A stretch of 46,713 nucleotides of DNA, from positions 1 through 46,713 of the forward strand of contig NZ_CAJYIU010000324.1 in NCBI RefSeq assembly GCF_913775355.1, read 5' to 3'. A program made the translations under genes and the position numbers. The notes beneath the pieces are model-generated. The model was not told the DNA's origin and made no database searches. It saw nothing but the letters and a program-made list of their open reading frames with translations. Shown here in pieces: positions 1-46,713 of this stretch (position 1 is its first letter; every line of letters starts with the position of its first letter). The stretch is from an uncultured Aureimonas sp. Lineage in GTDB: Bacteria > Pseudomonadota > Alphaproteobacteria > Rhizobiales > Rhizobiaceae.

Positions 1-1
1 C

Positions 2-49
2 TTCGGCATCGCCCTGGCACTCACCGGCGTGCGAATGGCCACGAAATAG
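2..49 (+). CDS. C-terminal tail of a truncated protein, possibly a membrane transporter
   Basis: An open frame enters from the left edge and ends at a TAG at 47-49, giving the last residues FGIALALTGVRMATK. The hydrophobic stretch followed by a short basic end resembles the last helix of a drug/metabolite-type (EamA) or similar transporter, but 15 residues cannot identify the family. It lies outside the left attachment-site copy at 288 and therefore belongs to the ancestral chromosome downstream of tRNA-Ser. The 238 bases between it and the element show no convincing gene. Confidence 0.4.
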   Translation, partial: FGIALALTGVRMATK

Positions 50-287
50 GGCCGTCGGCCTGCCCGCAGATCAATGAGTTGCGAGCTGATAGAAAACGGG
101 CCGGGTCTCGTGACGTCGCTCTGAGCGCATGCGTGAGGGTGACCACGTCCAGGATGTTCCGCGAGCGCGGAGTGTCTCCGCATATCGGATCCCCGAAGCT
201 GGAAGTGCGTCCGAACTGGTAGGAAGGATAAACGAAACCACCGAGGCGGCGGCAGCTTCCGGCGCTGTTCGCCCGTAGAAATTGGGG

Positions 288-305
288 TGGCGGAGAAGAT
301 GGGAT
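288..305. repeat. Attachment-site copy, tRNA-distal end
   Basis: The sequence TGGCGGAGAAGATGGGAT is identical to 11201-11218 and matches the 3' end of tRNA-Ser (read on the minus strand). It is presumably the displaced chromosomal tRNA tail left by site-specific integration. The match stops abruptly on both sides (G versus C before, A versus T after), which defines the exact length as 18 bp. Confidence 0.9.
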
Positions 306-375
306 ACGCCCTTCCGCCAACTACTCATTAGAAACATTGACGAATTTCCGCTGAAAATCGCCTGTGCCCAAGCCT

Positions 376-393
376 TGTACCCTTCCTGTACCC
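376..393. repeat. Candidate integrase arm-type site, left end
   Basis: TGTACCCTTCCTGTACCC contains two TGTACCC units 11 bp apart, about one helical turn. It matches 11117-11134 at 17 of 18 positions. Both copies lie inside the element, about 70 bp from their respective attachment-site copies. The position and doubled motif suit arm-type binding sites of a tyrosine recombinase. Binding itself is inferred. Confidence 0.55.
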
Positions 394-409
394 TTCTGGA
401 AAGGGCGAT

Positions 410-652
410 TTATGATCTGTCGACGTTCATCGATTCTGTCGCGCGAAGTTGTGTCGAAGGACGGTGGACCTTGGTTGCACGCGAGCTTTTAAGACCGGCG
501 AGGATTTCGGCAGTCTTTGCCACATCTAGTTGAGCCTTCGACTTCTTCGCAAGGAGATCGATACTCCGCTCTTCATCTTCCCGCGCTGATGGACCACCGT
601 ACATGAGAGCAATAAAAAGCTCACGGTCGAAATCTTCGGCCGATTTGTTCAT
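410..652 (-). CDS. Small hypothetical protein, 80 aa
   Basis: This unrecognised small protein is hydrophilic and mixed-charge, beginning MNKSAEDFDRELFIALMYGG and ending in a basic, Ser/Thr-rich tail. It contains a predicted helical acidic/basic middle section around DEERSIDLLAKKSKAQL, and no membrane segment. The frame stays open up to an upstream ATG at 715, which would add 21 residues, but that stretch is AT-rich and reads more like a promoter region, so I chose the internal ATG at 652. Neither start has a strong ribosome-binding site. It is the last gene before the left end of the element. That it is a real gene is moderately likely; no function is suggested. Confidence 0.45.
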   Translation of the reverse strand: MNKSAEDFDRELFIALMYGGPSAREDEERSIDLLAKKSKAQLDVAKTAEILAGLKSSRATKVHRPSTQLRATESMNVDRS

Positions 653-955
653 TAAACATTTAGTAGAAGGAGCTTCAGAAATTGTTCTACAACCGGCAAA
701 TTCAATGTATCTCATTCTTTATTTAACCAATAAACGCAATATTAAATTACGATTAAGGTATATAGTCATCAAGGACAAAAGACTGTTCCCTGAAATTGGC
801 AGGCATCGGCTCAAGGATTGGGGGGCGTGCTAGATTTCCCGAAATCGTCATATAACGATTGGGGAGGCGGTTACACTCAAAGGATGGATGAATATTGCTG
901 TATCGACGTGCTGCTTTGTACTGAGATTTTCCGGTTCATGATTGATAGCGGACGG

Positions 956-1327
956 TTATAAGCGGATCAGTATCGATCCGAAATCTGGTCCCGACATCGT
1001 GTCTCTATCGCTGAAGAAAACAAGAGAACAGGCGGAATTGATTAGCGTCTCTTGCGTCCGAATGAACTCGAAAATACCCTTCCGTTCGATCCATTCCTTA
1101 AAATGCTCAGGAATGCCGGGGATCAGGTCGCCAATGTCGTGACTCACTAAGTCGCCTTGGCGGATAGCAGAACAATCAGAAAGCTTTGCAAATGTTTCCG
1201 CCTCTTCACTGGTCCAAACCGTGTTGTAGGGACGGAGATCATCGTCCAACGGATCGTACTCGTGTCTCATGAAATCACCGGGTATGACGTGTTGGTCTAG
1301 TAGCTTTCCAATTGCAATAAGGTCCAT
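956..1327 (-). CDS. Hypothetical protein, 123 aa
   Basis: The start at 1327 is chosen because an AGGAGA ribosome-binding site lies about 5 bases upstream; an alternative upstream start at 1348 lacks one. The product is acidic and soluble (MDLIAIGKLLDQHVIPGDF...), with tryptophans in the VWTSEEAE and FKEWIERKG segments. There is no signal peptide or membrane helix. I do not recognise the family. It lies downstream of the DUF2971 gene on the same strand with a gap of about 76 bases, so the two may be co-transcribed. Codon use looks like that of neighbouring element genes rather than the high-GC chromosome. Confidence 0.6.
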   Translation of the reverse strand: MDLIAIGKLLDQHVIPGDFMRHEYDPLDDDLRPYNTVWTSEEAETFAKLSDCSAIRQGDLVSHDIGDLIPGIPEHFKEWIERKGIFEFIRTQETLINSACSLVFFSDRDTMSGPDFGSILIRL

Positions 1328-1403
1328 GGTGTCTCCTGTTCGTCCCACGGTATTTAGTGGGAATGATTAGGAGCGGACGGCTTACGGTTTAAAATGATCG
1401 ACG

Positions 1404-2129
1404 TCAGAATGTTTTTCGCCTTATGAACTCCGGCCTCGCGAGTCTGAACTGTATGTTGTAACCATCTATTTTCATTCTGTATGCCTTGATATCAGCGTCG
1501 AGTTCGTCAATTACCCGCCGAATGTGTAGGGCTACCGACGAATCAACTTTAACGCCAATGTACACTGATGAGATGGCTGCGGGATAACGGTAAGTAACCC
1601 TTCCTTGCTTATTTGAGAATAGCCGCCACTCCCGTTCTGATAGCCATCTAGGGTTTTTCGTTGAAAGTGTAGTTTTGGCAGCTTTAGTGAAATCAGTTGT
1701 TTTTGCCATTAAAAGCGGAGCTTGATCCGAATAATTCATTCTGACAAAAGAGCTTCCTTTCGAAAGACATTTCATTAATGTGCGAAACTTGTATGAAATA
1801 CAAATCCCATTGAATTTGTTGGCATAGTGCGCCCACATTGTATCGTTTTTATGCGACTCGGAAAACGACGCTACTCCCAGCTTTCCCATAGATTGAAACA
1901 GTTTGTCATCGTATTTTTCATATAGCTCTTCATCGTCTGAAAGAAGCGACGACGGGCGTACAAGCCCTTCCATTGCATCATTAAGTGCGTTGAAGTTTCC
2001 GCACCAAATATAATTACGCTGAAGGGCATCAATTTCCTGCTTCACAATATCGCTATTGATATCGGAATCTAGCGGACGATACCTGTAAAGCCTGCTTGGT
2101 ACGGAAGGCGTCTCAATCTCAGCGGCCAT
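1404..2129 (-). CDS. DUF2971 domain-containing protein, 241 aa
   Basis: The whole length fits the DUF2971 family. It opens with LYRYRPL (residues 14-20), followed by the substrate-loop-like segment WCGNFNALNDAMEG (42-55). The family hallmark SFSESHKNDTMWAHYANKFNG follows at about 88-108, and WLSEREWRLF at 162-171 matches the conserved E-x-E-W-R segment near the C-terminus. DUF2971 proteins have no established biochemical role that I can state, but they are commonly carried on accessory and anti-phage-rich islands. A defence role here is inference. The protein is soluble with no signal peptide. The ribosome-binding site is weak (GGGATG), so the exact start is less certain than the identity. 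The gene is AT-richer than the chromosome and is clearly part of the imported element. Confidence 0.82.
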   Translation of the reverse strand: MAAEIETPSVPSRLYRYRPLDSDINSDIVKQEIDALQRNYIWCGNFNALNDAMEGLVRPSSLLSDDEELYEKYDDKLFQSMGKLGVASFSESHKNDTMWAHYANKFNGICISYKFRTLMKCLSKGSSFVRMNYSDQAPLLMAKTTDFTKAAKTTLSTKNPRWLSEREWRLFSNKQGRVTYRYPAAISSVYIGVKVDSSVALHIRRVIDELDADIKAYRMKIDGYNIQFRLARPEFIRRKTF

Positions 2130-2173
2130 AGGTGATCATCCCTATCGTAGGTCATAGTAGCGTAGTTGGGCAG

Positions 2174-2341
2174 CTAGAGAACTGTCCACCCCTTAGTTAG
2201 CAATCCGAGCGCAGCGGTCACGAACGCCAGTAATCCAGTCGCCTTCTGTATCGGTTTCTGTACCGGCTCTGGCGTCGGTGCATGGTAGTGTTTATGAATA
2301 ATGTTGATGGTATGAGCAGTGTAGTTCGTTGTCGTCGTCAT
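2174..2341 (-). CDS. Small single-pass membrane protein, 55 aa
   Basis: A start at 2341 with a textbook AGGAGA site 5 bases upstream gives a 55-residue product. The N-terminal half is polar and His/Thr-rich (MTTTTNYTAHTINIIHKHYH), followed by a Pro-rich linker. A single hydrophobic helix at about residues 35-48 (TGLLAFVTAALGLLTKG) precedes a short tail. Longer versions starting upstream would add an Arg-rich stretch and place the ribosome-binding site inside the gene, so they are less likely. The family is unknown. It is one of several small membrane proteins in this block of the element. Confidence 0.55.
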   Translation of the reverse strand: MTTTTNYTAHTINIIHKHYHAPTPEPVQKPIQKATGLLAFVTAALGLLTKGWTVL

Positions 2342-2453
2342 CGGTTCTCCTAATGGCGGTTTTATACCATATAGGGAGCGTCTAGCCGGGCGATGGCGCT
2401 GGCGCTGGTTCATTACGGCATCCCCTCTAGAGTGACGTTAGTTCATAGACGTA

Positions 2454-2651
2454 CTAAATGCGGCGTTTCGATCCAACTACCAATGCTAGGGGACAGATAT
2501 CCACATCTGGGAAATCTGTTACTTTATCAGCGTCGGCGTTTTGGGCTGTAACGTTCAATAGATCGCGGAAATGCAGGGTTCTGCATTGGACGAGATATCC
2601 ACAGGATCGTTCCCAAGGTAAGAACATCCAATCGTCTTGAGGCTGGATCAT
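2454..2651 (-). CDS. Small soluble protein coupled to the upstream membrane peptide, 65 aa
   Basis: The ATG at 2649-2651 overlaps the TGA stop of the 54-aa membrane protein gene in the form ATGA, the classic arrangement for translational coupling. The product begins MIQPQDDWMFLPWERS and is acidic in the middle (ADADKVTDFPDVD), with four cysteines and no membrane helix. I do not recognise it. Its value is the pairing: a one-helix membrane peptide followed without a gap by a small soluble protein resembles toxin-antitoxin, phage lysis or inhibitor pairs in architecture. The sequence does not show which, if any, applies. The second membrane paralogue at 3052-3213 has no clear partner of this kind. 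Confidence 0.5.
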   Translation of the reverse strand: MIQPQDDWMFLPWERSCGYLVQCRTLHFRDLLNVTAQNADADKVTDFPDVDICPLALVVGSKRRI

Positions 2652-2812
2652 CGGCTCGCGAGCCTGACCCACTCGCGCATGTCGGGGAGGTCCGTCTTGA
2701 AGACGATGGCCAAAGCGATGGCGAGCGCAGCCAGAACAGGCACAAGCCCTCGTGCGCGGATACGCATTCCGAACAGGCTTAGTTCAAACTCGTTGGGATC
2801 ATCTGGCGTCAT
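2648..2812 (-). CDS. Small membrane protein, tandem paralogue A, 54 aa
   Basis: The product starts MTPDDPNEFELSLFG, has a basic stretch (RIRARG), one hydrophobic helix at about residues 23-38 and the charged tail KTDLPDMREWVRLASR. The positive-inside pattern would put the N-terminal basic segment in the cytoplasm. Its neighbour at 3052-3213 shares 25 of the last 29 residues, so the reading frame is under selection and real despite its length. A ribosome-binding site (AAGGG) lies about 10 bases upstream in a leader almost identical to that of the paralogue. Its stop overlaps the start of the 65-aa gene. The family is unknown. Confidence 0.7.
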   Translation of the reverse strand: MTPDDPNEFELSLFGMRIRARGLVPVLAALAIALAIVFKTDLPDMREWVRLASR

Positions 2813-2841
2813 GACGGCTGCCCTTCAAAATCGGGCCGTCT
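2813..2841 (-). repeat. Conserved leader of paralogue A
   Basis: The 29 bases directly upstream of paralogue A match those upstream of paralogue B (3214-3242) at 27 positions. The block includes the ribosome-binding region and a CAAAATCGGGCCGTC core (plus-strand reading). Beyond it the similarity is lost. It is either the remnant of a recent duplication or a retained translational control element. A shorter, weaker resemblance (AGGCCGTCTCC) occurs near 2961. Confidence 0.65.
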
Positions 2842-3051
2842 TCGAACAAGAAGCATTGGGGAAGCTTGGATACACCCGGACTGAAATTGGCTGCGGATAG
2901 CCGGGGAAGCTGGGGATCGCGGCAGGGCGAGCATGGACGGCGCTCCAATTGGAATTTAGGCCGTCTCCTATGAATTACCATTTCGGCGCGGAGTCTAGTC
3001 TGATGGACTGTGTCAACACCCCGGAGCCGGTGTAGGCGACGGGGTGGGGGA

Positions 3052-3213
3052 TCACCGGCTAGCCAACCTGATCCATTCCCGCATGTCCGGTAGGTCCGTT
3101 TTCAGGACAATGGCGAGCGCGATCACTAGCGCCACGAGGACCGCTAACCGCCCCTTGCCCCAGACCTTCGGAGGCCACAGGGAGAACTCAAATTCTGGAT
3201 CGTTCGGGCTCAT
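3052..3213 (-). CDS. Small membrane protein, tandem paralogue B, 53 aa
   Basis: The start at 3213 has a strong GGGGAG ribosome-binding site 5 bases upstream. The layout equals that of paralogue A: a polar acidic N-terminus (MSPNDPEFEFSLW), a basic patch, one hydrophobic helix at about residues 22-37 and the tail KTDLPDMREWIRLASR. The N-terminal 20 residues have diverged much more than the helix and tail, so the conserved part is probably functional. It sits 401 bases from paralogue A in the same orientation. The TGA stop is read as GTGA, and a 26-codon frame follows from that GTG, but this is too short to call. The family is unknown. Confidence 0.7.
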   Translation of the reverse strand: MSPNDPEFEFSLWPPKVWGKGRLAVLVALVIALAIVLKTDLPDMREWIRLASR

Positions 3214-3242
3214 GACGGCTCCCCTTTAAAATCGGGCCGTCT
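3214..3242 (-). repeat. Conserved leader of paralogue B
   Basis: This is the second copy of the 29-base leader described at 2813-2841, differing at two positions. It carries the GGGGAG ribosome-binding site for paralogue B. The similarity ends at about 3242. Confidence 0.65.
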
Positions 3243-3431
3243 CCCATAGAGTAGGTGAACGCCCACCTTGCAAGGACTTTTTGTTTTCGGCTGAACTGTA
3301 CAAACGTTTTGCGAAAATGGACGATGGCTGCGGAGGATCAGAGGAGGGGAGGCCGTTAGGCTGTCTTTGGTCTCCCGTAGAGGACATGCGATCTCAACAG
3401 GCGAGATTTTGCATCCGACAGGAAGCGGACG

Positions 3432-3812
3432 ATGGGGAAAACGACTAAAAGGCACTTTTTCGAGACCATCGCGCCACTCTTGCACACGGTCACAGAAAGG
3501 TTTTTTGACTATCTGTCATGGTTGGTAGTCTTGCTAGGTATTGATTACCTATACAAGCAGACGGGTAGCGTCGTACTTCATACGCTGCATCTCGTCGGCA
3601 GTACACTATGGATGTTTTCACTTATATTGCAGACCTTCTCCCTGACCTATTCCGTTAAGCTTGATGCTGACACCCCTAGTAGTCATAAACTCACAGTCGA
3701 AATCATTCAGTACCTAATTTTCATCACAATGCTGTATGGTTTTTGGGAGTACTGGAAGAACCCAATTGACCTGTCAGAGCCACTGTCCAAACTGCTGGAT
3801 CGACAAGGCTAG
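3432..3812 (+). CDS. Small integral membrane protein, 126 aa
   Basis: The ATG at 3432 follows an AGGAAG ribosome-binding site by about 7 bases. The protein has a basic N-terminus (MGKTTKRHFF) and hydrophobic segments at about residues 26-40 (FDYLSWLVVLLGIDYLY), 49-72 (LHTLHLVGSTLWMFSLILQTF) and 91-106 (IIQYLIFITMLYGFWEYW), so two or three membrane helices. Aromatic residues cluster at the helix ends. I do not recognise the family. It is transcribed away from the small-membrane-protein block, with about 220 bases of spacer between. The roughly 340-base spacer before the next gene holds the res-like region. Confidence 0.65.
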   Translation: MGKTTKRHFFETIAPLLHTVTERFFDYLSWLVVLLGIDYLYKQTGSVVLHTLHLVGSTLWMFSLILQTFSLTYSVKLDADTPSSHKLTVEIIQYLIFITMLYGFWEYWKNPIDLSEPLSKLLDRQG

Positions 3813-3881
3813 GCCGTTTTCTCAAATGCATAAGAATTTCCGAGCCAACCTCATCAAGATAGCGATCCGAGAAGGGGGGGG

Positions 3882-3960
3882 AGGGCACCCCTCGGACCCT
3901 GCCCGGTCGGTCGAGCGGGATCGTCGGCTTAACGGTCGGGCTGACCGTGCCGGGACGATG
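3882..3960. other. GC-rich segment with hairpin potential in the spacer
   Basis: This is the first part of the 344-base gap between 3812 and 4157. It contains a run of eight G residues and a hairpin ACGGTC-GGGCT-GACCGT at 3932-3948. An outer pair, CCCGG (3902-3906) with CCGGG (3950-3954), could close a cruciform. It is much richer in GC than the flanking element genes. No open frame here looks coding, and no T tract follows, so a simple intrinsic terminator is not supported. It may be a structured RNA or a DNA recognition region; the evidence is structural only. Confidence 0.35.
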
Positions 3961-4007
3961 GGGCGGATGATCGGGGATGATGGCCGAGGCTCTTCGCCTT
4001 CATGCTG

Positions 4008-4150
4008 ATCATGTTGTCTCACAATCCGAACTGTCTTGCAAGGGTAAACCGTAGCGAGACAACATGATGAGGCAGATATAGCGTCTCATATAAGTCTCTT
4101 GACGATATACGAGACACATGCGATACACGGTCTAGAACCTAACGAGACAG
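4008..4150. promoter_or_regulatory. res-like inverted-repeat region upstream of the serine recombinase
   Basis: A perfect 13-bp inverted repeat (ATCATGTTGTCTC at 4008-4020, its complement at 4056-4068) is followed by an imperfect 33-bp palindrome at 4083-4115. The palindrome half-sites are GTCTCATATAAG and, on the other strand, GTCTCGTATATC. A further GAGACAG lies at 4144-4150 just before the start codon. Multiple inverted GTCTC half-sites directly upstream of a resolvase gene are typical of a res site that also serves as the operator for the gene. Which subsite would be the crossover site cannot be read from the sequence. Confidence 0.6.
4099..4127 (+). promoter_or_regulatory. Predicted sigma-70 promoter of the serine recombinase gene
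   Basis: TTGACG at 4099-4104 and GATACA at 4122-4127 are separated by 17 bases, giving a start near 4134, about 23 bases before the ATG. The -35 element and most of the spacer fall inside the 33-bp palindrome, so bound recombinase would probably block transcription. Confidence 0.5.
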
Positions 4151-4156
4151 TGTGCC

Positions 4157-4708
4157 ATGAAGACCTATGGATATGCTCGCGTATCGTCCACGGACCAAGA
4201 CCTTACCATTCAGCGTGAGGCCCTGATCAAAGCTGGATGCGATATGGTCAGGGAAGAGAAGGCGTCAGGAACGTCCCGCAACGGTCGGGCTGAGCTAGAG
4301 GCCCTTCTGACGTTCATGCGCTCTGGCGATACCCTGATGGTCACGAGAATAGACCGTCTCGCACGTTCCATCGCGGACCTTGCCGGGATCGTCCGAGAGC
4401 TAGAGACGATGGGCGTGGCTCTCAAGGCTACGGAACAGCCTATCGATACCAGCACACCGGCAGGGCGTGCCTTCCTACAGATGCTTGGCGTCTTCGCTGA
4501 ATTCGAAACGGCCATCCGTCGAGAGCGTCAGCTTGAAGGTATTGCGAAGGCCAAGGCAGAGGGTGCCTACAAAGGTCGGAAGCCAACGATCCAGACTAAC
4601 GAGGTTCGGAAGCTATCGGCCGAAGGGCTGGGAGGGACTGAGATCGCAAAGCGTCTGGGGATCGGTCGAGCCAGTGTCTACCGCATCCTTGGCCAGACTG
4701 CCGGTTGA
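4157..4708 (+). CDS. Serine recombinase of the resolvase/invertase family, 183 aa
   Basis: This small serine recombinase probably resolves multimers or inverts DNA at the adjacent repeats. The N-terminal catalytic domain begins YGYARVSSTDQ, with the nucleophile at Ser10. The arginine-bearing motif RIDRLARS lies at 64-71, and TPAGRAFLQMLGVFAEFE at about 100-117 leads into the long dimer helix. The C-terminal helix-turn-helix is at about 155-180 (TEIAKRLGIGRASVYRIL). At 183 residues it has the normal length of resolvases such as those of Tn3-like elements and plasmids. No transposase gene is nearby, so a multimer-resolution role for the element is more likely than cointegrate resolution. The ribosome-binding site is poor, as in an autoregulated low-level gene. 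Confidence 0.92.
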   Translation: MKTYGYARVSSTDQDLTIQREALIKAGCDMVREEKASGTSRNGRAELEALLTFMRSGDTLMVTRIDRLARSIADLAGIVRELETMGVALKATEQPIDTSTPAGRAFLQMLGVFAEFETAIRRERQLEGIAKAKAEGAYKGRKPTIQTNEVRKLSAEGLGGTEIAKRLGIGRASVYRILGQTAG

Positions 4709-4919
4709 TGGTCGGCTAAAGGGTATCGCAATAATCAATCGCAGGAAAAACGAAACGCGTTTTCCCCGAAGGCGGCTCCTGGCGCGCTAAAAGTGGGCAG
4801 CTAGCAATCTAGCTATGCAACTGAAGCAATGGTTAGAATGCTGATTTATTTGGAAAGCTGACCTTCAACCGGGAATTGTAGTCCTTTTTGAGCGACATGG
4901 AATCGCTTGGGAGAACACA

Positions 4920-5219
4920 ATGCATCGCACGCTTGCCGACCTGTTGGCTGGACTCACTTCAATCTCTGCATTCGTCATGATCGTTGTGGCTATGGCGTTC
5001 GGCTATGCAACAATGGATATTCCGGGACTCATAATGGGTCTGCTTGGTGGCCTTGTCGTCGCCGCCGTGATGTGCGGAACCATAAGCCTCCTCGTTCTCA
5101 TCGAGCGTCATCTTCGTGAGCTTGCCGAAGGTATCCGCCCGGAGGCTGCAAGGTCTGCACCTGTTAGCCGGGCTCGCATGGATTCGGCGGCAGGGCGTAT
5201 CGAGCCCGCGTTGCGCTGA
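4920..5219 (+). CDS. Two-helix membrane protein, 99 aa
   Basis: The start at 4920 follows a GGGAGA ribosome-binding site. Two hydrophobic helices (about residues 10-30, LTSISAFVMIVVAMAFGYA, and 36-61, GLIMGLLGGLVVAAVMCG) form a hairpin followed by a charged tail (IERHLRELAEGIRPEAARS). It begins 211 bases after the recombinase gene, and the gap holds no recognisable gene. I do not recognise the family. The charged, Arg/Ala-rich C-terminal 40 residues are probably cytoplasmic. It is followed on the same strand by a secreted-protein gene, so the two may share a transcript. Confidence 0.6.
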   Translation: MHRTLADLLAGLTSISAFVMIVVAMAFGYATMDIPGLIMGLLGGLVVAAVMCGTISLLVLIERHLRELAEGIRPEAARSAPVSRARMDSAAGRIEPALR

Positions 5220-5281
5220 TCTAGCCGACCTTCATTCCTTACCGTAAGCTCACGGAAGTTGCCCTGAATGGACGATCTCCC

Positions 5282-5788
5282 GTGAAGCCGCTCATCGCTC
5301 TTTCTGCCTTCCTGCTTTCGGTAACGCCGGGCTTCGCTCAGACAGCCGAAGAGACCGTTGCATTCATGCTCGACCGCATGGAAGACGGTGCAGTTCTCGA
5401 CGAGAACATGACTGCCCCTGTTAAAATCGTTTCCACATCGCCAGCAAAGTATGAGCTTGCGTTCAAGCAAGGTGTGGCAACCATCGAATACAAAAAACTC
5501 GATGATTGCAGATACGATCTCCAGTTCGAAGGCGGCGGTCACCAAACTGCTATACGGGTAGACTTCACCCGTATGACTGAGCCGAAGTACGAATACAGTT
5601 ATGATATTCGGAAGCTTAAGCTGATGAAAAGGAAGCCGTCTGGCATTAAATGCGAAACCTTGAAAGGTGATACGCCTTGCGGACAAGATCAAGAGGTATG
5701 GTATACAGAGGATAAGGTTGAATTTGCGAGAATCAAGAAGGCTTTTGCGTACTTCTCTCAGAACTTTTGCAAGCCGCGAGCCTTCTAG
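5282..5788 (+). CDS. Secreted or periplasmic protein of unknown function, 168 aa
   Basis: The frame begins with GTG at 5282, and the first 20 residues form a clean Sec signal peptide (MKPLIALSAFLLSVTPGFAQ) with cleavage expected after AQ. The mature part is about 148 residues, with four cysteines that could form two disulfides in the periplasm. It is rich in beta-type segments (KYELAFKQGVATIEYKKL; CRYDLQFEGGG; KYEYSYDI). I do not recognise the family. Its TAG stop overlaps the stop of the convergent gene at 5785 within a shared CTAG. Exported proteins on elements can act on the cell surface, but nothing here shows a target. Confidence 0.65.
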   Translation: MKPLIALSAFLLSVTPGFAQTAEETVAFMLDRMEDGAVLDENMTAPVKIVSTSPAKYELAFKQGVATIEYKKLDDCRYDLQFEGGGHQTAIRVDFTRMTEPKYEYSYDIRKLKLMKRKPSGIKCETLKGDTPCGQDQEVWYTEDKVEFARIKKAFAYFSQNFCKPRAF

Positions 5789-6033
5789 TCCCCCGGATGA
5801 CGCCACATGATCCGAGCACCTTCCATCATGAGCATACGGCGCTCTGGATAGAGTTCCTTGGCCACGTCGAAGGCGTGTTCCGCGATGTAGATATCATTGA
5901 AGGTGGCCATGATCCGGCTGATCCCGATCATCAGTCGTAGCTCATCGATATCATCCCATTCGAGCCGATACCGGCCCATGCCATCGAACAGCTTAACCGG
6001 CGCTCTCTCTGGCGGCATGACATGCGTTCCCAT
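5785..6033 (-). CDS. Small hypothetical protein, 82 aa
   Basis: The product is a soluble, Met-rich and mixed-charge protein beginning MGTHVMPPERAPVKLFDGMG. Its helical middle contains WDDIDELRLMIGISRIMATFND, and it ends RIMWRHPGD. There is no signal peptide. A second in-frame ATG at 6018 is possible; the ribosome-binding site upstream of 6033 is weak (GAGAA). It converges with the secreted-protein gene, and the two stop codons overlap by two bases. The family is unrecognised, and nothing in its surroundings suggests a role. Confidence 0.5.
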   Translation of the reverse strand: MGTHVMPPERAPVKLFDGMGRYRLEWDDIDELRLMIGISRIMATFNDIYIAEHAFDVAKELYPERRMLMMEGARIMWRHPGD

Positions 6034-6115
6034 TTCGTTCTCACGAGCGATCTAGCGTGAGTCGGCAGGAACGGAGAGAGATTGCGCCTGCGGCATTTGA
6101 GAGCCGGGAAGGGGA

Positions 6116-6535
6116 TCAGAACTTCGAGCAGTTTCCGATTGATGTTCTCACACTGTCGTTCTGCCCGTTCACAAAGCCGAACGATTGGTTTTTAATGAAA
6201 CGCCCCGTATTCCGGTTCGCCGTAAAGTAATATCCATTTCGGTCACTACAGGTTATAACATCACCGTTAAACGGACTGACGTTGCATCCGTAATATTCTT
6301 TCGTCCCTCTTTGATTGACAATTGCGCCAGCCTCGGTGAACTGTAGCGTGAACTTCCCCGATGCGAAGGTTGAACGACTATACGTGCTTCCTTCAGCGTC
6401 AAACCCATTGGCACTCTCTTCTACACAATACAGAACGCTTTCCTGAGCGTCTGATCCATTGTTAATCTTAGAATCTTGCGCCTGTGCGTGGATCGTCCCA
6501 GCCACCATCACCAACGCTACCCAAGCCAGTCTCAT
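6116..6535 (-). CDS. Second secreted protein of unknown function, 139 aa
   Basis: A strong AGGAAGAG ribosome-binding site precedes the ATG at 6535. Residues 1-19 form a signal peptide (MRLAWVALVMVAGTIHAQA) with cleavage expected around AQAQ. The mature chain of about 120 residues is rich in Asn, Ser, Gly and aromatic residues and has four cysteines (YCVEES, YGCNVS, TCSDRNG, NCSKF), which suits an oxidised, beta-rich extracytoplasmic protein. I do not recognise the family. It is not obviously related to the other exported protein at 5282. The repeat-rich non-coding zone lies directly upstream and probably contains its promoter. Confidence 0.65.
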   Translation of the reverse strand: MRLAWVALVMVAGTIHAQAQDSKINNGSDAQESVLYCVEESANGFDAEGSTYSRSTFASGKFTLQFTEAGAIVNQRGTKEYYGCNVSPFNGDVITCSDRNGYYFTANRNTGRFIKNQSFGFVNGQNDSVRTSIGNCSKF

Positions 6536-6594
6536 GGTCTCTTCCTACGATCCCGCGTCATGTTTGCGTCATGGCTAGCATATGGCGAGGAAAT

Positions 6595-6610
6595 TGTAAG
6601 ACGGCGCATT
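6595..6610 (+). repeat. Left arm of a 16-bp perfect inverted repeat
   Basis: TGTAAGACGGCGCATT is the exact complement of 7214-7229, which lies 603 bases away. The first eight bases, TGTAAGAC, recur in the right-hand repeat cluster, so the arm is an extended member of the same motif family. Confidence 0.75.
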
Positions 6611-6820
6611 TTAGGGCTTACGCTTCTCGGATTATTGAAGGCACAACTATCTAGTTGATGATCAGCGGATATGGCTTGAGATATGAGTTGAGGATGACTT
6701 GCGATATCGAGTCCTAATGAATGGCGAAGCAAGAGACGAGTTGAGGAACTAAGACACGAGCTTGCGAGTGGTCGTTCCGATAACGAGTCAATGACCGACA
6801 CGGAATGAACGGAATGAGGC

Positions 6821-6841
6821 GAATGAGGCGAAGCCGAATGA
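6821..6841 (+). repeat. Left arm of a 21-bp imperfect inverted repeat
   Basis: The 21 bases starting GAATGAGGCGAAGC match the complement of 6979-6999 with one mismatch. The arm is made of repeated GAATGA and GCGAAG words, so part of the symmetry comes from low complexity. A long hairpin with a 137-base loop would be possible. Confidence 0.6.
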
Positions 6842-6978
6842 AAGTGAGTGAAACGAACGCAGCCGAATGGAGTGGTAGAGCGAAGCGAGATGACGTGATT
6901 GGTCTACGTCTTCTCTGTTGTGATAACGCTGTAGCGTTTGTGTCATAGAAAGAGAGGCGGCAACTCCTTTCACTTCGC

Positions 6979-6999
6979 TCATTCAGCTTCGCCTCATTC
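6979..6999 (-). repeat. Right arm of the 21-bp imperfect inverted repeat
   Basis: This is the partner of 6821-6841, identical at 20 of 21 positions after complementing. Confidence 0.6.
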
Positions 7000-7134
7000 G
7001 TTTCGTTCTCAGTCGTGCCTTCTGAGCTTAAGGCTTCGCCACACATGGCGTGGCTGCGCCTATCGCTCGGATTTGGGTTGATTTCGTTTTGTGAATGGAA
7101 TCCATGTCTTTGTCAGTTGATGCCATTTCACAGC

Positions 7135-7236
7135 AATTAATTGTAAGACTGCATTTATCTAATAAAGATACGAGGTCTTAGAATTAAATGTAAGACAGAG
7201 TATATATGATAATAATGCGCCGTCTTACATTTAATA
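7135..7236. repeat. Iteron-like cluster, three copies of AATTAAWTGTAAGAC
   Basis: Copies lie at 7135-7149 and 7182-7196 on the plus strand and at 7222-7236 on the minus strand (one mismatch). A related half copy (AAATTGTAAGAC) is at 6591-6602. The spacing of the two direct copies is 47 bases. An inverted GTCTTA at 7175-7180 pairs with TAAGAC at 7191-7196. These look like protein-binding sites, possibly for a replication initiator or repressor. Confidence 0.6.
7214..7229 (-). repeat. Right arm of the 16-bp perfect inverted repeat
   Basis: This is the partner of 6595-6610. It overlaps the minus-strand iteron-like copy and lies only 15 bases from the end of the helicase-like gene. Confidence 0.75.
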
Positions 7237-7244
7237 TTTCGAAA

Positions 7245-8693
7245 TTACACTTTCTTGGGTCTGCCTCGGCTGCGAGTGCTGCCGCGCTCTGCCTTTGTTT
7301 TCGCGTAATAGTCGGCGTTTATCTCGGATCGGGTCTTAGCCGTACCTGTCACCTTCGGCCCTGACTTCTGTCTGTTCGTGCGCTGATTGGTGCCGATATC
7401 GACATGGTTCAGCGTCACGAGACCGGCGCAACCGTAGCCGCTACGCTCAAGGAAATCCTTCAGGAATGTGGCCTGCGTCTTGTCGTAGACGGTGACTGTC
7501 ACGTCCTGCGTGTTGATGGGATCACGCAGCGAAGACCGCAAAACGATTTGAACGAGGTCTTCCCGTTCCCGATCACGAGCTACGATCTCGCGCGCCTCTT
7601 CCGTGTGCAGGCCGGTGAGCTTGCTGATGGTGCCGACTTCCTCATTCGAGCCCTTGGCCGTGTACAGGATCGAGACCTTATCGCAGTGACGAAGGCTGTT
7701 GAGCCCGGCCACCTTTGGGGAATGGCGCTCCCCGTCGATCTTGACCTTCGGCGTGAACTTCACGTTCGCAACCCAATAGTGATGGGTCTTGCTGCCCATG
7801 TTGTAAGCGATCCAAGCCGCTGCCGCGTCCCGGTATGCCTTCCCTTCGTCGGTGGCGAAGAATGCGCTTGTGGCCTGATGCTCGTCCGTAAAGAAATTGA
7901 TCGTCACCTTGCGGGGAAGCCATACGGGAGTCTGTCCCGCGAGGCGCATCGAGACGAATTGGATTTGGGGGAAAAGTTCGGTGTGGATGCGGTGGTTTAG
8001 ACGCTCGTCAAAGGCGTTCGCCACGATCCGCACCCGCTTGTAGGCGCTCAGTGCGAGTAGGTTCCACTGATCGAACCACGTCCACCGTTTCCCGGCCTTC
8101 ACGCCTTCCCAATCCGGTTCCGTCGTGAGGACCGTGGAATGTTCGGTGAGGCGGCGAAACTCAGCCATGTCGCTTATCTGCGTGTCGGCGCGATAGTCGT
8201 TTACCGAAGGCGCACCTGGGTAGGGCTGGATACGGGAAAGCTCGCCTTCGAATGGGCTGAGGCTGTAGAATTCGCGGAAGTGCCCGACTGAGGCGCGGCT
8301 GTTCCACGTCTCGGACGTGAACATCACCGGGTCTTCATCGATGACGATTTCCCAGCCGTCGAAAGCTGAATGATCCGAGAGCATCATCCCCTTGTGCGTG
8401 ATGATCGCGACCACGTGGTCAACGTTGGCGTAGAGCTTGGGAAGCTCGGCTATTTGGGTCGAGACTGAGGACGTGGCGTGCTTCGCCTGCTTGGCGTCTG
8501 AGACGATGGCGACAACGATAGGGGCGGGGAGACCGGCATTCTGTGCCGCGTCGAGGATCAGACGCTTGCGGTCTTTGATTACCTCCCTGCGATCCACGGC
8601 GTAAACGTAGCGCCCACGGTTCTCGCCAATGTCTTTGGTCATTTGTGTGGTCTTACCGGCTCCACACTGTGCGGCGGAATATTCTACCTTCAT
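7245..8693 (-). CDS. SF2-helicase-like P-loop ATPase, probable replication protein of the element, 482 aa
   Basis: A Walker A motif sits at the very N-terminus (QCGAGKTTQ, residues 9-17). A Walker B of DEAD type (IVIDEDP, 116-122) follows, along with VVAIITHKGMM at about 94-104 and a segment resembling motif VI (QIVLRSSLRDP, 382-392) with the arginines expected for an arginine finger. A stretch around SPKVAGLNSLRHCDKVSILYT (325-345) sits where the second helicase lobe is expected. The C-terminus is basic (TRSRGRPKKV), like an AT-hook. I infer a DNA helicase or related remodeller. Its place beside the iteron-like repeats suggests replication of the element, but no primase or initiator domain is visible. 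The start codon lacks a clear ribosome-binding site. Confidence 0.6.
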   Translation of the reverse strand: MKVEYSAAQCGAGKTTQMTKDIGENRGRYVYAVDRREVIKDRKRLILDAAQNAGLPAPIVVAIVSDAKQAKHATSSVSTQIAELPKLYANVDHVVAIITHKGMMLSDHSAFDGWEIVIDEDPVMFTSETWNSRASVGHFREFYSLSPFEGELSRIQPYPGAPSVNDYRADTQISDMAEFRRLTEHSTVLTTEPDWEGVKAGKRWTWFDQWNLLALSAYKRVRIVANAFDERLNHRIHTELFPQIQFVSMRLAGQTPVWLPRKVTINFFTDEHQATSAFFATDEGKAYRDAAAAWIAYNMGSKTHHYWVANVKFTPKVKIDGERHSPKVAGLNSLRHCDKVSILYTAKGSNEEVGTISKLTGLHTEEAREIVARDREREDLVQIVLRSSLRDPINTQDVTVTVYDKTQATFLKDFLERSGYGCAGLVTLNHVDIGTNQRTNRQKSGPKVTGTAKTRSEINADYYAKTKAERGSTRSRGRPKKV

Positions 8694-8725
8694 GCTACCC
8701 GCGAGTGTATTTTCGATTCTGGCGT

Positions 8726-9037
8726 TCAGAAACCGTCTCTTCCAAACCTCAATAAAGAATAAGAAGTGCCTTCACTATCAAAGGTCCTTATCCTGAGTTC
8801 GTCGATACCCGTTCGTTTATAGGCAAGTATACCATATATGCGCCGTAGTTCTATAAAATCTGAAACGTCATCTTCGTTTTCGATTAAAGCTACGAAGTCA
8901 TGGGTCGATACTGCATCGAGGCAACTGTTGTGAACGTCAAGCCGCCAACAAACCTCTAGCACCGAGATGTGTGCGCTGAGTCGTTCGATCTGCGTCGTTC
9001 TCGATGCTGCTCCAAATGCTCCTAATATTATCGACAT
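8726..9037 (-). CDS. Small hypothetical protein, 103 aa
   Basis: This soluble protein begins MSIILGAFGAASRTTQIERL and has an acidic middle (ALIENEDDVSDFIELRRIYG) and a mixed C-terminus. The N-terminal stretch is weakly hydrophobic but too short and polar for a reliable signal peptide. I do not recognise the family. It lies 32 bases upstream of the helicase-like gene on the same strand, so it could be a small regulator or partner of it. No helix-turn-helix is evident by eye. The ribosome-binding site is weak. Confidence 0.5.
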   Translation of the reverse strand: MSIILGAFGAASRTTQIERLSAHISVLEVCWRLDVHNSCLDAVSTHDFVALIENEDDVSDFIELRRIYGILAYKRTGIDELRIRTFDSEGTSYSLLRFGRDGF

Positions 9038-9213
9038 AGACTCTATTCCATCCCGTCTTGTACATTCTTTCGCTCATATGCTTCAGGGGAAGCTATGTCA
9101 AACAAAAAAGTTCTAGTAAAAATAATTTAGATGCTGTAAAACCGCTTAATGACGCTCACTGATGTGGTAGATTTTCTTCTGCAGATTTGCAATCTCAAAT
9201 AAAAGAGAGATTC

Positions 9214-11115
9214 CTATCTACAAATTTTGATGTTATTGGTTTTATTAAGTGATCGCGTGATTATCTCGCCAATCGGGATCGTCGGATAAACGATGGAATC
9301 AACGATGCCCTTCCATCGTTCCTGTATGTCGTGAGAGCCATAATCTTCGTGAGTGTCATTCACTCCCGCCGAATGCCCTGTGAGTCGCCGTTGATCGTAA
9401 TCGCTAGCGTTCTGCGCTCTCATCATATCAACGAACGAGTGACGAGTTGAATGGAAAACGAGCGTCGGATCGGACAGGCCGATATAGGTTAGGTGCTTCC
9501 CAATATCTTTTGAAAGCTGATGCGTCAGCTTGTGCTTCTTATTAATCTTCAATTCGGCGAAAAGCTGACCAGATGCGTTATCGATCTGCCGTCTTGCGAA
9601 GTCTAGAAAGCCAAGGTTGATCAGCGTTTGACTGATGGGAATTTGACGCTTCGTAGGATTGTTTTTCAGTCTGCGGCGTCGAACGCCATCCTTCCATTCG
9701 CGAATATCAATGTACGGAATCGGTGCATCAGCTTTAATGTCGCTTGGCCTGAGCGCGCCGATTTCTTCCAGCCGCATCCCCGTGTAAACGCCGAGAACGA
9801 AGCTCCAATAGAGCGCATCTTGAACGACGATATCACCGGCAGTGGCGCGGGGCAGGGGCTTGAGCCCTGCGCATCCCATATAGATCGGACCACTGAACAA
9901 CGTGGCCAATTCGTCTGGGGTGAAAGGCCGTCTTACCTCTTCGTCATCTTCGATGTGATCAAACACCGGTTCAGCACCATCGAACGGATTGAACGGTATC
10001 TGACGAAGCTTTGCAGCTTGACCGAACACCGGTCTCAAGATCGCGTAATGTTTCGATATGGTCTTCCCGTGAAATGGCTTGAAGTCAGTTCCTTCCCGGC
10101 TCTTCACCACTTGCGGTATGGTCATGAGCTTTTCGGCGTTGGTCACACGAGCCGGGTACTTCGCTAGAAGGTCGAAGAAATTGAGAACGTGATCGCGCTT
10201 CACCTGTATGATCGGGATATCCCCGACACATTCCACAAACCGTTTCAGGTATAGCTCAACGTCGGCACGCGAGCCCTCATCGCCACGGTAGGTCCGAAGA
10301 TAGTCCGTCCGCAGTTCGGTGATGGTCGGCCCAACGTCCTCTATCGATTCAACGGGTGAGGGGAGGGCCGCGACAACGGCAGGCTGACTGACCGTGGCGA
10401 ACGGATCGGCAGGAGGCTGATAAGCCGTCTTCGCGTCCGACACATGCCCGACCAAGGCCGTCCATGGTCGAGTGGGATCGATGATGATGGCTTCCCGTTC
10501 CGCGATGCTCGCGCGTTCCAGCCGGGCGAACGTCTTCCAGTGTCGGTCGATATGCGGGGACTCAGGATCAATGTGCAGTCCTGACCGCCTCAGGGCGTCC
10601 ACCATGCGCTTCCGTGTAAAATCCGGTGCGGGAGCCCAATGGTCCACATATGCGCTTCCTAGGTCTTCCTTGAGCCTAGAAACGGTGTTCCCATCGGTGA
10701 CGGCAATGAGTCGCATCCTCTGATCCGCAGAGGATCGAATCGGCGCGACTCCAAGCTCGGATGTGAAATCGCGTGCCACCGTCTCGTGGTAGGTTACGAG
10801 CCCGGCGACAAAGACGGCTTCGGGGACCGTAACGAACGTGTGGAGCGGCTTGGTATCGCGAACGGCCACATAATCGCGCCACGTCTTGTAGCCCTCATCC
10901 ATGGCGCGGATGCCTTCCGCGATCATTTCGCGGTGCTCAGCCAACATTTTGTCGCGAATTTTCACGGCTAACCGGTCTTCGGTCGTGCCGGTCTGCACGT
11001 GCCATTGCTGACATTCGAAGAATTCAGTCAGTCCCGCTGGCCGCTTCGGAACGCGCATCTGGAAGCGGTAATAGCCGCTCGAAAGCCGCTCAAGGTAGTT
11101 CGGGGATTTTGCCAT
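9214..11115 (-). CDS. Tyrosine recombinase (integrase) of the element, 633 aa
   Basis: This enzyme inserts and excises the element at tRNA-Ser. The C-terminal catalytic domain has Arg448 (YTGMRLEEIGAL), a lysine candidate near 489 (NNPTKRQIPI), His555 and Arg558 (HSTRHS), His581 (LTGHSAG) and the nucleophile Tyr592 (EDYGSH), a complete set. The N-terminus (NYLERLSSGYYRFQMRVPKR) resembles the DUF6538-type head of long integrases, followed by a long linker and a core-binding domain at about 265-370. At 633 residues it is much longer than phage-lambda-type enzymes. I chose the start at 11115 (MAKSPNYLER) over an ATG at 11151 because the shorter form begins at the conserved head and has a GGA ribosome-binding site. 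The TGTACCC repeats overlap this region, which suggests self-regulation. Confidence 0.95.
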   Translation of the reverse strand: MAKSPNYLERLSSGYYRFQMRVPKRPAGLTEFFECQQWHVQTGTTEDRLAVKIRDKMLAEHREMIAEGIRAMDEGYKTWRDYVAVRDTKPLHTFVTVPEAVFVAGLVTYHETVARDFTSELGVAPIRSSADQRMRLIAVTDGNTVSRLKEDLGSAYVDHWAPAPDFTRKRMVDALRRSGLHIDPESPHIDRHWKTFARLERASIAEREAIIIDPTRPWTALVGHVSDAKTAYQPPADPFATVSQPAVVAALPSPVESIEDVGPTITELRTDYLRTYRGDEGSRADVELYLKRFVECVGDIPIIQVKRDHVLNFFDLLAKYPARVTNAEKLMTIPQVVKSREGTDFKPFHGKTISKHYAILRPVFGQAAKLRQIPFNPFDGAEPVFDHIEDDEEVRRPFTPDELATLFSGPIYMGCAGLKPLPRATAGDIVVQDALYWSFVLGVYTGMRLEEIGALRPSDIKADAPIPYIDIREWKDGVRRRRLKNNPTKRQIPISQTLINLGFLDFARRQIDNASGQLFAELKINKKHKLTHQLSKDIGKHLTYIGLSDPTLVFHSTRHSFVDMMRAQNASDYDQRRLTGHSAGVNDTHEDYGSHDIQERWKGIVDSIVYPTIPIGEIITRSLNKTNNIKICR

Positions 11116-11116
11116 C

Positions 11117-11134
11117 TGTACCCGTCCTGTACCC
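11117..11134. repeat. Candidate integrase arm-type site, right end
   Basis: TGTACCCGTCCTGTACCC matches 376-393 at 17 of 18 positions. It lies immediately upstream of the integrase start codon and covers its ribosome-binding site. An inverted GGGTACA at 11141-11147 extends the cluster. Binding here would affect both recombination and integrase translation or transcription. Confidence 0.55.
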
Positions 11135-11200
11135 CATTTTGGGTACATCAAAAGCCTTGTATCTCAGGGCTTTCAGCGGTTTCAATGGCTTGAAGGGTAC

Positions 11201-11218
11201 TGGCGGAGAAGATGGGAT
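11201..11218. repeat. Attachment-site copy, tRNA-proximal end
   Basis: This is the second copy of TGGCGGAGAAGATGGGAT. It is the functional 3' end of tRNA-Ser, including the encoded CCA, so integration leaves the tRNA gene intact. Confidence 0.9.
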
Positions 11219-11290
11219 TCGAACCCACGATACCGTTCCCGGTATACTCCCTTAGCAGGGGAGCGCCTTCGACCACTCGGCCACCTCTCC
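11201..11290 (-). tRNA. tRNA-Ser (anticodon GCU)
   Basis: The 90-base gene on the minus strand starts GGAGAGGTGGCCGAGTGG and ends in an encoded CCA. The acceptor stem GGAGAGG pairs with CTTCTCC (one G-U pair). The anticodon loop reads CTGCTAA with anticodon GCU for AGC/AGU codons. A long variable arm (GGAGTATACCGGGAACGGTATC region) identifies it as serine type, and TTCGAATC forms the T loop. It is the integration target of the adjacent element. Confidence 0.97.
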
Positions 11291-11302
11291 GACGCGGTTG
11301 GG

Positions 11303-11330
11303 AGTATCGGAAGCCCGGGCAATGTTCAAG
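11303..11330 (-). promoter_or_regulatory. Possible promoter of tRNA-Ser
   Basis: On the minus strand CTTGAA is followed after 16 bases by GATACT, ending 12 bases before the mature tRNA 5' end. The elements resemble the alphaproteobacterial CTTGAC/CTATAT consensus, and the position suits a short 5' leader. Confidence 0.4.
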
Positions 11331-11489
11331 GGGCTAACGTCCGTCCGCATCGGAGCGGATCGTTCGGCCCAAGCGCTGGTTACCATACGGCAACTTCCGA
11401 GCCATCCCGTTCGAATTGCACAGGTAATCGCATTGTGGGGCGGCAGCGCCCGCGATAGGTATGCCTGAACTGAACCTTGTCCCGAAAGG

Positions 11490-13085
11490 ATGCGTGTCGC
11501 GATGATCAGACGGAAAGGGCCGATCTTGGCGGTCGCTGTGATCGCTGCTTTTGCCCTCGGCTGGTATCGTGGCCTATTCGGCGTCGAGCCCGTGCCGCAG
11601 ACGGAGGCGCCGCGATCGGTCATCCCGAATGGAGCGACGCCGAGCAGCCCAGCGCCGGAGGTATCGGCCTCCAACGCGGAAGGCACCCTTGCGGCATCCG
11701 GAAATGACTCGCAGGCGACCCGCGAGACGGCGAGCGGAGCGGCAATCGCTCCCAACGCTCCTGCAGGCGTGCATTCGACTGATTCCCAGCCGCAGCCGCC
11801 GAGCACCGCGAACGGTCCGTCCTCCGCCGCCACCGCGCCAGGATTCGACGTCGTGCGCGTCGAGCCGGACGGCTCGACGGTCGTAGCCGGCAAGGGGAAG
11901 GCGAACGAGGCCATCGCGCTGACGGATGGGACGCGCACGCTCGGCGAAGCCCGGACGGATGCCAACGGCGATTTCGTCATGTCGCTGTCACTGCCGCAGG
12001 GAAGCCACCGGCTCCAGCTCGCGCAGCGCGACGACACGGTTTCGGACGACGCGGCCGTGGTCAACGTGCCGCCGACCGGGAAGCCGGACGAACTCCTCGT
12101 CATGATGCAGCGTCCCGGCGAGGCCAGCGAGATCATCCAGCGTCCGTCGGAGCAGGCCGCCGCGCCGGCGACGCCGGAAGCCGCCTCTCCGGCCGTGAAA
12201 ACGCCTGCTGATACCCAAGAGCCCGCGGACACCCTCGTGGCTCCGGCTCCGGCCCCCTCGAAGGTCGCCGGCAAGCCGGACACCGCAGTGCAGAAGCTTG
12301 GGGTCGATGCGGTCGAGATCGAGGGTGATCGGCTGTTCGTTGCCGGCTCGGCCAAGGAGCGGACGACGGTTCGCGTCTACCTCGACGATCAGCCGATCGC
12401 CGAGGCCACGAGCGGGGCCGGCGAGCGCTACATCGCCGATGCCCGAGCCGACGTCGCCGTCGGCGAACACACGATCCGCGTCGACGCCCTCGATGCGACG
12501 GGCCGTGTTGTCGGTCGCGTGGAGGTCCCGTTCCAGCGGCCAGAAGGGAACGCGATGGCCGCGATCGCGGCGGCGCCGAAGCCCGAAGGCGCGGACACCG
12601 CTGCGCCGGGCTCGAACGCGGCGGATGCTCCGGCTTCGCCGTCGTCCGGCATCGCACCGGGCGGAATGGCGTCGGTGAAGCCGACCCCGACGTCTCCGAG
12701 CGCGACGGAATCGACCAGTCAGCTGTCTTCATCGAATTCGCCTGCCGCTCCGCCGGCGGCGCCGTCCGCGCCCTCGATCGAGTCGAGTCAGCAGGCCGAT
12801 GGTATGCCCCCGAATGGCGCGGCAGCGCCGACCGGCCAAGCGGCAAGGGGTTCGGAACCTCCGACCGTTCGTCAGGCGCCGCTGGAGGCCGCGGCGTCGC
12901 GCGTCATCATCCGTCGCGGCGATACGCTCTGGGGCATTTCGCGCGAGACCTACGGCCGCGGCAGCCGATACACGGTGATCTACCTCGCCAACGGCGACCA
13001 AATCCGCGACCCCGACCGCATCTATCCAGGACAGGTGTTCCGCGTTCCTGATGCCGCCAGTACCGCCGAGCCGCCGCGGGGCTGA
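11490..13085 (+). CDS. LysM domain-containing envelope protein, 531 aa
   Basis: An N-terminal membrane anchor (residues 11-30, PILAVAVIAAFALGWYRG) follows a basic start. Long Ala/Pro/Ser-rich low-complexity linkers separate two Ig-like or adhesion-type beta domains at about 118-185 and 271-348 (VDAVEIEGDRLFVAGSA...). The C-terminal LysM domain at about 471-522 (IIRRGDTLWGISRETYGRG to YPGQVFRVP) should bind peptidoglycan. The protein is therefore probably anchored in the inner membrane and spans the periplasm to the cell wall. Similar single-LysM proteins are common next to the ABC exporter in this group of bacteria. The start is uncertain: an in-frame ATG at 11502 has a better-spaced AAAGGA ribosome-binding site. 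Confidence 0.88.
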   Translation: MRVAMIRRKGPILAVAVIAAFALGWYRGLFGVEPVPQTEAPRSVIPNGATPSSPAPEVSASNAEGTLAASGNDSQATRETASGAAIAPNAPAGVHSTDSQPQPPSTANGPSSAATAPGFDVVRVEPDGSTVVAGKGKANEAIALTDGTRTLGEARTDANGDFVMSLSLPQGSHRLQLAQRDDTVSDDAAVVNVPPTGKPDELLVMMQRPGEASEIIQRPSEQAAAPATPEAASPAVKTPADTQEPADTLVAPAPAPSKVAGKPDTAVQKLGVDAVEIEGDRLFVAGSAKERTTVRVYLDDQPIAEATSGAGERYIADARADVAVGEHTIRVDALDATGRVVGRVEVPFQRPEGNAMAAIAAAPKPEGADTAAPGSNAADAPASPSSGIAPGGMASVKPTPTSPSATESTSQLSSSNSPAAPPAAPSAPSIESSQQADGMPPNGAAAPTGQAARGSEPPTVRQAPLEAAASRVIIRRGDTLWGISRETYGRGSRYTVIYLANGDQIRDPDRIYPGQVFRVPDAASTAEPPRG

Positions 13086-13261
13086 CGGACCGTCTCCGCC
13101 GGACCGCGTCTTCGACAGGTACGTTGGGGTGGTCCTGCGGCGGGAGGAGGGATAGAAGCGTTCCAAAACGGCGGCCGCCTCCGGCCGGTCGCCTACCGCG
13201 ATGGAACGCCACGATCTTGTCCCAGACATCCAAGCCCGCCGCCACCGGCGAAGGTCGCGTC

Positions 13262-15112
13262 ATGTGGCGCACGCTGAAAAGCCTCTGGCCTTACATGTGG
13301 CCGGAAGGTCGGCCCGATCTTCGCGCCCGCGTCGTCTGGGCGAGCTTCTATCTGGTGCTCGCCAAGCTTCTGACGGTCGGCATCCCGTACTTCTTCAAGT
13401 GGGCGACCGACGCCCTCGACGGCAGCCATACGGCGCAGGACTGGCTGCCGCTCGTGCTGACCGGGGCGGTGACGCTGGTCGTCGCCTACAACGTCGCGCG
13501 CGTCGTGTCGGTGGCGCTCAACCAGCTGCGCGATTCGCTCTTTGCCAGCGTCGGGCAGCATGCGGTCCGCGTCCTCGCCTTCAAGACCTTCGTCCACATG
13601 CACCAGCTGTCGCTGCGCTTTCATCTGGAGCGGCGGACGGGCGGCTTGAGCCGCATCATCGAGCGCGGCACCAAGGGCATCGAGACGATCGTGCGCTTCA
13701 CGATCCTCAACACGGTGCCGACGATCCTCGAATTCGCGCTGACGGCGGCGATCTTCGGTTTCAGCTACGGGTGGCGCTACCTCGTCGTCGTCGCGCTGAC
13801 GGTGTTCGCCTACGGCTGGTTCACGATCAAGGCGAGCGACTGGCGCATCGCGATCCGCCGCGAGATGAACGACTCCGACACCGAGGCGAACACCAAGGCG
13901 ATCGACTCCCTCCTGAACTTCGAAACGGTGAAGTATTTCGGGAACGAGACCATGGAGGCCGAGCGGTTTGACCGCTCCATTGCGCGCTACGAGAAGGCGG
14001 CGACGCAGACCTGGACCTCGCTCGGCTGGCTGAACTTCGGGCAGGGCGTCATCTTTTCCGCCGGCATGGGCGTCACGATGGTCATGTCCGCCCTGGAGGT
14101 GCGGGCGGGCACGCAGACGCTCGGCGACTTCGTCTTCATCAACGCGATGCTGATGCAGCTCTCGGTGCCGCTCAACTTCATCGGCTTCGTCTACCGCGAG
14201 ATCCGGCAGGGTCTCACCGACATGGAGGAGATGTTCCGTCTCCTGCGAATCCGCGAGGAGGTTCGCGACCGGGACGGCGCGCCGGACCTTATGGTCGGCG
14301 AGGGGGCGATCCGCTTCGAGGATGTGCACTTCAGCTATGATCCCGAGCGGCCGATCCTGAAGGGTGTGAGCTTCGAGGTGCCGGCCGGCAAGTCGGTGGC
14401 GATCGTCGGCCCGTCGGGTGCCGGCAAGTCGACGATCTCGCGGCTCCTATTCCGCTTCTACGACGTCCAGTCCGGCCGCATCACGATCGACGGGCAGGAC
14501 ATCGCGGCGGTCCGGCAGGCGAGCGTGCGCGCCGCGATCGGCATCGTCCCCCAGGATACCGTCCTCTTCAACGACACGATCGCCTACAATATCCGCTATG
14601 GCCGAACGGAAGCGGCCGAGGACGAGGTGAAGCAGGCCGCGGCGCTGGCGCAGGTCGCCCACTTCATCGAGGCGCTGCCGGACGGTTACGGCACGATGGT
14701 GGGCGAGCGCGGGCTCAAGCTGTCGGGCGGCGAGAAGCAGCGTGTCGCGATCGCCCGCACGATCCTGAAGAGCCCGCCGATCCTCGTCCTCGACGAGGCG
14801 ACGTCCGCGCTCGACACCCATACCGAGCAGGAAATCCAGAGCGCGCTTCAGCTCGTGTCGCGCCAGCGCACGACACTGACCATCGCCCATCGGCTGTCGA
14901 CGATCATCGATGCGGATGAAATCATCGTGCTCCGGTCCGGCGTGATCGTGGAGCGTGGGTCGCATCGCGCGCTCCTGGCGGCTGGCGGGCTCTACGCCGA
15001 GATGTGGACGATGCAGCGCGAGGCGAGCGAGGCAGAGGAGGCGTTGCGCCGCGCCCGCGAGGCGGATGCACTCGGCGTCATCGAGCGTCGCCGCCCGGCC
15101 GGGGTCGAGTAG
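13262..15112 (+). CDS. Atm1-type ABC exporter (fused permease and ATPase), 616 aa
   Basis: This half-transporter acts as a homodimer in the inner membrane. The six-helix permease (about 20-320) opens with MWRTLKSLWPYMWPEGRPDL, a start typical of the Atm1/ABCB7 branch. The ATPase carries Walker [10 protein letters not shown] (about 383-391), a Q-loop VPQDTVLFND, the signature LSGGEKQR (about 486-493), Walker B LVLDEAT (about 507-513) and the switch histidine in TIAHRLST. Bacterial Atm1 proteins export glutathione-linked metals or persulfides, and this one probably does the same. I chose the ATG at 13262, which follows GAAGG by 7 bases. A TTG at 13217 would add 15 residues and is also possible. 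Confidence 0.93.
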   Translation: MWRTLKSLWPYMWPEGRPDLRARVVWASFYLVLAKLLTVGIPYFFKWATDALDGSHTAQDWLPLVLTGAVTLVVAYNVARVVSVALNQLRDSLFASVGQHAVRVLAFKTFVHMHQLSLRFHLERRTGGLSRIIERGTKGIETIVRFTILNTVPTILEFALTAAIFGFSYGWRYLVVVALTVFAYGWFTIKASDWRIAIRREMNDSDTEANTKAIDSLLNFETVKYFGNETMEAERFDRSIARYEKAATQTWTSLGWLNFGQGVIFSAGMGVTMVMSALEVRAGTQTLGDFVFINAMLMQLSVPLNFIGFVYREIRQGLTDMEEMFRLLRIREEVRDRDGAPDLMVGEGAIRFEDVHFSYDPERPILKGVSFEVPAGKSVAIVGPSGAGKSTISRLLFRFYDVQSGRITIDGQDIAAVRQASVRAAIGIVPQDTVLFNDTIAYNIRYGRTEAAEDEVKQAAALAQVAHFIEALPDGYGTMVGERGLKLSGGEKQRVAIARTILKSPPILVLDEATSALDTHTEQEIQSALQLVSRQRTTLTIAHRLSTIIDADEIIVLRSGVIVERGSHRALLAAGGLYAEMWTMQREASEAEEALRRAREADALGVIERRRPAGVE

Positions 15113-15202
15113 GGCGCGCCATGCGGCGTTGAGACCCAAGCGGTTTACCCCTATGTGTCGGGGCCGGCCGCATTTTCGGCACTGAAAAGGATTCCCGTCT
15201 CG

Positions 15203-15901
15203 ATGGATATGATCGCCTCGATCCGAAACGTCTTCGTTCCGATCCATCGGGCCGGCTATCCGTTCATCGCCGGCTTCTTCGTCGCCTCCGTGCTCCTCGG
15301 CCTTCTCTGGGAGCCGCTGCTCTGGATCGGCTTCATCCTCACCGTCTGGTGCACCTACTTCTTCCGCGATCCGCCGCGCACGACGCCGGTCGGCGAGGAC
15401 CTCGTCGTCAGCCCCGCGGATGGCAAGGTGTCGCTCGTCGGGCTGGTGCGTCCGCCGGCCGATCTCGGCCTCGGCGACGAGCCGTTGCTGCGCATCTCGA
15501 TCTTCATGAACGTGTTCGACTGCCACGTGAACCGCGCGCCGGTTCGCGGACGCATCGACCGGATCATCTACAAGGAAGGCCTCTTCAAGAACGCCGAGCT
15601 CGACAAGGCGAGCGAAGTCAACGAGCGTTCGGGGATGGTCATCGCCAACTCGCACGGCGAGGTCGGCGTCGTGCAGATCGCCGGCGCCGTCGCCCGTCGC
15701 ATCGTCGTATTCTCGCGGGCCGGCGAGCATCTGGAGACGGGCGAGCGCTTCGGGCTCATCCGCTTCGGCTCGCGCCTCGACATCTACCTGCCGGACGGTG
15801 CCGTGCCGCGCGTCGCCGAAGGACAGAAGGCGGTGGCTGGCGAGACGGTGATCGCCGAATACGGGGCCGGCCACCCGGCCTGGACCTTCCGGCGGGACTA
15901 A
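15203..15901 (+). CDS. psd: Phosphatidylserine decarboxylase, 232 aa
   Basis: The enzyme converts phosphatidylserine to phosphatidylethanolamine at the inner membrane. It is the short proenzyme type. The N-terminus ([17 protein letters not shown]) leads into a membrane hairpin (about 22-50), followed by the catalytic domain. The self-cleavage site that generates the pyruvoyl group is Gly189-Ser190 in [11 protein letters not shown]. His and Asp residues in DPPRTTP and [12 protein letters not shown] are family-conserved. I chose the start at MDMIASIRN, as in relatives; AGGA lies about 11 bases upstream. It is followed four bases later by pssA, which supplies its substrate, so the two form one operon. 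Confidence 0.96.
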
Positions 15902-15905
15902 GGCG

Positions 15906-16682
15906 ATGGCCGAGCCGATCGCACCGCCGCCCGCCGCGTCCTCGCGCATCACCATCCGGCAGATCCTGCCGAACCTCGTCACCATCCTGTCGATCTGCGC
16001 CGGGGTGACCGGCATCCGCTTCGCCTTCGAGGGCCGCTTCGAACTCGCCGTCGGGCTGGTGTTGGGGGCGGCGTTCCTCGACGGCATCGACGGGCGCATC
16101 GCGCGTCTCGTGAACGGCCAGAGCCGGTTCGGCGCCGAGATGGACTCGCTCGCCGACATCGTCAATTTCGGGGTCGCGCCGGCTCTCCTCCTCTACGCCT
16201 ACACGCTGCACGATGTCGGATCGTTCGGCTGGATCTGCGCGCTCCTCTACATCTCGGGCTGCGCGCTCCGCCTCGCGCGCTTCAACACGATGCTGGACGA
16301 GCCCAACAAGCCGGCCTGGAAAAGCGCCTACTTCACCGGCATCCCGTCGCCGGCCGGGGCCGGCCTCGCGCTGTTTCCGGTCTATCTCGGGTTCACCTCG
16401 AACGTCGCCCTGCCGGACATCACACCGGCCGCCGCGGCGATCTACCTCGTCGTCGTCGGCGTGCTGATGGCGAGCCACATCCCTACCTACTCCGGCAAGA
16501 CGATCAGCATCCCGCTTCGCCGCGAATACGTCGCGCCCGCGGTGCTGGTCGTCGTCCTCTATATCGGGCTTCTCCTCAGCTTCTTCTGGGAGACGCTGAC
16601 CTTTACGGCGATCGCCTACTACGCGACGATCCCGTTCTCCATCCGCTCCTATCGCGCGCAGGCGCGGCGGACGAGCGTCTAG
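15906..16682 (+). CDS. pssA: CDP-diacylglycerol-serine O-phosphatidyltransferase, 258 aa
   Basis: The enzyme makes phosphatidylserine from CDP-diacylglycerol and serine. The CDP-alcohol phosphatidyltransferase signature D-G-x2-A-R-x8-G-x3-D-x3-D is complete at residues 62-84 (DGRIAR ... G76 ... D80 ... D84). About eight hydrophobic helices make it an integral membrane protein. It lies four bases after psd, so the two successive steps of phosphatidylethanolamine synthesis are co-expressed. The length is normal for the type II enzyme of Gram-negative bacteria and Bacillus-like organisms. Confidence 0.96.
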   Translation: MAEPIAPPPAASSRITIRQILPNLVTILSICAGVTGIRFAFEGRFELAVGLVLGAAFLDGIDGRIARLVNGQSRFGAEMDSLADIVNFGVAPALLLYAYTLHDVGSFGWICALLYISGCALRLARFNTMLDEPNKPAWKSAYFTGIPSPAGAGLALFPVYLGFTSNVALPDITPAAAAIYLVVVGVLMASHIPTYSGKTISIPLRREYVAPAVLVVVLYIGLLLSFFWETLTFTAIAYYATIPFSIRSYRAQARRTSV

Positions 16683-16695
16683 AGGCCCTGACGAG

Positions 16696-17250
16696 ATGGC
16701 CAAGCAGTTCGAACGCATTGAGCCCGCGCACCGCGAGATGATGGGTCGCCAGGCGATCTTCTTCGTCGGATCGGCGGCGGGGGACAGCCGCGTCAACATC
16801 TCGCCGCGCTCGACTACCCACTTCCATGTGCTGGATGACCGGTCGGTCGCCTATCTCGACCTGACCGGCAGCGGCAGCGAGACGGCGGCGCATGCGAAGG
16901 CCGGCGGGCGCGCCACGGTGATGTTCTGCAATTTCGACGGTGCGCCGCAGATCCTGCGTCTCTATGGGCGGCCGCGGATCGATTTTCGCGGCTCCGAGTC
17001 GTATGCAGCCTTTCTCGCCGAGCACTATCCGCACGGGGAGCCGGTCGGGGCCCGGCAAGTCGTGACGATCGATCTCGATCTTGTCCAGACCTCGTGCGGC
17101 TTCGCCGTTCCGCTCTTCCAGCATGTCGGCGAGCGCCCCGTCCTCGACCGCTGGGCCGAGGCGAAGGGCGAGGAAGGGCTCGTCGCCTATCGCCGCGAGA
17201 AGAACACGGTCAGCATCGACGGTCTGCCGACAGGCCTCGACGAGGCCTGA
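16696..17250 (+). CDS. Pyridoxamine 5'-phosphate oxidase family protein, 184 aa
   Basis: The sequence fits the split-barrel flavin-binding PNPOx-like group rather than PdxH itself. Recognisable segments are MMGRQAIFFVGSAAGDSRVNISP near the N-terminus, VAYLDLTGSGSETAAHA at about 52-68, RATVMFCNFDGAPQILRLYG at about 74-93 and a C-terminal section with VDTSCGF-like TSCGFAVPLF. The family binds FMN or F420, but the substrate of this clade is unknown. It begins 13 bases after pssA and may belong to the same transcript. It is soluble and has no signal peptide. Confidence 0.85.
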   Translation: MAKQFERIEPAHREMMGRQAIFFVGSAAGDSRVNISPRSTTHFHVLDDRSVAYLDLTGSGSETAAHAKAGGRATVMFCNFDGAPQILRLYGRPRIDFRGSESYAAFLAEHYPHGEPVGARQVVTIDLDLVQTSCGFAVPLFQHVGERPVLDRWAEAKGEEGLVAYRREKNTVSIDGLPTGLDEA

Positions 17251-17256
17251 CCCAAG

Positions 17257-17997
17257 TCAGTCGGGCATGTGATAGGTCATGAACCGGTTCTGCCTGACGT
17301 CGAACAGCCGGCCGGTCTCGGTGCAGGACGGATAGGCGAGCGGCAGGATGCGCGCGGCGACGTCGGACGGCGTCGGCAGCGTGTCCGGGTCCTCGCCGGG
17401 CATCGCGAGCGCGCGCATCGCCGTGCGTGTGCCGCCGGGGTTCACCAGATTGACGCGGAGCGCAAGGTTCTGCGTCTCGGCGGCCCAGGAGCGACCGAGA
17501 GCTTCAAGCGCCGCCTTCGTGGCTGCGTAGAGTCCCCAATACGCCTTGCAGGAATGCGCCGCCCCCGAGGACAGGAGGATCGCCCGTCCGGCATCGGCAG
17601 CACGCAGGAGCGGGTCGACCGTGCGGATCAGGCGCCAGGCGGACGTGACGTTGATCGCCATCGTGCGGTCGAACGTCTTCGCCTCAATGTGACCGATCGG
17701 GCTCAGCGTCCCGAGTGCGCCGGCATTGACGACGAGCACGTCGAGCTTGCCCCAGCGCTCGTGGATTGCAGCTCCCAGCCGGTCGACGCCGGGACCGTCG
17801 GTCAGATCGAGCGGGACGAGAGTGGCCAATCCGCCGGCCTTCCGGATCTCGTCATCCAGTTCCTCGAGCCCTCCGACGGTGCGAGCGACGGCGACGACAT
17901 GCGCACCCTCGGCCGCCAACTGCTTGGCCAGATGATAGCCGATACCGCGCGAGGCACCGGAGACGAGCGCGACGCGCCCTTCGAGCTGGCCGGACAT
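17257..17997 (-). CDS. Short-chain dehydrogenase/reductase (SDR), 246 aa
   Basis: A classical SDR with the cofactor motif SGASRGIG (residues 13-20), NAG at about 90, an active-site Ser in LLSSGAAHS and YAATK at about 153-157. An AGGAG ribosome-binding site 8 bases upstream of 17997 fixes the start. The substrate cannot be told from sequence. It lies 44 bases downstream of purF on the same strand, an arrangement common in Hyphomicrobiales, so it is probably the last gene of the cvpA-purF group. It converges with the PNPOx-like gene, with six bases between them. Confidence 0.92.
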   Translation of the reverse strand: MSGQLEGRVALVSGASRGIGYHLAKQLAAEGAHVVAVARTVGGLEELDDEIRKAGGLATLVPLDLTDGPGVDRLGAAIHERWGKLDVLVVNAGALGTLSPIGHIEAKTFDRTMAINVTSAWRLIRTVDPLLRAADAGRAILLSSGAAHSCKAYWGLYAATKAALEALGRSWAAETQNLALRVNLVNPGGTRTAMRALAMPGEDPDTLPTPSDVAARILPLAYPSCTETGRLFDVRQNRFMTYHMPD

Positions 17998-18041
17998 GCT
18001 GGGAACTCCTGACACGGGAAAAGGGCGGGCGGGCAGGCGGC

Positions 18042-19517
18042 TCAGCCGCTCGCCATCACCGCGAGACGGTGGACGTTGCTCGCCGCTTCCTTGTCCTGGA
18101 GGCGGGTCGGGTAGTCGCCCGTGAAATAGTGGTCGGTGAACTGCGGCCGGGCCGCGTCGCGATCCACGCCGCCGACGGCGCGGTAGAGACCGTCGAGCGA
18201 CAGGAAGGCGAGCGAGTCCGCTCCGATGAAGCGGCACATCGCGCCGAGCGAATCGTGCTGGTTCGCCAGCAGCTTCTCGGCGTCGGGCGTATCGATGCCG
18301 TAGAAATCGGGGAAGTAGATCATCGGGCTGGCGACCCGAATGTGGACCTCGCGCGCGCCGGCATCGCGGATCATCTGGACGATTTTCACCGACGTCGTTC
18401 CACGGACGATGGAATCGTCGACGAGCACGACACGCTTGCCCTCGATCATCGCGCGGTTCGCCGAGTGCTTCAGTTTCACACCAAAGGCGCGGATCTGCTG
18501 GGTCGGCTCGATGAAGGTGCGGCCGACATAGTGGTTGCGGATGATGCCGTATTCGAACGGGATGCCGCTCGCCTGCGCGAAGCCGAGGGCGGCGGGCGTC
18601 CCACCGTCCGGCACCGGCACGACCACGTCGGCCTCGACCGGCGCCTCGGTCGCGAGGTTCACGCCCATGTTCTTGCGCGCGACATAGACGCTGCGACCGC
18701 CCACGACCGAGTCGGGCCGGGCGAAATAGACGTATTCGAAGAGGCACAGGCGCTCGGGCGGCGGGGAGGGCGCCTTGCGCGCGTCGATCGTGATCGAGCC
18801 GTCGGGCTGAATCTCGCAGATCACGACCTCGCCGTTCTCGACGTCGCGCACGTATTTCGCGCCGATGATATCGAGCGCGCAGGTCTCGGAGCAGAAGATC
18901 GGCTTGCCGTCGAGTTCGCCCATCACGAGCGGGCGGATGCCGATCGGATCGCGCGCGGCAATCAGCTTCGTGCGGGTCAGCGCCAGCATCGAGTAGCCGC
19001 CCTCGACCTTTCGGATCGCATCAATGAAGCGGTCGGAAGAGGACGAGTGCTTGGAACGGGCGATGAGATGAAGCACCACCTCGGTATCGGACGTCGACTG
19101 GCAGATGGCGCCGTCGGCGATGAGCTGGCGGCGCAGCGTCAGGCCGTTGGTGAAGTTCCCGTTGTGGGCGACGGCGATGCCGCCGACCTCAAGCTCGGCG
19201 AACAGTGGCTGGACGTTGCGCAGCGCGACTTCGCCGGTCGTGGAGTAACGCGTGTGACCGATGGCGACGAAGCCCGGCAGTTTCGCCAGCGTCGCGGGAT
19301 CGGTGTAATGGTCCCCGACGAGGCCCATGCGCTTTTCGGTGTGGAACTGCTGCCCGTCGAACGTGACGATACCGGCCGCTTCCTGACCGCGATGCTGCAG
19401 CGCGTGGAGCCCGAGGGCCGTCAGCGTCGCCGCGTCCGGGTGTCCGAGAATGCCGAACACGCCGCACTCCTCGTGCAGCGTGTCGCCGTCGAGTTCGTCG
19501 AAGGAGAGCTTGGTCAT
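18042..19517 (-). CDS. purF: Amidophosphoribosyltransferase, 491 aa
   Basis: This catalyses the first committed step of purine synthesis, converting PRPP and glutamine to phosphoribosylamine. The glutaminase domain starts at the Ntn nucleophile Cys18 (EECGVFGI) after a short propeptide, and HALQHRGQEAAG and GHTRYSTTG are family signatures. The PRPP-binding loop VVLVDDSIVRGTTS lies in the C-terminal phosphoribosyltransferase domain. The start MTKLSFDELDG at 19517 places the cysteine correctly; longer frames upstream are non-homologous. Order with cvpA upstream is conserved. A strong hairpin with a T tract separates it from cvpA, so purF may have its own promoter or depend on read-through. Confidence 0.97.
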   Translation of the reverse strand: MTKLSFDELDGDTLHEECGVFGILGHPDAATLTALGLHALQHRGQEAAGIVTFDGQQFHTEKRMGLVGDHYTDPATLAKLPGFVAIGHTRYSTTGEVALRNVQPLFAELEVGGIAVAHNGNFTNGLTLRRQLIADGAICQSTSDTEVVLHLIARSKHSSSSDRFIDAIRKVEGGYSMLALTRTKLIAARDPIGIRPLVMGELDGKPIFCSETCALDIIGAKYVRDVENGEVVICEIQPDGSITIDARKAPSPPPERLCLFEYVYFARPDSVVGGRSVYVARKNMGVNLATEAPVEADVVVPVPDGGTPAALGFAQASGIPFEYGIIRNHYVGRTFIEPTQQIRAFGVKLKHSANRAMIEGKRVVLVDDSIVRGTTSVKIVQMIRDAGAREVHIRVASPMIYFPDFYGIDTPDAEKLLANQHDSLGAMCRFIGADSLAFLSLDGLYRAVGGVDRDAARPQFTDHYFTGDYPTRLQDKEAASNVHRLAVMASG

Positions 19518-19596
19518 CTCACACCCGTTCTGGCCGCTTCCGGCCCGCTGCCCGGTTCCGCCCGGCATATGGGAACGGCGACCGGATTTCGCGAAC

Positions 19597-19629
19597 AAAA
19601 ATGCGATCGGCGCGATCGCATCGCGCCGA
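19597..19629 (-). terminator. Intrinsic terminator after cvpA
   Basis: On the minus strand a 10-bp perfect stem (TCGGCGCGAT with ATCGCGCCGA) closes a 3-base loop and is followed within a few bases by TTTTT. It lies 45 bases past the cvpA stop and 80 bases before purF. Confidence 0.65.
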
Positions 19630-19673
19630 CCCCGCTGTTCTCCCTCCCGACCGGCGGCGTCGGCCGCCGGCCA

Positions 19674-20309
19674 TCAGTTCGCCGGTGCTTCCGCCGGCTG
19701 GTCTTCGCTGTCACGGATCGCATCTTCGATCGATCCGGGCTGCTCGGCTGCCGGATTCTCGCCGGCCGGAGCGCCGTCGACCGCCGGGGCCGGGGTGCCG
19801 AAGCGATCGCGGATCGTCTCCTGCGGATCGTCGGGCAGAGCGCTCACGAGGCGGTTGCCGAGTTCGTCGAGGAACGGCTTGGAGCGGGCCTGTGCCACCC
19901 AGGGCGGCTGGTTGCCGGACTGCGGCGGCGTCAGCCAGTTGAAGAACACCATGGCGACCACGACGAGCAGCAGGCCGCGCGCCGCGCCGAAAAGGAAGCC
20001 GAGCGTACGGTCGATCGCGCCGATACGCGAATCGATGATGAAATCGGCGATCTTCAGCGTAATGAAGGACACGACGATCAGCGTGCCGAAGAAGATGGCC
20101 GCGGCCGAGGCCACCAGTGCGATCTTCTCATTGTGGATGTATTTCGACATGAACGGCGTCAGCCGCTCGTAGAAGGCGTAGGCGGCCGCGGCAGCCGCGA
20201 CCCAGCTCAGAACCGACAGGATCTCGCGCGAGAACCCGCGGACCATCGCCAGAAGCCCGGATACGAGCATGATGGCGATCAGGATCGCATCCAGCAGGGT
20301 GACGGTCAT
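19674..20309 (-). CDS. cvpA: CvpA family membrane protein, 211 aa
   Basis: Four hydrophobic helices lie in the first 150 residues (starting LLDAILIAIMLVSGLLAMVRGF and SREILSVLSW), the layout of CvpA, an inner-membrane protein linked to colicin V export in E. coli and found next to purF in many bacteria. The C-terminal 60 residues are a Pro/Ala/Glu-rich soluble tail. GGAAAA six bases upstream of 20309 supports the start. Its molecular role is not settled. It is the gene between radA and purF, as expected in this order. Confidence 0.93.
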   Translation of the reverse strand: MTVTLLDAILIAIMLVSGLLAMVRGFSREILSVLSWVAAAAAAYAFYERLTPFMSKYIHNEKIALVASAAAIFFGTLIVVSFITLKIADFIIDSRIGAIDRTLGFLFGAARGLLLVVVAMVFFNWLTPPQSGNQPPWVAQARSKPFLDELGNRLVSALPDDPQETIRDRFGTPAPAVDGAPAGENPAAEQPGSIEDAIRDSEDQPAEAPAN

Positions 20310-20389
20310 TCGTTTTCCGGTCTGGCTTCCATCGGGCGGCACGGCCGACGCCCGTTACCCGTGTCTTACACTGCGAAGACAGTGGAAAA

Positions 20390-21778
20390 TCAAGTCTCCG
20401 ATTGAAGCTGGCGTCCAGCCACCCGTGCCACGAGGTGCGGCAGGCTCTCGATCTCGTGCGCCGCGACCTCCCGGTTCCGAGGAAGATCGGCGCTCGCCGA
20501 GGGGAGGACCGACTGGCGGAACCCGAGCTTCTCCGCTTCCTTCAAACGCTGTCCCGCATGGGCGACCGGACGCACGGACCCGGACAGGCTGATCTCGCCG
20601 AAATAGACGCAGTCGGTCGGAAGCGGCTGGCCGGACAGCGACGATACGAGCGCCGCCGCAACCGCGAGATCGGCCGCCGGTTCCTGAATGCGATAACCGC
20701 CGGCGACGTTGAGGTAGACGTCGTGCTGCCCGAGGCGGACGCCGCAATGCGCCTCCAGAACCGCCAGCACCATCGCGAGCCGCGGCTGGTCCCATCCGAG
20801 GACCGAGCGGCGGGGCGTGCCGAGCGTCGAGGGTGCGACGAGCGCCTGGATCTCGACGAGCACCGGGCGTGTGCCTTCCATGCCGGCGAAGACGGCGGCG
20901 CCCGGCGCCTGCTCGTTTCGCTCTCCGAGGAAGAGTTCGGACGGGTTCTGGACCTCGCGCAGGCCGATGTCGCTCATCTCGAAGACGCCGATCTCGTCGG
21001 TCGGTCCGAAGCGGTTCTTGACGGTGCGCAGGATGCGGTAGTGATGGCCCCCTTCGCCCTCGAAGTAGAGAACGGCGTCCACCATGTGCTCGACGACGCG
21101 GGGCCCCGCGATCTGGCCCTCCTTCGTCACGTGACCGACGAGGATCACCGCCGCGCCGCTCGACTTAGCGTAGCGGATCAACGCCTGGCTACCGGCGCGC
21201 ACCTGCGTCACGGTTCCGGGGGCCGATTCCGCCATGTCGGTCCAGACCGTCTGGATCGAGTCGATGATCACGAGATCGGGGCGCTTGTCCTGCGCGAGCG
21301 TCGCGAGAATGTCCTCGATGTTGGTCTCGGCCATGAGCTGGACGCTGGTGTCGGCGGCCTTCAGACGCTGGGCGCGCAGGCGCACCTGCGCCACCGCCTC
21401 TTCGCCAGAGACGTAGATCACCTTGTGCCCGCCGCGCGCGAGCGCCGCGGCCGCCTGCATCAGAAGCGTCGACTTGCCGATACCGGGATCGCCACCGACG
21501 AGGAGGGCGGAGCCGCGAACGAAGCCGCCGCCCGTCACACGGTCCAGTTCCGCGATGCCCGACACGATCCGCGGCGCCTCCTCGGTCTCGCCCGACAGCG
21601 GCATGAGGGCCGCCGGGCGCCCCTTGCGCTTGGAGCGCAGCGGCCCGCCGCCGATCCCGTTGGTGTCGCTCTCCTCGACGATCGTGTTCCATTCGCCGCA
21701 AGCTTCGCACTTGCCCTGCCAGCGGGTGAACACCGAACCGCAGTTCTGGCAGATGAAGGTGGTCTTGTTCTTGGCCAT
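20390..21778 (-). CDS. radA: DNA repair protein RadA (Sms), 462 aa
   Basis: This hexameric helicase promotes branch migration during recombination. The N-terminal zinc finger uses C10-x2-C13 and C24-x2-C27. Walker A is [10 protein letters not shown] (residues 95-104), the RadA-specific KNRFG motif lies in [13 protein letters not shown], and the C-terminal Lon-protease-like domain follows ([18 protein letters not shown]). The start [14 protein letters not shown] at 21778 is the conserved one. cvpA follows 80 bases downstream on the same strand. Confidence 0.97.
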
Positions 21779-21975
21779 GGGCACCGCGACGTAATCGATG
21801 CCCCGTAGATGGCATGAGAACAAACGGGAAACAAGCGTCAGCGCACGGTCGGCAGCGTGTCGTGCGCCTCGTTCGAAACGCATGGCTGCATCGCTGCTTG
21901 CGCAGGGAACGGTCTCTGGAAGGTGTCGTTCTGGCACGGTCAACGGAAGAGCCGCAGCCGGCGCCGGAGTATGTG

Positions 21976-23694
21976 ATGACCACGATCTCTCAACTGATGA
22001 TCCAGACCCTCGCCGAGGCCGGCGTCAAACGCATCTGGGGGGTGACCGGCGACAGTCTGAACGCGCTGACCGCCGCGCAGGCGAAGGACGGCCGTATCGA
22101 CTTCCTCCACGTGCGGCACGAGGAGGCCGCCGCCTTCGCTGCGGGAGCCGATGCGACCGCGACGGGCAACCTCGCGGTCTGCGCCGGCAGCTGCGGGCCC
22201 GGCAATCTTCACCTCATCAACGGCCTCTACGACTGCCAGCGCAATCACGTGCCGGTCCTTGCCATCGCGGCCCAGATCCCGTCGAGCGAGATCGGCCTAG
22301 GCTACTTCCAGGAGACCCATCCGACCGAGCTGTTCCGAGAGTGCAGCCATTTCTGCGAGCTGGTGAGCAACCCCCGCCAGATGCCGGAAGTGCTGCACCG
22401 CGCGATGCGCACGGCGATCGCGCGCAAGGGCGTGGCGGTGATCGTCCTGCCCGGCGACGTTTCGATGCTGGACATCGAAGGCGAGGTGCCTCCGTTCGCC
22501 GCCCCCATACCCGCACGCCGCCTGCCCGACGAGGCGGCGCTGGCGCAAGCGGCCGCACTCATCAACCTGTCGGAGCGGGTGACGATCCTGGCGGGCGCCG
22601 GAACGGCCGGGGCGCACGACGCGGTCGTCGCCCTGGCCGATCGGCTGGCCGCGCCGATCGTCCATGCCTATCGCGGCAAGGAGCACATGGAATGGGACAA
22701 CCCGTTCGATGTCGGGATGACCGGGCTCATCGGTTTCTCGTCGGGCTATCATGCCCTGATGGAGTGCGACGTGCTCCTGATGCTCGGCACCGACTTTCCC
22801 TATCGCAACTTCTATCCCAAAGGCGCCAAAGTCATTCAGGTCGACACGGACCCATCGGCGCTGGGCCGTCGCGTCCCGCTCGATCTGGCTGTCGAGGCCG
22901 ATGCGGGTGAATTCGCTTCCGCGCTGGCCGGCAGGATCGCAATGGGCCGCGACCGGGCGTTCCTCGACGCCGCGCTCGCCCACTATCGAAAGGCGCGCGA
23001 AGGACTGGACGATCTCGCGACGCCGCGCGGAGATTACAAGCCGCTGCATCCCCAATATGTCGCGCGGCTCGTCAGCGACCTCGCCAGCGAGGATGCGATC
23101 GTCACCGCCGACGTCGGAACGCCCTCGGTCTGGGCTGCGCGCTACCTCAGGATGAACGGACGCCGCCGCCTGATCGGCTCCTTCAACCATGGCTCGATGG
23201 CCAACGCCTTGCCGCAGGCCCTTGGCGCGCAGGCGGCCTTTCCGGATCGGCAGGTCGTATCCCTCTCGGGTGATGGCGGACTCGCGATGCTGATGGGCGA
23301 ACTCCTGACGGCGGTCCAGATGAAGCTGCCGGTCAAGATCGTCGTCTTCAACAACGGCTCGCTCGGGTTCGTCGAGATGGAGCAGAAGGCGGCGGGTTAC
23401 CTGCCGACCTATGTCGATCTCCAGAACCCGGATTTCGCAGCGATGGCGCAGACGATCGGCCTGTACGGCATCCGCGTGTCGGACTCGGATGCGCTGGAAC
23501 CGGCGCTCCGCGAAGCCTTCGCGTATGACGGGCCCGCGCTCGTCGACGTCGTGACGGCGCGGCAGGAGCTCTCGCTTCCGCCGAAGATCCAAGCGGAGCA
23601 GGCGAAGGGCTTCAGCCTCTACATGCTTCGCGCCATCATGTCCGGGCGCGGCGACGAGGTCGTCGAACTCGCCACGACGAACCTTCTTCGCTGA
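21976..23694 (+). CDS. poxB: Pyruvate oxidase (pyruvate:ubiquinone oxidoreductase), 572 aa
   Basis: The enzyme is thiamine-diphosphate- and FAD-dependent and converts pyruvate to acetate and CO2, passing electrons to ubiquinone. The length of 572 equals that of E. coli PoxB. Glu50 in RHEE is the catalytic glutamate, the ThDP motif begins SGDGGLAM at about 431 and ends VVFNNGSLG, and the C-terminus ([20 protein letters not shown]) matches the lipid-activated tail of PoxB. GGAG six bases upstream supports the ATG at 21976. It is transcribed divergently from radA with a 197-base spacer. In relatives I would expect the alanine racemase gene between dnaB and radA, so the gene may be a replacement here; that is from general knowledge, not from this window. 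Confidence 0.93.
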
Positions 23695-23702
23695 CCGATC
23701 AA

Positions 23703-23730
23703 GCCGCCTGCGACGAGTGTCGCGGGCGGC
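23703..23730. terminator. Long hairpin between convergent poxB and dnaB
   Basis: A 12-bp stem (GCCGCCTGCGAC with GTCGCGGGCGGC, one wobble pair) closes the loop GAGT in the 40-base gap between the two convergent stop codons. There is no T tract on either side, so it may act as a bidirectional RNA end or stability element instead of a classic terminator. Confidence 0.5.
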
Positions 23731-23734
23731 CCGC

Positions 23735-25219
23735 CTACTCGTAGCGCTCGGGCAGGTGGCTTTCCTCGGCGAGATCAGTGAAGCGCGTGAACTCGGCCTG
23801 GAAAGCCAGCTGTGCGGCGCCCGTCGGTCCGTGGCGCTGCTTGGCGATGATCACTTCCGCCTTGCCGCGGGCTTCGTTCATCTCCTGCTGCCACTTCATG
23901 TGCTCGTCGGTGCCGAGCTTCGGCTCCTTCGCCTGCAGGTAGTATTCCTCGCGATAGACGAACATCACGACGTCCGCGTCCTGCTCGATCGAGCCGGATT
24001 CGCGAAGGTCGGACAGCTGCGGGCGCTTGTCGTCGCGGTTCTCGACCTGGCGCGACAGCTGCGAGAGGGCGATGATCGGGACGTGCAGTTCCTTCGCCAG
24101 CGCCTTCAGCCCGGTCGTGATCTCGGTGATCTCCTGCACGCGGTTGCCGGCGGTCTTGGCCGAGCCCTGCATCAGCTGAACGTAGTCGATGACCATCACG
24201 TCGAGGCCGCGCTGACGCTTGAGGCGCCGGGCGCGCGCCGCGAGCTGGGCGATCGAGATGCCGCCCGTCTGGTCGATGTAGAGCGGCGCCTTCTGCATCA
24301 TCTCGGTGCAGGCGACGAGCTTGGAGTATTCGGCGTCGGTGATCGAGCCGCGACGGATCTTCGAGGACGAGACCTCCGACTGCTCGGAGATAATACGCGT
24401 CGCCAGCTGTTCGGCCGACATTTCCAGCGAGAAGAATCCGACGACGCCGCCGTTTGCCGCCTTGAACGAGCCGTCCGCCTGCTCGGCGGGCTCGTAGGCG
24501 GCCGCGATGTTGAAGGCGATGTTGGTCACCAGCGACGTCTTGCCCATCGCGGGACGCCCGGCGAGGATGATGAGATCGGAATGCTGGAGGCCGCCGAGAC
24601 GGCGGTCCAGCTCGCGGATGCCGGTCGAGATGCCCGACAGGCCGCCGTCGCGGTCCTTGGCGGCGCCCGCCATTTCGATGGCCAGCGCCATCGCGTCCTC
24701 GAACGACTGGAAGCCGCCGTCGTAGCGGCCCGTCTCAGCCAGCGAGAAGAGGGCCTTTTCGGCGTCCTCAATCTGCTCCTTCGGCTCGGCGTCCACCGGC
24801 GCGTCGAAGGCGGCGTTGACCATGTCCTCGCCGATGCGGATCAGCGAGCGGCGCAGCGCCATGTCGTAGACGGCGCGGCCGTAGTCGTTGGTGTTGATGA
24901 TCGTCGTCGCCTCGGCCGCGAGCCGGGCGAGATACTGCGCGACCGTCATGTCGCCGATGCGGTCGTTCGCCGGAAGAAACGTCTTCAGCGTCACGGGCGT
25001 CGCGATCTTGCCCATGCGGATCATTGCCGAGCCCTTGGAGAAGATCTCCCGGTGGATCGGCTCGTAGAAGTGCTCGGGCTTCAGGTAGTCGTGGACGATG
25101 TAATAGGCGTCGTTGTTCACCAGGATGGCGCCGAGAAGCGCCTGTTCGGCTTCGATGTTGGCCGGCGCCTCGCGGTAGAGCGGCGCCTCCTCCTCGAATT
25201 TGCGTGCGGCTTCCGCCAT
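23735..25219 (-). CDS. dnaB: Replicative DNA helicase, 494 aa
   Basis: The hexameric fork helicase. The N-terminal helical domain (about 15-150; NIEAEQALLGAIL, with EHFYEPIHREIF) is followed by the RecA-like domain with Walker A GRPAMGKTS (221-229), Walker B region MVIDYVQLM and the arginine-rich VPIIALSQLSRQVENR segment. Start MAEAARKFEEE at 25219 has GAGG about 8 bases upstream. It lies downstream of rplI on the same strand, but a hairpin terminator at 25393-25420 probably separates the transcripts. Confidence 0.98.
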   Translation of the reverse strand: MAEAARKFEEEAPLYREAPANIEAEQALLGAILVNNDAYYIVHDYLKPEHFYEPIHREIFSKGSAMIRMGKIATPVTLKTFLPANDRIGDMTVAQYLARLAAEATTIINTNDYGRAVYDMALRRSLIRIGEDMVNAAFDAPVDAEPKEQIEDAEKALFSLAETGRYDGGFQSFEDAMALAIEMAGAAKDRDGGLSGISTGIRELDRRLGGLQHSDLIILAGRPAMGKTSLVTNIAFNIAAAYEPAEQADGSFKAANGGVVGFFSLEMSAEQLATRIISEQSEVSSSKIRRGSITDAEYSKLVACTEMMQKAPLYIDQTGGISIAQLAARARRLKRQRGLDVMVIDYVQLMQGSAKTAGNRVQEITEITTGLKALAKELHVPIIALSQLSRQVENRDDKRPQLSDLRESGSIEQDADVVMFVYREEYYLQAKEPKLGTDEHMKWQQEMNEARGKAEVIIAKQRHGPTGAAQLAFQAEFTRFTDLAEESHLPERYE

Positions 25220-25392
25220 CGCTCGACCTCGTCGGATTGGGTAAACATTCCTCTTATCCGAGTTGGGCGTTCCGGGCCAACGGTTCGAGAGCGAGGACCG
25301 GAAAAAGCACGGCGCGCAGTGGATGGCCTCGGGAAAGCCGGTGGACAAGCTGTGGATGAGCTCGCCCGCTAAACGGCCTCAGGAACGAGAAA

Positions 25393-25427
25393 GGGGCCTC
25401 CGGCCAAAGCCGGAAACCCCTCTTTTT
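25393..25427. terminator. Bidirectional-looking intrinsic terminator after rplI
   Basis: GGGG and CCCC flank a CTCCGGC/GCCGGAA core with a CAAA loop at 25393-25420. A TCTTTTT run follows on the plus strand and TTTCTCGTT on the minus strand. It is 50 bases beyond the rplI stop, in the 250-base gap before dnaB, so it should end the ribosomal operon. Confidence 0.75.
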
Positions 25428-25470
25428 GCAACGAGCTGCAGTGGGCCGTTCGCCCGCCGCTTGAGACTTA

Positions 25471-26052
25471 TCAGCCGCGGTCGTCCTCGTCCTCGGCGCC
25501 TTCCTCGAAGAACTCGCCACCGCCGGGAACCACGGCATCCTCGTTCTCGCCGTAGATCGCGTCGGCCGAGTTGAGCTTCTCGCCCTTGGCCTGGCGCTCA
25601 GCCTCTTCCTGCGAACGGGCGACGTTGACCTCGATCGTGACCTGCACCTCGGCGTGGAGGTTGAGCTTCACGGTGTGGAGGCCGATCGCCTTGATCGGAA
25701 CATTCAGCTCCACCGAGTTGCGGTTCACGTTGTAGCCCTGCTCCTTCAGGATGTCGGCGATGTCACGCGCCGAGACAGAACCGTAGAGCTGACCGGTCTC
25801 GCCGGCCGAGCGGACGATCACGAGGCGCAGGCCGTCGAGCTGATCGGCAACGCTCTGGGCTTCCGAACGACGCTCGTCGTTGCGGGCGATGAGCGAGGCC
25901 TTCTGCGACTCGAACTTGGCGCGGTTCGCCTCGTTGGCGCGGAGCGCGCGACCGGTCGGGAGGAGGTAGTTGCGGGCAAAGCCGTCGCGCACGCGCACGG
26001 TGTCGCCAAGGCCGCCGAGGCGGGCGATACGCTCGAGAAGGATGACTTCCAT
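25471..26052 (-). CDS. rplI: 50S ribosomal protein L9, 193 aa
   Basis: L9 binds 23S rRNA near the L1 stalk. The N-terminal domain ([30 protein letters not shown]) is the family signature, followed by the long connecting helix ([16 protein letters not shown]) and the C-terminal RNA-binding domain. About 30 extra residues at the end are acidic ([17 protein letters not shown]), a common alphaproteobacterial extension. AGGAAA precedes the ATG. It is the last gene of rpsF-rpsR-DUF2232-rplI. Confidence 0.98.
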
Positions 26053-26075
26053 GGTCTTTTTCCTTTGGTAAGTGG

Positions 26076-26999
26076 TCAGGTTTGCGAAAAATTGGGCCGC
26101 CGGTGCCGGGCCGTGTCGAACAGGCCGAGGACCAGGAAGGCCAGAAGCGGGAAGGTCAGAAGAAAGATCGCGCCGTAGGCCGAGAACAGGATCAGGCCGC
26201 GCGCGGGCTTCTCGCGCGTCCGGCGATGCATCGCGGCAAGACCGACCAGCGTGAACCCGGTCCCGAAGGCACCCGCCACCACGGCTCCCAGCACACCGGG
26301 CGTGCCCGAGAGAAACGAGGCGGCGAGCCCCACGGCGAAGATCGGCAGCGCCGCGCGAGGCAGCGACGTCGTTGCCGGAATGTCGTCCTTCGGACGCGGC
26401 AGACGGCCGCTGAGGCGAGTGACGGCGGCCGCGACGTAGAGGCAGGCGACCAGGGCGAGGACCGTGATCAGGGGTTGCAGGAACGGGATCGCCGACACGA
26501 CGAAGCGGACGAAGGCCCGCAGCTGCTGCGGATCGCTGATCGGGCTGTCAGGCTGCGACGACAGCGCCTCCGTGACGGCGGTCTCCAGGCCGGCAGCATC
26601 ATAATTCAGGAGCAGGCCGAGGATGACGCAGGTCACCGCGGCGATGGCGAGAATGGCGAAGAGCAGGCGCGGAAGCGGATACCAGTCGAGCCCCTTGCCG
26701 TCGTCGCGGGGGCGCGCGAGGCCCGCCATATGCCCGATCGCGGCTGCCGGCAGAGCCGAGCCGAGAAGCATCGTGAGGCCGGACAGGAACGTGCCCATGA
26801 ACGCCGCGATCGCGACCGCCGAAGTCGCGGCTGCGATGAAGCCGGCGCGGCTGCCCCAGCCGAGGCTTGCGATGAAAATGGGGATGGGAGCCGCGAGAGC
26901 CAGCACCACGGCGCCCGGCGACTGGGTGACCAGTCCGGCGAACAGAAGAGCCGCGGCAACGCCGGCGACCAATCCGATGGGGAGGGCTGTGAATGGCAT
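26076..26999 (-). CDS. DUF2232 integral membrane protein, 307 aa
   Basis: About eight hydrophobic helices cover the length (for example [36 protein letters not shown] and [19 protein letters not shown]). The position between rpsR and rplI, 23 bases before rplI, is diagnostic of the alphaproteobacterial DUF2232 (YybS-like) protein of that operon. The family has no proven function; the fold suggests an S-component-like or transporter-like membrane protein. A gap of 176 bases separates it from rpsR and contains a hairpin that might reduce its expression relative to the ribosomal genes. Confidence 0.88.
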
Positions 27000-27145
27000 G
27001 GGCTCGTTTCGCTGTCCTGCCTGCGGCAGTTAGGGGACCGATCGCCCCAACTCGGCTCTTGGAATCCCATCGATTCCACCGGTGCCGAACGCGGTGAAAC
27101 AGGGAAGGCGACGGGCCTGAAGGTCCGCCGCCCGATCTCTGATGA

Positions 27146-27167
27146 GGGCGCCTGCGAGAAGGCGCCC
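27146..27167 (-). terminator. Hairpin after rpsR, possible attenuator
   Basis: GGGCGCC at 27146-27152 pairs with GGCGCCC at 27161-27167 around an 8-base loop, directly after the rpsR stop. No T tract follows on the minus strand, so partial termination or 3'-end protection of the rpsF-rpsR message is more likely than full termination. Confidence 0.35.
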
Positions 27168-27175
27168 CGCCGTCC

Positions 27176-27424
27176 TTATTTCAGGACGTAGGGCAGGAGC
27201 CCGAGGAAGCGGGCGCGCTTGATCGCCTGGGCGAGGGCGCGCTGGTTCTTCTGCGAAACCGCCGTGATGCGCGACGGAACGATCTTGCCGCGCTCGGAGA
27301 TGTAGCGCTGCAGGAGACGGACGTCCTTGTAGTCGATCTTCGGCGAGTCGCCCGACGCGAACGGGTCGGACTTGCGACGACGATGGAATGGACGGCGCGT
27401 GGGGAGCTGGGCGATGTCGACCAT
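27176..27424 (-). CDS. rpsR: 30S ribosomal protein S18, 82 aa
   Basis: This basic protein of the small subunit platform pairs with S6. The family core [19 protein letters not shown] and RRITAVS-like [13 protein letters not shown] followed by [15 protein letters not shown] is complete. The ATG overlaps the TAA stop of rpsF by one base (TAATG), so translation is coupled to that of its S6 partner. Confidence 0.98.
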
Positions 27425-27861
27425 TACGCGGCCTCCTCGTTGCGCGGACGGCGCGGACGATCATCGTCCTCACGACGCGGGCGATCCTCGCGGCGGGGGC
27501 GATCGCCACCGTCACGGTCGCCGCGACGCGGACGGTCGTCGCGCTTCTGCATCATCGCGGACTGACCCTCGTCGTGCTCTTCGACGCGGATCGTCATGTA
27601 ACGCAGGATGTCCTCGTTGAAGCGCATCTGGCGCTCCATTTCGTCGACGGCCGCGGACGGCGCATCGATGTTCATCAGCGTGTAGTACGCCTTCCGGTTC
27701 TTCTTGATCCGGTAGGTGAGGGTCTTCAGACCCCAATTCTCGACCTTGCCGACCTTGCCGCCATTGGCCTCGATCACGCCGCGGTACTGATCCACGAGCG
27801 CCTCGACCTGCTGGCCGCTGATGTCCTGTCGGGCAAGGAAAACGTGCTCGTAAAGAGCCAT
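27424..27861 (-). CDS. rpsF: 30S ribosomal protein S6, 145 aa
   Basis: S6 binds 16S rRNA together with S18. The conserved domain is residues 1-100 ([48 protein letters not shown]). The last 38 residues are a low-complexity tail of alternating Arg, Asp and Pro with repeats of the form DRPRRE, typical in kind for alphaproteobacterial S6 but quite long. A GGAAAGG ribosome-binding site precedes the start. It is the first gene of its operon; the 269-base gap upstream should hold the promoter, although I could not identify clear boxes. Confidence 0.98.
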
Positions 27862-28130
27862 GGCGTTTGCCTTTCCATCGGTTGCGCATTTGCCCGGCGA
27901 CAGCGGCTAAGCCTCTGCGACTCTCCTGGTGGCCGTAACGGCCGAAGGCGGAAAGGCGCGTCGATAGAGACGGTCGAGAGCGGGAACACGGGAAGTCGGA
28001 CAGGGTACGAACCCGAACCAGCGGTTCCGATACGAACCGCCTTCCGTTCAGCCCCCGGCTAACGCACGGGCAATGACGGTGCACGCCATAGACGAGGACG
28101 GCCCGGATGGCAAGCCGCAACCGGCGCGGA

Positions 28131-29846
28131 TCAACCGAGGCCCGCGTCGGCGCAGGGGTTGACGGTCGCCGAGGTCGGCTCTGCGCTGCCGGCGAAGTAG
28201 GGCCCCTGCGCTCGCATGCGTCCGAAGCGTCGCAGGGCGCGCCATTGACGATCGGTCTCGATCCCGTCGGCCGACATCTCGATCCCGAGGCGCTGGCAGA
28301 GCGTCCAGACCGCTCCCATCATCGCCTCGGCGTCCGCGTCGCCGAGAATGCGCGCCGCAAGGTTGCGGTCGAGCTTCAGCCGCGCGACGCCCAGCGAGCG
28401 GAGATAGCCGAGGTCGGGCCGCCCGGCGCCGAAGCCGATGATGACGATCCGCACGCCCGTTTCCGTCAGGCGCCGGATCGCGGGCGTCAGCGCATCGCAG
28501 GACGCCAGGACGGCGCTTTCCACGACCTGCAGTTCGAGCCGATCCGGCGACAGTCCGCAGTCCGCCAAGACCCGTAGGGCGGCCTCGACGAGGTCGGGAT
28601 TCTTCAACGTCGCGGCGTCGACCGTCACCGCCACGTGGCGACAGGTGCTGCCCGCCGGGTGGCGCTCGACGAACCGCGAGACCGCATGGCGAACCGACCA
28701 GAGATCCAAGAGATACGACAGGCCGGCTTCCCCGGCCAGCGCCCTCAGATCCTCGGCAGCGAGCGTCTGGCCGGTCCTTGCGTTCGTCCAGCTCAGGTCG
28801 GCTTCGACGCTCTCGTTCTCACCGGATACGCTGTCGTGCTGCGCCTCGAAGCGCAGTTCGATGGCATCGTTCGCCATCGCGACGATCAGATCCGCCTGCA
28901 GAAGGCGCTGGTCGAGCATGGATTGCTCGCGGAGGGGGTCGAAGCAGGCGACATCGCCGCGCCCCTGATGCTTGACGTCGTAGAGGGCGATGTCGGAGGC
29001 GCGATGGAGTGCGTCCCGGCGGGTGCCGTCGAGCGGCGCAGAGGCGATGCCGACCGAGCAGCCGATCGTGATCCGGTGACCGAGAACGGACATCGGCTCG
29101 CCGACCGTCTCGACGATCTGGCGTCCCACCTCGACGGCCGTCTCTCGGGACAGTCCGTCCAGCATCACGAAGAACTCGTCGCCCCCGAAGCGGAAGACCT
29201 GGCCGGCATCGCCGACCGCCATGCGGATGCGCTCGGCCGCCTGCCGCAACACCAGATCGCCCATCGCGTGGCCGTGCTGATCGTTGACCTCCTTGAAGCG
29301 GTCGAGATCAAGGGCCAGCGCGTGGATATAGGCTTCCCCCGCGGAGAGCCGCTCCTCCACCGCATCCCATACGGACTGGAGAAGGGTACGGTTGCCGAGC
29401 CGTGTCAAAGGGTCGTGATGCGCCAGAAACTCCGCATGTTCGGTGGCGCGCTTCAGTTCGGTGATGTCGGTTAGGCTGACGACGAAGTCGGGCTCGTCGG
29501 CTCTCGCCAGTTCCGCGACGCTCACCATCACCTGTCGATGGCTGTCCATGCCCGCGACGATGGCCTCGAAGCGATGCCCTTGGCGCAGGTTGTCCTCCAG
29601 GTCCGTGCCGTCCGTCGGGCAGAACGTCTCGGCGAGGCAGGACAGCGCAGCGGTTCCGCCGAACAGGCTCGCAGCGGCTTCGTTGGCGAAGAGAAAGGAT
29701 GCGTCGCGACGCAGGACGAGCACGCCAACCGGAACGGTGGAAAGGATTTCGAAGTCGCGGTGAGTGGTCGGGGCCGATACAAGACCGCGACCATCCCGCC
29801 CGGTGTGATCCGTGCGTTCCGTCACTCGATTCGCTCCCTGCTTCAT
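28131..29846 (-). CDS. PAS-GGDEF protein with degenerate EAL domain, about 571 aa
   Basis: An N-terminal PAS-like sensor (FEILSTVPVGVLVLRRDASF to VSLTDITELKRATEH) is followed by a GGDEF domain (LAHHDPLTRLGNRTLL, RFGGDEFFVML) with the catalytic motif intact, so diguanylate cyclase activity is expected. The inhibitory I-site RxxD is absent. The C-terminal EAL domain keeps the fold but has lost catalytic residues: EAL reads EAD, DDFGTG reads IGFGAG (28422-28439), and AEGVE reads ADGIE. It should not hydrolyse c-di-GMP and may bind it or act as a regulator. No membrane helix is seen. The start is uncertain: ATG 29846, GTG 29825 (better ribosome-binding site) and TTG 29915 are all in frame. Confidence 0.9.
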   Translation of the reverse strand: MKQGANRVTERTDHTGRDGRGLVSAPTTHRDFEILSTVPVGVLVLRRDASFLFANEAAASLFGGTAALSCLAETFCPTDGTDLEDNLRQGHRFEAIVAGMDSHRQVMVSVAELARADEPDFVVSLTDITELKRATEHAEFLAHHDPLTRLGNRTLLQSVWDAVEERLSAGEAYIHALALDLDRFKEVNDQHGHAMGDLVLRQAAERIRMAVGDAGQVFRFGGDEFFVMLDGLSRETAVEVGRQIVETVGEPMSVLGHRITIGCSVGIASAPLDGTRRDALHRASDIALYDVKHQGRGDVACFDPLREQSMLDQRLLQADLIVAMANDAIELRFEAQHDSVSGENESVEADLSWTNARTGQTLAAEDLRALAGEAGLSYLLDLWSVRHAVSRFVERHPAGSTCRHVAVTVDAATLKNPDLVEAALRVLADCGLSPDRLELQVVESAVLASCDALTPAIRRLTETGVRIVIIGFGAGRPDLGYLRSLGVARLKLDRNLAARILGDADAEAMMGAVWTLCQRLGIEMSADGIETDRQWRALRRFGRMRAQGPYFAGSAEPTSATVNPCADAGLG

Positions 29847-30020
29847 GTTTGTCGCGCCGAGGGACTGCGCCCTCGGTCCGGTCACTAAAGGTCTCGGCGA
29901 CCGGTTTTGTGCCAACGACTGCCGCAGCGTAAGGGTGCCAGGGTTTCCGAGGTCTTAACGCCGCGACGAGCGTTCCGTGCGCAGCCAAGCGTGAATGCGC
30001 CCCGCGACGGGGCGCATCGC

Positions 30021-30049
30021 CTTGACAGGCCGCGCCCGTCTCCTCACTA
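30021..30049 (+). promoter_or_regulatory. Predicted promoter of the fabD cluster
   Basis: CTTGAC at 30021-30026 and TCACTA at 30044-30049 are 17 bases apart, close to the Hyphomicrobiales CTTGAC/CTATAT consensus. It would start transcription about 25 bases before the fabD ATG. Confidence 0.5.
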
Positions 30050-30079
30050 CGCGACATTCGAACGAAGTGGGAGAAAGCG

Positions 30080-31021
30080 ATGACGCTCGCGGTTGTTTTT
30101 CCGGGACAGGGAAGCCAGGCCGTCGGAATGGGCCGTGAACTCGCGGATGCCTTTCCCGAAAGCCGTCGCGTCTTCGAGGAAGTGGACGAGGCGCTCGGCG
30201 AGAAGCTGAGCGATGTCATCTGGAACGGCCCGGAAGACAAGCTGACCCTCACCGCCAACGCCCAGCCGGCGCTGATGGCCGTATCGCTTGCGGCTATGCG
30301 GGCGATGGAGGCCCGCGGGTTCGATCTGGGTCGCTCCGCCGAGTTCGTCGCCGGCCATTCGCTCGGAGAATACTCTGCGCTCGCCGCCGCAGGTTCGCTG
30401 TCGATCGCCGACGCCGCGCGACTCCTGCGGATCCGCGGTGATGCGATGCAGGCCGCCGTCGCCCCCGGCGAAGGAGCGATGGCCGCCATTCTCGGACTGG
30501 ACCACGAGACGCTGCAGTCCGTCTGCGCGGAGGCCGGGCAGGGCGGCGTCTGCCAGATCGCCAACGACAACGGCGGGGGACAGATCGTCATCTCCGGCAC
30601 GAAGGCGGCGGTCGAGCGCGCGATGGAGGCTGCGCAGGCCGCCGGCGCCAAGCGCGCGATCGCCCTGTCGGTGTCGGCCCCGTTCCACTCGATGCTCATG
30701 CAGCCGGCCGCCGACAAGATGCGGGAGGCGCTCGCCACGGCGACGCTCGTCTCGCCGCGGGTTCCGCTCGTCGCCAACGTCCTCGCCTCGGCGATCTCCG
30801 ACCCGGAGGAAATCCGGACGCATCTCGTCGAGCAGGTGACGGGTCAGGTGCGGTGGCGCGAAAGCATGACCTATGTCGCCGACGGCGGCGTCGATCTCCT
30901 GTTCGAGGTCGGCAGCGGCAAGGTCCTGTCGGGTCTCGCCAAGCGCATCGATTCGCGTCTGTCGGCCGTCAGCGTCGGCAAGCCGGCCGACATCGAGCCG
31001 GCGCTGTCGCGCCTCGCCTGA
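30080..31021 (+). CDS. fabD: Malonyl-CoA-ACP transacylase, 313 aa
   Basis: FabD loads malonate onto acyl carrier protein to feed chain elongation. GQGSQ at residues 9-13 and the nucleophile Ser94 in GHSLGEYSA are present, with the partner His203 in APFHSMLM. GGAGAAA lies just upstream of the ATG. It heads the fabD-fabG-acpP-fabF group and is divergent from the GGDEF gene. Confidence 0.98.
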   Translation: MTLAVVFPGQGSQAVGMGRELADAFPESRRVFEEVDEALGEKLSDVIWNGPEDKLTLTANAQPALMAVSLAAMRAMEARGFDLGRSAEFVAGHSLGEYSALAAAGSLSIADAARLLRIRGDAMQAAVAPGEGAMAAILGLDHETLQSVCAEAGQGGVCQIANDNGGGQIVISGTKAAVERAMEAAQAAGAKRAIALSVSAPFHSMLMQPAADKMREALATATLVSPRVPLVANVLASAISDPEEIRTHLVEQVTGQVRWRESMTYVADGGVDLLFEVGSGKVLSGLAKRIDSRLSAVSVGKPADIEPALSRLA

Positions 31022-31047
31022 CATTCTCCAACGCAAGGAAGCGGCAC

Positions 31048-31785
31048 ATGTTCGATCTTTCCGGCCGCAAGGCCCTCGTCACGGGCGCCAGCGGCGGCAT
31101 CGGCGAATCCATCGCGCGCACGCTCCATCAGGCCGGCGCGACCGTCGGGCTTCACGGCACGCGTCGTGAGAAGCTCGATGAACTCGCTGGCTCGCTCGGC
31201 GAGCGCGTCCATGTGTTTCCGGCGGACCTCGGCAGTCGCGAAGGGCAGAGCGGTCTTGCCGAAGCCGCCGACAAGGAACTCGGCGGTGTCGACATCCTCG
31301 TCAACAATGCCGGCATCACCAAGGACGGGCTGTTCGTCCGTATGTCGGACGACGACTGGGACCGCGTCCTCGAGGTCGACCTGACGGCCGTCTTCCGTCT
31401 CACACGCGCGCTGACCCATCAGATGATGCGTCGCCGCTACGGCCGGATCGTCAACATCACCTCGATCGTCGGCGTCACCGGCAACCCGGGCCAGACCAAC
31501 TACTGCGCGGCGAAGGCCGGCATGATCGGCTTCTCGAAGTCGCTCGCCCAGGAAATCGCGTCGCGCAACGTGACCGTGAACTGTATCGCGCCGGGCTTCA
31601 TCGAAAGCGCCATGACCGGCAAGCTCAACGAGAAGCAGACGGAAGCGATCATGGGGGCGATCCCCATGCGCCGCATGGGCCAGCCGTCCGAGATCGCGGC
31701 GGCGGCGCTCTATCTCGCGTCGGAGCAGGCGGCCTACGTGACGGGCCAGACGCTGCACGTCAACGGCGGCATGGCGATGATCTGA
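31048..31785 (+). CDS. fabG: 3-oxoacyl-ACP reductase, 245 aa
   Basis: This NADPH-dependent SDR reduces the 3-oxoacyl-ACP in each elongation round. The cofactor motif TGASGGIG is at 12-19, NNAGIT at about 86-91, and the catalytic Ser139, Tyr152 and Lys156 are in place. The context between fabD and acpP fixes the role as the housekeeping FabG. AAGGAAG seven bases upstream marks the ATG at 31048. Confidence 0.97.
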   Translation: MFDLSGRKALVTGASGGIGESIARTLHQAGATVGLHGTRREKLDELAGSLGERVHVFPADLGSREGQSGLAEAADKELGGVDILVNNAGITKDGLFVRMSDDDWDRVLEVDLTAVFRLTRALTHQMMRRRYGRIVNITSIVGVTGNPGQTNYCAAKAGMIGFSKSLAQEIASRNVTVNCIAPGFIESAMTGKLNEKQTEAIMGAIPMRRMGQPSEIAAAALYLASEQAAYVTGQTLHVNGGMAMI

Positions 31786-31958
31786 ACCCGGCTTGGCCAG
31801 CGCGCTTTCGCCATGCTAAGCCGCAGGTCTCGCCGATCTACCGAATCCGCCCACATCTGGCAGATGGGGCTCGGATCAGCACTGGCGGGGTAACGCTTGA
31901 TTAACGGGACCCCGGCGGCTAACGAAACGGCGAAAGCCATCTCAACAGAGGAATGACC

Positions 31959-32195
31959 ATGAGCGATACCGCTGAACGGGTGAAGAAGATCGTCGTCGAG
32001 CACCTGGGCGTCGAGCAGGAGAAGGTCACCGAGAACGCTTCGTTCATCGACGACCTCGGTGCCGACAGCCTCGACACGGTCGAGCTCGTCATGGCGTTCG
32101 AAGAAGAGTTCGGCGTCGAGATTCCGGACGATGCGGCCGAGACGATCCTCACGGTCGGCGACGCCGTGAAGTTCATCGAGAAGAACCAGGCCTGA
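31959..32195 (+). CDS. acpP: Acyl carrier protein, 78 aa
   Basis: The acidic carrier of growing acyl chains. The phosphopantetheine attachment site is Ser37 in [12 protein letters not shown]. An ATG at 31953 is directly against the AGAGGA ribosome-binding site, while the ATG at 31959 ([10 protein letters not shown]) is six bases from it and gives the standard 78-residue length, so I use the second. A 173-base gap before it probably holds an extra promoter, as acpP is usually the most highly expressed gene of the group. Confidence 0.98.
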
Positions 32196-32202
32196 GATCG
32201 GC

Positions 32203-32221
32203 GGGCGGGCTAAGCCCGCCC
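32203..32221 (+). terminator. Hairpin between acpP and fabF
   Basis: A perfect 8-bp stem, GGGCGGGC with GCCCGCCC, closes a TAA loop and is followed by TTCATTTT. It lies 8 bases past the acpP stop and 20 before fabF, so it could give partial termination that keeps acpP mRNA in excess over fabF. Confidence 0.6.
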
Positions 32222-32240
32222 TTCATTTTAAGAGTTCGGA

Positions 32241-33506
32241 ATGAGACGAGTCGTCATCACCGGCGTCGGAATGGTCAGCCCTCTCGGGGCGGGCGTCGAT
32301 GTGACATGGAAGCGTCTGCTGGAGGGCCGCAGCGCGGCTCGCCGGGTCGAGAGTTTCGACGTCTCGGACTTGCCCTGTCAGATCGCATGCCAGATCCCGC
32401 GCGGTGACGGCTCCGACGGCACGTTCAACGCCGATCTCTGGATGGAGCCGAAGGAGCAGCGCAAGGTTGACGATTTCATCGTCTACGCCGTAGCCGCTGC
32501 TGCCGAAGCCCTCGACGATGCCGACTGGCATCCCGAAAGCTACGACGACCAGTGCGCCACCGGCGTTCTGATCGGATCGGGCATCGGCGGTCTCGAAGGC
32601 ATCGAGCGCCATTCGCTGATCCTGGCCGAGAAGGGCCCGCGACGGATCAGCCCCTTCTTCATTCCGGGCAGCCTCATCAACCTCGCGTCGGGCCACGTCT
32701 CGATCCGCAACGGGTTGAAGGGTCCGAACCATTCCGTCGTCACCGCCTGCTCGACCGGCGCTCATGCGATCGGCGACGCAGCGCGCCTCGTGATGCTCGG
32801 CGACGCGGATGTGATGGTCGCTGGCGGAGCCGAATCCCCGGTCGGGCGCCTGTCGCTCGCGGGTTTCGCGGCCTGCCGCGCCCTCTCCACCAGCTACAAC
32901 GACGACCCGACGGCCGCTTCGCGCCCCTACGACAAGGGCCGCGACGGGTTCGTCATGGGCGAGGGTGCCGGTATCGTCGTTCTCGAGGAACTCGAGCACG
33001 CCCGCGCGCGCGGTGCCCGCATCTATGCCGAGGTCATCGGTTACGGCCTCTCCGGTGACGCGCACCACATCACGGCACCGGCCGAAGACGGTGACGGCGC
33101 CTATCGCTGCATGAAGGCCGCGCTGAAGCGCGCCGGCATCACCGCCGATCAGATCGACTACATCAATGCGCATGGCACCTCGACGCCGCTCGGCGACGAG
33201 ATCGAGCTACGCGCGATCGAGCGCCTCGTCGGCGACGCCGCGTCGACGATCGCCATGTCCTCGACGAAGTCCGCGATCGGGCATCTTCTCGGCGCCGCGG
33301 GCGCCGTGGAGGCGATCTTCGCCACGCTCGCGATCCGCGACAACGTCGCTCCGCCGACTCTCAACCTCGCCGATCCGTCGGTCGAGACCAAGATCGATCT
33401 CGTCCCGCTGAAGAAGCGCGAGAAGCAGATCGATATCGCCCTGTCGAACTCGTTCGGGTTCGGCGGCACCAACGCATCGGTGGTCCTGCGGCGCTTCGAA
33501 AGCTGA
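32241..33506 (+). CDS. fabF: 3-oxoacyl-ACP synthase II, 421 aa
   Basis: FabF condenses malonyl-ACP with acyl-ACP. The nucleophile Cys170 (VVTACSTGAH), His312 (NAHGTSTPLGD) and His349 (SAIGHLLGAAG) form the condensing-enzyme triad. The thiolase-fold glycine-rich end NSFGFGGTNASVV is intact. It lies directly after acpP, as in most alphaproteobacteria. Confidence 0.98.
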   Translation: MRRVVITGVGMVSPLGAGVDVTWKRLLEGRSAARRVESFDVSDLPCQIACQIPRGDGSDGTFNADLWMEPKEQRKVDDFIVYAVAAAAEALDDADWHPESYDDQCATGVLIGSGIGGLEGIERHSLILAEKGPRRISPFFIPGSLINLASGHVSIRNGLKGPNHSVVTACSTGAHAIGDAARLVMLGDADVMVAGGAESPVGRLSLAGFAACRALSTSYNDDPTAASRPYDKGRDGFVMGEGAGIVVLEELEHARARGARIYAEVIGYGLSGDAHHITAPAEDGDGAYRCMKAALKRAGITADQIDYINAHGTSTPLGDEIELRAIERLVGDAASTIAMSSTKSAIGHLLGAAGAVEAIFATLAIRDNVAPPTLNLADPSVETKIDLVPLKKREKQIDIALSNSFGFGGTNASVVLRRFES

Positions 33507-33646
33507 AGCCTACGGGCTTTCGCCACATTCGAATGTTGCTACCTGCTGAGTGATACCGGCAGTCGGGCGGCTGCGTCCGCCGGTGGTCTGGCCGGGCGGG
33601 CGCGAAGGACGGGCGCTCACCTGCAACTGGTACAGGGAGGTCCGCC

Positions 33647-34795
33647 GTGACCCATGGTTTCGACGAACAGCTTCCGCCAGCCGGCGAGGAGCCGACCCGC
33701 CGCACCAAACCGAAGCGCCGATCGCGCCATGCGCGGAACGGCTTCGTCATCCTGATGAACTTCGGGTTCAGCCTCGCGCTGCTGGCGGCGATTGCGGGCG
33801 GACTGGTCTTCTACTGGGGCAAGCAGACCTTCGACAGCACAGGGCCACTGAAGACCGAGGCGACCTATCTCGTCAATCGCGGGGCAGGGCTGGAGAGCAT
33901 TGCGGCCGGCTTGGAGCGCGCCGGCATCGTCAGCGACGCCCAGGTCTTCGAGTACGGCGTGCGCGTCGCCTCCATGGAGGGCTTAAGCGGTCGCGGCGAT
34001 ACCGGCATTCGAGCCGGCGAGTACGCCTTCGCCCCCGGCTCCAGCATGCGCGACGTGATGGACACCCTTCGCAGCGGCAATTCCATCCAGCACGCCGTGA
34101 CGATCCCAGAGGGCTGGACGATCCAGCAGATCTACGCCCGCCTCGAGTCCGATCCGGTGCTGGTGGGCGACATGCCTCCGATGGTCGCCGAGGGAACGCT
34201 CCTGCCGGAGACCTACACGTTCACGCGCGGCATGACCCGCGCCGCGATGGTCGATCGCATGAAGGAAGCGCAGTCGGAACTCGTCGAAGAGATCTGGAAG
34301 GGCCGTCAGGATGACCTTCCGGTCAAGGACATCGGCGAGTTCGTAACGCTGGCCTCCATCGTCGAGAAGGAAACCGGCATCGCGTCAGAGCGTCCGCATG
34401 TGGCCTCGGTGTTCATCAATCGTCTGCGCGAAGGCATGCGGCTGCAATCCGATCCGACGATCATCTACGGGGTCTGGGGCGGGGCCGGCAAACCGTCGGA
34501 CGAGCCGATCCGCCAGTCGCACATCGCCAGCAACAGCCCCTACAACACCTATGTGATCCGCGGCCTTCCGCCCGGCCCGATCGCCAATCCCGGGCGGGCG
34601 TCGCTGGAAGCGGTCGCGCATCCGCTGGACACCAAGGACCTGTATTTCGTGGCGGACGGCACAGGCGGCCATGCCTTCGCCCGCACGCTGAACGAGCACA
34701 ACGCCAACGTTCGGCGCTACCGCGACATCGAGCGCGCCGCCGCGGCGGGGCGGGCCGACGCCGCCTCGCCGGACGACCCTGCCGTTGCACAGTGA
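33647..34795 (+). CDS. mltG: Endolytic murein transglycosylase MltG, 382 aa
   Basis: MltG cleaves nascent glycan strands and is thought to set their length. The cytoplasmic N-terminus is basic (PTRRTKPKRRSRHARN), one membrane helix lies at about 32-57, and the periplasmic YceG-like domain contains a LysM-like part. The catalytic Glu240 sits in LASIVEKETG, followed by VFINRLREGMRLQSDPT. The start codon is GTG at 33647 with GGGAGG 6 bases upstream. It lies in the expected place after fabF. Confidence 0.96.
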   Translation: MTHGFDEQLPPAGEEPTRRTKPKRRSRHARNGFVILMNFGFSLALLAAIAGGLVFYWGKQTFDSTGPLKTEATYLVNRGAGLESIAAGLERAGIVSDAQVFEYGVRVASMEGLSGRGDTGIRAGEYAFAPGSSMRDVMDTLRSGNSIQHAVTIPEGWTIQQIYARLESDPVLVGDMPPMVAEGTLLPETYTFTRGMTRAAMVDRMKEAQSELVEEIWKGRQDDLPVKDIGEFVTLASIVEKETGIASERPHVASVFINRLREGMRLQSDPTIIYGVWGGAGKPSDEPIRQSHIASNSPYNTYVIRGLPPGPIANPGRASLEAVAHPLDTKDLYFVADGTGGHAFARTLNEHNANVRRYRDIERAAAAGRADAASPDDPAVAQ

Positions 34796-34842
34796 AGCCG
34801 CAGTGAGCCGGACCCGGCGGATCGAGGAGCGTTGTTGAGCGG

Positions 34843-35733
34843 ATGCCGGTGAACAGCATGACCGGGTTCGCCCGTGTGGAGGGCGCGACCGCGGGAGCGG
34901 ACTTCGTTTGGGAACTGCGCTCCGTCAACGGCAAGACGCTGGAAGTCCGTCTGCGTCTCCCGCCGGGGTTCGAGGGGATCGAGGCGGAGGTCCGCCGCAT
35001 CGTGGGCAGCCGTCTCGGCCGAGGCAATGTTCAGGTTTCGCTCAGTGTCCGCCGGGCAGCCGACGAAGCGCTGCCGTTCGTCATCCATCGCGAGATGCTG
35101 GACGCCGTGCTGCGGCTATCGGGGGAGCTCGTCCGGGACGGGCACGCGACGCTGCCGTCCGCCGACGGCCTGCTGGCTCTGCGCGGCGTCATCGACGTGG
35201 CCGAGCGCGTGCCCAGTCCCGAGGACGACGCACTGCGCCAGCGCGATATCCTTGCAGCCCTCGAAGACGCCGTGGAGCGTCTCGTCGTGTCCCGCGCTGG
35301 AGAAGGGCGGCAGCTGCAGTCGATCCTGGAAGATCGCCTTCGCGAAATCGGGCGCCTCGTTGAAGACGCCGAGAATGATCCGAGCCGTCGGATGGACGTC
35401 ATCCGCGATCGCCTCGCCCGTCAGGTGGCCGAACTGACGGAGGCCGCCGGCTCGCTCGATCCGGCGCGGCTTCATGCCGAAGCCGCCTTGATCGCCACGA
35501 GAGCCGATATCCGCGAGGAACTCGACCGATTGAGGGCCCATCTGCACGCGGCGCACGAGCTTTTGGCGCAGGACGCGCCGATCGGCCGCCGCTTCGACTT
35601 CCTGGCGCAGGAATTTAACCGGGAATCGAATACGGTGTGCTCCAAGTCCAATGCGGCTTCGTTGACCGCCATCGGCCTTCAGTTGAAGGTCGTCGTCGAC
35701 CAGTTGCGCGAACAGGTTCAGAACATCGAATGA
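34843..35733 (+). CDS. YicC family endoribonuclease-type protein, 296 aa
   Basis: The N-terminal signature [11 protein letters not shown] is followed by [25 protein letters not shown], and the C-terminal DUF1732 core reads [21 protein letters not shown]. Members of this family have been reported as RNA-binding ribonucleases. The gene overlaps gmk by ATGA, and the yicC-gmk neighbourhood is common. The GGAG ribosome-binding site is rather far (13 bases) from the ATG at 34843; a TTG at 34834 is an alternative start. Confidence 0.94.
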
Positions 35734-36419
35734 AACTTCAGGCCGACATCGAGTCCCCCATCCGGATCGCCAGGCGCGGGCTCATGCTCGTCATTTCGTC
35801 GCCGTCCGGAGCCGGGAAGTCGACCATCGCCCGCAGCCTTCTCGAGCAGGACACCCGCTTCTCCCTGTCCGTCAGCGTGACGACCCGCACGCGCCGCCCG
35901 AGCGAGATCGACGGCGTGCATTATCACTTCATCTCGCGTGACGAGTTCTTCCGCCTTCGCGATGGCGACGCGTTGCTCGAGTGGGCCGAGGTCCACGGCA
36001 ATCTCTACGGAACCCCGCGCGAGGCCGCCGAGAGGGCAATGCGGGACGGGCGCGACATGTTGTTCGACATCGATTGGCAGGGCGCGCTTCAGCTGCAGGA
36101 AAAGGCGAAGGCCGATATCGTGTCGATCTTCATCCTGCCGCCGTCGATGGAAGAGTTGAAGTCGCGCCTTCTGCGTCGCGCCGAAGACTCGAGCGAGACG
36201 ATCGCCATGCGCCTGCGCAACGCGAAGGTCGAGATCGAGCGGTGGCGGGACTACGAATATGTCGTGATCAACGACGATCTCAACCGTGCCTTCTCCGCCG
36301 TGCAGTCGATCGTCAACGCCGAGCGTCTGCGCCGGGACCGGCGCCCGGGCCTCTTCGACTTCACCTCGGTTCTTCTCGAACAGGCGTCCGCCGATATCGG
36401 CAAACTCGACGGGATCTGA
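35730..36419 (+). CDS. gmk: Guanylate kinase, 229 aa
   Basis: Gmk converts GMP to GDP. The P-loop SPSGAGKST lies at 24-32, and the GMP-binding elements [19 protein letters not shown] and [14 protein letters not shown] follow. The long N-terminus of about 20 residues and the C-terminal tail are ordinary variation. The ATG at 35730 overlaps the yicC-family TGA as ATGA, indicating coupling. The stop converges on rsmA within a perfect palindrome. Confidence 0.97.
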
Positions 36420-36426
36420 TCCCGTC
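36408..36426. repeat. Perfect palindrome across the convergent gmk and rsmA stops
   Basis: GACGGGATC-T-GATCCCGTC spans the end of gmk and the end of rsmA, including the gmk stop codon and most of the rsmA stop. It could form the same hairpin in both transcripts. There is no T tract. Confidence 0.5.
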
Positions 36427-37258
36427 AGCCGGCCAGTGCGTTGGCGAGGCGAACGAACTCCTCGACCGACAGCGTTTCGGCCCGCCGCGTCGGGTCGATG
36501 CCCGCGCGGTTCAAAAGCGCCTCTCCGCCGATCGGCTTGACGCTCTGCCGGAGCATCTTCCGGCGCTGGCCGAAGGCGGCGGCCGTGACACGCTCGATGT
36601 CGGCAAGACGGGCGGAAAGCGGAGCCGCTTTCGGTACGATGCGGACGATCGCCGACGTCACCTTCGGGGGCGGCGTGAACGCCTCGCGCGAGACATCGAA
36701 GAGAATCTCCGCGTTGCAACGCCATCCGCACAGGACGCCGAGGCGCCCGTAGTGATCGTCGTCCGGCCCGGCCACGATCCGCTCGGCGACCTCCTTCTGG
36801 AACATCAGCGTCAGGTCGGTCCAGCGCGGGGGCCAGGCGGGACCCGTGATCCAGTTCAAGAGGAGCTGCGTGCCGACATTGTAGGGCAGGTTGGCGACGA
36901 TCTTGAACGGACCGTCGGTCAGGTCCGCCGGATCGATCGCCAGCGCATCGCCTTCGATGACGTGAAGGCGACCGGGGTAGTGGGCAGCAATCGCCTCCAG
37001 CGCCGGGATGCAGCGCGGGTCCTTCTCGATCGCGATGACCTTGCCCGCGCCGTGCGCGAGGAGCGCGCGCGTCAGCCCACCGGGACCCGGCCCCACCTCC
37101 ACCACGGTCGTGCCTTCCAGCGGCGCGGCCTGCCGGGCAATGCGCCCGGTCAGATTGAGATCGAGGAGAAAGTTCTGGCCGAGCGCCTTACGCGGATCGA
37201 GCCCGTGCGCCTCCAGCACCTCGCGGAGCGGCGGCAAACCGTCGAACGCGACGCTCAA
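36425..37258 (-). CDS. rsmA: 16S rRNA dimethyladenosine transferase, 277 aa
   Basis: RsmA (KsgA) dimethylates two adjacent adenosines near the 3' end of 16S rRNA. The S-adenosylmethionine motif [12 protein letters not shown] is at 52-63 and the catalytic NLPYN at 123-127. [10 protein letters not shown] at 26-35 is the usual N-terminal signature. The start codon is TTG at 37258, which overlaps the pdxA stop (TTGA) with GAGGA about 10 bases upstream. It is the last gene of the lpt operon. Confidence 0.97.
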
Positions 37259-38295
37259 GCTGCCGCGTCCTCGACCGCAGCGCCATTTCCCGCCATTCGG
37301 CCCGCGAGACGAAGGGCCGCGATGAAGCTGTTCGGCCGCGCCGTGCCGGTCCCCGCCAGATCGGCTGCCGTTCCGTGGTCGGGCGACGTCCGGATGATGG
37401 GAAGTCCGAGGGTCACGTTGACGGTCTCGTCGAAGGCGAGGGTCTTGGCGGGGATGAGGGCCTGGTCGTGATACATGCAGACGGCGACGTCGTAACGCGC
37501 GCGGGCTTCCGGGTGGAACATCGTATCGCCCGGCAACGGGCCGACGACGTCGAACCCTTCCGTGCGCAGGATCTCGACCGCAGGGCGAATGACGTTCTCG
37601 TCCTCGCGACCGATCGCACCCCGCTCGCCCGCGTGCGGATTGAGGCCTGACAACGCGAGGCGCGGACGCTCCAGTCCGAAGCGGACGCTGAGGTCACGGG
37701 CCACGATGCGGGCGGTCGACAGGATGAGTTCAGAGGTCAGCGTCGCCGGCACGTCGGCCAGCGGGATATGGATCGTGACTGGCACGCAGGAGAGGTCCGG
37801 GCCCGTCAGGAGCATGACGGGCTGGCACGCCCGGCCTGTCAGGCTCGTGCAGAGATCGGCCAGGTATTCCGTATGGCCCGGATGGCGGAAGCCGGCGTCG
37901 TAGAGCGCCTTCTTGTCGATCGGGTTGGTGACGATGGCCGCAGCGGCGCCGTCGAGAACGAGTCGCGTCGCCCGGTCGATCGCCTCGATCGTGCCGGCCG
38001 CGTTGGCGGGATCGGGGCGGCCCGGCGCTTCGGAATGCGGGTTGACGAGCGGCAGGATGTCGAGGAACCCCCCGTCGGCGCCGCACTCGGCCGGGCTGCC
38101 GATGGTCCGCACCTGAACGTCGAGGGCGAGGCGCTCCGCGCGTCGCGCGACCATCTCGGGATCGGCGATTAGAAAGAAGCGGGGGAGGCCGAGGGACTGG
38201 CGGCGCTGAAAGGCCGCCAGCGTGATGTCGACGCCGACACCGGAGGGCTCGCCGACCGATACGGCCAGCGGAAGGGAAGCGAGCGCGGAGGACAC
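37255..38295 (-). CDS. pdxA: 4-hydroxythreonine-4-phosphate dehydrogenase, 346 aa
   Basis: PdxA oxidises 4-phosphohydroxy-threonine in vitamin B6 synthesis. The N-terminal [12 protein letters not shown], the metal-binding [12 protein letters not shown] and [15 protein letters not shown] segments, and [13 protein letters not shown] near the C-terminus are family hallmarks. The start is GTG one base after the surA stop codon. The surA-pdxA-rsmA order is shared with many Proteobacteria, including E. coli. Confidence 0.97.
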
Positions 38296-38296
38296 G

Positions 38297-39238
38297 TCAG
38301 CGACGGACGATCGTCGCCTTGTCCTTCAGCTTGTTCAGGTAGTCCTTGTCGGGCTCCTTCTTGCCCATGGCAGCGAGGTCCTTCTCCTGGAACACCATCG
38401 CAGCCACCTGATCGTCGGACACGGTCCGCGTGTCGCAGACGCCGATCAGTTCGACGCCGCGCTCGGTCGCCTGCGGCTTGGTCGCGCGGCCGCGGCTCGT
38501 GTTCATGATGTCGTCCTTCCAGCGCGGCGGAAGCTCCGGCTCGGCGACACGGCCGAGATCGCGAACGGTCACGTCGCGCAGGCCGCGCGCGGTCTCGTAG
38601 GTCGCCTGGCAATTGGTGAAGCGCTGGCGAAGGTTATTAGCCTCCGACATGCGACGGTCAAGCTGCGCGCCGCGCTTGTCGTTGGGGACGACGAAGATCA
38701 CCTGCTGGAGCGAGTATTCGGTGACCTTGGGCTTCGCGCCGCCTTCCTTCAGCATGCGCGCGACGACATCCTGCTCGGACAGCCGCTCGGTCTGGCGGAC
38801 ATTGGCGATCACCGCCTGGCCCCAGCCCATCTGGACGCGGATATAGTCCTTGAAGCCCTTGGCGGAGAAGCCCGCGCGCGACAGGACTTCAGCCAGCTGG
38901 GCTTCGGTGAGCTTGTTGTCCTTGGCGAAGCGGCCGAAGGCCTCGTCGATCGCCGCGTCGGGAATGTTGATGCGGCGTCGTGCGATTTCCTGACGCTTGA
39001 TCGCCTCGTCGATCAGCTCGTTCGTGGCCGCCTCGGTCCCGCCCGGCGCCCGGCGCAGCTTGAGGAACGCCGCGCGCTGCTGGATCTGGTAGGTGGTGAT
39101 CGGCTGCTTGTTGACCACCACCTTGATCTCGGACTCGGCCATGCTGGGCGAGGAGAACGTGGCGGTCGCGGCCAGCGCGAGGGGCGAGGCGAGCAGCGAA
39201 CAGACCGCAAGTCGGACGGTGAAGTTGCGTGCGATCAT
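38297..39238 (-). CDS. surA: SurA-type periplasmic chaperone, 313 aa
   Basis: SurA escorts outer-membrane proteins such as LptD. A signal peptide covers about residues 1-34 ([20 protein letters not shown]). The SurA_N chaperone domain follows ([35 protein letters not shown]). Only one divergent parvulin-like domain remains ([20 protein letters not shown]), so at 313 residues it is shorter than the 428-residue E. coli protein with two. This short form is usual in alphaproteobacteria. Isomerase activity is doubtful. It lies directly after lptD. Confidence 0.9.
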
Positions 39239-39341
39239 GGTCTCTCGTGTCTCCCGATTCCCGCCAGCGTGCCCAACGGCCTTCGCGCTCGACGCATGGC
39301 TAGCGTCGAGCTTTGGCGAAACGATGGTCTTCTAGCCGCAA

Positions 39342-41789
39342 TCAGCCGCCGCTTCCAAGCCCGAAACCGAAATCTGCGTCGACAAGCGTGCGCAGCGCAA
39401 GCTTGAACATCAGCTTCGACTCCGACGACTGGAGGTTGTAGCGGTCGTTCGTGTTCTGGTACTCGGCGATGAGGCTAAAGCACTCGTCGGCATAGCCGAC
39501 GCCGAAGGACCGGTTGATCACCGCCTTGTTCTCGATGTCGTAGGAGAACGAGCCGAACGTACGGATCTGATCGGTGACCTTCAGCGACGCGGACGTCGTG
39601 ACCTGATGACGATCCTGCGGGAAGCTGTAGATCGGCTGGGCACCGATCAGCGAGTAGGTCACCGCAGTGTCGAGGCGGCCGACGGTGACGCCGGCCATCA
39701 CATCGGCACGGTTCACGTCGAGCGTCTTCTCGTCGAAGCGGCCCTGCGCGCCGAGGCTGACGCCGTAGGGCGTCGAGAGCGCGACGGCCGACACGTAGTC
39801 CGAGCGGTCGGTCTCAAGGCCGGATTCGAAGCCGACGAGCGCGTAGTCGATCTGCGCGTAGGGGTTGTCGCCGGCGATGTGGAACGACTGGCCGATCAGG
39901 GCATCGAGCGAGTAGCCGGCGCCGAAGACGCCACTGTACTGGACGCCGACATTGGCGCGCGTGCCGCCCTCGATGCGGTCGTAGCCCGAGAACTTGTCCT
40001 CGTCGAAGAGATTGGCCGCATTGAAGACGAGGCTCTGGGCGTCCTCGTTGGGCAGTCGGCCCGCGTCCATCTCGTTCGGGCGGACAAGCAGCTGCGCGAT
40101 CGGGGTAATGACGTGCTGCGTGTTCGCGGTTTCGATCAGGTAGGGGTAGCGGGCTTCCAGCCCGGCCGTCGCCATCGCGCGGCCACCGGCCTCGTCCACT
40201 TCTACGCCGCCGAGACCGAACGCCGTGCCGTTGGCGTAGCCGATCTGGCTCATGTCGGCGCGGTAGAGATCGCCGCGGCCGGAAAGCGAGGGGGTGATCT
40301 GTAGACCACCGTCGGTCGTGTAAGTCCGGCGCCAGCGGGCGTCGAAGGTCGCGCGCGAATAGTCGCCTTCCAGCCCGTTGCGCCGAAAATAGTCGGTGCG
40401 GAACGGGAAGCCGTTGCCCTGCTCGCAGATGCCCGAGACGGTGAACTCGCTCTGGCAGATCAGAAGGAAACCGGGGCTCGACGCGTTCCGCGTGAGGTTC
40501 GTGACGTTGACGTTGTACTCGAGCTGGCCGCCGAGAACCGGGTTCTCCTCGATCCGCTGATAGTCGAGCGTCGGCCAGACATAGGGCTGGACGCGGTCGG
40601 TCAGCGTGTTCTCGGTCTGGACGTCGAATTTCTGGCCGCGCAGGTCGAAGAAGCTCTGGTCGCCGAGCCCGGTCAGATAGACCTCGGACGTGCGATAGAT
40701 CTGCGAAAAGTTCTGGATCTCATAAACGTTCGAGAAGTTCGGGTCGGTTTGGGCGAGAATGTCCCAGCCGAACGTCCAGCGATCGTTGAGGGCGAAGCGC
40801 CCGGTCGTGCCGACCATGCCACGGGCATCGTCCACCGGATCGGCGAAGCTCGTGACGTTGTCCGACCGGAAATCGCCGAAGCGCTCGGGGTTGGCCTGGC
40901 TGATGCCGGCCGTTTGCAGGGTGATGTAGCCGTTCTCGAAGGCCTTGCGGTATTCGGCCTCGGCGAGGAAGCCCTGCTTGGTGAAGTAGGTGCCGGCGAT
41001 CGTGGCGTCGGACGAATCGTCGATCGCGAAATAGTAGGGTATGCGAACGCCGAAGCCGGTCTTGTCGGAGGACTTGAACGCGGGGGCAAGAAGGCCGCTC
41101 TGCCGCTTCACGGTGGGGTCCGGCGAGGCGAAGTAGGGGAGGTAGGCAAGCGGCTTTCCGAACAGCTCGAAGCGCGCGCCGTAGTATCGGATGACCTTGG
41201 CGTTCTGATCCCAGACGATGCGACGCGCCTTCACCTGCCACAGGGGCGGGCGATCGGGGTGCTTCTCGCAGGCTTCGCAGGCCGTGTAGACGCCGCGCTC
41301 GAACGTCGTCACCGCGCCGTCGCGGCGGACCGCCTGGCCGGCAGCGAAGCGGGTGTTGTCCGGCGTCTCGATGCGGAGCGCCTGAACGAATCCGTTCGCG
41401 AAGTCGTCGGTCACGTCGATGGAGTCGGCATAGATCCGGTTGCCGGTCGGCTCGATCAGTTCGACGTCGCCCGAGGCCACGAGCCTCCGGCTAGCCTGAT
41501 CGTAGACGATGTCCTTCGCCACGAGCTTGTAGGGGCCGTAGTCGATTTGGACGCCACCGGCGGCCCGAACGACCTGGCGGTCGCTGTCGTAGGTGACGGT
41601 GTCGGCTTCCAGGAACAGCTGCGTTCCCTCGGGCACCGACACGGAGCCGCCGAGCTGCCCGAGCGAAGCCTGCGCCAGCGCAGGCGAAGCTGAGGCGAGG
41701 GCGGCCACGGCCACACCCGCCAACAGAGCGCCCTTCGCCTTCGACCAGCCCCCGGTCTCGGCACGGCGCGGGTTCCCCCTCGCTGTCAT
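39342..41789 (-). CDS. lptD: LPS-assembly outer-membrane protein LptD, 815 aa
   Basis: LptD inserts lipopolysaccharide into the outer leaflet together with LptE. A signal peptide with a long basic N-region (MTARGNPRRAETGG... GVAVAALASASPALAQA) precedes an OstA-type jelly-roll (about 55-160) and a large C-terminal beta-barrel. Cysteines in ACEACEKH near the barrel entry and in the barrel may form the disulfides important in this family. I chose 41789 because AGGAGG lies 9 bases upstream, although an ATG at 41798 is in frame and overlaps that site. It begins just past the lptG stop. Confidence 0.95.
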   Translation of the reverse strand: MTARGNPRRAETGGWSKAKGALLAGVAVAALASASPALAQASLGQLGGSVSVPEGTQLFLEADTVTYDSDRQVVRAAGGVQIDYGPYKLVAKDIVYDQASRRLVASGDVELIEPTGNRIYADSIDVTDDFANGFVQALRIETPDNTRFAAGQAVRRDGAVTTFERGVYTACEACEKHPDRPPLWQVKARRIVWDQNAKVIRYYGARFELFGKPLAYLPYFASPDPTVKRQSGLLAPAFKSSDKTGFGVRIPYYFAIDDSSDATIAGTYFTKQGFLAEAEYRKAFENGYITLQTAGISQANPERFGDFRSDNVTSFADPVDDARGMVGTTGRFALNDRWTFGWDILAQTDPNFSNVYEIQNFSQIYRTSEVYLTGLGDQSFFDLRGQKFDVQTENTLTDRVQPYVWPTLDYQRIEENPVLGGQLEYNVNVTNLTRNASSPGFLLICQSEFTVSGICEQGNGFPFRTDYFRRNGLEGDYSRATFDARWRRTYTTDGGLQITPSLSGRGDLYRADMSQIGYANGTAFGLGGVEVDEAGGRAMATAGLEARYPYLIETANTQHVITPIAQLLVRPNEMDAGRLPNEDAQSLVFNAANLFDEDKFSGYDRIEGGTRANVGVQYSGVFGAGYSLDALIGQSFHIAGDNPYAQIDYALVGFESGLETDRSDYVSAVALSTPYGVSLGAQGRFDEKTLDVNRADVMAGVTVGRLDTAVTYSLIGAQPIYSFPQDRHQVTTSASLKVTDQIRTFGSFSYDIENKAVINRSFGVGYADECFSLIAEYQNTNDRYNLQSSESKLMFKLALRTLVDADFGFGLGSGG

Positions 41790-41790
41790 A

Positions 41791-42870
41791 CTAACCATCC
41801 TCCTGATGGAGCAGGATCGTCGTCCCGAACAATCCTGCCGCCACGACCGGGAACCACGCCGCGATGACGGGCGGAACCACGGAATTGCTTCCCAGCGCCT
41901 GCGCGAGGAAAGTAACGACGTAAAGCACGAAGCCGGCCGCGATACCACTGACGATCATGCGTCCGGACTGGCCGATGCGCGTGTAACGCACAGCCACTGT
42001 TGCGGCGACCAGCACCATCGCGACGAACAGCGCAGGCCTTGCGATCAAGGCGTTCAGCCGCATCGCGAAGGCATCCGCATTGTAGCCGAGACTGCGGGCG
42101 ACCTCGATCTTGGGCGCAAGTTCCCAGATGGAGATCGTCTCGGGATCGGCGAGCCGCTGCTCGATGTATTCGGGCAGGAGTGTCGTCGGGATCACACGCT
42201 CGCCTTCGTTGACGGGCGGCGATCCGATTCGGGTCACGCTGGCGTCCTCGATGTGCCAGGCGCCGTCCCGCAGGTGGGCGACCGGCGCGTCGATGCGCTC
42301 GCGCACCACGCCCTCGCCATCGAGCAGGAACGCCGTCACGCTGCCGAGGGTCGCGCCGCGATCGGCCACGACCTTCGCGCCGATGATCGATTCGACGCCT
42401 TTGCCGCTCTGGCGCAGCCAGGGTGCGCGCTCGGTCGTCGTCTGCATCGAGCCGGCGTTCTCGGTCTGAAGCTGCGCGGCCTTGCCCTGCGCGAAGGAGG
42501 CGAGGGGGTTGTAGATCGCGACCGACACGACGCCGATAAGGAAGGCGCCGGCGATGAACGGCGCCAGCATCTGCCAGACCGACACGCCCGCCGCACGGGC
42601 GACCACGAGCTCCATCTTCCGGTTCAGCGACACCAGCGTGAAGATCGCCGAGAACAGGACGATGAACGGGAACGCCTGCTCGATGAAGGCGGGAACGCGC
42701 AGCGCCGAGATCGTCGCGATCGTGTCGAAGCCGACGTCGCCGGGAAGACCGCGGCGACTGACCTCGATCATGTCGACGAGGTAGACGAGCGCGAACACGG
42801 CCACGAAGGTCGACAGGAAGCTGACCAGGAAGCGGCGGAGGAAATAGAGGTTCAGCGTCCACCGCGTCAT
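41791..42870 (-). CDS. lptG: LPS export permease LptG, 359 aa
   Basis: One of two inner-membrane permeases of the LptB2FG extractor. It has the YjgP/YjgQ layout: helices at the N-terminus (LYFLRRFLVSFLSTFVAVFALVYLV), a periplasmic jelly-roll in the middle (GVVRERIDAPVAHLRDG), and C-terminal helices. The start MTRWTLNLYFLRR at 42870 overlaps the lptF stop as ATGA. The lptB ATPase is not in this window. Confidence 0.96.
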   Translation of the reverse strand: MTRWTLNLYFLRRFLVSFLSTFVAVFALVYLVDMIEVSRRGLPGDVGFDTIATISALRVPAFIEQAFPFIVLFSAIFTLVSLNRKMELVVARAAGVSVWQMLAPFIAGAFLIGVVSVAIYNPLASFAQGKAAQLQTENAGSMQTTTERAPWLRQSGKGVESIIGAKVVADRGATLGSVTAFLLDGEGVVRERIDAPVAHLRDGAWHIEDASVTRIGSPPVNEGERVIPTTLLPEYIEQRLADPETISIWELAPKIEVARSLGYNADAFAMRLNALIARPALFVAMVLVAATVAVRYTRIGQSGRMIVSGIAAGFVLYVVTFLAQALGSNSVVPPVIAAWFPVVAAGLFGTTILLHQEDG

Positions 42871-44057
42871 GCGCCGGCCGCCTTTCCGGTCCGGCTGCTT
42901 GGGACGAGGCGCCGGAGGTGGGCACCGATCCAGAGCATGGCCTCGCTCACGGCCCGCACGGCCCGTGTCTCGCTGACGTTGACGTTGCGCCACAGGAGCA
43001 CGAGGTCGAGCGCGATCGCGCCGAGCGGCAGGCCGTAGGCCAGCGCCACGTAGCGCGGGTCGTCGCTGACCAGCGAGAGAGCGACGAAGCCACCAGCCTT
43101 GAGAAGAAGCGATCCGCCGAGCCCGAGCGCCATCGCCGGGCCCGGACCCTGACGGTTGGTACGCGGGTGCCCCGCGACGATCAGCGCCCAGAGTGCGAAG
43201 GCAATGGGATAGAGCCAGTCCGTGCGGCGTTGCGCGAGTTCTTCGGTGAAGCGGTTCGGATGGAGCTGGTAGACCCGATCGTTGGGGTCGGGGTTGAGAA
43301 GTTCGCGCGTCGAGCGCTCGGACATGCGCACCCAGTCGCGCGTTTCGACCGGACGCAGATTGGCGAGGTCGAAGGCGTAGGTCTGGAACTCGATGATCGA
43401 GACCGAGCCGTCGCCGTTGCGCTTGCGATGGAGCTGTCCGTCGTCGAGGACGAGATAGGACTGCCCCTCGCGCTCCACGATCGACGCTTCGCGAGCGAAA
43501 TAGGTGAGGTCGAGCGTCGGGTCGCGCGTGTCGGCGAGGAAGAGGCCGCGCACGTTCGGGCCGCGGGCCTCGTCGATGCTCATGATCAGCCCGTCCTGCA
43601 CCTGCTCGAAGCGTCCGGGCTGGAGGAAGAGGCTGATCGCGTCGGCGTTGATGGAGCGGATGCCGTTCTGGAACGCGCTGGAGGCGGCGGGGCCGACGAC
43701 GTGGGAATTGAACAGGATCAGCCCGGCCGCGGCAGCCGCGAGAATCAGGATCGGCTTGGTGATGACGCTCCGCGAGCCGCCGGACGCCGCGATCACCGCG
43801 CGCTCGGAGTCGGCGTTCAGCGAATTCAGCGTTTGCACCGCGCCGATCAGCAGCGCGAAGGGCAGGACCCCGGCTGCGAGATCCGGCATCAGCATCAGCG
43901 CAATCCAGAAGATGTCGCCCGCAGCCGTCGCCGTCGTGCGCACGATGTCGAGACGCTGCAGGACCTGCACGATCCAGACGATCAGAACGAGCGCCGTGAG
44001 CGAGCCGGCCGTGTAGGCCAGAGCTCTGCGGAAGATGTATCGTTCGATCAGCTTCAT
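42867..44057 (-). CDS. lptF: LPS export permease LptF, 396 aa
   Basis: Partner permease of LptG. It starts MKLIERYIFRRALAYTAGSL, with transmembrane helices at both ends and a periplasmic domain in between (LRIETRDWVRMSE-like RPVETRDWVRMSERSTREL). Upstream extensions of the frame are non-homologous, so 44057 is the start. It heads the lptF-lptG-lptD-surA-pdxA-rsmA operon and is divergent from pepA, with 247 bases between, where both promoters must lie; I did not find convincing boxes. Confidence 0.96.
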   Translation of the reverse strand: MKLIERYIFRRALAYTAGSLTALVLIVWIVQVLQRLDIVRTTATAAGDIFWIALMLMPDLAAGVLPFALLIGAVQTLNSLNADSERAVIAASGGSRSVITKPILILAAAAAGLILFNSHVVGPAASSAFQNGIRSINADAISLFLQPGRFEQVQDGLIMSIDEARGPNVRGLFLADTRDPTLDLTYFAREASIVEREGQSYLVLDDGQLHRKRNGDGSVSIIEFQTYAFDLANLRPVETRDWVRMSERSTRELLNPDPNDRVYQLHPNRFTEELAQRRTDWLYPIAFALWALIVAGHPRTNRQGPGPAMALGLGGSLLLKAGGFVALSLVSDDPRYVALAYGLPLGAIALDLVLLWRNVNVSETRAVRAVSEAMLWIGAHLRRLVPSSRTGKAAGA

Positions 44058-44304
44058 GCCGTGGTCGTCTCGACAGTCCCGTTCAAACCGCCGTTCTCCG
44101 GCGCGGTACCGAACCGCTCGGTTCGACATACTAGGCCGCCGTAGACTGAGCCAGCTTGGCTAAAGAAGGGCGAACAAACATGGTTAACGCTTTGTCGCTC
44201 CCAGCACGACCCTTGCAATGCAACACTCCGTCACCAGAATGACGACCGAATCCCCTAGCGCCGGGGCACAGGTCTTGGCGCCTCGATAGCGCATCGGAGA
44301 CCGC

Positions 44305-45804
44305 ATGTCCGTCCAGCCCACCATCGCCTTCGCACCGCTCCAGATGCCCGGGACGGGCACGCTCGTCATCCTCGCGGGAAGCGAGGGCACCCTGCCGTCC
44401 GACGTCGCGCCGGATGTGGCGGACGCCGTGCAGAAGGCGATCGGCGTCGCGAAGTTCAAGGGCAAGGAGCTTTCCACCGTCGAGGCCATCGCGCCGGCCG
44501 GCTCGTCGCTGGAGCGCATCGTCGTGGTCGGCACCGCTGGCGACAAGCCGTTCGGCGAGGAGGAGTGGCTGCGGCTCGGCGGCACGATCGCGGGCGGCAC
44601 GAAGGGCGAGGGACCGGTCACGGTGTGGGGCGACGGAGGCGCGACGACCGCGACGCCGCGCGACCTTGCGACGATCGGTCTCGGCATTCTCCTGCGCGCC
44701 TACAAGTTCGACCGCTACAAGTCGAAGAAGTCGACACCGGGCGAGGAGGCGGAGGCCGAGACCTCCCGCACCTACACCATCGCCTCGGCGACCCCTGACG
44801 AGGCGCGCGAGGCCTTCGCGGCCGCACAGGCGCTGGCCGAGGGTGTCATGCTCGCGCGCGATCTCGTCAACGAGCCCGCCAATGTCCTGACCACGACCGA
44901 ATACGCATCCCGCATCGAGGCGCTCACCGCAGACGGGCTCGAGATCGAGGTGCTGGACGAGGCGCGAATGGCGGAATTGAAGATGCGCGCGCTGCTCGGC
45001 GTGGCGCAGGGTTCGCCGATGCCGCCGCGCCTCTGCATCATGCGCTGGAACGGCGGCGCGGACGGCGAGGCGCCGGTCGCCTTCGTCGGCAAGGGCGTGA
45101 TCTTCGACACGGGCGGTGTCTCGATCAAGCCGGCGGCCGGCATGGACGAGATGAAGGGCGACATGGGCGGCTCGGCCGCCGTCGTCGGCTTGATGCGGGC
45201 GCTCGCGGGCCGCAAGGCCAAGGTCAACGCCATCGGCGTGGTCGGCCTCGTCGAGAACGCTGTCGACGGAAACGCGCAGCGCCCGGGCGATATCGTGACG
45301 GCCATGTCGGGCACCACCATCGAGGTGCTGAACACGGACGCCGAGGGTCGCCTCGTGCTGGCCGACGCGCTCTGGTACACGCAGGAGCGCTTCAAGCCGA
45401 AGTTCATCGTCAACCTCGCGACCCTGACCGGCGCGATCATCGTGGCGCTCGGCAACCATCACGCCGGCCTCTTCTCAAACAACGACGAACTGGCCGACCG
45501 GCTTTTGGCCGCGGGGCTGGAGACCGGCGAGAAGGTCTGGCGGATGCCGCTCGGCAAGGAGTACGACAAGATGATCGAGGGCAAGTTCGCCGACATCAAG
45601 AACGTCGGCAACGGCCGCGCCGCGGGCGCTACCACCGCCGCTCAGTTCCTGCAGCGCTTCGTCAACGATGTGCCCTGGGCGCATCTCGACGTCGCCGGCA
45701 CCGCGATGAGCTCGCCCGCGAACGAGTACAACCAGTCCTGGGCCTCGGGCTTCGGGGTTCGGCTCCTCAACAAGCTCGTGGAAGATCACTACGAGGCGCG
45801 CTGA
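44305..45804 (+). CDS. pepA: Leucyl aminopeptidase, 499 aa
   Basis: This M17 metallopeptidase removes N-terminal residues; PepA homologues also bind DNA in E. coli. The two-metal site residues are all present: Lys263, Asp268, Asp286, Asp345 and Glu347, with Lys275 and Arg349 in the catalytic set. The signature NTDAEGRL is at 343-350. The N-terminal domain (1-160) is the regulatory part. It is divergent from lptF and is followed five bases later by holC. Confidence 0.97.
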   Translation: MSVQPTIAFAPLQMPGTGTLVILAGSEGTLPSDVAPDVADAVQKAIGVAKFKGKELSTVEAIAPAGSSLERIVVVGTAGDKPFGEEEWLRLGGTIAGGTKGEGPVTVWGDGGATTATPRDLATIGLGILLRAYKFDRYKSKKSTPGEEAEAETSRTYTIASATPDEAREAFAAAQALAEGVMLARDLVNEPANVLTTTEYASRIEALTADGLEIEVLDEARMAELKMRALLGVAQGSPMPPRLCIMRWNGGADGEAPVAFVGKGVIFDTGGVSIKPAAGMDEMKGDMGGSAAVVGLMRALAGRKAKVNAIGVVGLVENAVDGNAQRPGDIVTAMSGTTIEVLNTDAEGRLVLADALWYTQERFKPKFIVNLATLTGAIIVALGNHHAGLFSNNDELADRLLAAGLETGEKVWRMPLGKEYDKMIEGKFADIKNVGNGRAAGATTAAQFLQRFVNDVPWAHLDVAGTAMSSPANEYNQSWASGFGVRLLNKLVEDHYEAR

Positions 45805-45809
45805 GCCGC

Positions 45810-46262
45810 ATGGCCGAGGTGCTGTTCTATCACCTGACCGAAAGCCGGATGGAGGACGCGCTGCCCGACCTCCTCGAGAAGTCGGTCGCGCGCGGCTGGC
45901 GCGTCGTGGTGCAGGCGGTGACGCCCGAGCGCCGCGACGCGCTCGACCAGCACCTCTGGACCTACAAGGACGACAGCTTCCTTCCCCACGGCTCCGATGC
46001 CGACGGGGGAGGCGCGCTCCAGCCGATCCTCTTGACGATCGAGCCCGAGCAGCGCGCCAACGACCCGCATGTCCGCTTCATGGTGGAAGGAGCCGTACCG
46101 GTCGATCTCACGCCCTACCAGCGCGGCGTCTACCTTTTCGACGGTGACGACCCCGACCAGCTCTCAACCGCGCGCGAGCGCTGGAAGGCCGAGAAGTCCG
46201 CTGGGCACGCCGTGACCTACTGGCAGCAGACCGAAGGCGGGCGCTGGGCGAAGAAGGCATGA
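45810..46262 (+). CDS. holC: DNA polymerase III chi subunit, 150 aa
   Basis: Chi links the clamp loader to single-strand-binding protein. Conserved features are EVLFYHLTESRMEDALPDLL at the N-terminus, WRVVVQAVTPERRDALDQHL and the LWTYKDDSFLPHGS motif. It starts five bases after the pepA stop, the usual neighbour in Proteobacteria, and is probably co-translated with it. It converges on the hydrolase gene, with seven bases between. Confidence 0.96.
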   Translation: MAEVLFYHLTESRMEDALPDLLEKSVARGWRVVVQAVTPERRDALDQHLWTYKDDSFLPHGSDADGGGALQPILLTIEPEQRANDPHVRFMVEGAVPVDLTPYQRGVYLFDGDDPDQLSTARERWKAEKSAGHAVTYWQQTEGGRWAKKA

Positions 46263-46269
46263 GCGGCGA

Positions 46270-46713
46270 TCAAGTCGTCGTCCCGTCCACGAAGCTGAGG
46301 ACGGCGGAGGCGTAGCCGTCCGGGTCTTCCAGCGGAGCGGAATGGCCGACTGCGGGCAGGATCAGAAGCTTGGCGCCGGGGATGGTAGAGGCGAGATACT
46401 CCGTGTGCTCGCGGCTGATCGCCTCGTCGTGCTCGCCGATCGCGATCTCGGTCGGCACCGGAATCGTTTCGAGTTCGGCCTGCGAGAAGTTCGGCTCGTT
46501 GGCCCAGAGCGCTTCGATCTCGTCCTTGATGTTGTCGTAGTGCTTCAGCTCCGGCCGGTTCGGATCGTCGGGCTTGAAGCCGAGGAAGCCGTCCGGCGTC
46601 GCGTTCGCCGCCTGCACGAAAAGGCGAGAGAGGCGCTCCGGATGGCGGATCGCGATGTCGAGGCCGATGATGCCGCCGTCGCTCCAGCCGACCAGCGCGA
46701 CCTGCGAAATGTG
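46270..46713 (-). CDS. Alpha/beta hydrolase, N-terminus outside the window
   Basis: The frame stays open to the right edge, so only the C-terminal 147 residues are present. The nucleophile elbow LVGWSDGGIIG lies near the edge (about 46660-46695), the acid is in AIGEHDEAI and the catalytic histidine is in PAVGHSAPLEDPDGY. A lid region (FKPDDPNRPELKHYDN) separates them. The triad and general look suit an epoxide-hydrolase-like or carboxylesterase-type enzyme of unknown substrate. A GTG at 46617 could be mistaken for a start, but it lies after the nucleophile and so cannot be the real one. Confidence 0.9.
   Translation of the reverse strand, partial: HISQVALVGWSDGGIIGLDIAIRHPERLSRLFVQAANATPDGFLGFKPDDPNRPELKHYDNIKDEIEALWANEPNFSQAELETIPVPTEIAIGEHDEAISREHTEYLASTIPGAKLLILPAVGHSAPLEDPDGYASAVLSFVDGTTT

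What the first reader, a model, noticed from the sequence alone, without database searches (positions are those of the whole stretch)
2454..3242. Tandem small membrane proteins with a translationally coupled soluble partner
Two unannotated-size genes (54 and 53 residues) share a single helix and the tail KTDLPDMREW-RLASR; 25 of the last 29 residues are identical while the N-termini have diverged. Their 29-base leaders match at 27 positions. The first overlaps a 65-residue soluble protein gene as ATGA. Duplicated one-helix peptides next to a coupled small protein suggest a toxin, lysis, inhibitor or exclusion system, and I recognise none of the families.
Basis: partly seen in the sequence, partly recalled or inferred. 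Interest (0 to 1): 0.68.

Follow-up and report, generated by a model that had tools for sequence, protein, structure and literature searches.

The report
Paired small membrane proteins, mobile element
Two related, tiny membrane proteins are genuine genes carried by a small mobile DNA element; they seem to belong to a thinly spread, unnamed family and may be controlled by a short hairpin just before the start codon, but what they do is still a guess.

Summary
Two minus-strand genes (B 3213-3052, 53 aa; A 2812-2648, 54 aa) are identical at 35 of 53 positions, 25 of 29 in the tail. Differences are strongly synonymous (pS 0.78, pN 0.235), so both are real proteins under purifying selection. They lie in a 10.9-kb integrative element (288-11221) at the 3' end of tRNA-Ser. 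They are probably not orphans: an unnamed family (F[ED][ILF]S[LI][FW]G.R..ARG plus one helix) turned up in two other genomes, an Aminobacter plasmid and a viral contig; a profile of those four has gene A as its only match in this genome (E 1.9e-4). Three of the four lie beside related integrases. The leader is a 28-nt dyad that contains the Shine-Dalgarno and ends at the start codon; 27 of 29 bases agree although synonymous sites are saturated. Dyads with other stem letters precede the four relatives (combined p 0.0009, post hoc; single hairpins are weak). The 65-residue "soluble partner" is unsupported: no family, and part of it resembles DNA upstream of a ribonucleotide reductase gene. Best guess: hairpin-throttled single-pass membrane effectors, toxin- or exclusion-like; function is inferred only.

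The parts
3052..3213 (-). Gene B, 53-aa single-helix protein
   Evidence: Translation; paralogue of A, purifying selection; hydropathy 2.51; helix 15-51 in model
2648..2812 (-). Gene A, 54-aa single-helix protein; probable member of a wider family
   Evidence: Translation; only match of the outside-family profile in the 4.2-Mb genome, E 1.9e-4
3214..3241 (-). Leader dyad of gene B: GACGGC...GCCGTC, Shine-Dalgarno inside, ends at the base before ATG
   Evidence: fold -13.8 kcal/mol, z -2.29 in a 39-nt stretch, z -1.71 in a 47-nt stretch; stem length reached by 367 of 1000 shuffles
2813..2840 (-). Leader dyad of gene A, same stems
   Evidence: 27 of 29 nt identical to B leader; z -1.38 and -0.69; stem length reached by 241 of 1000 shuffles
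2936..2965 (-). Third leader-like dyad GACGGC...GCCGTC followed by CATG; no paralogue seen behind it, only a 41-codon frame 2934-2809 that ends as ATGA on gene A
   Evidence: z -0.73
2454..2651 (-). 65-codon ORF overlapping A by ATGA; coding status doubtful
   Evidence: no family; 2466-2513 matches DNA upstream of a ribonucleotide reductase gene in three genus-mates; GATATCCACA at 2496 and 2594
288..308 (.). Left attachment repeat (20 of 21 nt)
   Evidence: empty site in G408
11201..11221 (.). Right attachment repeat inside tRNA-Ser (anticodon gct) 11201-11290 (-)
9214..11151 (-). Integrase of the element (645-aa ORF)
   Evidence: PF00589 E 3.7e-7, phrog_1 E 1.1e-26
4157..4708 (+). Serine resolvase/invertase
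   Evidence: PF00239 E 2.4e-39
1404..2129 (-). DUF2971 protein, defence candidate PDC-S31, same strand, downstream of A and B
   Evidence: PF11185 E 5.6e-9, PADLOC PDC-S31 E 4.7e-38
2174..2341 (-). 55-aa small protein with a moderately hydrophobic C-terminal stretch, between the 65-codon ORF and DUF2971
   Evidence: no NCBIfam match; the longer 79-codon reading 2174-2413 has no significant Pfam or PHROGs match

Best explanation
A and B are two genuine single-pass membrane proteins, an accessory gene pair of a 10.9-kb integrative element in tRNA-Ser. They are old duplicates; recognisable similarity begins at the leader dyad and ends just after the stop. They probably belong to an unnamed family of small proteins (N-terminal motif F[ED][ILF]S[LI][FW]G.R..ARG, one helix, variable tail) found mostly beside integrases. 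The mRNA leader can fold so that the Shine-Dalgarno lies in a hairpin abutting the start codon, keeping translation low until it is opened. The proteins then act on the host's inner membrane, most likely as growth-restricting or exclusion effectors. SHOWN: coding selection, element borders, leader conservation. SUPPORTED BUT NOT PROVEN: wider family, hairpin. INFERRED: topology (N-terminus inside), translational throttling, effector role.
For: Selection. Element borders and an empty site in G408; in 20 genus-mates no match to the element's interior except resolvase-like pieces and one 48-nt piece (14 candidates scored per genome). Family: one search lists 22 non-self matches; 19 had loci and were read, and two of these are short ORFs that start at the motif and are 56% identical to each other; L022 led to an Aminobacter plasmid protein (65.8%) and that one to an IMG/VR contig ORF (69%); a profile of these four without A and B matches only gene A in this genome, E 1.9e-4. 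Leader: 27 of 29 identical where only 20 of 53 third codon positions are (binomial 6e-10); dyads of 6 or more pairs with other letters in L022, L035, L128, L134; stems laid side by side by hand (5 genes, L134 left out) change on both sides at 3 of 6 outer pairs. RBS-hiding mRNA structure is typical of type I toxins (PMC11228461, abstract and introduction as shown); a duplicated type I locus is known (zorO/zorP, PMC3919570, passages).
Against: No activity is tested. The hairpin is weak in the window by itself: shuffles reached the stem length in 367 (B) and 241 (A) of 1000, and 6 of 29 other starts of the window have stems of 6 or more (one of the six was a misplaced start; without it 5 of 28). 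In the folds only two G of the A and B Shine-Dalgarno are paired. The family link rests on about 26 residues; gene B is not matched by the outside profile, and two of its four rows were chosen for likeness to A. Close copies were found in no other genome: 1 of 397 in the order and, among 21 of the genus, only the own one strongly.
Confidence: 0.4

Rival explanations
1. Type I toxin-antitoxin pair in the strict sense: A and B are hydrophobic toxins and an antisense RNA is made from the opposite strand of each leader.
For: Size, one helix, tandem duplication, structured leader with the SD inside; the duplicated zorO/zorP locus as precedent (passages).
Against: No sigma-70-like promoter on either strand in 2100-3500 (0 found, 0.7 expected) nor with relaxed hexamers in 2440-3420 (0 found, 1.0 expected); the scans found no sense promoter either, so they are weak evidence. 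No Rfam match in 1-11400 except the tRNA and one far below its cut-off on the tRNA.
Confidence: 0.15
2. Superinfection exclusion or host-envelope modulation proteins (morons): they alter the membrane so that related elements or phages cannot enter.
For: Relatives lie on a viral contig and near integrases and defence-type genes: KAP NTPase, DUF262/DUF1524, HipA, E2/ThiF and JAB.
Against: No phage structural gene among 16 ORFs of this element scanned; no match in the four family libraries searched.
Confidence: 0.15
3. Membrane partners of the DUF2971 defence candidate: B, A, the 55-aa protein and DUF2971 form one co-directional system.
For: Same strand and order; DUF2971 matches PDC-S31, E 4.7e-38.
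Against: A and B have no tblastn match at E 1 in the three DUF2971 loci opened, of six plasmid records found; DUF2971 has none in the four loci of A's relatives.
Confidence: 0.1
4. The leader dyads are DNA operators for a dimeric repressor (or recombinase sites), not RNA hairpins.
For: 28-30 bp dyads; three copies within 440 bp and only two unrelated pattern matches elsewhere in the genome; a serine recombinase lies in the element and next to L022; the hairpins are weak by energy.
Against: The 3' arm ends at the base before ATG in 5 of 6 genes and 3 bases before it in the sixth, always with the SD inside, although stem letters differ.
Confidence: 0.2
5. Lysis proteins (pinholin-like).
For: Small, one helix; L035 lies near an M15 peptidase.
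Against: No endolysin or other lysis gene among 16 ORFs of the element scanned, though many of the 16 have no informative match.
Confidence: 0.04

Closest known systems
Unnamed family represented by WP_268738208 (Aminobacter niigataensis plasmid paAMD1, 'hypothetical protein')
   Same: N-terminal F-x-x-S-L-F-G-x-R-x-x-A-R-G motif followed by one hydrophobic helix; dyad with the SD inside at the start codon; integrase nearby
   Different: Relatives start MNRF, lack the P-x-D-P extension and the KTDLPDMREW tail, and no second copy was found in the loci held
Type I toxins such as ZorO/ZorP, Hok, TisB, TimP
   Same: Small, hydrophobic, mRNA structure over the ribosome site; zorO/zorP is a duplicated locus
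   Different: No evidence of an antisense RNA here; leader is a 28-nt dyad, whereas zorO has a UTR of about 180 nt; toxicity untested
DUF2971 / PADLOC PDC-S31 defence candidate
   Same: Neighbouring gene of the same element and strand
   Different: A different protein; no conserved link to A and B in the loci opened

Membership tests
Unnamed F-x-x-S-L-F-G-x-R-x-x-A-R-G family | N-terminal motif F[ED][ILF]S[LI][FW]G.R[LI].ARG | tested here: met
   Gene A: only match in its genome, E 1.9e-4. Gene B carries a degenerate motif (FEFSLWPPKVWGKG) and is not matched by the profile; its tie is to A
Unnamed F-x-x-S-L-F-G-x-R-x-x-A-R-G family | one hydrophobic helix after the motif | tested here: met
   hydropathy, model of B
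Unnamed F-x-x-S-L-F-G-x-R-x-x-A-R-G family | dyad of 6 or more pairs with the SD inside, ending 0-3 bases before the start codon | tested here: met
   6 of 6 genes; moderate statistics, and 6 of 29 unrelated starts also have such stems
Unnamed F-x-x-S-L-F-G-x-R-x-x-A-R-G family | recurrent context, not defining: divergent integrase of one kind with a gp17-like gene in between | tested here: not met
   Seen in 3 of 4 relatives (gp17-like intact in 2, partial match in 1); no match in the L035 region held nor in the window, whose integrase has no tblastn match to theirs
Type I toxin-antitoxin | small hydrophobic protein under 60 aa | tested here: met
Type I toxin-antitoxin | antisense RNA antitoxin | tested here: inconclusive
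   no promoter-like site found; a consensus scan cannot exclude it
Type I toxin-antitoxin | toxicity on expression | not testable with these tools
   needs bench work
Phage holin/pinholin | linked endolysin or lysis cassette | tested here: not met
   no lysis gene among 16 ORFs of the element scanned

The most novel reading that the evidence does not exclude
A dispersed family of mobile-element membrane peptides whose common, structure-conserved control is a start-codon-abutting hairpin that hides the Shine-Dalgarno (a minimal, portable translation switch), opened by an element- or phage-specific signal to release membrane effectors that protect or stabilise the element; here the hairpin-plus-gene unit has been duplicated as a cassette, with a third leader left behind.
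Probability: 0.15. Interest if true: 0.65.

Novelty: new variant of a known kind. Interest (0 to 1): 0.4.

Why it matters
Genes of 39-70 codons on mobile DNA are easily missed or left as 'hypothetical'. Here codon-level selection shows two of them to be real, a family emerges across a plasmid, a viral contig and chromosomes, and a shared leader layout gives a direct, testable handle on their control. If the proteins are effectors, this is a compact new membrane effector family, mostly beside integrases in variable regions.

Tried and rejected
Homologue searches with B alone or the A/B pair: order (1 of 397 genomes, the own one); genus (11 of 21 genomes at E <= 1, only the own one strong); plasmids and phages; viral and genome contigs: nothing. 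In one search, 21 of 394 genomes had matches at E <= 0.05, about what chance gives. It lists 22 non-self places; 19 had loci and were read, 3 were not. Only L022 and L035 proved to be short ORFs starting at the motif; most others were pieces of longer frames (for example a COX3-like and a lipoprotein-like frame, recalled identifications). The minus-strand loci were first read on the wrong strand; 9 of them (and the chance loci L003-L005) were re-read.

Leader pattern: 1 of 385 class genomes, the own one; 0 in viral contigs. Own genome, looser pattern: 3 element copies and 2 unrelated.

Island siblings: integrase in genome and viral contigs none; 2 phage and 32 plasmid records with distant matches, not opened. 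The 482-aa protein: none in viral contigs or phages, 2 of 394 family genomes including the own one. DUF2971: none in viral contigs, 6 plasmid records, 3 opened.

Upstream translational coupling (a frame through the leader that ends in ATGA): B 91 codons, A 41, L022 24, L134 130, none in L035 and L128; not a family feature. As the second codons of these genes begin with A, the ATGA stop is automatic.

Enlarged profile in 337 order genomes: 4 with matches at E <= 0.01, the own one and three in frames of 271-318 codons that I did not examine; 14 pattern stretches in viral contigs, none confirmed. PDB: one chance-level match, E 0.18. No protein search of the 65-codon ORF was made beyond the family libraries and the loci held. 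Literature (listings only): no paper on this family seen, which says little, since motifs cannot be searched there.

In L035 and L128 an in-frame ATG lies in the 5' arm of the dyad; the plasmid record takes the second ATG as start. No clean border of the duplication can be given: before the leader 11 of 31 and after the stop 19 of 60 bases agree, but unconstrained sites are saturated.

Full report
WHAT IS THERE. The window is a whole contig of a 4.2-Mb genome in 337 contigs. Genes B (3213-3052) and A (2812-2648) lie on the minus strand, 239 bases apart. 35 of 53 aligned residues agree, 25 of 29 in the tail, and 27 of 29 leader bases.

ARE THEY GENES? Yes. Of 159 aligned coding bases 59 differ: 15, 11 and 33 at codon positions 1, 2 and 3. 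Nei-Gojobori pS 0.78 against pN 0.235; in the last 29 codons 0.74 against 0.094. None of 5000 random placements of as many substitutions kept as many residues. Synonymous change is saturated, so the duplication is old and no finite ratio can be quoted for the whole gene.

THE ELEMENT. 288-308 and 11201-11221 match at 20 of 21 bases, the latter being the 3' end of tRNA-Ser (anticodon gct). In genus-mate G408 the counterpart of the window's left flank (3-53) and the tRNA end lie about 300 bases apart, as flank and left repeat do here: an empty site. In 20 genus-mates matches to window 1-12000 were the tRNA side, resolvase-like pieces and, in two, the 48-nt piece discussed below; at most 14 candidates were scored per genome. 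Of 16 ORFs of the element that I chose and scanned against Pfam and PHROGs these have clear matches: a 645-aa integrase, a serine resolvase, a 482-aa protein (phrog_2467, unknown function) and a DUF2971 protein, which also matches PADLOC's candidate PDC-S31. No relaxase, capsid or lysis gene was recognised among the 16.

THE WIDER FAMILY. The A/B profile gave 22 listed non-self matches in 394 family genomes, in number about what chance gives. Of the 19 with loci, two were short ORFs starting at the motif, with AGGAGG-like ribosome sites: L022 (39 aa) and L035 (69 aa), 56% identical to each other. L022 found a 70-aa hypothetical protein on an Aminobacter plasmid (65.8%, E 6e-9), and that one a 39-aa ORF on an IMG/VR contig (69%). 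A profile of these four, without A and B, has one match at E <= 10 in the own genome: gene A, E 1.9e-4. L022 and L035 were chosen by likeness to A, so this is not fully independent; the other two were not. The shared part is the N-terminal motif and the start of the helix, about 26 residues; the KTDLPDMREW tail was seen only in this element, and gene B is linked only through A.

CONTEXT OF RELATIVES. L022, the Aminobacter gene and the viral-contig gene each lie divergent from integrases 70-77% identical to one another; in between is a gene like the tail-completion protein gp17 in two (Pfam E 2e-6, and 3.5e-4, the latter below the curated cut-off) and a partial match (42% over 50 residues) in the third. 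Near L022 also lie UvrD-like, E2/ThiF and JAB genes, near L035 a HipA and an XRE-type protein, near the others a KAP NTPase and a DUF262/DUF1524 protein. The window's integrase has no tblastn match to those integrases.

THE LEADER. In A and B the 28 bases before ATG are a dyad, GACGGC...GCCGTC, with the Shine-Dalgarno inside. It is 27 of 29 conserved although only 20 of 53 third codon positions of the gene behind it are (binomial 6e-10; 2e-4 against the overall coding identity). The letters themselves are constrained, or were homogenised by gene conversion; the two differences are not synonymous in the frame that crosses the leader and ends in ATGA. The four relatives have the same layout with other stems: 10 pairs in L022, 7 in L035 and L128, 7 in L134 (three bases short of ATG). 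With stems laid side by side by hand, 3 of 6 outer pairs differ on both sides (5 genes). Against this: shuffles reach the stem length in 367, 241, 2, 115, 92 and 43 of 1000 (B, A, L022, L035, L128, L134); 6 of 29 other starts of the window have stems of six or more, one of those six being a misplaced start; folding z-scores of the six leaders range from -0.69 to -3.41 over two stretch lengths; and only two G of the A and B Shine-Dalgarno pair. Combined over four lineages p is 0.0009; 4 of 4 against 6 of 29 gives 0.005. The idea was formed on these same sequences.

A third dyad (2965-2936) stands between the genes, with no paralogue recognised behind it.

THE 65-CODON ORF. It overlaps A as ATGA, but has no family match and a poor single-sequence model. 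Bases 2466-2513 match 41 of 48 in two genus-mates and 84% over 43 in a third, in DNA between a phosphoribosyltransferase gene and a ribonucleotide reductase gene (names gpt and nrdJ recalled from the protein sequences, from no call), about 135 bases before the latter's start in G408. In an alignment of the window with 5 of the 17 such regions held (the other 12 lacked the start word I used) TGTGGATA is invariant. GATATCCACA, close to the DnaA box (recalled), occurs twice in the window, both times inside this ORF (0.05 expected). Regulatory or origin-like DNA is at least as likely as a protein.

HOW IT MOST LIKELY WORKS. Inferred: the hairpin keeps A and B at low translation; something opens it; the peptides insert in the inner membrane and limit growth, entry or a competitor. 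Structures that hide the ribosome site are typical of type I toxin mRNAs (PMC11228461, abstract and introduction as printed in the outline), and a duplicated type I locus is known (PMC3919570, passages). No promoter-like site was seen on either strand, which neither supports nor excludes an antisense RNA. Whether they are toxins cannot be told.

Noticed in passing
window 2466-2513: 41 of 48 bases match DNA upstream of a ribonucleotide reductase gene (nrdJ, recalled name) in genus-mates G408 and G405, 84% over 43 in G411. How a mobile element came to share it is unexplained.
   Followed up: partly
window 2496-2505 and 2594-2603: The only two GATATCCACA words of the window lie 98 bases apart, DnaA-box-like (recalled); possible origin of the element, which also encodes a 482-aa protein with a GAGKTT motif.
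   Followed up: partly
window 376-393 and 11117-11134: TGTACCC repeats about 70-90 bases inside each attachment site, possible integrase arm sites.
   Followed up: no
window 4005-4156: Inverted repeat GTTGTCTC / GAGACAAC and further GAGACA words just upstream of the serine resolvase gene, possible recombination site.
   Followed up: no
own genome C182 start and C23 start: A phosphoribosyltransferase gene (gpt, recalled) is split between two contig ends that overlap by about 120 bases.
   Followed up: partly
L135:11461-17987: Beside the L022 relative: UvrD-like helicase, E2/ThiF and JAB genes, a probable defence cluster.
   Followed up: partly
L134:5542-5949 and L135:9231-9659: Tail-completion gp17-like genes next to an integrase; whether they are outside a structural cluster was not checked beyond the loci held.
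   Followed up: partly
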